Shown here: one piece after another, positions 1-29,226 of the stretch
Numbering within the stretch: the stretch's first letter is position 1
Layout: every line of letters starts with the position of its first letter
Virus record (IMG/VR): IMGVR_UViG_3300008120_000490
Coordinates: 1 to 29,226 of that record
Direction: 5' to 3' (one strand)
Origin: a virus
DNA length: 29,226 nucleotides
Made by a program: the position numbers and the translations under genes
The notes under the pieces: model-generated
What the model was told of the DNA's origin: nothing
Databases searched by the model: none
What the model saw: only the letters and a program-made list of their open reading frames with translations

Positions 1-27
1 GTGATTTTAATTCTTCTAACAAGTAGC

Positions 28-58
28 TTGGTTATGTGATTTTCCTTCCATATATTGG
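28..58 (+). promoter_or_regulatory. candidate host-type promoter before the sigma gene
   Basis: TTG at 28-30 is followed after 20 bases by TATATTGG at 51-58. The Bacteroidota housekeeping promoter is TTTG or TTG, 19-21 bases, then TAnnTTTG, so this has one mismatch in the downstream box. It would place a transcript start roughly 15 bases before the ATG at 80. The match is weak in A+T-rich DNA, and the assignment is an inference. Confidence 0.25.
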
Positions 59-78
59 GAGTAAAACTAGGAAATCAC
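36..78 (+). promoter_or_regulatory. inverted repeat covering the ribosome binding region of the sigma gene
   Basis: GTGATTTTCC (36-45) and GGAAATCAC (70-78) are complementary over nine pairs with one bulged T, around a loop of 24 bases. The right arm contains the only well-placed Shine-Dalgarno-like AGGA (69-72) that I noticed in the window and ends one base before the ATG at 80. Folding of the RNA would hide the start region. GTGATTTT also occurs at 1-8. No protein partner is evident. Confidence 0.3.
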
Positions 79-79
79 T

Positions 80-850
80 ATGTCTTATTACGATAATTAT
101 GATATATTTGCTGATGACGATAAGTTAGCACTTACTAAACGAGGTAAACCACGTAAACGTAAACCGAAAGAACCTCGTATCTATTTTACTCAAGATACTG
201 AAGATGCCATTGTTGAATATCTTGTTACTGAAAATATGGCTGAACGTAATCGTATCTATAATGAACGTATTGAATATGGCTTTTATAAGTTAGCCGAAAA
301 TATTATTCATACATTTAAGTTTTACTATACCGATACTGATACGATTGAAGAACTTAAACATGAGGTAATTACTTTCTTACTTGAGAAACTTCACTTGTAT
401 AAACCTGAAAAGGGTAAAGCATTCTCTTATTTTGGCACTATTGCTAAACGTTATTTAATTGTTTACAACGAAAACAACTATAAAAAACTTCAAGAGAAAG
501 TTGATGTAGATGAATCAGATGAAGAACAAATGCATCTATATGAAAACGATCGTAATATAGAAAGTTTAATGGATGGAAATGGATTTATGGATCAATATAT
601 TAAGTATATAGATGCTCATTTATTTAGATTATTCCCTAAAAAACAAGACGCTCAAACTGCAGACGCTATAGTTGAATTATTCCGCAAACGCGAAACATTA
701 GAAATATTCAATAAAAAAGCATTATACATTTATATACGCGAAATTACAGACGTATCCACTCCTCAGATTACTAAAATTATCAAGAAACTTAAACTTATCT
801 ATGTCCAGTTGTATAATGAATACTACAAGCACGGGTATATAAAGATTTAA
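80..850 (+). CDS. 55: T4 gp55-like RNA polymerase sigma factor for late transcription
   Basis: This 256-residue protein resembles the late sigma factors of T4-like phages, which redirect host RNA polymerase to late promoters. After a basic N-terminal stretch (residues 20-32) comes a helical block at about 66-130 containing ELKHEVITFLLEKLHLY and the sigma region 2-type segment KGKAFSYFGTIAKRYLI (111-127). The C-terminal part is lysine-rich and helical, and I see no region 4 DNA-binding domain, as expected for gp55. The ATG at 80 follows AGGA at seven bases. The gene sits directly before the baseplate genes it would be expected to activate. Family assignment is from recognised sequence character; the promoter it reads is unknown. 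Confidence 0.82.
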   Translation: MSYYDNYDIFADDDKLALTKRGKPRKRKPKEPRIYFTQDTEDAIVEYLVTENMAERNRIYNERIEYGFYKLAENIIHTFKFYYTDTDTIEELKHEVITFLLEKLHLYKPEKGKAFSYFGTIAKRYLIVYNENNYKKLQEKVDVDESDEEQMHLYENDRNIESLMDGNGFMDQYIKYIDAHLFRLFPKKQDAQTADAIVELFRKRETLEIFNKKALYIYIREITDVSTPQITKIIKKLKLIYVQLYNEYYKHGYIKI

Positions 851-856
851 TTATTT

Positions 857-864
857 ATATTTAT
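857..864 (+). promoter_or_regulatory. ATATTTAT element, candidate late promoter
   Basis: ATATTTAT lies 14 bases before the ATG at 879 and overlaps TATTTATA at 852-859. The 13 bases from 857 (ATATTTATTGATA) recur exactly at 16019-16031 before another gene. This is one of a set of similarly placed copies. Confidence 0.35.
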
Positions 865-878
865 TGATAAACGCAATT

Positions 879-1256
879 ATGGCTAATTTTGATGATATAA
901 ATGTATTTGGTAATACGTCCTTGTCGGATTTATTTAAACAAATACACAAGAATAATAAAGATATTGATAAGAAGATTGAGGATTTCATTGAAACTATGAA
1001 ACCAATGGCGACAGCTAATGTGGGAAACGCCACAAATTTGATGCCTGTTGTTAAGGATTTAATTGACGTTAATGTAAAAAATAACGAACAATTAGTTAAA
1101 ATGGCAGGTATTGCACAACGTGCTGCAACTACTAATGCTAATAGCGGAGATGAATTAATTAATATGGATGAAATTAATGCTTTATTAGAAGAACAAAAAC
1201 AAGTAGAAGATAATAGTAGGAAATTATTACAACAAGCTCCACAATATCAAGCTTAA
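879..1256 (+). CDS. conserved phage protein, function unknown
   Basis: I chose the ATG at 879, giving 125 residues (MANFDDINVFGNTSLSDLF...). A TTG at 864 is also in frame but would add five residues and overlap the ATATTTAT element. The protein is predicted helical, with charged segments at about residues 17-40 and 95-120, and no signal peptide or membrane segment. An N-terminal INVFG-type start followed by a short helical body is familiar from small proteins beside structural genes in T4-like phages, so a minor virion role is plausible but not shown. It lies between the late sigma gene and the spike-like gene with a 10-base gap to the latter. Confidence 0.7.
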   Translation: MANFDDINVFGNTSLSDLFKQIHKNNKDIDKKIEDFIETMKPMATANVGNATNLMPVVKDLIDVNVKNNEQLVKMAGIAQRAATTNANSGDELINMDEINALLEEQKQVEDNSRKLLQQAPQYQA

Positions 1257-1266
1257 ATAGTCAAAT

Positions 1267-2445
1267 ATGAAGTATAATATAGGTGGATTTTCTAACATTT
1301 TATCTGTACAAGGAAGAAATAATTTTTCTGCTGTTCCTTCTTTACAAGTAGGAAGAGTATATGGTGTGGTAACTACTGAAAATACTCCTAGTGAAAAAAT
1401 GTTTAAAAAAGCAGGAGGTTTTAATGGTGTAGGATCTGTATTTTATCTTGATTATAATTCTTCTAAAAACATTACTGGCACAGGAGACGAATTTTTAGAT
1501 TTATGTAACATTGCTAAACCAATGTTTCCTCAATTTCAGTATTATCCTGTTTTAGGAGAATTAGTAGCAATAATTGATGCACCTTCTTCAAACTCTCAAA
1601 TTTCACTTAACAGTACTGCAGATCAAAAATATTATACTGGTGTTGTTAATTTATGGAATAATAACCAACAAAATTCACAGCCAGCAGATCCTAAAGATAA
1701 TTTAGGGATTACTTTTGTAGAAAATCCTAATATAAGATCTTTATTGTCATTTGAAGGAGATCATATAGTTCAAGGAAGACAAGGTAATGCTCTTCGTTTT
1801 AGTTCAACAACTAAATTGTATAACGATTTAAATGAATGGAGTAGTACTGGAAATGATGATAGTCCTATTACTATATTATCAAATGGATTTGCTTATAATC
1901 CTAAAGAAAAATTCCATGTTGAGAGAATAAATGAAGATGCTTCTTCTATTTATTTAACTTCAACACAACAAATTCCTTTACAAACAGACCGAACTGGAAC
2001 TCTTAATCCACTAACTAAACCAATTGACGCATCTAGATACTTTAATTCTCAGGTTATTATTAACAGTGATAGAGTAGTATTAAATTCTAAACGTGATGAG
2101 GTAATGATTTTTGCTAAATCAAATATTGAGTTAAATACTAAAAATATTATTAATTTAAATGCTAATGAGCGTGTTCATCTTAATAGTAATACGGTTTTTT
2201 TAGGTACTGTAAATAACAGTTTACCAACTGAACCTTTAGTATTAGGTGATAAATTAAATACTTTATTAGAAAATCTACTTGATAGTTTATATAATTTTGG
2301 TAATGCCTTATCATCCGTTGTTGGTTCACCTGAAGGTGCTCCTGCTATAGATATCAATATGGCTGCTGAAGGGTTGTTAAATGATATAGATCGAATTAAT
2401 AATAATCTAGAGGGAATTTTATCACAACAAAACTTTACAGCTTAA
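1267..2445 (+). CDS. putative baseplate hub/spike protein (gp5-like)
   Basis: The 392-residue product starts with a beta-rich region that looks like an OB fold (LQVGRVYGVV at 27-35; YYPVLGELVAIID at 92-104), the type of domain at the N-terminus of phage spike and VgrG proteins. A conserved-looking FEGDHIVQGRQGNALRFSS block follows at 162-180. Residues 262-313 show short alternating strands (VIINSDRVVLNS, NIELNTKNIINLNANERVHL), as in the beta-helix needle of gp5. No lysozyme domain is present, unlike T4 gp5; the GH19 enzyme at 6360 may supply that activity. The C-terminus (about 325-390) is helical. The stop TAA shares a base with the next ATG, indicating coupled translation. Spike function is inferred from fold character and from the neighbouring gp25 and gp6 genes. 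Confidence 0.6.
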   Translation: MKYNIGGFSNILSVQGRNNFSAVPSLQVGRVYGVVTTENTPSEKMFKKAGGFNGVGSVFYLDYNSSKNITGTGDEFLDLCNIAKPMFPQFQYYPVLGELVAIIDAPSSNSQISLNSTADQKYYTGVVNLWNNNQQNSQPADPKDNLGITFVENPNIRSLLSFEGDHIVQGRQGNALRFSSTTKLYNDLNEWSSTGNDDSPITILSNGFAYNPKEKFHVERINEDASSIYLTSTQQIPLQTDRTGTLNPLTKPIDASRYFNSQVIINSDRVVLNSKRDEVMIFAKSNIELNTKNIINLNANERVHLNSNTVFLGTVNNSLPTEPLVLGDKLNTLLENLLDSLYNFGNALSSVVGSPEGAPAIDINMAAEGLLNDIDRINNNLEGILSQQNFTA

Positions 2446-3722
2446 TGGCAAACAACGTAAATGTAGGTGCTGTAGTTTCTCCTGATGTTCTTAAAACAAT
2501 ATCATCATCAGCTGCAATTAAAACTTTTGGAGACCAATTAATTAATAAAGCTAAAGAAAAAGTAATTAAAGCTGCTTTAGGAAAAGCTGAAGAGCTAAAG
2601 AATCAAATTCAAGAAATAGTTACTTTAAAAATTAAACTTGCTTCTGATTATAATACTGAATTAAAACGTTTAGAGGTCTTATTAAAAGAAAAACAGATAA
2701 CTCAAGAGAAGTATGATAAATCTGTTGCAATAGAAAATGCTGCTTATAAAATTAAAGTAAAAGAATTAGAAGAATTAGATGCTAAACTTAAAGAAGATTT
2801 AGCAAAAATAATTGCTGATCCTTATGCTAAAATAAAGGATAAATTAAATAAACGTAGACTTAAAAAGAAAAAAAGAAAAACAAGAAATAAAGCTGAACGA
2901 GCTAAAGCAAGAAGAGCTTTAGCAAAAAAAGTAGCTAAAAATGCTGCTAAAACTTTAGCACCTATTCTTGCATTACAATTAGCTAATAAGTTTGCTGCTG
3001 TTTTATCTCAAAGAGCAAAATTAGAAGAACTAGTAGATCAAGTAAATGCTTATATTGAACAAGCTAATACTCCCGAAACTATTAAAATTGCAACTAATTT
3101 AAGAAATAATGCTGTTACTTTAATTAATAATAGTATTAATAAATTATCTAGTTTACAGCAAATAATTAGACAAATAGAATTATATATAGCAATATTTACA
3201 GCAATAGTAGCTGTACTATCTGCTATCCCAATCCCAACTGCTGTACCTCCTGGTGTTGGTGTTCCTGTAAGTTTAATTACAAGAATTGTTAAATCTTTAA
3301 ATAAAGCAGCCTTATTAATTGTATCTATAAGTGTTGTATCTACTATTGCCGTTAGTATATTAGAAAGTGAAATTGCTCAATTAAATGCATTAATTGAAAG
3401 ATTAAAACAAGTAAGTGATTTATTAGATAATCAAGCCGCAACAAATCTAAATGAACAACAACTCGCTGATTTATCTAATGATTTTCTTCCAACAGGTGGT
3501 GATTTTGGTTTATATAAAGGATTCAAATTTGCTATTAAAGAAGAACAAACATTAGGTGCTCAACAAGCAGTTGTTGTTAAAGGAAATAAACGCCGCTATG
3601 CCGTTGCTATTGATCGTGATGGTGTTGAAGTATTAAAAAGTGATTATTCATTTACACTAGACCCTAACGACTTGGTAGACCAGTTAAAACTAATTATTGA
3701 TCAACGAAATTTACAAGGATAA
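2445..3722 (+). CDS. basic coiled-coil protein with two hydrophobic segments, function unknown
   Basis: This protein has 425 residues. Residues 30-125 form a long charged, coiled-coil-like helix. Residues 134-165 are extremely basic (KRRLKKKKRKTRNKAERAK). Two hydrophobic stretches follow at about 245-268 and 287-307, long enough to cross a membrane and separated by a proline-glycine loop. The C-terminal 80 residues are soluble-looking and contain NKRRYAVAIDRDGVEVLKS. It overlaps the spike gene by one base, so it belongs to the baseplate block. A protein carried in the particle that enters the cell envelope or helps DNA passage would fit these properties, but this is inference. A short tape-measure-like or hub accessory protein is an alternative. 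Confidence 0.6.
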   Translation: MANNVNVGAVVSPDVLKTISSSAAIKTFGDQLINKAKEKVIKAALGKAEELKNQIQEIVTLKIKLASDYNTELKRLEVLLKEKQITQEKYDKSVAIENAAYKIKVKELEELDAKLKEDLAKIIADPYAKIKDKLNKRRLKKKKRKTRNKAERAKARRALAKKVAKNAAKTLAPILALQLANKFAAVLSQRAKLEELVDQVNAYIEQANTPETIKIATNLRNNAVTLINNSINKLSSLQQIIRQIELYIAIFTAIVAVLSAIPIPTAVPPGVGVPVSLITRIVKSLNKAALLIVSISVVSTIAVSILESEIAQLNALIERLKQVSDLLDNQAATNLNEQQLADLSNDFLPTGGDFGLYKGFKFAIKEEQTLGAQQAVVVKGNKRRYAVAIDRDGVEVLKSDYSFTLDPNDLVDQLKLIIDQRNLQG

Positions 3723-3723
3723 A

Positions 3724-3731
3724 ATATTTAT
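3724..3731 (+). promoter_or_regulatory. ATATTTAT element, candidate late promoter
   Basis: ATATTTAT lies four bases before the ATG at 3736, inside a 13-base gap between genes. The short distance would give an almost leaderless transcript if it is a promoter. Confidence 0.3.
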
Positions 3732-3735
3732 AATT

Positions 3736-4095
3736 ATGAACACTAAAGTATTTAAAAAATTAATTAAAGAAGCAGTGATTGATGCTATTCATGAAGAATT
3801 ACCATACATTCTTGAAGAGCACATGGCTAAACAAGAGAAAAAAACATTACGTGAAGGAAAATCATTTAGCTATACTAGCAATGATGTAATACCTGGTAAC
3901 CCAGATGTTAGAGCATCTTTGCGCAGTAAAATGGGTGAAGCTTTTGGATTTCAACAGCCCCAACAACAATTAAAAGTAATTGATGCTGTTGATGAAAGTA
4001 CAGGAGAAAAAGTAAATCCATACTTAGCATTCATAAATGACGCCGCTGCTAATATGACACCAATGGATAGATCAGGATTAAGACAATTAGATTAA
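3736..4095 (+). CDS. small phage protein, function unknown
   Basis: The ATG at 3736 gives 119 residues (MNTKVFKKLIKEAVIDAIHEELPYI...). A TTG at 3697 is in frame but lies inside the preceding gene, so I reject it. Residues 4-30 form an amphipathic helix rich in lysine and glutamate. A linker follows with FSYTSNDVIPGNPDVRASLRS (about 47-67), and the C-terminus NMTPMDRSGLRQLD looks conserved. There is no membrane segment or known motif. It lies one base before the gp25-like gene, within the baseplate block, and may be a baseplate accessory or assembly factor. I do not recognise the family with confidence. Confidence 0.6.
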   Translation: MNTKVFKKLIKEAVIDAIHEELPYILEEHMAKQEKKTLREGKSFSYTSNDVIPGNPDVRASLRSKMGEAFGFQQPQQQLKVIDAVDESTGEKVNPYLAFINDAAANMTPMDRSGLRQLD

Positions 4096-4096
4096 T

Positions 4097-4510
4097 ATGC
4101 CAATACCTCAAACAACACGTGTAAATCCGTTAGATTTACAGAAGAATATTGCTATTGGGGTATCACTACCTTTTAAAAAACCTTTTAAGAGTACATATAC
4201 TACTAAGGATCAAATTAAATCTAATTTAATTAATCTTTTACTTACAGCTAAAGGTGAAAGAGTTTTGAATCCAACTTTTGGGTGTGATATTAAAAGACAG
4301 TTGTTTGAAAATATCACTGAAGAAACACAACAGAATATTATAAATAGTATAGTAGAGGCTGTAAACACATTTATGCCTGAAATACAAATTAATGATATAG
4401 TAGTATCTCCTGATATTGATTTTCATGCTATAAACGTAACAATAGACTACCAAATAATAATATCAAATTCACCAGGACAAGTAACAATACAATTTGAAAC
4501 AATTACATAA
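4097..4510 (+). CDS. 25: baseplate wedge protein, gp25-like
   Basis: The product has 137 residues, the usual size for the gp25/gpW lysozyme-like baseplate family of contractile tails. In T4 gp25 sits in the inner baseplate wedge, contacts gp6 and helps start sheath assembly. The diagnostic block is AKGERVLNPTFGCDIKRQLF at 51-70, matching the family pattern GER(V/I)xxPxFG. It is preceded by a helix (DQIKSNLINLLLTAKGE) and followed by a second helix (EETQQNIINSIVEAVNTF) and a beta hairpin. The next gene, at a two-base gap, is the gp6-like wedge gene, the same pairing as in T4 and related phages. Confidence 0.88.
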   Translation: MPIPQTTRVNPLDLQKNIAIGVSLPFKKPFKSTYTTKDQIKSNLINLLLTAKGERVLNPTFGCDIKRQLFENITEETQQNIINSIVEAVNTFMPEIQINDIVVSPDIDFHAINVTIDYQIIISNSPGQVTIQFETIT

Positions 4511-4512
4511 AA

Positions 4513-6348
4513 ATGGCTAACGAAGATAAAAATATATCATATTTAAATAAAAGTTTTACTGATTTTAAATCGGCATTACAAGAATATGCAAAAACATATT
4601 TCCCAACAACTTACAATGACTTTACAGAAGCAACACCAGGTAATATGTTTATCGAGATGGCTTCCTATGTTGGTGACGTTACTTCATTTTATTTAGATAC
4701 TCAAGTACAAGAAAATTTCTTATTATACGCTAAGGAAAAAGAAAACCTGTATGCTCAAGCATATGTAATGGGTTATCGCCCTAAAGCATCATATGCTTCA
4801 AATACTATAGTTGATGTATATCAAATGGTCCCTTCTGTTTCTAATGATGGAGGAATAAGCACACAACCAGATGTTACAACTTACGGTTTAATCATCCCAG
4901 CAAATACCCCAATAACTTCTACTTCAACAGGTACTAAGTTTTTAACAACTCAACAAATAGATTTTACTAATACAGGTAGTGCAGAGATTACTTTTATGAA
5001 TAGTGATTTTTACTTAATGAAAAAATCAGTTCCTGCAATATCAGCTGAAATTCAAGAAACTACTATTAATATACCAGCAAACCAAAAGTTTGCAACTGCT
5101 GTTATTGAAGATACTAATATATTACAAATATTGAATGTAACGGGAAGTGATGGTAATTTTTGGTATGAAGTTCCTTATTTAGCTCAAACTTCTGTTTTCC
5201 AAAAAATATCAAATCCCGGAGTTAATTCAGATCAAGTACCTTATTTATTACAATTACAAAGAGTTCCTAGACGTTTTGTTTCTAGAATATTATCTGATAA
5301 TACATTACAATTAGAATTTGGTGCAGGTTTATCTACAGATAAAACAGATAGTCAAATTATTCCAACAGCAGGTAATATTGAAGCAGGTTCTGTACCTGGT
5401 ATTTCATTATTAACTAATAATTACAATGAAGCATCTACCTTCTTTACTCAAGAATATGGTTTAGCACCATCAGGTTCGTTAACAATTAAATACTTAACTG
5501 GTGGTGGTATTACATCAAACGTACCAGTAAATGATTTAACTGCTATAGATAAAACAAATATATACTTTAAAAACGGAGACCCAGATGATTCTTTATCTGC
5601 TACTGTTATTAATAGTGTAATATCTTCAAATCCATCCCCATCAACAGGAGGTAGAAATGGAGATACAGTTGAAGAAATTAGACAAAACGCTTTATATTCT
5701 TTTTCAACTCAATTAAGAGCTGTAACTAAAGATGATTATATAGTAAGAACATTAGCTATGCCTGCTGATTACGGTACTGTATCTAAAGCATATATATCTC
5801 AAGATTTATACCAAAACCCACAACAAACAGTAGCACATACACAAAATCATAATCCTTTATCTTTAGATTTATATGTGTTGTCTTATAACAATAATAAACA
5901 ATTAACAACAGGATCTGTAACATTAAAAGAAAATTTAGTAACTTACCTTAATCAATATAGAATGGTTACTGATGCTATTAATATTAAAGATGCTTATTAT
6001 ATTAATATTGGTGTTAATTTTGATATAACTGTATTAAGTGGATATGCTAATAAAGATGTTTTAACTTCTTGTATATCAGTTTTACAAGATCATTTTAATA
6101 TAGACAAATGGCAAATTAACCAACCAATTATTTTGTCTGATGTAACATCTAAATTATTACAAACTAAAGGTGTTCAATCAGTTACTAAATTAGAAGTTGT
6201 AAATAAACAAGGAGGAAATTATTCACAATATGGATATGATATTGCGGGTGCAACTAAGAACGGTAATATTTATCCTTCATTAGATCCTGCTATATTTGAA
6301 GTTAGATTCCCTAACACAGATATACAAGGTAGAGTAGTAGTAAGTTAA
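4513..6348 (+). CDS. 6: baseplate wedge protein, gp6-like (gpJ family)
   Basis: The 611-residue product is close in length to T4 gp6. The N-terminus has the characteristic helix-rich start: residues around 10-100 include YFPTTYNDFTEATPGNMFIE, MASYVGDVTSFYLDTQVQEN and AYVMGYRPKASYAS, the last close to the ALGYxP motif of baseplate J proteins. A beta-rich middle follows, then the segment around 385-420 (GDTVEEIRQNALYSFSTQLR, AVTKDDYIVRTLAMP), which is also typical of gpJ/gp6. In the baseplate gp6 forms the ring that joins the six wedges and changes shape on contraction. It directly follows the gp25-like gene. Confidence 0.88.
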   Translation: MANEDKNISYLNKSFTDFKSALQEYAKTYFPTTYNDFTEATPGNMFIEMASYVGDVTSFYLDTQVQENFLLYAKEKENLYAQAYVMGYRPKASYASNTIVDVYQMVPSVSNDGGISTQPDVTTYGLIIPANTPITSTSTGTKFLTTQQIDFTNTGSAEITFMNSDFYLMKKSVPAISAEIQETTINIPANQKFATAVIEDTNILQILNVTGSDGNFWYEVPYLAQTSVFQKISNPGVNSDQVPYLLQLQRVPRRFVSRILSDNTLQLEFGAGLSTDKTDSQIIPTAGNIEAGSVPGISLLTNNYNEASTFFTQEYGLAPSGSLTIKYLTGGGITSNVPVNDLTAIDKTNIYFKNGDPDDSLSATVINSVISSNPSPSTGGRNGDTVEEIRQNALYSFSTQLRAVTKDDYIVRTLAMPADYGTVSKAYISQDLYQNPQQTVAHTQNHNPLSLDLYVLSYNNNKQLTTGSVTLKENLVTYLNQYRMVTDAINIKDAYYINIGVNFDITVLSGYANKDVLTSCISVLQDHFNIDKWQINQPIILSDVTSKLLQTKGVQSVTKLEVVNKQGGNYSQYGYDIAGATKNGNIYPSLDPAIFEVRFPNTDIQGRVVVS

Positions 6349-6359
6349 AAATTAAAGAT

Positions 6360-6959
6360 ATGAATTTAGAAAAATTAAAAGGACATGTTCCTGAAGCTGT
6401 AATAGCTCAAATCCCTGCTGTAATGGAAAAATTCCAAATTAACACTCCATTACGCTTAGCTCATTTTCTAGCACAGTGTGGTCATGAATCTGGTGGATTT
6501 CGTTTAACAAAAGAAAATTTAAATTATAGTGCTAAAGGTTTAATGGGTATATTCAAAAAATATTTCCCAACGGAAGCACTAGCTAAACAATACGAGCGCA
6601 AACCAGAAAAAATTGCAAACAAAGTATACGGTGGTAGAATGGGTAACGGCCCTGAAGTATCTGGTGATGGTGCTAAGTATTGTGGTCGTGGTTATATCCA
6701 ATTAACTGGTAAAGACAATTATACGGCATTTGGTAAATCTATTAACGAAGACTTAACAAAAGACCCAACAGTAGTAGCTAGCAAATATGCTCTATTATCA
6801 GCTGCATGGTTCTTTAATAAGAATGGCTTACATAAATTAGCAGATGGTGGTGCAACGGACGCTGTTGTTACACAAATTACTAAACGTGTTAACGGTGGTA
6901 CAATTGGTTTAGCTGATCGTATTAAGCATTTTAAAGAATATCACGCTTTACTTGCGTAA
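6360..6959 (+). CDS. glycoside hydrolase family 19 enzyme (endolysin or tail lysozyme)
   Basis: A 199-residue single-domain GH19 protein. This family hydrolyses beta-1,4 links in chitin, and in phages usually those in peptidoglycan. The catalytic glutamate lies in FLAQCGHESGGF (E43). The family signature YCGRGYIQLTGKDNY is at 107-121, with AAWFF at 148-152 and VNGG at 177-180. Unlike plant chitinases it has no extra binding domain, and no signal peptide or membrane segment is visible. No holin candidate lies beside it. It sits between the gp6-like gene and tail protein genes, so it may be a particle-borne enzyme acting on entry, or the lysis enzyme. The gene has a G+C-neutral, house-style codon use. 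Confidence 0.9.
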   Translation: MNLEKLKGHVPEAVIAQIPAVMEKFQINTPLRLAHFLAQCGHESGGFRLTKENLNYSAKGLMGIFKKYFPTEALAKQYERKPEKIANKVYGGRMGNGPEVSGDGAKYCGRGYIQLTGKDNYTAFGKSINEDLTKDPTVVASKYALLSAAWFFNKNGLHKLADGGATDAVVTQITKRVNGGTIGLADRIKHFKEYHALLA

Positions 6960-6977
6960 AATAGTTTAATAGTTGCT

Positions 6978-6985
6978 ATATTTAT
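6978..6985 (+). promoter_or_regulatory. ATATTTAT element, candidate late promoter
   Basis: ATATTTAT (within CTATATTTATATG) lies 18 bases before the ATG at 7004, in a 44-base gap after the GH19 gene. Confidence 0.4.
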
Positions 6986-7003
6986 ATGTAGTAATTACTA
7001 ACT

Positions 7004-8104
7004 ATGGCAGTTTATAAAATATTCCCTGAGAAGAGTGCTACTATTTATTCATTTTACCCAACGTTAAACACGGGTAATGATGAAATATTAGAATTAAGTA
7101 CATTCGAATCTATCAATAGTACTAATGAAGTATCTCGTATACTAATTAAATTTCCTTCTAGCGAAATAAATAGTATTATAGCTAATAAAGTATCAAGCAG
7201 TGCATTTGATACTTATTTAAAGTTATCATTAGCTAACGCCTCTAACGTACCTTTAGACTATACAATTCTAACTCATCCTGTATCTGCCGAATGGAATAGA
7301 GGAACAGGACGATTAGGAAATGTTCCAATAACAACAAATGGGGTAAGTTGGGGATTTAGATCTGAATTAGATATTAATGCATGGCAAATTACTGGTTACA
7401 CATCAGGCACTACAGGATCATACAGTTCAACAGGTAATAGTGGTGGTGCTAACTGGTGGACTAGTTCAAATTATCAATATACTCAATCATTCACAGCGGA
7501 TGGTACAAAAGATATTGAAATTAAAACAACAAATATAGTTTCAGCTTGGTATAGTAGCTCTATTTCAAACCATGGGTTTATTTTAAAACATTCTTCATCT
7601 TTAGAATTTACATCAGAATCTAAATTTGAATTAAAATATTTCTCAGATAATACTCATACTGTTTATCCTCCATGTTTAGAAATAAGATGGAATGATACTT
7701 CATATTCTACAGGCTCATTAAGTGTAGTTACATCTAGTTATTTTGTTGCTACTTTAAATAATAATAAAGCAGAATACCAACAAGATTCAGTTCAAAAGTT
7801 CAGAATTACAATTAGAGATTTATATCCATCTACTACATTCAGAACAATTTTAAATTTTTCAAATCAAAAAGCATTACCCTCTACTTCATATTGGGCAATA
7901 AAAGATTTGGATACTGAAGAAATGGTCGTAGATTATGATACGGTTGGTACTAAAATAGGATGTGATTCAAATAGTAATTATTTTACAGTATACATGAATG
8001 GATTAGAACCTGAACGTTACTATAAAATTTTAATTAAATCTGTTTTAGAAGATGGTGAAACAATAGTAATAGATAAAGATTATATTTTTAAAGTTATAAG
8101 ATAA
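7004..8104 (+). CDS. tail structural protein, DNRLRE-like N-terminus
   Basis: The 366-residue protein is beta-rich with many serine, threonine and tyrosine residues. The start (MAVYKIFPEKSATIYSFYP, then NTGNDEILELS and RILIKFP at about 46-52) follows the pattern of DNRLRE-type beta-sandwich domains, with a surface-exposed second half. W-rich segments occur near 95-100 and 145-150. The C-terminal 100 residues (FRITIRDLYPSTTF, YFTVYMNGLEPERYYKI) look like a second beta-sandwich. It is followed without a gap by a 111-residue gene (shared base at 8104), placing it in the tail/baseplate transcription unit. The domain name is a resemblance only; a structural role is likely from context. Confidence 0.6.
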   Translation: MAVYKIFPEKSATIYSFYPTLNTGNDEILELSTFESINSTNEVSRILIKFPSSEINSIIANKVSSSAFDTYLKLSLANASNVPLDYTILTHPVSAEWNRGTGRLGNVPITTNGVSWGFRSELDINAWQITGYTSGTTGSYSSTGNSGGANWWTSSNYQYTQSFTADGTKDIEIKTTNIVSAWYSSSISNHGFILKHSSSLEFTSESKFELKYFSDNTHTVYPPCLEIRWNDTSYSTGSLSVVTSSYFVATLNNNKAEYQQDSVQKFRITIRDLYPSTTFRTILNFSNQKALPSTSYWAIKDLDTEEMVVDYDTVGTKIGCDSNSNYFTVYMNGLEPERYYKILIKSVLEDGETIVIDKDYIFKVIR

Positions 8105-8439
8105 TGTCTCAAATACCAGTACAAAAAACTGTATTTAATAAGGATACTTACGGACGAGTTATTAACACTCAGTTTAGTCAATTGATAAATCAAGGGGCTA
8201 CTGAAGATACTTTATCTTTTACTATAGATGATTTTTTCCAATTGTATGATGAATTATTTTATCAAATTCCTAAAGAAGGAGATAGTAATTCTCACCAATT
8301 TATTTTACAACGTGAAGCTGATTACTTAGGTATTAGTATTAGTCAAGATGATATTCAAGCATTATTAAACGAAATTACATCATTAAGACAACAAGTACTT
8401 GAAGCACAACAAACAATAAACGACTTGACTAAGAAATAA
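8104..8439 (+). CDS. small tail-associated protein with C-terminal coiled coil
   Basis: 111 residues. The first two thirds are mixed, with FTIDDFFQLYDELFYQIPKE at about 39-58 followed by QFILQREADYLGISI. Residues 80-110 form a predicted coiled coil (EITSLRQQVLEAQQTINDLT). It overlaps by one base with the genes on both sides, which suggests translational coupling with the 366- and 1468-residue structural proteins. It could be a small baseplate component or a chaperone for its large neighbour. I do not recognise the family. Confidence 0.65.
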   Translation: MSQIPVQKTVFNKDTYGRVINTQFSQLINQGATEDTLSFTIDDFFQLYDELFYQIPKEGDSNSHQFILQREADYLGISISQDDIQALLNEITSLRQQVLEAQQTINDLTKK

Positions 8440-11400
8440 TGGCGAATAATATACAAATAGTAGGCTCAATTTTAAGTACACAGGAAATATCTCGCTACAA
8501 TGTCGAAGATACTAATCTGTTGTCCTCTAATTTAATACAAGAAAATTTTGGCCAATCAAATGACTATATAGAGTATTTTATATACGATGCTGGTGGTAAT
8601 CTTTTAAACACAAATTACAACTATAAGAATTTTAAACTACCAGCTACATATGGATTAAATCCAGCTCCATATGAGAATGCTGTTGGTGTTGTTTCTAATT
8701 ACAGTCAATCTGTTTCAACATTTCCTATTATTGAAATTGATCCTATTTTAGATTTAAGAAATTTAGGATATTCATCTGGTGAATTTAAAGTACAATATAA
8801 CTTTTTTAATAATCAAATTTCAAACCCTAATGCTGAATTATTTCTAAAAGAAATTTCAGCTGATAGAACAGAAATAAGAGTAGGATCTACTATCTTAACT
8901 AACGAACAAATTGAAAGTGGTTCATTAGCACTTATTAATGAATATTCAAGTTCAGCTTATTTTGTTGAATATCTTATCAATTTTGGTGATAATAACCAAG
9001 CAGTAGCTGTAAACGTTGCATTAAATAAAGTTGAATCAGGATACGAAATTTTATTTAAATTATACCAACCATTACCAGATAATATTCAAGAAAAAATAAG
9101 TTTATGGGTTGTTAAAGAAAAAGTAAATCCGTATTTTTTTGATATTAATCTTGACAAATTAATAACACCAGAACCTCTACCTATATTAAGAGGTCCTAAT
9201 TTTGGTATTAAGATAGATAATCAAAATAATGTTGCTACATCCTACCAAACATATACTAGTTTAGTAAATGATATACAAAGTATATCAACATCTTCATATC
9301 AACAATTATTAAGTTTAATTACTTCTCAAAATATTGATATTAATACTGATTATACTAATTTTGAAAATTTTGTATTCTTTAGTTCTGCTGAACAAAGAGT
9401 ATTAAAGTTTTATAATAAAGTAAAACAAATTGAGGATTATAAAACAAATATATCTATTTATATTCCATTAACAGCAAGTCGAGCTGATTTAATTAATGAC
9501 TATAATTTTGCTACATCTAGTATTAACAATATAATTTCTAAGTTTGATGGATTTGAATATTATTTATATTTTGGAAGTGGATCTTTAACATCATCTAATG
9601 ATTATGGTATTACTCCTTATCCTAAAAATTCATCAACTTTACCTTATTCTTTATACCCTACAGGGTCTTCACAAGTTCAGACTTGGTTAGGATTTTCTAC
9701 ATCTAGTGCAGAAAATTATGATAATAATAACCAAAACTATATAGTAAATACTCTTCCATCTTTTATTAAAGATGATAATGATAATGCATCTTATGTCACA
9801 TTTGTTGATATGGTTGGTCATTATTTTGATAATATTTGGGTTTTCTTACAAGCAATAACTGATGTTAATTTAGCAAATAATAATCTTGAACAAGGTGTAT
9901 CTAAAGATTTAGTATACAATGTATTACAATCATTAGGTACTAAACTATATAACCAATACGGAGATTCAGATAATGTTAATTTTTTAATTGGTGAAAGTGG
10001 TAGTGCTAATTTTGATAATAATTTTACTTCTACTGGTTCTTATTTAAATACAATACCTCGTAAAGATTTATTAGCTGAATCTTATAAAAGAATTTATCAT
10101 AACTTACCTTTATTATTAAAAACTAAAGGTACAACTTATGGTTTACAAACATTAATTTCTACATTCGGTATTACTGGCAGTATATTACAAGTTAAAGAAT
10201 ATGGTGGTGATACTAAATCAGGATTGTTAGATGAATTTAATAATGATAAAATAAGAATTGTATCTAATACAATCACAGGTAGTGTATTATCTCCAAATAT
10301 TAGTTTACAAACACCTAATACATCATCAACTTTATTTAGAACAAATGATCTTCATTATGTAGATATTTCTTTTTCTCCACAAGAGAAAATTGATATATTT
10401 GTTTCTGCATCTATTGCAGCCAATGCAACAACATGGAGTTTAGATGATTTTATCGGTGATCCTAGAGCTCAATATAGTAGTTCATACTCAACATTGAATA
10501 TTGAACGCCACAAATATTATTCTCCATTAAGTGCATCTGTAGTACCATACACAGGCTCTGCAGGTGGAGGAACAATAGCAGCTACAGATTATAATAGCTT
10601 TACTAGACTAATTCAGTTCTTTGACAACTCATTATTTAAGATGTTAAAAGATTTTGTTCCTGCAAGAACAAATCTATCTACTGGTATTAGTATTTCTTCA
10701 CCTGTATTAGAAAGAAATAAATGGTCTTATGCTAATCCATCATCTACATCTGAAATAGAAACAAATGAAGGTACTATTGATGGTGTAGGTATATCAACTG
10801 AATATACTAACTTATATTCTAAATTATCAGGCAGTAAAGCGGCTTATTATAATGGAAATATTAGTGGAAGTTCAATTAATGTATATTCTTATTATGAAAA
10901 TTCTAACCCAAATCCATATACATTAGGCACAATTGCTTCTTGGAATGCTCAACATGCGGTGAGTGAAAGTATTAATATTAATAAATTTTTACATTCTGAT
11001 TTTAATGTATTATTTAATAATGTTTCTGAAAGTTTAATTTCTAAAAATAGACAAGATATACAATATGTTTTTGGCACAACTCAAAGCATAATCACCCCAG
11101 CTGAATTACAAGATTCATACGAATCTTTAAGAACACATCAATTATCACGCTATGAAGGTGTTAAATTGACAAGTGCTAAGTATAATGATTATACAAACGG
11201 TGATATATCTTTTGGTAAATCTGCTGTTATTGATAAAAATGTAGTTAAATTAGGACTATTTTCAGAAATAATACCTAATAGATTTTTACCTAAACGTAAT
11301 AATGCTGTTTTAAAATATTTAGTTGATATTGATGGTAATTTAACAGAACTAAACCTTCGCAATAACCATTGGGAAGAAGTACAAAATACTTTTATAGCGG

Positions 11401-12845
11401 GAGATACAGGTAGTATTTCTCAATTTAATAATCAACTATATAGTAACCAAAAAACTACTGATGGTGAAAAATCTATTTTTAATAGTGGATATAGTTATTC
11501 ACCAATTCTATATTTTTCTACCTGTAGTAATAATCCTGATATATCTTTCCAAAACCAAGGAAATTCATCAGCGTATTTAGCTACAGCTCAAAATTTAAGT
11601 TCATCTTATCTTATAACAGGAAGTGGTACAATAGGTTATCCATTAAATGAAGGATATGTGTTAAATTTATTCAATTTCCCTATTGATGTAAATCAAGGAA
11701 GTAATTATTGGACTAACACAACAGTAACATCCCCAGCAACTTATTCTGTACAAGAAACAGGACAATATGCTGTATATGCTAGAGTTAAGGTAACAACAGA
11801 AATGCCTGCTAATAATAATGCTACTTGGAGTTTAGAAATGTACAAAAATGGAACTAAAGTTCAAGAAGTAAGTGAATCATTATTTTTTGGAGATTTATCA
11901 CAAGAATGTAGAGAATATAATATAATTAATGAAGGAAATGATGATATAACAGTACAATGGGAAGAGTGCAATACTGGAATCTTTAGAGCAAGACCTGTTA
12001 GACCAGGAGATAGCATTGATATATGTGCTCGAAATTATGAAGTATTTGGAAATTATTGGACTGATACTATTGGCCCTACTTGTGGTACTTATATCCCTCC
12101 AGGAGGATCAACAACACAGGTATCATTCTTAACAATTAATAACGGATATTCAGGTAATTCTAATTATAGTAATTTTAATATTAATGATAAAATTTCATTT
12201 AAATTACGATTAGTGGGAGCTACTGCTGGTTCAATTACAGCTACTTTAGCAACCGGTGATGATGGATTTGTTTCTATAGGATCTTTAGCTCTTAGTACTG
12301 GATATGCAGTTGCTACTTGTCCTTATATTTCAACAGCAGCATCATCTTCAATATCACTCACCCCAAATTTATCTAGTTTTTACGGAAGTAATTATTATTT
12401 TGCTCCTAATCCAACTTCTGGATCTATAAGCCCATTATATGATAATTATGGTGATGTGGATTATCCGTTCGTACCAAAACCATATGATTTATTAATACTT
12501 TATCTTTCTGATGGAAGTATTTTAGAATACACTATATTAAGTATTGATGTAACGGGGGGTAAATTATTTTTAAATCTTGATGCTCCTTTATCTAATTTAG
12601 CTATAAGTAATTTAACTGGAAATAATTATAGAAGATTTTTATTATTATCAAGAATTAAGGATGAAACTAACGTAATATTAAACTTTATAAAAAGAGATGG
12701 TAAAACATCATACGGTTTCTTAATAGCAGATAATATTAGCAGTAACGTATTAGATAATATTGATACTATTACTCGTGAAGTTAAACAAAAATTGCTTAAC
12801 GATCAATCAGTAATTAACGATATTAATGGTGGTACTTTTGGATAA
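8439..12845 (+). CDS. very large tail/baseplate structural protein (1468 residues)
   Basis: The product is beta-rich, poor in cysteine until residue 1000, and rich in Ser, Asn and Tyr. A distinct helical block at about residues 545-590 contains YKRIYHNLPLLLKTKGTTYG and FGITGSILQVKEYGG. This pattern (a run ending in LLKTKGT followed by FGI...KEYGG) recurs in large structural proteins of T4-like phages. Around 1100-1215 there is a beta-sandwich-like domain with paired cysteines. The C-terminus returns to helices (SSNVLDNIDTITREVKQKLL). Its position after gp25 and gp6, and its size, make a gp7-like wedge protein one possibility. A tail fibre connector is another. The sequence alone does not decide. 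Confidence 0.65.
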   Translation: MANNIQIVGSILSTQEISRYNVEDTNLLSSNLIQENFGQSNDYIEYFIYDAGGNLLNTNYNYKNFKLPATYGLNPAPYENAVGVVSNYSQSVSTFPIIEIDPILDLRNLGYSSGEFKVQYNFFNNQISNPNAELFLKEISADRTEIRVGSTILTNEQIESGSLALINEYSSSAYFVEYLINFGDNNQAVAVNVALNKVESGYEILFKLYQPLPDNIQEKISLWVVKEKVNPYFFDINLDKLITPEPLPILRGPNFGIKIDNQNNVATSYQTYTSLVNDIQSISTSSYQQLLSLITSQNIDINTDYTNFENFVFFSSAEQRVLKFYNKVKQIEDYKTNISIYIPLTASRADLINDYNFATSSINNIISKFDGFEYYLYFGSGSLTSSNDYGITPYPKNSSTLPYSLYPTGSSQVQTWLGFSTSSAENYDNNNQNYIVNTLPSFIKDDNDNASYVTFVDMVGHYFDNIWVFLQAITDVNLANNNLEQGVSKDLVYNVLQSLGTKLYNQYGDSDNVNFLIGESGSANFDNNFTSTGSYLNTIPRKDLLAESYKRIYHNLPLLLKTKGTTYGLQTLISTFGITGSILQVKEYGGDTKSGLLDEFNNDKIRIVSNTITGSVLSPNISLQTPNTSSTLFRTNDLHYVDISFSPQEKIDIFVSASIAANATTWSLDDFIGDPRAQYSSSYSTLNIERHKYYSPLSASVVPYTGSAGGGTIAATDYNSFTRLIQFFDNSLFKMLKDFVPARTNLSTGISISSPVLERNKWSYANPSSTSEIETNEGTIDGVGISTEYTNLYSKLSGSKAAYYNGNISGSSINVYSYYENSNPNPYTLGTIASWNAQHAVSESININKFLHSDFNVLFNNVSESLISKNRQDIQYVFGTTQSIITPAELQDSYESLRTHQLSRYEGVKLTSAKYNDYTNGDISFGKSAVIDKNVVKLGLFSEIIPNRFLPKRNNAVLKYLVDIDGNLTELNLRNNHWEEVQNTFIAGDTGSISQFNNQLYSNQKTTDGEKSIFNSGYSYSPILYFSTCSNNPDISFQNQGNSSAYLATAQNLSSSYLITGSGTIGYPLNEGYVLNLFNFPIDVNQGSNYWTNTTVTSPATYSVQETGQYAVYARVKVTTEMPANNNATWSLEMYKNGTKVQEVSESLFFGDLSQECREYNIINEGNDDITVQWEECNTGIFRARPVRPGDSIDICARNYEVFGNYWTDTIGPTCGTYIPPGGSTTQVSFLTINNGYSGNSNYSNFNINDKISFKLRLVGATAGSITATLATGDDGFVSIGSLALSTGYAVATCPYISTAASSSISLTPNLSSFYGSNYYFAPNPTSGSISPLYDNYGDVDYPFVPKPYDLLILYLSDGSILEYTILSIDVTGGKLFLNLDAPLSNLAISNLTGNNYRRFLLLSRIKDETNVILNFIKRDGKTSYGFLIADNISSNVLDNIDTITREVKQKLLNDQSVINDINGGTFG

Positions 12846-12861
12846 CATCTAGAATTTTATT

Positions 12862-12869
12862 ATATTTAT
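12862..12869 (+). promoter_or_regulatory. ATATTTAT element, candidate late promoter
   Basis: ATATTTAT (within TTATATTTATTAG) lies 23 bases before the ATG at 12893, in a 47-base gap, one of the longest between genes in this window. Confidence 0.4.
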
Positions 12870-12892
12870 TAGTATATACAACATAAAGAATT

Positions 12893-13555
12893 ATGGCAAT
12901 TTTAAATCCTACGACAGTAACAGTAGATGCAATATTAACCACGAAGGGCCGCGAATTGTTGGCTCGTAACGATGGTTCATTTCAAATCACACAGTTTGCA
13001 TTAGCAGATGATGAAGTTGATTATACCTTGTACAACCCAAATCACCCATCTGGATCTGCATTCTATGGTGAAGCAATTGAGAATACTCCTATTTTAGAGG
13101 CTATTCCTAACGAATCGCAAATTATGCGTTATAAATTAGTAACTTTACCTCGTGGTACTTCTAAATTACCAGTTATTAACTTAGGTTATAACAGTATCTC
13201 ATTACGTCAAGGAGCTTCATTAACAATTACTCCACAAACACTTAACTACTTAGGTGCTACAAGTACATTTGAAGCAAACGGATATACAGCCACAATTGCT
13301 GATTCTCGTTTAGTATCTTCATTCTCAGGAACAGGTATTACAACAACAACCCCAGTTTCAGATTTAAATACTACAACAGGAGCTGTTTTATCTGTAACTC
13401 AAGTTGGTACTTCATTCTCACTTACAGGTACAACAATTAATACATTATTTGGTTCTACATTATCATCATTAACAACTACAATTACAGTAATTGGTAGAGA
13501 TAGTGGTGCTAGAATTACTATTCCTTTGAATATTCAAAAAGTATCAACAATCTAA
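12893..13555 (+). CDS. virion structural protein with C-terminal Ig-like domain
   Basis: 220 residues. The N-terminus carries ILTTKGRELLARNDGSFQIT and FALADDEVDYTLY (about residues 15-47), a block I recognise from structural proteins of marine and freshwater T4-like phages. Residues 75-130 form strands (YKLVTLPRG, PVINLGYNSISL), and 145-218 look like an immunoglobulin-type beta-sandwich (LSVTQVGTSFSLTG, LTTTITVIGRDSGARITIPL). No membrane segment is present. It starts a cluster of three genes with very small gaps leading into the Thr-Pro adhesin locus. Likely a tail or fibre-attachment component. Confidence 0.65.
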   Translation: MAILNPTTVTVDAILTTKGRELLARNDGSFQITQFALADDEVDYTLYNPNHPSGSAFYGEAIENTPILEAIPNESQIMRYKLVTLPRGTSKLPVINLGYNSISLRQGASLTITPQTLNYLGATSTFEANGYTATIADSRLVSSFSGTGITTTTPVSDLNTTTGAVLSVTQVGTSFSLTGTTINTLFGSTLSSLTTTITVIGRDSGARITIPLNIQKVSTI

Positions 13556-13563
13556 TTTAACAT

Positions 13564-14550
13564 ATGTCATTCTCAAGATATAACACCGATGATTCAGTAA
13601 TCAGTTCAGAAACCGTAGTACGTGGTTTATGGAGTGGAGATAACAACAGTATAAGTAACTTCTTTACAGCTAGTACTTATTCAGAATATTATTTAGATGT
13701 TTATAACAACTGTGAATTATGTTCTGGTTCTTCAGTACAATTTGCAATCCAATATGGTAACGTTAGCGGTAGAGGTTCTAAGTTAATTAATACAGCAGTA
13801 ACTGGTGCTTCACCTTCTCGTATAGTATATGGTGAATATAGAAATTTAGTTTATGGTACTGAAGATGCTTATTTTTCTTTTGATAATGGTGCTACAACAG
13901 GAAGTGATATTTTTGTAATTAATGTAGCTCGTAATCGCTACAAAGAATCTTTACTACCTGGTTCATTTAATTTAACTTTAGCTAGTGGTAGTAATTCAAT
14001 TAGATTAACAGATGATAGCGGTACTACAAATTTAACTCGTTACATTGGTGAAAATAGAGTATTTTATATCATTAGTGGAAGTAATGGTAACGCATATACA
14101 TCAGCGGCTTCATCTTCTTATTACGGAATGATGTTCCCTGATTTAGATATTATTGTTTTAAATGCTACTTCTTCCACAACAGTAAATTTATTACCTTATT
14201 TTACTGCATTAGGAACATCAACTAGTACACCTCAAAATAACCACGTTAAACTTTACAACTCAATAGTTTCAGGTTCTTCATTCCAATTAAGATCTCAAGA
14301 AACAGTATCTTCAAGATATTTCTTTACAAGAGTAAAAAATAGCGAATTTAACTATACAACAAACCCATCTATTATAGATGCAAATGGTAACTTATTATAC
14401 ACAACTTTAATTAACAATCCACAAACATACGTTACAACAGTAGGTATGTACAATGATAATAATGAGTTATTGGCAGTTGCTAAATTAAGTAAACCATTAA
14501 CAAAAGATTTTACCAAGGAAGCCTTAATTAGAATTAAATTAGACTATTAA
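13564..14550 (+). CDS. tail structural protein with a C-terminal module shared with the 26681 gene
   Basis: 328 residues, beta-rich with many Ser/Thr/Gly. The N-terminus (SFSRYNTDDSVISSETVVRG) leads into repeated strand patterns such as YYLDVYNNCELCSGSS. The last 35 residues contain VGMYNDNNELLAVAKLSKP. This is nearly the same as IGLYNDNNDLLAVAKFSKP near the end of the protein at 26681-26983, about 12 kb away on the other side of the adhesin locus. The match also shows at the DNA level, so the two ends share ancestry. The gene lies eight bases after the 220-residue gene and three before the first Thr-Pro gene. Likely a baseplate-proximal fibre or collar component. Confidence 0.62.
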   Translation: MSFSRYNTDDSVISSETVVRGLWSGDNNSISNFFTASTYSEYYLDVYNNCELCSGSSVQFAIQYGNVSGRGSKLINTAVTGASPSRIVYGEYRNLVYGTEDAYFSFDNGATTGSDIFVINVARNRYKESLLPGSFNLTLASGSNSIRLTDDSGTTNLTRYIGENRVFYIISGSNGNAYTSAASSSYYGMMFPDLDIIVLNATSSTTVNLLPYFTALGTSTSTPQNNHVKLYNSIVSGSSFQLRSQETVSSRYFFTRVKNSEFNYTTNPSIIDANGNLLYTTLINNPQTYVTTVGMYNDNNELLAVAKLSKPLTKDFTKEALIRIKLDY

Positions 14551-14553
14551 TGC

Positions 14554-15972
14554 ATGTCGGCGTTCAAAAAACTAAGCAAATCAGACGTTACGGTCGTACC
14601 GTATGCCGCTAACAAGCAGTGGAACTTAAACCAGTGCTCGTATCCGACATCTTCAGAGTATTTTACAATTTATAAAGGAACTAATTTAACAGATAGTTTT
14701 AATGCCGATACTGACCCTGTTACTGAAGGTCAATATGAAAGACTAGTTTATAATCAAATTAATCATTTATTCTACCAAACATATTCAGCTAGTTTAAATA
14801 CTAGCTCATTAATGTTTACGTTAGATAATTATGAGTCTGCTTCCCAACAACGCCCAACTGCATCTTATTTTATATATAATGATAATGCTAATTTAATTAA
14901 GAATTTTCCAACAGGATCTAATGCTAGTATTAGAGTAATAGCAATTAATCAAGATATATACGGTAATAAAATATTACCAAATACCTTTGTTTTAACTTCA
15001 TCTATATACAGTATTAAAGATGATGGTTTTGGTAATCTTTACTATTATGATTATTACCATGTAGGAAATATATTTTATGCCCATGGTTTAGCAATAATCA
15101 CAGATCCTCTTTTTCAAGGAATATTCCCACTTCCTACATTAACTAAACCAGCAACATTTACTTTTTATAATAATACTATAAATTCAAGTAGTATTGCTAG
15201 TTACATAGATAGTAGAGATACTACTGTTGATTATTCAACATTAATATTATCTGGAAGTCCTTATATTATTCAAAGTGGAAGTACAAATAATATTATTTTA
15301 AATACAACCACTCCTGGAACTTATGAAACATATTATAGCATATATGGTACAATAACAGGTAGTTGTGGAAATGTACTTAGTAATAAAGCTAAAATAACAA
15401 TTAAGTTACTTAAATCTATTGATTGTAAATTTGCAACTTCTGCTTCTTCTGTAAATGTTGGATGTAATTTCCAATTAATTGCTTCAACAACACCATTTAC
15501 TCCAATAGCAACACCAACTCCTACACCAACACCAACTCCGACTCCAACACCAACTCCGACTCCAACCCCAACCCCAACCCCAACTCCAACCCCTACCCCT
15601 ACTCCAACACCAACACTAACACTACCTCCATCACCAACTCCAACTCCAACTCCAACCCCTACTCCAACACCTACACCTACACCAACACCAACACCTACAC
15701 CTACACCAACAGGTACACCTACTCCGACACCTACACCAACTCCAACTCCAACTCCGACTCCAACACCTACACCAATATGTACTTTAGTGGGTGAAATTAC
15801 TTTATTAAATTGTAATTTAACGGGTAATATTTCTTTAAATATTCCAACTCCTACACCAACCCCTACACCAACAGGTACACCAACTCCGACTCCAACTCCA
15901 ACTCCAACACCTACCCCTACACCAACACCAATATGTACTTTAGTAGGCAATATTAGTTTAATAACACCTTAA
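14554..15972 (+). CDS. adhesin-like protein with two Thr-Pro hinge arrays
   Basis: 472 residues. Residues 1-315 are a beta-rich Ser/Tyr-rich domain. A long TPTP array follows (320-407), broken by TLTLPPS and TGT. A short module begins [13 protein letters not shown], then comes a second TPTP array (431-459), and the protein ends with a cut-down copy of the module ([13 protein letters not shown]). The repeat of module plus array suggests growth by duplication, or a worn-down remnant of a longer protein. The first 35 codons use more TCG, GCG, GTC and CCG than the rest. No signal peptide is present. It opens the Thr-Pro locus, directly after the 328-residue structural gene. A host-surface-binding fibre is the likely role. 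Confidence 0.65.
15511..15774 (+). repeat. Thr-Pro hexanucleotide array 1 (in gene 14554)
   Basis: Six-base repeat of pattern ACN CCN read as Thr-Pro, with mixed third bases and breaks at TLTLPPS and TGT. It is a coding hinge and not a satellite between genes. Confidence 0.9.
15844..15930 (+). repeat. Thr-Pro hexanucleotide array 2 (in gene 14554)
   Basis: Shorter ACN CCN array with one TGT break. It is flanked on both sides by copies of the ICTLVG module. Confidence 0.9.
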
Positions 15973-15982
15973 TCAACTTCAA

Positions 15983-15990
15983 ATATTTAT
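15983..15990 (+). promoter_or_regulatory. ATATTTAT element, candidate late promoter (upstream copy)
   Basis: First of two ATATTTAT copies in the 60-base gap before the gene at 16033. It lies 42 bases before the ATG. Confidence 0.35.
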
Positions 15991-16018
15991 AGGTATATAA
16001 AAATTTAATTCAATCACA

Positions 16019-16026
16019 ATATTTAT
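16019..16026 (+). promoter_or_regulatory. ATATTTAT element, candidate late promoter (downstream copy)
   Basis: The second copy in this gap, six bases before the ATG at 16033. The 13 bases from 16019 are identical to 857-869. Confidence 0.35.
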
Positions 16027-16032
16027 TGATAC

Positions 16033-16884
16033 ATGGCACTTCCTATAATAGTAAAATTAACAACCGCTGGGGCTGATACAGGTCCTTTTGATTTATACAC
16101 ATGTACATCTAGTGACTGTACATCATGTAGTGGATCTGCTTTTGCAACAAATGTACCTAAATCAGCTATTACAGGAAGTGGTTATTCTACAACAGTGCCT
16201 GATGGTACTGCTGCTGTAAAAGTTGTATCAACTGGAACTTGTACAAATAATGTTTGTATTACAATACCTCCAACTCCAACTCCTACACCAACTCCGACTC
16301 CAACCCCGACTCCAACTCCTACACCAACTCCGACTCCAACACCAACGGGAACACCAACTCCTACACCAACACCAACCCCTACACCAACCCCAACCCCTAC
16401 ACCAACACCAACACCAACTAATATTTCATATGTATTCTATGCTGCTCCTGGTAGTACAGGTGCTACTAGTGATTTTATAGCATATTCATCTAATACATTT
16501 ACATTTAGATATAATAGTGCTTCTGAAGATTTTAGTACTTATATAGGTAGAAGAATTTCACAAAATGATAGAATTACAACGTATACTCACGATGTATGTG
16601 CTGATAAAGCATCTATTATTTATAACTTAACTTACCCACAAAAATCAGGTCAAACTGCACCAGATATTGCAGCATATATTGCTCACCCAACATCTATGGG
16701 TACTATAACTGCTTATATAGATACAAACACTCCATTATTCCCTAACGGTCCTGCTCCAAATGGAGGTGCAACATCAAATGCACTTGGTACCTTTACATAC
16801 AACGGTATAAACTATAGAATGTATAGATTATTTGCTAACCAACCAGCAGGAACAACAATAAACGCACAAGTAACAGCATGTTAA
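16033..16884 (+). CDS. adhesin-like protein: head domain, Thr-Pro hinge, tail domain
   Basis: 283 residues in three parts. Residues 1-78 are a cysteine-containing beta domain with [10 protein letters not shown] (16-25) and paired cysteines ([15 protein letters not shown]). This resembles the heads of the proteins at 24962 and 25805 (GPF.IY motif, cysteines just before the hinge). Residues 80-129 are the TPTP hinge with one TGT break. Residues 131-283 are a separate beta-rich domain ([40 protein letters not shown]) not seen in the other Thr-Pro proteins. The head-hinge-tail build suggests a head that attaches to the particle and a tail that binds the host, but orientation is inferred. Confidence 0.65.
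16270..16419 (+). repeat. Thr-Pro hexanucleotide array 3 (in gene 16033)
   Basis: ACN CCN array of about 25 units, broken once by a TGT triplet of residues. Confidence 0.9.
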
Positions 16885-16901
16885 AATTAATTATATAAAA
16901 G

Positions 16902-17747
16902 ATGGCACTTTTTCCAATACAATCAACAGGTATAAAACTTACAAATATACTATCAGTAAATTCAGAAACTGTTAAGTATGGTACTCACTTCTCTCATTTT
17001 GGTGTAGGAGGATATCAAGAATTTCCTTCTAGTAGTTATATATACAGTATTCCTATTGATACTCAAATGAATGAAGATGGATGGTCATCTGGAAGAAGAA
17101 TGTTTGGTATGGTTGTTTATGATATTAAAGAAAAAAAATTCTATCAATTACGACCAAAACTATCAGGCTCAAATACAGAAGTAAGTGCATCTCAATTTGA
17201 AGCTGCTAACGATGCTCAAAAAATGGTTTGGTTAGATCCAACCCAAACAAGAGATGATCCTGACTTTTTCCCATTAGCTGGTTCTGGAAACCCAGCAGAA
17301 GCATGGACTGAAGTATTTTCTCCTCTTAGTATTAATAATAATACAAATAACTATATTTTAACAGCTACTGGTAATAGCGGTAGTGTTAATGGTGAACAAA
17401 ATTTAAAATTTGATGGCTCTGTATTAGTAGTTACAGGTTCATTAACAGTTTCTGGTTCTGCTACAGCACAATCATTCTTCCAAAATTCAAGTCGTACATT
17501 AAAAACAAACATTATTCCATTTGAAAAATCAGCTATCAATTTATTAGATAGTGTAAATGTAGTTGAATTTAATTATTTAAATGACTTAACAAATAAACAC
17601 ATTGGATTTATCGCTGAAGATACTCCTGTTGAATTATCTACATTAAACCAAAATGTAATGGATACTAACTCAACTGTTGGTGTTTTAATTAAAGCAGTAC
17701 AAGAGTTAACTCAAAAGGTTAAAGAATTAGAGTCAAAACTTAAATAA
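16902..17747 (+). CDS. tail fibre protein with C-terminal Peptidase_S74 chaperone domain
   Basis: 281 residues. The end is a typical intramolecular chaperone (Peptidase_S74, as in T5 L-shaped fibre and endosialidase tail spikes). The segment NSSRTLKTNI (195-204) gives the catalytic serine (S196 or S197) and lysine (K201) of self-cleavage. VVEFNY (220-225), KHIGFIAED (232-240) and a C-terminal coiled coil (VGVLIKAVQELTQKVKELES) complete the domain. The family normally folds as a trimer and cuts itself off. The preceding residues 165-195 (LKFDGSVLVVTGSLTVSGSA) are a fibre stalk of the kind often found before S74. Residues 1-130 form a unique head. It is the only gene for a long fibre with S74 in this window and has no Thr-Pro hinge. 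Confidence 0.82.
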   Translation: MALFPIQSTGIKLTNILSVNSETVKYGTHFSHFGVGGYQEFPSSSYIYSIPIDTQMNEDGWSSGRRMFGMVVYDIKEKKFYQLRPKLSGSNTEVSASQFEAANDAQKMVWLDPTQTRDDPDFFPLAGSGNPAEAWTEVFSPLSINNNTNNYILTATGNSGSVNGEQNLKFDGSVLVVTGSLTVSGSATAQSFFQNSSRTLKTNIIPFEKSAINLLDSVNVVEFNYLNDLTNKHIGFIAEDTPVELSTLNQNVMDTNSTVGVLIKAVQELTQKVKELESKLK

Positions 17748-17754
17748 TTAAATA

Positions 17755-18582
17755 GTGAGAATAAACGGTTATTTAGTAACATGGGATGATTTAGCCTTAA
17801 TGGGCACTCTAATTAATCCATCCAATCCAGCTCCTACTGGTAATAAAATTGTTACTAAAGCTGAAGGATTAACTTATTATAATTTCCAAACATCTCCTTT
17901 AGAAGCATATGCTTCAAATCAATGTCCTCCTTATGAGGCTTGGGTAGCTATAGTAAGTACACCAACACCAACACCAACATCAACCCCAACAGCTACTCCA
18001 ACCCCAACACCAACTCCAACCCCAACCGTAGCAACACCAACCCCTACAGTAACTCCAACACCAACACCAACTCCTACTGTTGCAACTCCAACTCCAGCAG
18101 CAACCCCAACACCAACGCCAACGCCTACACCAACACCTACTCCAACTGTAGCTACTCCAACTCCAACGGCAACTCCGACGCCAACACCTACACCAACTGT
18201 AGCAACTCCGACGCCAACGGCAACCCCTACACCAACAGCAACACCTACTGAAGCAACTCCAACCCCAACACCTACCCCTACACCAACACCTACACCAACA
18301 CCTACACCAACACCTACTGAAGTAACCCCAACACCAACTCCAACTCCAACCCCTACTCCTACCCCAACAGAAGCAACGAAGCAACTCCGACGCCAACTCC
18401 AACACCTACTGAGGCAACTCCGACGCCAACTCCAACTCCAACCCCTACACCAACACCTACTGAAGCAACTCCAACACCAACTCCAACCCCTACTCCTACC
18501 CCAACACCAACTCCAACCCCAACACCTACCCCTACACCAACTCCTACACCAACACCTACACCAGTTGCATCAGCCTCATTAG
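17755..18582 (+). CDS. adhesin-like protein, N-terminal part, frame broken in the hinge
   Basis: From a GTG at 17755 the reading frame gives 275 residues. The first 68 form a head ([37 protein letters not shown]) unlike the heads of the other Thr-Pro proteins. A long hinge decorated with VATPTP, EATPTP and TATP units follows. After 18377 the frame is lost: residues change from EATPTP to [11 protein letters not shown] and stop at 18582. The cause is an 8-base tandem duplication at 18370-18385. Removing one copy restores the hinge and joins this part to the open frame that runs to 20084, a 773-residue protein. The head and hinge are convincing; the out-of-frame last 70 residues are an artefact of the shift. 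A GTG start is unusual here; the next in-frame ATG (17800) would cut into the head. Confidence 0.6.
17959..18563 (+). repeat. Thr-Pro hexanucleotide array 4, the longest, with V/E-A insertions
   Basis: About 600 bases of ACN CCN repeats interrupted at irregular intervals by GTA GCA, GAA GCA or GCA units, giving VATP, EATP and TATP at the protein level. Sub-blocks repeat at a longer scale, so it has grown by copying of blocks as well as single hexamers. It holds the frameshifting duplication. Confidence 0.9.
18370..18385 (+). repeat. 8-base tandem duplication (GAAGCAAC twice) causing a frameshift
   Basis: GAAGCAAC at 18370-18377 is directly repeated at 18378-18385. One copy reads Glu-Ala-Thr in the hinge, as at other EATP sites. 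Two copies shift the frame by two bases. Reads or culture would show whether it is real. Confidence 0.85.
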
Positions 18583-20084
18583 CAATTCATTTAGAAGAAT
18601 ATAATGCATCTCCAACATTCTTAGATGCTAATATTAGAGTAAATGGAACTTGGTATTATTTCTCAGGTGACTTTACAACCAATGTTAATGGTGATACACT
18701 TGATACTATTCAATTAGAAGCTGCTGAAGCAACCCCTTCTAATTTCTGGGGATCTTATACAACAGGAAGTGCTAAGTTATTAGTATATGAAAATGGTACT
18801 TTAATACATAATAATACTAATACTTACTATAGTGGTAGTGGTAATCAAATATTTAATCAAGCTGTAACTTATAGTGCAGGTAAATCATATGTAATTTCAG
18901 GTTCTACTTCACCAAAATTAAGTTGTTATAATGTATCTCTATTAGATTATGTAACAGGAGAGTGTTATTCATTCCCTAATGAATATGAAGATCTTCAAAC
19001 AGTTACTGTTACTTTAGATGCTCCTGCATTTACTGATATTAGAGTATCGGGTTCATTAACTAATGGTACTCCATTTGATACTACAATCCCCGCTGGATTT
19101 ACTGATATTATATTATGGAATGCTACTTGTGGATGTGGTACACCTTGTTTAACTGGAAACGGTGTAGCTGAAATTTGGGTAACATCAAATGAAGGAACAG
19201 TTTCAATTCCTAGTTGTGGACCTGTAATAAATGCATTCCAAGCTTTATTCCCAACTCAAAGCTTATTTTTAACAGCTATATCTTATAATTGTGTAACACC
19301 AAGTATAAGATTTAATTTCACAGGTGGTGTAGCTCCATATTCTGCAAGTATATCTAGAGATTCTAATGGTAATCCAATTTGGTCATATACTAATATCACT
19401 ACAACTCCATTTGATGCTACATCAGTACCATCAGGACAAATTTATTATCCTGCTATTAAAGATGCTACTGGTACAATTGTTGAAGGATCTCCAATAACTG
19501 ATTGTGCTACATTAGATGCAACATTTAAAATAGATAATTCATTAAATCCTTTAGCAACAGGTAATATTTTTTATCCTGCTATACTCGTTTCAGGATCTCA
19601 AAATAGAGGAACAAGCTTTAGAATAACAGGTAGCAGAAATACACAAGTTAGTGTTACTGCTGTGGTGGGTAGTGGTACAACATTCTTAGGATGGTCATTT
19701 GTTTCTAGTAGTAAAGCAAGTATATTTGAAACAGCTAATACTATTCAAATTCCATTAACAAATACAGGTAGTATATATTATGCTATAATTGATAGAAATG
19801 TAGTTTCTGCTTCATTCTGTTATTATAATGCAGATCCAATAGGAACAACAGCTTGTGATGCTTGTGCTGTTACTAAAACTATTTATTATAATGGTAATTT
19901 ATTAACAGGTTCTAATTATGCTGGTTTAACTTGGTTTAAAGATGTTAACTTAACAACCACAGCTGATGAGGGATATTACAAACTAAACACAATATTAGGT
20001 TCACCAATATATCAAGTATCTGCAGGACCAACACAAACTAAAACATTAACTGGATATTGTACAGACGTAATTTTAACATGCTAA
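18378..20084 (+). pseudogene. adhesin-like protein, C-terminal part of the 17755 gene (out of frame)
   Basis: From the second duplicate copy onward a frame reads [10 protein letters not shown] and then a long beta-rich region (starting [20 protein letters not shown] at 18564) to the stop at 20084, about 570 residues. Codon by codon I found no ATG, GTG or TTG in this frame from 18564 until GTG at 19662, so it could not start on its own and must continue the 17755 frame. Features include CGCGTPCL at about 19129-19152, VAPYSASISRDSNGNPIW, and a final portion with CDACAVTKTIYYNGNLL at 19854-19904 and ending CTDVILTC. It may be inactive in this genome copy, or the shift may be an assembly error. 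A short product from GTG 19662 (140 residues) is possible but unlikely to be meaningful. Confidence 0.6.
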
Positions 20085-20085
20085 A

Positions 20086-20093
20086 ATATTTAT
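20086..20093 (+). promoter_or_regulatory. ATATTTAT element, candidate late promoter
   Basis: ATATTTAT lies nine bases before the ATG at 20103. It overlaps TATAAATA (20091-20098), the classical T4 late promoter box, but that box is only four bases from the ATG, too close to start a normal mRNA. Confidence 0.35.
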
Positions 20094-20102
20094 AAATAAC
20101 AT

Positions 20103-23100
20103 ATGCCACTTAATAATTCAGCAACCATATCATTTTCATCATCGAATTTCACTTCTAGCGGACCTATAGGTGCGGATATCGCTGCTCAAACATTAGGTTT
20201 AGGTAATATCAACAATTATAAGTGGGCTAATAAAAGTAGACAAATTGATTTAGGTAATACTAACTATGGTTATATAACTTTAGATATTAGCTACACAGTC
20301 ACAGGAACCGCAGATGTAGTAGCTGTTTCTTTATATAATACTGATAGTATAGTTTCATATTCAACAACATTAAGTGGTCTTTTTACACCACCTTTTGCAG
20401 GAAGCTATATAAAATTACAACCAGGACAAACCACAAGATTGTATGCTATCGTTAATAGTGGAATTAATATCTCTCAATATGTTCCTATCAGTTTTATTGT
20501 GGGAAGAAGAGGTACATTACCTTCAAATGTAACAATAACTTTGGGATATAATTGTACTGATGTAGGTTCTTTGTATAAGTATTTAGTAGATATGCATGCT
20601 TATTCTGCATATGATGCTGCTAATAACGCTAAACTTAAAACCTATCTATATTCAGCAACCCCAATAGGATCTTGGACTACAAATACAGAAGTATATGCTG
20701 CTCCTAACTTTACTCAGTATGCCTTTCCTTATTATTATTCTTATGGTAGTAATACTTATAAAATTGGCGGTGATTTAGAAAGATCTTTTGGTATTCAGAG
20801 ATATGTTGAACTTTATAAAGCAAATGCTTTTCCTTGGACTAAAGTAAAAATCAACCAAAAAGAATCAGAAGTTAAATCTTGGAGGGGAATTGATCTTGAT
20901 GGGTATGTAATGCCAAATTTTGTTTATCCTTATATGTCAAATGCAGGAAAAGTTAAACAAGTATTAACTTCTTCTACTTTAACTCAACCTTCTTCATATA
21001 GATATTATTTAGGTGCTGCTTCTACAGCCCAATCAGCTGCTGATTATTTTACTCAATTTGATTTTGGTAATAGATTAGTACATACTATTACTGGATTTCA
21101 ACATGCTCTACAACATTTATCTGCTGGATTTTTATTAGCAAGTGGAGTAAAATTAAAATCAGATCAACAATTTTTAGAAAATATTCTTATTGCTGCTGGA
21201 GCTGCTTTTTTAAATTGGTGGAATCCAAAAGTTTGGGCAGTATTTGGTAGTGCAAAAGAAGTTATTAGAAATATAGTATTCAATATATGGAAATTAATTA
21301 ATGGTTCTGAATTTTTAAAACTTAGTGGTGGTGGATATACAGGATTTTCTCTTAACTTTTTAGGTCTTTCATTAGGAGTATGGATATTAATTATTGAAAT
21401 TGCAATTATTATATATAAGTTATTACAACCAATAAAAATTCCTGTTTATGAACCTACTATAAATTTAAAATATAGATATGCAAATACTCCCTATCTAAAT
21501 AATGGAACCACTTTATATACAAATACGGATTTAACCACATCAAAATCAGAATATTATTGTGACGGTATATATTTTTATAACCAATCATCAAGTATTTCTA
21601 TATCAAATAAAGAATTATCTTATACTTTAAATGGATTAATAAATAATGATCCTATACAAAAAGGAGTATCATATTCAATTCCTGTAGACACAGGAGACAC
21701 AGGTTCTATAGTTTATGATTTCATGAAACTATTGGCTCTCCCATATTGCTCAGGAAAACCAGATGCAATAAGTGGTACATATAAAAATGTAGCCCAATTC
21801 GTTACTTTTACTCCTTTAAATACTTGTGGAGATTTATTAGAATTTCCTTCAACAGTTACTATTACAATTCCTGAAGGAACTATTATATCAACTGTTTCTC
21901 AAGCAGAAGCTAATGCTGAAGCTTTAGCTTACGCTAATTCAATAACAGCTTCTAGTGCTGCTTCTGCAAGTTATGGTACAATTCATCCAAGTGCAAGTGG
22001 TGCTTTATTTACTTTTACTCATGAAATTAAATTAGAAACTTATCCTAATACGGGAAGTTGTTTCTTTAGTGATACAAACAATGCTGGTTTAACTGTAGGA
22101 AAATCTTTATATTATGATCCTAGTGGAACTAAAAAAGTACTTAACGGATACTATACTGTACCATCAGGATCTCTTAATGGATATTCGTCTTATAGAACAT
22201 TCTTTAAAACAATAAGTGGCTCTGTATCTGATGTTCTAACAATGGCTTCTTCAGGAGATACTACAGTAACTTCTCTTGTAAATTCAGCTACATATACTAT
22301 TCAAACTTCAAATCAAGGATACTCTAGTGATTGGTATTGGTATGACATATCATATAGTGAATTAAATGATAGTATTTCTTATCCTCTAACACCATGTCTT
22401 GATCTTAATACTTTATATAATGATAGTCGTTTAAAAGCTGGATTTAGTTTACCTGATACTTCTTCACTTTATACTTATAACTCTAATACCAGTACAGCAA
22501 GTTATTCCGAAGCAACCCCAGGATGGTATTATGCTTTTGATGTATATGAATATCCTTATCCTTTTGCGTATAGTACACCAGTTACATTATCAATTAATTT
22601 AACTGAAGTTTGCTTTACAGATTATTCTGTAGGCCAACCTTATGGAATTAATATAAGCGGAGCAAGCGGATCAGCTTCATCTTCATTATATTATCCTGTT
22701 AATATGACATTATTAGCTTCTACAGATGATCCAGAAACAGCAGGATATATTATACACGCAACAGCATCAGCTGAAGGTATTACTTATGTTCCTTATCCAA
22801 GTGGAATTACTAAAGATACTAATGTTACTAATGTAACAATACAATCTATTAATTCTCCAAATCCAAATAATAAAATATTATATGTAGCTGGTTCATTTAC
22901 TAACTGTAATCCTAATGTTCCAACCCCTACTCCAACACCTACTCCAACACCTACTCCAACACCTACACCGACACCAACTCCAACACCGACACCAACTCCA
23001 ACCCCTACTCCAACCCCAACACCAGTTTCTGTTGCAGGATATGTTAGCTTAATAGATGAAATATCAGCTTGTGCTGGTGGTGAATATAATAATGTTACTA

Positions 23101-24707
23101 TATCTGTTATGGGCACCACATTATGTAATGCCACTTCAATTACAGGATTATCTTCAGATCCTTTTGGTAATGTATTTGCTGATATGACTACTGGTCAAGA
23201 ATTTTATGTTAGTGATGGAACAAATAGTAGAACATTCTTAAGAAATGGAACTCAAAATAATGCAACAACAGTTAATTCTTGTACCGCATGTCCAACCCCA
23301 ACCCCAACTCCAACCCCAACCCCTACTCCTACTGCTCCAACTCCAACTCCAACCCCAACTCCAACACCAACTCCTACACCAACCCCACCATTAATTAGCG
23401 CATACTTCTTTACAACAGAACCTTCAGGTTATTTAGCTTGTGATGGAGGAACATTAATATCAGTTCAATTAAGTGCTTTAACATTATGTGAAAGCAACAC
23501 ATATACAAGTAACTACTTTACTACGTTAGGAACAACAACATATTGGTTAGCATATGATGGTAATTATGTAAAAATATTCCATAGTGGTACTAGCAATCAA
23601 GCAACAAGAGCTGAAGCTTGTAAAACATGTAATAATGTAGCACCAACCCCTACACCTACTCCAACCCCAACTCCTACACCAACTCCAACTCCGACTCCGA
23701 CTCCAACTCCTACTCCAACACCAACCCCTACTCCAACTCCAACACCTATTCCATTTACTGCTTATATAAGTAATGCAAGTGGTGAAGATGCTTGTAATGG
23801 TGGATTTGGTGAATACTCATTCACAGGAAATGGAACAGGAATATGTGATAGTACTACAGTAAATGCTTCTATAATTGCTGAAGAAATTACATTAGGTGGT
23901 GATTTTTGGTTATCTAATGGAACTAATAGTAGATACTATCAGAGAAGAAGTACACCAATCAATACAACAACAGGTTTAGCTCAAGAAGCTTGTGCTGCTT
24001 GTCCTACTCCTACTCCGACACCAACACCTACACCAACACCAACACCTACACCAACACCAACTCCAACTCCGACTCCAACACCAACCCCAACTCCGACACC
24101 TACACCTACTCCGACACCTACACCTACTCCAACCCCTACACCAACCCCTACTCCTGTATTTGGTGGATTAATTCAATATTCAACTATATCTTCACAATAT
24201 GTTTGTATAAATGGAGGAAGTAGTATTTTTGCAACAGGTAATGAGATTGATTTCTGTTCATCTAATATTCTTTATGCTAGTGGATTTACAAGTTTAGGTA
24301 CAGGTACCTTCTATATTACTAATGGAGGAAATGTTTCTACTTACTATCATAACTCAGGTGCTAATTCAATGTCAAGAATTCAATCATGTACTGCTTGTTC
24401 TTCATTCCCAACACCTACTCCTACACCAACCCCAACTCCAACACCAACACCTACACCTACTCCAACACCAACACCATCAGATTGTGTTTGCTGGACATTC
24501 TTTAATGAAAATAGCTTAAGTGGAGTTGTATATTATGATGGATGTGGTATAGGATCTACTAGTGCTGTAGTAAGTGCAGGTCAATATAGATTTAGATGTG
24601 TAACATTAGGTGATACACCTTATACATTTGATGAGGCAATGACAATATATGAATGTGGATTGCCGAGCAGTTGTACAATAAATACTGAATGTAACGGATG
24701 TTCTTAA
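20103..24707 (+). CDS. giant modular adhesin-like fibre protein (1534 residues) with five Thr-Pro hinges
   Basis: Residues 1-935 form a long beta-rich body, with one strongly hydrophobic helix-like stretch at about 419-442 ([18 protein letters not shown]) unusual for a fibre. From residue 940 the protein is a string of five Thr-Pro hinges separated by small modules. Four modules (975-1063, 1097-1180, 1216-1300, 1352-1435) are related: each is about 85 residues with four cysteines in the order C.GG, a single C after a hydrophobic residue, and C..C just before or near the next hinge. The last domain (1459-1534) is also cysteine-rich (CVCWTFFNE...CNGCS) but different. This beads-on-a-string form suggests several binding heads on one fibre. 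Function as a receptor-binding protein is inferred. Confidence 0.72.
22920..23024 (+). repeat. Thr-Pro hexanucleotide array 5 (hinge a of gene 20103)
   Basis: ACN CCN coding array separating the N-terminal body from the first four-cysteine module. Confidence 0.9.
23292..23390 (+). repeat. Thr-Pro hexanucleotide array 6 (hinge b of gene 20103)
   Basis: ACN CCN array with one alanine replacement (TAPTP). It lies between modules one and two. Confidence 0.9.
23643..23747 (+). repeat. Thr-Pro hexanucleotide array 7 (hinge c of gene 20103)
   Basis: Uninterrupted ACN CCN array between modules two and three. Confidence 0.9.
24003..24155 (+). repeat. Thr-Pro hexanucleotide array 8 (hinge d of gene 20103)
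   Basis: The longest hinge in this gene, between modules three and four, uninterrupted. Confidence 0.9.
24408..24476 (+). repeat. Thr-Pro hexanucleotide array 9 (hinge e of gene 20103)
   Basis: The shortest hinge, before the different C-terminal cysteine-rich domain. Confidence 0.9.
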
Positions 24708-24717
24708 AATAAAATTT

Positions 24718-24957
24718 ATGGCAAATTATAAAGTAACAGTAAAATATAATTTTCAAGACTCAGCTGGGAATCCAGCTGAGATTTTCGTATATTATTTTCC
24801 AATAAGCAACACGGAAAGTGAAGCTAAAGAAAAAATTATAGAATTATTAGGTAATAATTCAAATCTTAGAGAAATACCTTATAATGGTGAAATATATAAT
24901 ATCCCAACCAATACGGCTATTATTATAGGAGCCCAAGAAGTAGTAAAACCAAGTTAA
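24718..24957 (+). CDS. small protein in the adhesin locus, function unknown
   Basis: 79 residues: MANYKVTVKYNFQDSAGNPA, then a helix (TESEAKEKIIELLGN) and two strands (TNTAIIIGAQEVV). It looks like a compact alpha/beta fold with no cysteine, membrane segment or Thr-Pro hinge. It lies ten bases after the giant fibre gene and four before the next adhesin gene, so it is surely co-transcribed with them. It could be an assembly chaperone or a capping protein for a fibre. No family is recognised. Confidence 0.6.
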   Translation: MANYKVTVKYNFQDSAGNPAEIFVYYFPISNTESEAKEKIIELLGNNSNLREIPYNGEIYNIPTNTAIIIGAQEVVKPS

Positions 24958-24961
24958 TTAA

Positions 24962-25786
24962 ATGGCATTTTCATACAACATAAAAATAGTTCCAGCTACA
25001 GGATCAGAAGCACCTCTAAGTACAAGTACTTACAGTGTGTATTATGATCAAATTAAACCTAGCAATTTACTTAGCGGAAGTATTGCTCAAACTAGTTTAT
25101 TATCTAATTTTGTTATTAGTAATATTCCTGATAACGCTGTTTCGTTAATTGTAAAAAGTGATGATCCTGATTGTTGTTGTGATGCACAATCGTATAGATT
25201 CCCAACCCCAACCCCTACACCTACTCCAACACCTACACCTACTCCAACCCCAACTCCAACCCCGACACCTACACCTACTCCAACCCCTACACCTACACCT
25301 ACACCTACTACTCCAACTCCAACCCCTACACCAACAACACCAACCCCGACACCAACCCCGACACCTACACCAATTTATACAATTACTTTAACTAACCCAG
25401 GATCAGGTAATAATTCAAGCTATCAATTAGGTGGAGATTTTAATACTGGTGATACAGTTGTAATAAGAGCTGTATTTTCTGGTACAGGAGGAAATGCAGT
25501 TAATTTTGAGGGTAGAGCTGATTTAACTTTATCTAATGATGCAACAAGTAGTAGTATTCAATCTTCTTGTTTCCCTGTAGGAACTCCAATGGGTTGGAAT
25601 TTACAAAGAGAAATTACTTTTAGTTATAATACTATTAACTCTGTGATAAGTACAATAGCAGTAGTAAATAACGGTAGCACCAGTGCTAGTGGACTTACTG
25701 TATCTATAGTAAGTGTAAATGGAATTGCTGTTACAGCAAATAACGCAAACGGTAATAAGGGTAATAGTGGAGGTTCTGTTTGCTAA
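24962..25786 (+). CDS. adhesin-like protein: head domain, Thr-Pro hinge, tail domain
   Basis: 274 residues. Residues 1-80 are a small beta domain ending in [11 protein letters not shown] just before the hinge; the same CCC mark stands before the hinge in the 25805 protein, and the fold pattern resembles the head of the 16033 protein. Residues 81-137 are the hinge, with two TTP breaks. Residues 138-274 are a glycine- and serine-rich beta domain ([50 protein letters not shown]) ending GNSGGSVC. The tail shares no clear similarity with the other tails in the locus. Probably a short fibre or decoration protein. Confidence 0.65.
25202..25372 (+). repeat. Thr-Pro hexanucleotide array 10 (in gene 24962)
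   Basis: ACN CCN array with two extra threonine codons (TTP) that leave the frame intact. Confidence 0.9.
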
Positions 25787-25791
25787 AAGTA

Positions 25792-25799
25792 ATATTTAT
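25792..25799 (+). promoter_or_regulatory. ATATTTAT element, candidate late promoter
   Basis: ATATTTAT lies five bases before the ATG at 25805, in an 18-base gap. The surrounding AATATTTATAACATATG is very like the region before 20103. Confidence 0.35.
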
Positions 25800-25804
25800 A
25801 ACAT

Positions 25805-26662
25805 ATGGCTAAAAAACAAATAACAATCAGATCCACCTCAGGTACGACTTCAGGTCCCTTTAGTATATATCATTCGTCTATACTAAGTGACAATCTACTT
25901 GAAGAAAATATAACATCTGGTAGTTTAGCAGCAGGTAAGACATATCGTGTAGATAGAGCTATCGAGGAAATAATAATAGTAAACACAAATAGTGATTGTT
26001 GTTGTAGTGTTGAAAAAATAAATTTATATGCAACTCCAACACCTACCCCTACTCCAACCCCTACACCTACTCCAACACCAACACCAACCCCCACCCCAAC
26101 ACCTACCCCTACTCCAACCCCTACACCTACACCTACACCAACCCCTACACCAACTCCAACACCGACACCTACACCAACACCAACCCCAACTCCAACACCA
26201 ACCCCAACTGAGACTCCAACACCGACACCAACTGATACTCCAACAGCTACACCAACTGCAACACCTACACCTACACCAACACCAACACCGACTCCAACTC
26301 CTACACCAACTGAGACTCCAACACCTACAGTAACTTATTTCTACTATTCAGTTAGAAAATTTGATTGTAATAATTTCTGTACTCAAGTAACACCTGATGT
26401 AGTAGGTAGATCAAGTACAGCATTATCAACATCTAATGGATTATATTATAAAGTAGGGTCATTTACTTACCAACTACAAACTGAAGTGTTAGGGCCAACA
26501 TATGATGTTAATTTAGATGGTGCTCCTTCAAATTCTGACTGTGCAACGGCTTGTACAACTAATTATACATGTCCTTCTGTTCCTGGTTCTTGTTATGCTA
26601 CATTAGCAGAATGTGAAGCAGCAGGTTGTATAAATTGTGCTCAAACAGTATGTGCTCCATAA
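25805..26662 (+). CDS. adhesin-like protein: head domain, Thr-Pro hinge, cysteine-rich tail
   Basis: 285 residues. The head (1-76) contains [11 protein letters not shown] (15-25) and [10 protein letters not shown] (62-71), matching the heads of 16033 (DTGPFDLY) and 24962 (PDCCCD). The hinge (77-175) is long and decorated with ETPTP, DTPTA and TATP units, like array 4. The tail (176-285) starts [16 protein letters not shown], has [15 protein letters not shown] and SDCATACTT, and ends with a cysteine-dense stretch ([20 protein letters not shown]). The order of strands and cysteines in its first half recalls the four modules of the giant fibre, though distantly. The cysteines may form disulfides or bind metal. 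Confidence 0.66.
26033..26329 (+). repeat. Thr-Pro hexanucleotide array 11 (in gene 25805)
   Basis: About 300 bases of ACN CCN repeats. The second half contains ETP, DTP and TAT units. Confidence 0.9.
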
Positions 26663-26680
26663 AATAAAATATTTAAATAA

Positions 26681-26983
26681 ATGGCTTACTTAGGAAATTT
26701 TACACTATCATTTAAAAACGAACATATAATCGAGGAAAACGAGGTTAGATGTTTAGTTGAAGAAAGTGATTTTAATCTATCTTACAATCCAACAATTGTA
26801 AATGGTAGTTATATTGGTGGTATAGTAAAAGATTTTGCTACTGGTTCTGAATTTACTACTTATACAACACAAATAGGTTTATATAATGATAATAATGATC
26901 TATTAGCTGTTGCTAAGTTTAGTAAACCAATTTTGATATCTCCAGATACTGATATGACATTTGTCGTTAAATACGACGTTTAA
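26681..26983 (+). CDS. small structural protein sharing the C-terminal module of gene 13564
   Basis: 100 residues. Residues 1-55 are beta-rich (YLGNFTLSFKNEHIIEENEV). Residues 64-85 (YTTQIGLYNDNNDLLAVAKF and on) match the C-terminal segment of the 328-residue protein at 13564-14550, where VGMYNDNNELLAVAKLSKP is found. Both end a few strands later in a lysine/aspartate/tyrosine-rich tip. The gene is thus a short relative that keeps mostly the common end domain, which may be the part that docks to the particle. An ATATTTAA lies five bases before its ATG. Confidence 0.65.
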   Translation: MAYLGNFTLSFKNEHIIEENEVRCLVEESDFNLSYNPTIVNGSYIGGIVKDFATGSEFTTYTTQIGLYNDNNDLLAVAKFSKPILISPDTDMTFVVKYDV

Positions 26984-26998
26984 AATAAAATTATAGTT

Positions 26999-27454
26999 AT
27001 GTTTCAAGTTTTAGGTCCTGCTACTGAGGTAGAGGATATGATTAAAGATCCATCGTTTGATATTACTGAATATTATGGTTATGTTTATATGACTGTTCAT
27101 ACTAAAACAGGCCGTACTTACATTGGTAAAAAAGCATTCCAACACACTCAAACAAAAAAATTAGGTAAGAAAGAATTAGCTGAAATTCCTGTTACTAGAG
27201 GCAAAAGACCATCTAAAAAAACAGTAGTTAAGGAAAGTGATTGGAAAACATATTACGGATCAAACACAGAAGTAAAATCACTTCCAAAAGACGAAATGAA
27301 ACGTTACGTGTTAATGTTATGTAGAAATAAAAAAGAATTAACATACTGGGAAACTAAATGCTTATTTCAGTACAATGTTCTAGAAGATGATCGTTACATG
27401 AACGATAATATATTAGGTAAATTCTACCGAAAAGATTTGTTAGGGTCAGAGTAA
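26999..27454 (+). CDS. GIY-YIG-like nuclease family protein (putative)
   Basis: 151 residues. The pattern fits the GIY-YIG nuclease fold: YGYVYMTVHT (26-35) supplies the GIY-type tyrosine strand, RTYIGKKAF (39-47) the YIG strand, KESDWKTYYGSNTEV (78-92) follows, and KKELTYWETKCLFQ (111-124) provides a candidate metal-binding glutamate (E118), with an asparagine-containing end (DNILGKFYRKD). Small phage proteins of this type are common beside replication genes of T4-like phages. It could cut DNA as a free-standing homing-type enzyme or serve in repair; the exact substrate is unknown. It precedes the primase gene by 18 bases and starts the replication block after the virion genes. Confidence 0.55.
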   Translation: MFQVLGPATEVEDMIKDPSFDITEYYGYVYMTVHTKTGRTYIGKKAFQHTQTKKLGKKELAEIPVTRGKRPSKKTVVKESDWKTYYGSNTEVKSLPKDEMKRYVLMLCRNKKELTYWETKCLFQYNVLEDDRYMNDNILGKFYRKDLLGSE

Positions 27455-27467
27455 GATCGTATATTTG
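27436..27467 (+). promoter_or_regulatory. Bacteroidota-type promoter before the primase gene
   Basis: TTTG (27436-27439), 20 bases, TATATTTG (27460-27467). This agrees fully with the Bacteroidota consensus TTTG, 19-21 bases, TAnnTTTG. The transcript would start almost at the ATG (27473), so the mRNA would be leaderless or nearly so. It is the clearest host-type promoter I noticed in the window, but chance remains possible. Confidence 0.4.
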
Positions 27468-27472
27468 AGGTT

Positions 27473-28420
27473 ATGGATAATACAGCTCTATTATTCCTAG
27501 TCGAATCAGTACTAGGTAAAGGACAATCAACTAGTAAAGGCAACTATGCCTTTAAATGTCCATTCTGTACTCACCATAAAAACAAGATGGAAATTAGTTT
27601 ACGTACAACAGAGAAACGTGAAAATTTCTGGCATTGTTGGGTATGTGGTGCTAAGGGTAAAACTCTACTTACATTATTTAAGAAAATTAAAGCACCTAAA
27701 TCTAAAATAGATGAATTAAATATTTTAGTAGTACCAAATAAAAAAGATAAAACTATTGAACAAGGTGCTTTAGAATTACCTAAAGAATTTATTTCATTTA
27801 GCAATAATGAAAAATTTATAACTGATAGAATAGCTCAAATCGAATCAAAACATGCTTTTAAATTCTTATCTAAGCGTGGTATTACTAATGAAGATGTTAT
27901 AAAATACAATATTGGTTTTTGTAAGGAAGGACCTTATGCTGAACGAGTTATTATACCATCATATGATGAATTAGGCAAACTAAATTATTTTATAGCCAGA
28001 GCTTATAAAGATTCAGATCGCAAATATAAAAACCCACCTGTAGCATCTAAAGACGCTATTGGTTTTGAACTATATATAAATTGGGATGCACCAATCATAC
28101 TTGTTGAAGGTATGTTTGATGCATTAACAATTAAACGTAATGTTATACCTTTATTTGGTAAAGTATTACATGATAAACTAATGAAGAAATTAGTTGAATC
28201 CTCCGTAAATCGTATTTATATTGCTTTAGATAATGATGCTAGAAAAGATGCTTTAAAACAAGCTGAAAGATTAATGTCATATGGTAAAGAAGTATACTTA
28301 GTTGAAATGGAAGGTAAAGATGCTAATGAAATTGGTTTTGAACAATTTCTCAACACAATTGAGCAAACACAACCTCTTAATTTAAAGAGTTTGCTTGAAA
28401 AAAAATTACAATTAATATGA
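27473..28420 (+). CDS. 61: DNA primase, DnaG/T4 gp61 type
   Basis: 315 residues. Primases make the RNA primers for lagging-strand synthesis with the replicative helicase (gp41 in T4). The N-terminal zinc site is CPFC (C29, C32) and CWVC (C55, C58), with HH at 34-35 between them. The core contains YAERVIIPSYDELGKLNYFI (155-174) and RKYKNPP (183-189), typical of the DnaG-type catalytic fold. The Toprim metal site follows: VEGMFDAL (E212), ALDNDA (D253, D255) and GKDANE (D283). Length is near that of T4 gp61 (342 residues). No helicase domain is fused. The stop overlaps the ATG of the next gene by four bases, so primase and nuclease are translated together. Confidence 0.88.
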   Translation: MDNTALLFLVESVLGKGQSTSKGNYAFKCPFCTHHKNKMEISLRTTEKRENFWHCWVCGAKGKTLLTLFKKIKAPKSKIDELNILVVPNKKDKTIEQGALELPKEFISFSNNEKFITDRIAQIESKHAFKFLSKRGITNEDVIKYNIGFCKEGPYAERVIIPSYDELGKLNYFIARAYKDSDRKYKNPPVASKDAIGFELYINWDAPIILVEGMFDALTIKRNVIPLFGKVLHDKLMKKLVESSVNRIYIALDNDARKDALKQAERLMSYGKEVYLVEMEGKDANEIGFEQFLNTIEQTQPLNLKSLLEKKLQLI

Positions 28421-29199
28421 TCGAAAAAAATGTAAACATTATCAAAGATCCTAAAATCAAACGTATTGTTGAATACGCTGAAGGGGATAAACAAGTTAAT
28501 GTTTTAGACAGTAGATTTTACAGACGAGAAGGTAATTACTACCCTTCAGTAACGTCAATCTTGAATTATTTTCCTAAAAACCAATTCTTCCATTCTTGGT
28601 TGAAGGATGTAGGACATAATTCAGATATTATTGCAGCTAAAGCAGCAGGCGAGGGTACTCAAGTACACAACGCGGTAGATGATTTTTTAAATGGTAAAGA
28701 AATTACTTGGATTGATGAGTTTGGAAATGCTAAGTATAATCTAGATGTTTGGAGAATGATTTTACGTTTTGCTGATTTTTGGAATACACATAAACCAGAA
28801 TTAATAGCAACAGAATATCATTTATTTTCAGACGAACACAAATACGCAGGTACTGCGGATTTAGTTGTTAGATTATTTGATAACATATGGTTGCTAGATC
28901 TTAAAACATCGAACAGTTTACATACGTCTTATGATTTACAATTAGCCGCTTATGCTACAGCTTGGAATGAAACACACGATGAAAAAGTAACCCATACAGG
29001 TATATTATGGGTAAAAGCTAATACACGTGGGGAAGGTAAAAACGGAAAGATACAAGGTAAAGGATGGGAGTTGAAATTTGTCAATGATATTGAGAAAAAT
29101 TTTAAAATGTTTAAAAATATATACGAAATATATACTTTAGAAAATCCTGATTTTAAGCCGATGACTGAATTATTACCCACATCGGTCAAAATTTCTTAG
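28417..29199 (+). CDS. PD-(D/E)XK nuclease, Cas4/RecB-like
   Basis: 260 residues with the full active-site set of this family: GTQVHNAVDDF (H84), ATEYHLF (E133), YAGTADLVV (D148), LLDLKTS (D161, K163) and DLQLAAYATAW (Q175, Y179). The N-terminus has the substrate-gripping YYPSVTSILNYFPK segment (41-54) common in phage relatives. No iron-sulfur cysteine cluster is present, unlike classical Cas4. It overlaps the primase gene by four bases, indicating a replication or recombination role, for example trimming DNA ends. It could also take part in host DNA breakdown. No CRISPR genes are nearby. Confidence 0.85.
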   Translation: MIEKNVNIIKDPKIKRIVEYAEGDKQVNVLDSRFYRREGNYYPSVTSILNYFPKNQFFHSWLKDVGHNSDIIAAKAAGEGTQVHNAVDDFLNGKEITWIDEFGNAKYNLDVWRMILRFADFWNTHKPELIATEYHLFSDEHKYAGTADLVVRLFDNIWLLDLKTSNSLHTSYDLQLAAYATAWNETHDEKVTHTGILWVKANTRGEGKNGKIQGKGWELKFVNDIEKNFKMFKNIYEIYTLENPDFKPMTELLPTSVKIS

Positions 29200-29200
29200 T

Positions 29201-29208
29201 ATATTTAT
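29201..29208 (+). promoter_or_regulatory. ATATTTAT element, candidate late promoter at window end
   Basis: ATATTTAT starts two bases after the stop of the nuclease gene. It overlaps an ATG at 29207 (MLETKN...) that could begin a further gene running off the window. If the element is a promoter, the true start must lie downstream. Confidence 0.3.
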
Positions 29209-29226
29209 GCTTGAAACTAAAAATTT

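Follow-up and report, generated by a model that had tools for sequence, protein, structure and literature searches.

Apparent domain exchange at Thr/Pro stalks in a probable tail-fibre locus of an uncultured T4-like phage

How are the heads and tails of neighbouring phage genes joined when a Thr-Pro hinge separates them, and is the hinge itself the site where these parts are exchanged? The question is raised by a stretch of 29,226 nt from IMGVR_UViG_3300008120_000490 (the whole stretch is here called the window), where eleven Thr-Pro arrays are distributed over six genes of one locus at positions 14554-26662. Phage host-contact proteins are known as mosaics, the joints of which are rarely this visible; here, many head-stalk-tip genes are found in one locus and their joints are marked by repeats, so that the issue of whether linkers guide recombination or tolerate it can be addressed by a cross. 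An earlier note on this DNA proposed that the hinge is the same everywhere, that its DNA could mediate domain swaps by recombination and that its length could change by slippage. Comparison with relatives supports the modular layout, the swaps, the duplications and the tail-fibre setting of that interpretation, but neither the exchange of hinge DNA, nor simple slippage, nor a universal hinge. In our interpretation, which we consider likely to be correct, this is the tail-fibre, or host-contact, locus of a T4-like phage that is uncultured and probably infects Bacteroidota, encoding a set of probable adhesins with N-terminal heads, Thr/Pro stalks and C-terminal tips, where heads and tips are exchanged at or next to the stalks and each genome uses one repeat dialect.

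Layout and setting of the locus

Two of the arrays are found in g1, five in g4 and one each in g2, g3, g5 and g6, with uninterrupted T/P runs of 9-59 residues; the arrangement of heads, arrays and tails (Table 1) is that read in the earlier note. Overlapping matches to (ACNCCN)x5 number 179 on the plus strand, compared to none on the minus strand and none with a reversed control pattern, which excludes a chance origin of the arrays. As also proposed earlier, a fibre gene of the S74 type lies amid the array genes; PF13884 matches its C-terminal part (residues 196-240 of 281, 34.1 bits, cut-off 22, E 3.5e-8), and such a gene adjoins array genes also in relatives L014 and L019.

Table 1. Features of the array locus and its borders (positions in the window)
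Feature	Position	Strand	Description
up2	12893-13555	+	left border, conserved; 91-95% identity in most compared loci
up1	13564-14550	+	left border, conserved; 71-92% identity in most compared loci
g1	14554-15972	+	D1 head 14554-15507, array 1 15511-15774, array 2 15844-15930
g1 short segment ICTLVG..	15775-15843	+	between array 1 and array 2
g2	16033-16884	+	D7 head, array 16270-16419, D12 tail
S74-type fibre gene	16902-17747	+	without array; PF13884 match
g3	17755-20084	+	D11 head 17755-17958, array about 17959-18563, D3 tail 18564-20081
8-bp tandem duplication in g3 array	18370-18385	+	reading frame shifted
g4	20103-24707	+	D4 head 20103-22919 (with DUF5977), five arrays, four Cys modules, C-terminal domain
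g4 arrays	22920-23024, 23292-23390, 23643-23747, 24003-24155, 24408-24476	+	
g5	24962-25786	+	D0 head, array 25202-25372, tail without found relative
g6	25805-26662	+	D0 head, array 26033-26311 (interrupted), D10 tail
dn1	26681-26983	+	right border, conserved; resembles C-terminal part of up1
GIY-YIG gene	26999-27454	+	adjoins locus; PF19835 E 2e-24; immuto counterpart immuto26A_171

Upstream of the locus are baseplate genes, i.e., gp25 (PF04965, 56.7 bits, cut-off 27.2) and a gp6-like gene (PHROG matches). The locus shows synteny to the tail-fibre/tail-spike locus annotated in Flavobacterium phage immuto, where homologues of up2 and up1 on the left and a GIY-YIG gene on the right flank the fibre and spike genes; the synteny and the baseplate genes together bear out the tail-fibre setting. 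The right border gene dn1 is 34% identical to up1 and 68-91% identical to its counterparts in relatives except immuto and Mel-JY01. The array proteins are presumably located in the virion and involved in receptor binding, where the heads would anchor the proteins and the tips would contact the host.

The g4 head matches DUF5977 (E 3e-9). The four small Cys modules of g4 are related to one another, and a model of the module (pLDDT 93.5) gave a best E of 0.68 against the PDB, a best Z of 4.1 in a second structural comparison and one match in BFVD (E 3.4e-4), to an uncharacterised phage protein of 721 aa. For the D0 head (model pLDDT 80.2) the best PDB match had an E of 0.26, and fibronectin-III/Ig-like chains were found at Z up to 6.2, which is not conclusive. 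Structure comparisons of the tips recognized no receptor-binding fold, none of 23 pattern hits to the g5 tail of the window was confirmed as a relative, and tblastn against 50,697 phage records, including immuto, gave no match for the g4 head, the g6 head or a D0-D2 protein.

Joints between heads, stalks and tips

The relatives compared are the best 80 of 524 and the best 80 of 548 confirmed, so that the frequencies below are not population estimates. Domain families (D0, D1, etc.) were formed by single-linkage clustering of BLAST matches (E below 1e-5, covering half or more of the shorter piece), a procedure that can split remote relatives and may thereby inflate the number of partners. In the family table, segments shorter than 40 aa and open reading frames with less than 30 aa of array were dropped and 51 of 134 clusters were kept; the D1 family, for example, comprises 34 segments in 31 clusters among the relatives listed.

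Comparison of these sequences indicates that heads and tips have been exchanged between genomes as well as between genes, and that ancestry changes at or beside the arrays. In L115, the g5 head is 90% identical to that of the window and the g5 tail 84% identical to that of L114, the head of which is only 48% alike, and the ancestry switch falls within the array. A mosaic found in L014 and L115 has a g3 tail and a g4 head that are 88-92% identical to those of L114/L019 and 40-48% to those of the window, together with g1, g3 and g5 heads that are 88-90% identical to the window. The right switch of this mosaic is found within g4 array 1, but the left switch in L014 is located about 60-135 nt beyond the g3 array and not within it. 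Among the relatives listed, D3 tails occur behind three head families (D11, D1 and D0): tails 52-65% identical to that of the window follow a D1 head in L009 and L010 and a D0 head in L011 and L013, and D0 or D1 heads precede D3 tails in nine clusters. In five of the 13 D3 tails, similarity to the window type is confined to the C-terminal part (25-35%), and swaps are seen also within this tail. Against frequent exchange, 13 of 19 tail families among the relatives listed pair with one head family only, D2 being paired with D0 in 12 of its 12 clusters; the families may be over-split.

When the two flanks of each array were compared, a left flank of at least 45% was accompanied by a right flank below 30% in 42 of 70 genome pairs, compared to none of 84 at three control points within the g4 head; the three g2 pairs were all concordant, and pairs with a flank shorter than 40 aa, nearly all of those of g1, were dropped. 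Comparison also shows internal modules of g4 duplicated in four relatives, from array to array: 14 of the 16 blastn end points of the four duplications fall within arrays and two are 1-4 nt outside.

A joint beyond an array and swaps within the D3 tail are readily explained if recombination or illegitimate joining takes place anywhere and the products survive only when their joints fall in flexible linkers, such that the arrays would tolerate exchange rather than promote it. The short exact matches between array DNA of different genes in the window (see below) point in the same direction. The duplicated g4 modules, flanked by array on both sides as expected from unequal exchange between arrays, argue against this explanation, but because blastn ends are imprecise in repeats the argument carries little weight. 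We regard such a passive role of the arrays as quite possible, if slightly short of an even prospect.

Short-read assemblers could also have joined different phages through the low-complexity arrays, in which case the swaps and the frame break in g3 would be artefacts. Some contigs do terminate within arrays, such as L015, which breaks off in the g3 array and is 100% identical to L014 over 13,792 nt, and one reading frame is broken in an array: in the window contig g3 is not a single open frame, and its head and tail are in different frames because of an 8-bp tandem duplication (Table 1), the sole tandem 8-mer of its kind in the window. The g3 copies in L014 and L019 are uninterrupted, and the duplication may be a real mutation or an assembly error. 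Chimeras are nevertheless very unlikely as an explanation: most arrays are written in the dialect of their neighbours on the contig, so that a chimera would need partners alike in dialect; furthermore, one mapped switch is beyond an array, D0 or D1 heads recur in front of D3 tails, and L185 and L187, from separate datasets, have identical arrays, one of 3996 nt.

If the arrays are stalks between exchangeable parts, as we propose, exchange across a stalk would allow new tips to be tried with the reading frame retained, because the phase of the repeat (ACN CCN) fixes the frame.

Array DNA, stalk length and dialects

In the window, the longest stretches of identical DNA shared by arrays of different genes have a mean length of 22.5 nt (maximum 32), compared to 22.4 nt (maximum 33.1) once synonymous codons have been shuffled in each array. 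Relative to this null, the window gives no sign that array DNA has recently been exchanged from gene to gene, and the claim that hinge DNA is a recently exchanging sequence is not upheld. Most of the core genomes, eight in number and picked for having arrays assignable to genes, are also at the null. The exceptions are L009, where one pair has a match of 38 nt, a length that 3 of 60 shuffles attained, and L013, with a mean of 20.3 vs 18.1 nt shuffled (attained by 0 of 60). The observed mean exceeded that of a block shuffle in 8 of 8 core genomes (no more than 1 of 60 shuffles attained it), which indicates that repeat units retain some local codon order. Codon order in the window displays no consistent excess (z -0.7 at lag 2, 0.1 at lag 4); its synonymous codons are scrambled, unlike the near-perfect short DNA repeats of a slippage locus. 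Several arrays contain long internal exact repeats of up to 97 nt.

Array lengths differ between relatives of 83-92% identity, as expected in the earlier note. Contig pairs of 99.7-100% identity, several of which may represent the same phage, have equal lengths in 10 of 10 fully compared arrays, and the stalks of g5 and g6 are conserved in length across dialects (lengths were taken from the family table and include a few flanking residues; for g1 the fused genes of L009 and L010 were left out). Together with the lack of excess at lags 2 and 4, these data do not support simple slippage as the general origin.

A stronger role of the arrays, where pairing of homologous arrays drives in-frame swaps and length change and the locus functions as a passive diversity generator, is consistent with the switch points within arrays in L115 g5 and g4 array 1, the array-to-array duplication in g4, the internal repeats and the length differences. 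It is consistent also with the contigs L156 and L157, which have 17 differences in 6425 positions, including a patch of eight within 36 nt of an array. The absence of excess sharing of exact DNA between genes in the window (even the L009 pair was matched by some shuffles), the equal lengths in nearly identical contigs and the conserved g5 and g6 lengths are, however, not what this mechanism predicts, and we consider it less likely than not. A reverse transcriptase was not found among the Pfam matches of the 20 stretches scanned in the window, which is itself a 29-kb fragment.

At the protein level, comparison indicates one repeat unit per genome: TP, ATPT, NTPT, APTT or AAPTT, encoded by scrambled synonymous codons. 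Array likeness in eight genomes is 0.816 for different genes of one genome vs 0.161 for the same gene in different genomes, a contrast reached by 0 of 2000 permutations. In a wider set of 95 genes in 32 clusters the values are 0.862 vs 0.363 (0 of 2000); here, several genomes share a cluster in some cases (L017 in L009, L144 in L029, L152 in L149), L180 includes a partial repeat (L181), the broken g3 of the window entered as two genes, and loci found after the main tables were considered for array presence only. The hinge is therefore the same everywhere, as the earlier note had it, only as peptide within the window genome, and neither in its DNA nor across genomes.

In L115, the incoming g3 tail, g4 head and g5 tail adjoin TP arrays of the resident type, and the closest source found for these domains has APTT arrays. 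At the array edges, the own dialect profile fits best in 40 of 64 windows on the left and in 37 of 64 on the right; one step inside, it does so in 44 of 57 and 47 of 57, a contrast too weak to decide.

That arrays of one genome agree in peptide unit and not in codons is a separate puzzle, which suggests either selection on the peptide across genes or homogenisation slow enough to leave little trace in the DNA. Most likely, the shared dialect stems from a slow homogenisation of the arrays of a lineage, combined with peptide selection. The dialect might instead be a substrate motif for an enzyme of the phage or its host that acts on the stalks (e.g., by O-glycosylation of Thr), with selection on the peptide while codons drift. 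The peptide unit common to genes, the resident-type arrays beside incoming domains in L115 and the presence of Thr in all dialects seen fit such a code, but a candidate enzyme family, PF13640 (prolyl-hydroxylase type), is found in only 2 of 25 contigs, and we consider a modification code unlikely. The two contigs are L189 (one marginal array) and L172 (no array); PF13640 is absent from the array-rich contigs tested, and prolyl hydroxylation was rejected as the basis of the dialect. It is rather doubtful that the dialect is genome-wide in the sense of being kept or re-imposed on incoming domains and not inherited with them, each gene having its own fixed stalk length, and that it acts as a code for compatibility or modification in an adhesin system of plug-in parts. 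Whether peptide selection or slow homogenisation proves right, the answer would tell how low-complexity virion stalks are made and maintained, and the dialect could help to assign metagenomic adhesin fragments to one phage.

Relation to known systems

Domain mosaicism at linkers is already known. The genome-wide dialect looks new; a search of the open-access literature found no Thr-Pro stalk dialects in phages, which does not prove novelty.

The tail-fibre locus of immuto has the same border genes, and its gp6-like baseplate protein is 45.5% identical to that of the window; it differs in having no tblastn match for the g4 and g6 heads.

For the T-even adhesin gp38, Tetart and co-workers are said to have described in 1998 recombination between conserved motifs around hypervariable segments. 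In both systems a conserved low-complexity sequence, glycine-rich in gp38, lies between variable host-contact segments at the joints of exchange. Here, in contrast, Thr/Pro stalks replace the Gly motifs, several genes are involved instead of one and the dialect is genome-wide; no Pfam or PHROGs match to the gp38 family was found among the array genes.

In collagen-like (Gly-X-Y) tail fibres of prophages, N-terminal attachment and C-terminal binding domains are variously combined, which has been ascribed to recombination (PMC3368898). A repeat stalk between N-terminal and C-terminal domains in differing combinations is common to those fibres and the present genes, the repeats of which consist of T/P/A/N/I/S units, with no match to Gly-X-Y repeats (PF01391) in the array genes.

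Finally, the host recognition cluster of pelagimyophages is described, in the excerpted text, as a hypervariable island within the structural region in T4-like phages that infect aquatic bacteria, with collagen repeats and other domains (PMC7029224). Those excerpts do not mention Thr/Pro stalks or dialects; what the two loci seem to share is a hypervariable host-recognition island placed among structural genes.

Modular array genes and swaps among relatives

The eleven Thr-Pro arrays that the earlier note had described in six genes (g1-g6, each with an N-terminal head, one or more arrays as stalk and a C-terminal tail) were confirmed in the window sequence. Gene g3 is broken in the window contig, where a tandem 8-mer shifts the frame inside the array; in the relatives' contigs L014 and L019 its reading frame is uninterrupted. 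Pfam and PHROGs searches of the locus returned S74, DUF5977 in g4 and low-complexity family matches (phrog_15511, phrog_38031, PARP). Of eight viral scans, seven gave loci and one none. The main tables comprise the window, 196 contig loci and two phage records, 199 sequences in all, which form 134 clusters by DNA. Among the matches listed, arrays of at least 30 aa of T/P-rich sequence are found in 51 of the 134 clusters (117 ORFs), and the segment families obtained by BLAST clustering include D1 (g1 head, 34 segments), D0 (short heads such as those of g5 and g6, 46), D3 (g3 tail, 13) and D4 (g4 head, 12).

These genes are modular, with domains swapped at or near their arrays, and the domain swaps predicted earlier are borne out in relatives by the D3 tails, the L014/L115 mosaic and the L115 g5. 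The relative L014/L115 consists of two contigs with a 1318-nt overlap at 99.7%, and L019/L114 is one contig. L014/L115 is a mosaic, because its g3 tail and g4 head are L114-like while its g1, g2, g3 and g5 heads are window-like. The right switch lies inside g4 array 1, where the head is L114-like as far as the array and the following module is ~90% window-like; the left switch lies ~60-135 nt beyond the g3 array, within a conserved part of the tail. The L115 g5 is a clean hybrid, i.e., its head is 90% identical to that of the window and 48% to that of L114, and its tail is 84% identical to that of L114, with no match to the window's g5 tail.

Identity (percent) between the window, L115 and L114
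Segment	Window-L115	Window-L114	L115-L114
g1 head	89	67	67
g2 head	89	56	65
g2 tail	58	54	49
S74	77	65	65
g3 head	88	80	81
g3 tail	40	40	88
g4 head	48	47	92
g5 head	90	44	45

D3 tails stand behind D11 heads in L114, L115 and (via the broken frame) the window, behind D1 heads in L009, L119 (= L010) and L182, and behind D0 heads in L011, L013, L065, L067, L074 and L180. Tails 52-65% identical to that of the window already have D1 (L009, L010) or D0 (L011, L013) heads; the remaining five are remote (25-35%) and match over the C-terminal part. One extra module separates head and tail in L010 and L013, and in L011 there is a break in the tail ORF itself. The g1 head and g3 tail of L009 are fused as a single gene; no g2, S74 or g3 head was found between them. 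Modules move from gene to gene: D6, a g4 module in six clusters, follows a D1 head in L138, and D20 is seen after D0 and D1, D23 after D4 and D1, and D26 after D4 and D0. Evidence against free exchange is that 13 of the 19 tail families found in at least two clusters stay with a single head family; D2 does so throughout its 12 clusters.

In a flank test with eight core genomes, a pair was discordant when the left array flank was at least 45% and the right flank <30% identical (unrelated background: mean 19%, maximum 32%). Discordant flanks were found at arrays in 42 of 70 genome pairs (g1 1/1, g2 0/3, g4 array 1 23/28, g5 13/28, g6 5/10) and in 0/84 pairs at three control positions within the g4 head. 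Left and right flanks differed on average by 35.6 points where they enclose an array, by 13.0 across the border between g1 and its left neighbor up1, and by 4.6-12.8 within heads. For duplicated g4 modules in L010, L011, L114 and L115, blastn matches run from array to array; 14 of 16 match ends lie within arrays and the other two miss them by 1-4 nt, ends inside repeats being imprecise. The arrays may take an active role in recombination.

Array dialects

The repeat unit in which arrays are written, here called dialect, varies from genome to genome and is common to the genes within a genome: TP in the window and L014/L115, ATPT in L009, NTPT with QTPT in L013 and L010, APTT in L114, AAPTT in L012 (mixed in L011), and TPSI-like units in others, such as L149. 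For 65 arrays, tetrapeptide similarity was 0.816 when different genes of one genome were compared, 0.161 when the gene was the same but the genomes differed, and 0.164 where both differed; when genome labels were permuted within gene classes, the maximum in 2000 trials was 0.350. The nearest array (excluding same gene and genome) came from the same genome in only 34/65 cases, because some genomes have a dialect in common. A wider test (95 genes, 32 clusters) gave 0.862 within and 0.363 between (0/2000 permutations), with within exceeding between in 31 of the 32 clusters, the exception being L139. The g1 heads of L017 and L018 belong to a block that is 87.8% identical at the DNA level, but the arrays are APST-type and ATPT-type, respectively. 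The g3 tail, g4 head and g5 tail of L115 are nearest to an APTT genome, and the adjoining L115 arrays are still TP. Short poly-Thr linkers, perhaps a further dialect, replace the T/P arrays in L026, L028, the L035 cluster and L147.

Array DNA and stalk length

The mechanism proposed in the earlier note, i.e., shared hinge DNA and slippage, was not established. When window arrays belonging to different genes are compared, their longest exact matches (mean 22.5 nt, maximum 32) are at the level obtained after shuffling synonymous codons per array (22.4 and 33.1). Exceptions among the other seven genomes are L009 (maximum 38 nt, reached in 3/60 shuffles) and L013 (mean 20.3 vs 18.1, 0/60), and in a block-shuffle comparison the observed means were higher in 8/8 genomes. 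Inside several arrays the longest exact repeats are 97, 92, 59, 59, 56, 51 and 47 nt, compared to 23-28 nt after codon shuffling, which points to segmental duplication within them. Codon identity at lags 2 and 4 gave z values of -2.1 to 2.4 with inconsistent sign, and at longer lags 3.4 and 3.2 in L012. The arrays are thus no simple microsatellites, although duplication does take place within them. Their codons are scrambled, and codon choice differs somewhat from that in domains (for Pro in the window, CCA is at 0.61 in the arrays and at 0.44 in the domains).

Two stalks are conserved in length across dialects: the g5 array spans 63-79 aa (eight genomes, CV 0.09) and that of g6 109-130 aa (five genomes, CV 0.07). 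Lengths are more variable for g1 (102-190, six genomes) and g4 array 1 (34-74, eight genomes). The anticipated length variation among relatives is seen in pairs of 83-92% identity, but all ten arrays compared in full at 99.7-100% were equal. The 99.7% identical contigs L156 and L157 have 17 differences over 6425 sites, eight of which fall inside one 36-nt array patch where two peptide units are altered at unchanged length, a pattern like that of a short conversion tract. L188 is 100% identical to L185, which has a long T/P/S array, over 20,336 nt.

Genomic setting and related systems

A T4-like phage is the source of the window, a contig of 29 kb. Among phage records, the gp6-like protein of the window has its top match in Flavobacterium phage immuto (45.5% over 99%), where homologues of the left border genes up2 and up1 are followed by one further gene, a tail fiber and two tail spikes (annotated), then a "NAD synthetase" gene. 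Because up2/up1 and the right-hand neighbor gene are common to both, the locus lies where this cultured relative keeps its fibers. The window counterpart of the latter gene encodes a GIY-YIG protein (PF19835, E 2e-24); PHROG 447 and the immuto record name it NAD synthetase and Pfam a GIY-YIG endonuclease domain, the former name probably being a spreading mislabel. Among bacterial genome contigs, homologues of up1 occur in four MAG contigs, two of which are labelled Winogradskyella and Flavobacteriaceae, at most a hint of the host.

Coordinates of features in the window and in relatives' contigs
Feature	Contig	Position	Observation
gp25 (PF04965, 56.7 bits) and gp6-like baseplate wedge genes	window	4097-6348	profile matches
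GH19-type endolysin	window	6360-6959	before locus
up1, C-terminal part	window	14278-14499	34% to dn1, as if both borders had one domain in common
Tandem 8-mer in g3	window	18370-18385	
dn1, right border gene	window	26681-26983	
GIY-YIG gene	window	26999-27454	
immuto26A_171	L031 (immuto)	38477-38914	GIY-YIG counterpart
g6, seemingly head only	L010	15404-15610	dn1 within ~30 nt; no array found there
g6, seemingly head only	L011	15311-15532	dn1 within ~30 nt; no array found there
Second partial g1-head match	L028	12114-11695	inverted, 39% identity, same contig
g1-type protein	L152	3277-6368	C-terminus possibly Hint/intein-type, by motif
Array patch	L156	2814-2849	
T/P/S array, 3996 nt	L185, L187	4516-8511	identical between the two, separate datasets
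Prolyl 4-hydroxylase-type gene	L032	3078-3677	Microcystis phage Mel-JY01

Models of the g4 Cys module (confident, pLDDT 93.5) and the D0 head (moderate, pLDDT 80.2) gave no significant relative in PDB structure searches, second looks included. Synteny, S74 and layout, rather than fold, suggest host contact, and the array proteins would be located in the virion: heads would anchor them there, the Thr/Pro stalks would be extended, the repeat phase would keep joints in frame and the tips would contact the receptor. Prolyl 4-hydroxylase-type genes occur in a few relatives (L032, L189, L172); of the 25 contigs tested, none of the array-rich ones has such a gene.

Published work deals with gp38 glycine-rich motifs (PMC12529663, with Tetart 1998 among its references), collagen-like fibers (PMC3368898) and a host recognition cluster (PMC7029224). 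According to PMC6821194, low-complexity regions in prokaryotes and phages may stem from slippage and recombination, the longest phage case in that set being 115 aa.

Follow-up and report, generated by a model that had tools for sequence, protein, structure and literature searches.

Four-cysteine modules on proline-threonine linkers are exchanged among unrelated phage tail proteins

A giant protein of the tail gene cluster analysed here carries four copies (M1–M4) of one small four-cysteine module, strung on Pro-Thr linkers, and single modules of this family have been exchanged between phages and between tail proteins whose bodies are unrelated. The sequence, hereafter the window, is a complete IMG/VR record of 29,226 bases. 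We consider it likely that M1–M4 are plug-in adhesion modules, probably locked by disulfides and mounted on Pro-Thr spacers, that belong to a pool common to several phage types.

The modules occupy residues 975–1435 of the 1534-residue protein at ~85 aa each and are separated by (PT)n linkers of 32–51 residues (Table 1). The four modules noted in the initial annotation are real, and their borders match the region it gave (23025–24407) exactly. Its C.GG motif holds for M1–M3; M4 instead has CINGG, and in the wider family the same position also reads CDNGS, CSSPQG and similar. The order C...C...[FY][WY][VLI]..(D/N)G...C..C is present in 4/4 modules.

Table 1. Coordinates of the giant protein, its modules and linkers, and the tail of a neighbouring gene in the window
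Feature	Positions	Strand	Support or remarks
Giant tail-cluster protein, 1534 aa, module carrier	20103..24707	+	single ORF; after baseplate wedge genes and S74-chaperone fibre gene
N-terminal body, ~938 aa, DUF5977 at residues 560–617	20103..22916	+	
(PT)n linker 1	22917..23024	+	6-nt repeat unit
Module M1, cysteines at module residues 16, 34, 86, 89	23025..23291	+	pairwise shuffles, profile, AlphaFold2 (mean pLDDT 96.1, pTM 0.86)
(PT)n linker 2	23292..23387	+	6-nt repeat unit
Module M2	23388..23642	+	pairwise shuffles, profile, AlphaFold2 (mean pLDDT 93.5, pTM 0.82)
(PT)n linker 3	23643..23747	+	6-nt repeat unit
Module M3	23748..24002	+	pairwise shuffles, profile
(PT)n linker 4	24003..24155	+	6-nt repeat unit
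Module M4, C..GG in place of C.GG	24156..24407	+	pairwise shuffles, profile
(PT)n linker 5	24408..24476	+	6-nt repeat unit
C-terminal eight-cysteine module, different family	24477..24704	+	also in L010, L029, L036
Tail of gene 25805, 'YFYY' module family	26324..26584	+	not M1–M4 family

Pairwise local BLOSUM62 scores among M1–M4 were 47–122, with z values of 3.5–15 against free shuffles and 2.9–13 against shuffles that kept the cysteines in place. In five of the six pairs none of 500 shuffles reached the real score, and the M2–M3 pair gave 1/500 and 5/500. A profile built from relatives recovered each of the four modules at about 1e-19 or better. These tests, together with the structural models described below, establish M1–M4 as one homologous family on linkers in a large tail protein, as had been proposed from the window alone.

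Viral contigs were scanned with the fibre, with the anchor domain of its neighbours and with sub-alignments of the modules, and the loci retrieved in this way were then searched with iterated profiles; an alignment of all eight copies, also tried as a scan query, proved too diverged. The family comprises ~37 distinct copies on ~20 IMG/VR contigs, 33 of them detected at about 1e-14 or better and four then added by the contigs L077 and L078. M1–M4 and their relatives have in common C1, C2, a terminal C3..C4 and, between C2 and C3, a [FY][WY][VLI] strand. Across the 30 rows of an alignment, no full-length copy lacked C1 or C4 (the L039 row is truncated by its contig end), and C2 and C3 were retained in all copies but one (L021, residues 1117–1206), in which both were lost and two other cysteines gained. 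Because C2 and C3 disappeared together, the alignment suggests that they pair with each other, and C1 and C4 probably form the second disulfide. Positions F/Y60, W/Y61, V/L/I62, R69 and a basic residue at 73 (R/H/K73) were also well conserved.

The earlier statement that the module belongs to no named family was upheld, as no Pfam, NCBIfam or PHROG model matched it. No match to the modules was found among PDB sequences, and tblastn with the modules against 50,697 phage records gave none even at E 10, possibly a limit of sensitivity. No copy of the module turned up in two scans covering 84,980 bacterial and archaeal genomes, and a prophage or host origin is therefore unsupported. Two known families were considered and rejected. 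M2-type modules match the Phage Tail Collar domain (PF07484) at E 0.002–0.004, and one string in them resembles 'GWLLCDG'-like collar motifs; however, the score of 17.4 bits is below the 24-bit gathering cut-off and the match covers 31 residues in 3/8 members. The ELWxxDGT repeat (TIGR04534) matched one of 8 members at 0.0044, with no significant match across the family.

AlphaFold2 models of M1 and M2, the two copies tested, were confident (Table 1). Although the two sequences are only ~22–25% identical, their models have an identical order of elements, predicted to be mainly beta (strand-strand-strand-helix-strand-strand-strand, with the helix between the third and fourth strands), and the idea that the modules might be unrelated folds fails for this pair. 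Foldseek found no relative in the PDB (best TM 0.39 for M1 and 0.42 for M2, E values above 0.8, in the range 0.8–1.2), a search whose sensitivity is limited by the small size of the domains, and neither model matched a known lectin or carbohydrate-binding fold. Against viral models there was one good match, A0A6J7WGP7, an uncharacterised protein of 721 aa from an uncultured Caudovirales phage (BFVD; E 2.6e-4, probability 1.00, TM 0.75 over M1, 27% identity), which, judged by its model, is probably the same module in another phage. Because Foldseek is weak on domains so small, we regard a new fold as possible on the basis of the models.

The modules had been thought to be kept as a set. This was contradicted by the comparison of whole-fibre relatives (seven that could be read through and one fragment): each of the seven has a string of its own, and the nearest kin of each of M1–M4 lies in another phage. 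The N-terminal body of the window protein is 45–60% identical to those of its relatives. Compared with L009, the bodies agree at 45% of amino acids and 60% of nucleotides, whereas M1 agrees at 90% and 92% and M2 at 86% and 87%, respectively. At fourfold sites the two were identical in 93/180 cases for the body and in 58/67 for the modules (p 3e-7); since these sites agree more in the modules than in the body, the modules of these two phages derive from recent common DNA, beyond what constraint would account for. L010 and L020 gave the same picture (181/268 vs 41/42, p 1e-5). Along the genome, the window and L009 remain distant until the body ends and are close at M1 and beyond, except where they carry other modules. 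The converse was seen in L009 and L024, whose bodies are 93% identical in both protein and DNA, whereas their modules and linker style differ.

Exchange extends beyond fibres of the window type (type A). Three other kinds of tail protein carry the module: type B, fibres belonging to large phages (in records as long as 217 kb, with up to 3 copies each in different genes); type C, proteins of 1500–2000 aa (L036, L067, L078); and type D, a protein of 1600 aa (L077) whose gene adjoins an apparent tape measure gene. Module 2 of L020 matches a B-type copy (L032) at 91% of amino acids and 90% of nucleotides, and module 1 of L024 is 85–86% (aa) and 88% (nt) identical to the C- and D-type copies in L078 and L077. 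Among types A, B, C and D, then, modules at 85–91% amino acid identity sit on unrelated bodies, which is well above the identity of at least 50% by which a common domain on unrelated bodies is recognised as mosaic. In the module tree, different body types are intermingled at well-supported nodes, and five changes are required for type A even if only the starred branches are counted. DNA identity is high within modules and drops within 15–45 bases outside most of them, and also at the end of the body; in L077/L078 the linker and part of the preceding module travelled along. These data show homology and exchange of the modules. In L077, four-cysteine modules and a two-cysteine module of the YTD type form a long C-terminal extension of the tail protein (881–5680); this protein is encoded beside the probable tape measure gene, and the plan is thus not confined to myovirus-like fibres.

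The linkers are hexanucleotide arrays, and since their 6-nt units are in frame, joints, crossovers, slippage and length changes all stay in frame. Each phage largely has its own repeat style, with PT used by the window and L009, PTTA by L010, L022 and L024, PTAT by L020, and PTNT or PTQT by L021 and L025. Among the phages that share modules (the window, L009, L010 and L020–L025), it differs from phage to phage and is largely uniform across the different genes of any one phage. This uniformity within a phage, with differences between phages sharing modules, hints at homogenisation of linkers within a genome, and the linkers may serve as seeds for recombination. Extended Pro/Thr-rich spacers also join folded modules in cellulases (as linkers) and in IgA (as the hinge). 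The modules of those proteins are unrelated to the ones described here, whose linker repeat style, by contrast, is largely phage-specific.

Since all breaks fall at short hexanucleotide repeats and each string of the window-type fibre was seen once, in one contig, the shuffling could in principle reflect metagenome assembly, with collapse at the low-complexity linkers. We regard such an artefact as highly improbable: modules of L010 and L020 are 93% identical and yet sit in different linker styles, B and C arrangements recur identically across independent samples (L029/L031/L040, L034/L035, L036/L037/L038), and the shared modules differ by 5–15% between phages and are thus not read-level chimeras. 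A frame change elsewhere in the window could be either an assembly error or a real break. The large gene at 17755–20084 seems to be split within a Pro-Thr linker near 18370, where there is an imperfect GAAGCAAC duplication; in L010 the corresponding linker reads openly, and the start of the gene lies off the contig.

Close copies of the module are mostly under purifying selection, with dN/dS mostly at 0.05–0.35; the two pairs that diverged most recently gave 0.50 and 0.89. Substitution frequencies were 9.3% in predicted strands and helices and 11.4% in loops (p 0.34), and a loop-focused diversification of surfaces was accordingly rejected. The proposal that module surfaces had changed for different specificities is weakened by both results; the modules are conserved parts that get moved, with no visible diversifying selection on their surfaces. 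The same module is repeated within one fibre in L021, L022, L024 and L077 (dS 0.72 and dN 0.038 for the repeats in L022), which suggests avidity, and the four different modules of the window suggest mixed targets.

It might be argued that the modules bind nothing and act passively, as spacers or rigid knots determining how long and how soluble the fibre is, their turnover being neutral repeat expansion and recombination. The free variation in number and type of modules along the strings, the absence of loop-focused change and the lack of a known binding fold would be compatible with this. However, linkers alone would suffice for spacing, and the mostly purifying selection, the conserved aromatic and basic positions (F/Y60, W/Y61, R69 and R/H/K73) and the fact that the same subtypes have repeatedly become fixed in unrelated tail proteins all speak against it, and we consider the passive role unlikely.

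The genomic setting bears on what this function may be. Located 5' of the giant gene are genes for gp25 (PF04965), a baseplate wedge protein (PHROGs 10646 and 219), a GH19 enzyme and an S74-chaperone fibre. The closest cultured relative of the wedge gene is in Flavobacterium phage immuto (45% identity), where the corresponding stretch contains genes annotated as tail fibre and tail spike. The 1534-residue protein is very probably a tail fibre or a similar appendage; this assignment comes from gene position, because besides low-complexity matches its body matches only DUF5977. By the same argument from position, the modules may bind a receptor. Location among the tail fibre genes agrees with receptor binding as well as it does with non-receptor adhesins, which would keep the phage attached to particles, biofilm matrix or mucus while a separate protein determines host specificity. 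The latter role, for which multivalent repeats suited to weak matrix binding and the presence of one module type in phages of differing body type and genome size, whose hosts may differ, can be cited, appears to us somewhat improbable.

We therefore return to the reading as plug-in adhesion modules. The beads, small domains of ~80–92 aa, would be interchangeable adhesion heads, carried by stiff and extended Pro-Thr spacers where the C-terminal end of a tail protein points outward. Recombination with crossovers in the linkers would allow beads to be gained, lost, duplicated and swapped, and one fibre could display several different heads, as with M1–M4, or one head repeatedly. The result would be multivalent and changeable attachment to host surface polymers. 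In this scheme, the disulfides, the outward display, the binding to the host surface and the nature of the target are what we infer. More tentatively, a previously undescribed fold may act as a common-currency adhesin in several lineages, with Pro-Thr coding repeats maintained as in-frame joints for exchanging single heads.

Other modules in these loci are built on related plans. The first half of the gene 25805 tail had been put forward as a possible further member of the M1–M4 family, and it is not one (hhalign probability 0.7%, shuffle p > 0.2). It belongs to the 'YFYY' family (YFYY...C..C), which in L009, L010, L020, L022 and L024 takes the last position of the giant fibre or one close to it, is followed in some relatives by a short Y.C...C...C tail, and has moved between genes. 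The eight-cysteine C-terminal module (motif C.CWT..NE...) takes the first string position in L010 and is found in other tail proteins of L029, L036, L039 and L052; like a YDVY module, it is common to several body types. Profile-profile comparison of the four-cysteine modules with the two-cysteine, YFYY and YTD modules gave probabilities of 0.7–1.6%, which were not significant. The neighbouring genes at 24962–25204 and 25805–26032 have a common N-terminal anchor domain ending in DCCC, a Pro-Thr linker and unrelated tails, and form a set of short fibres on one plan. Strands of 10–20 residues resembling mini-modules occur between linkers at 14554–15972, in L036 (109–6312) and in L078 (5–4702), and include CDFDVDLTIITSTPTP, repeated many times.

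Mosaic tail fibres and spikes are known in which C-terminal parts are common to otherwise unrelated proteins at identities of at least 50% while the N-terminal part is conserved, and such mosaicism is believed to alter the range of hosts (Smug et al. 2023, PMC10684548). In the present case the unit exchanged is one small four-cysteine family whose members are arrayed in tandem along Pro-Thr linkers; neither 'disulfide' nor 'linker' occurs as a word in the main text of that study. In the part of the literature covered, no description was found of PTPTPT phage fibres or of the module family. The family, its confident but unmatched model and the circulation of single beads through four unrelated tail proteins appear to be new. 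Swapping of tail fibres is known and usually involves whole C-terminal tips, whereas here it is a single module of ~85 aa. Its profile offers a way of finding such fibres in metagenomes, the module is a natural template for modular binding proteins, and, being small and expressible, it lends itself to studies of what determines adsorption in uncultured phages.
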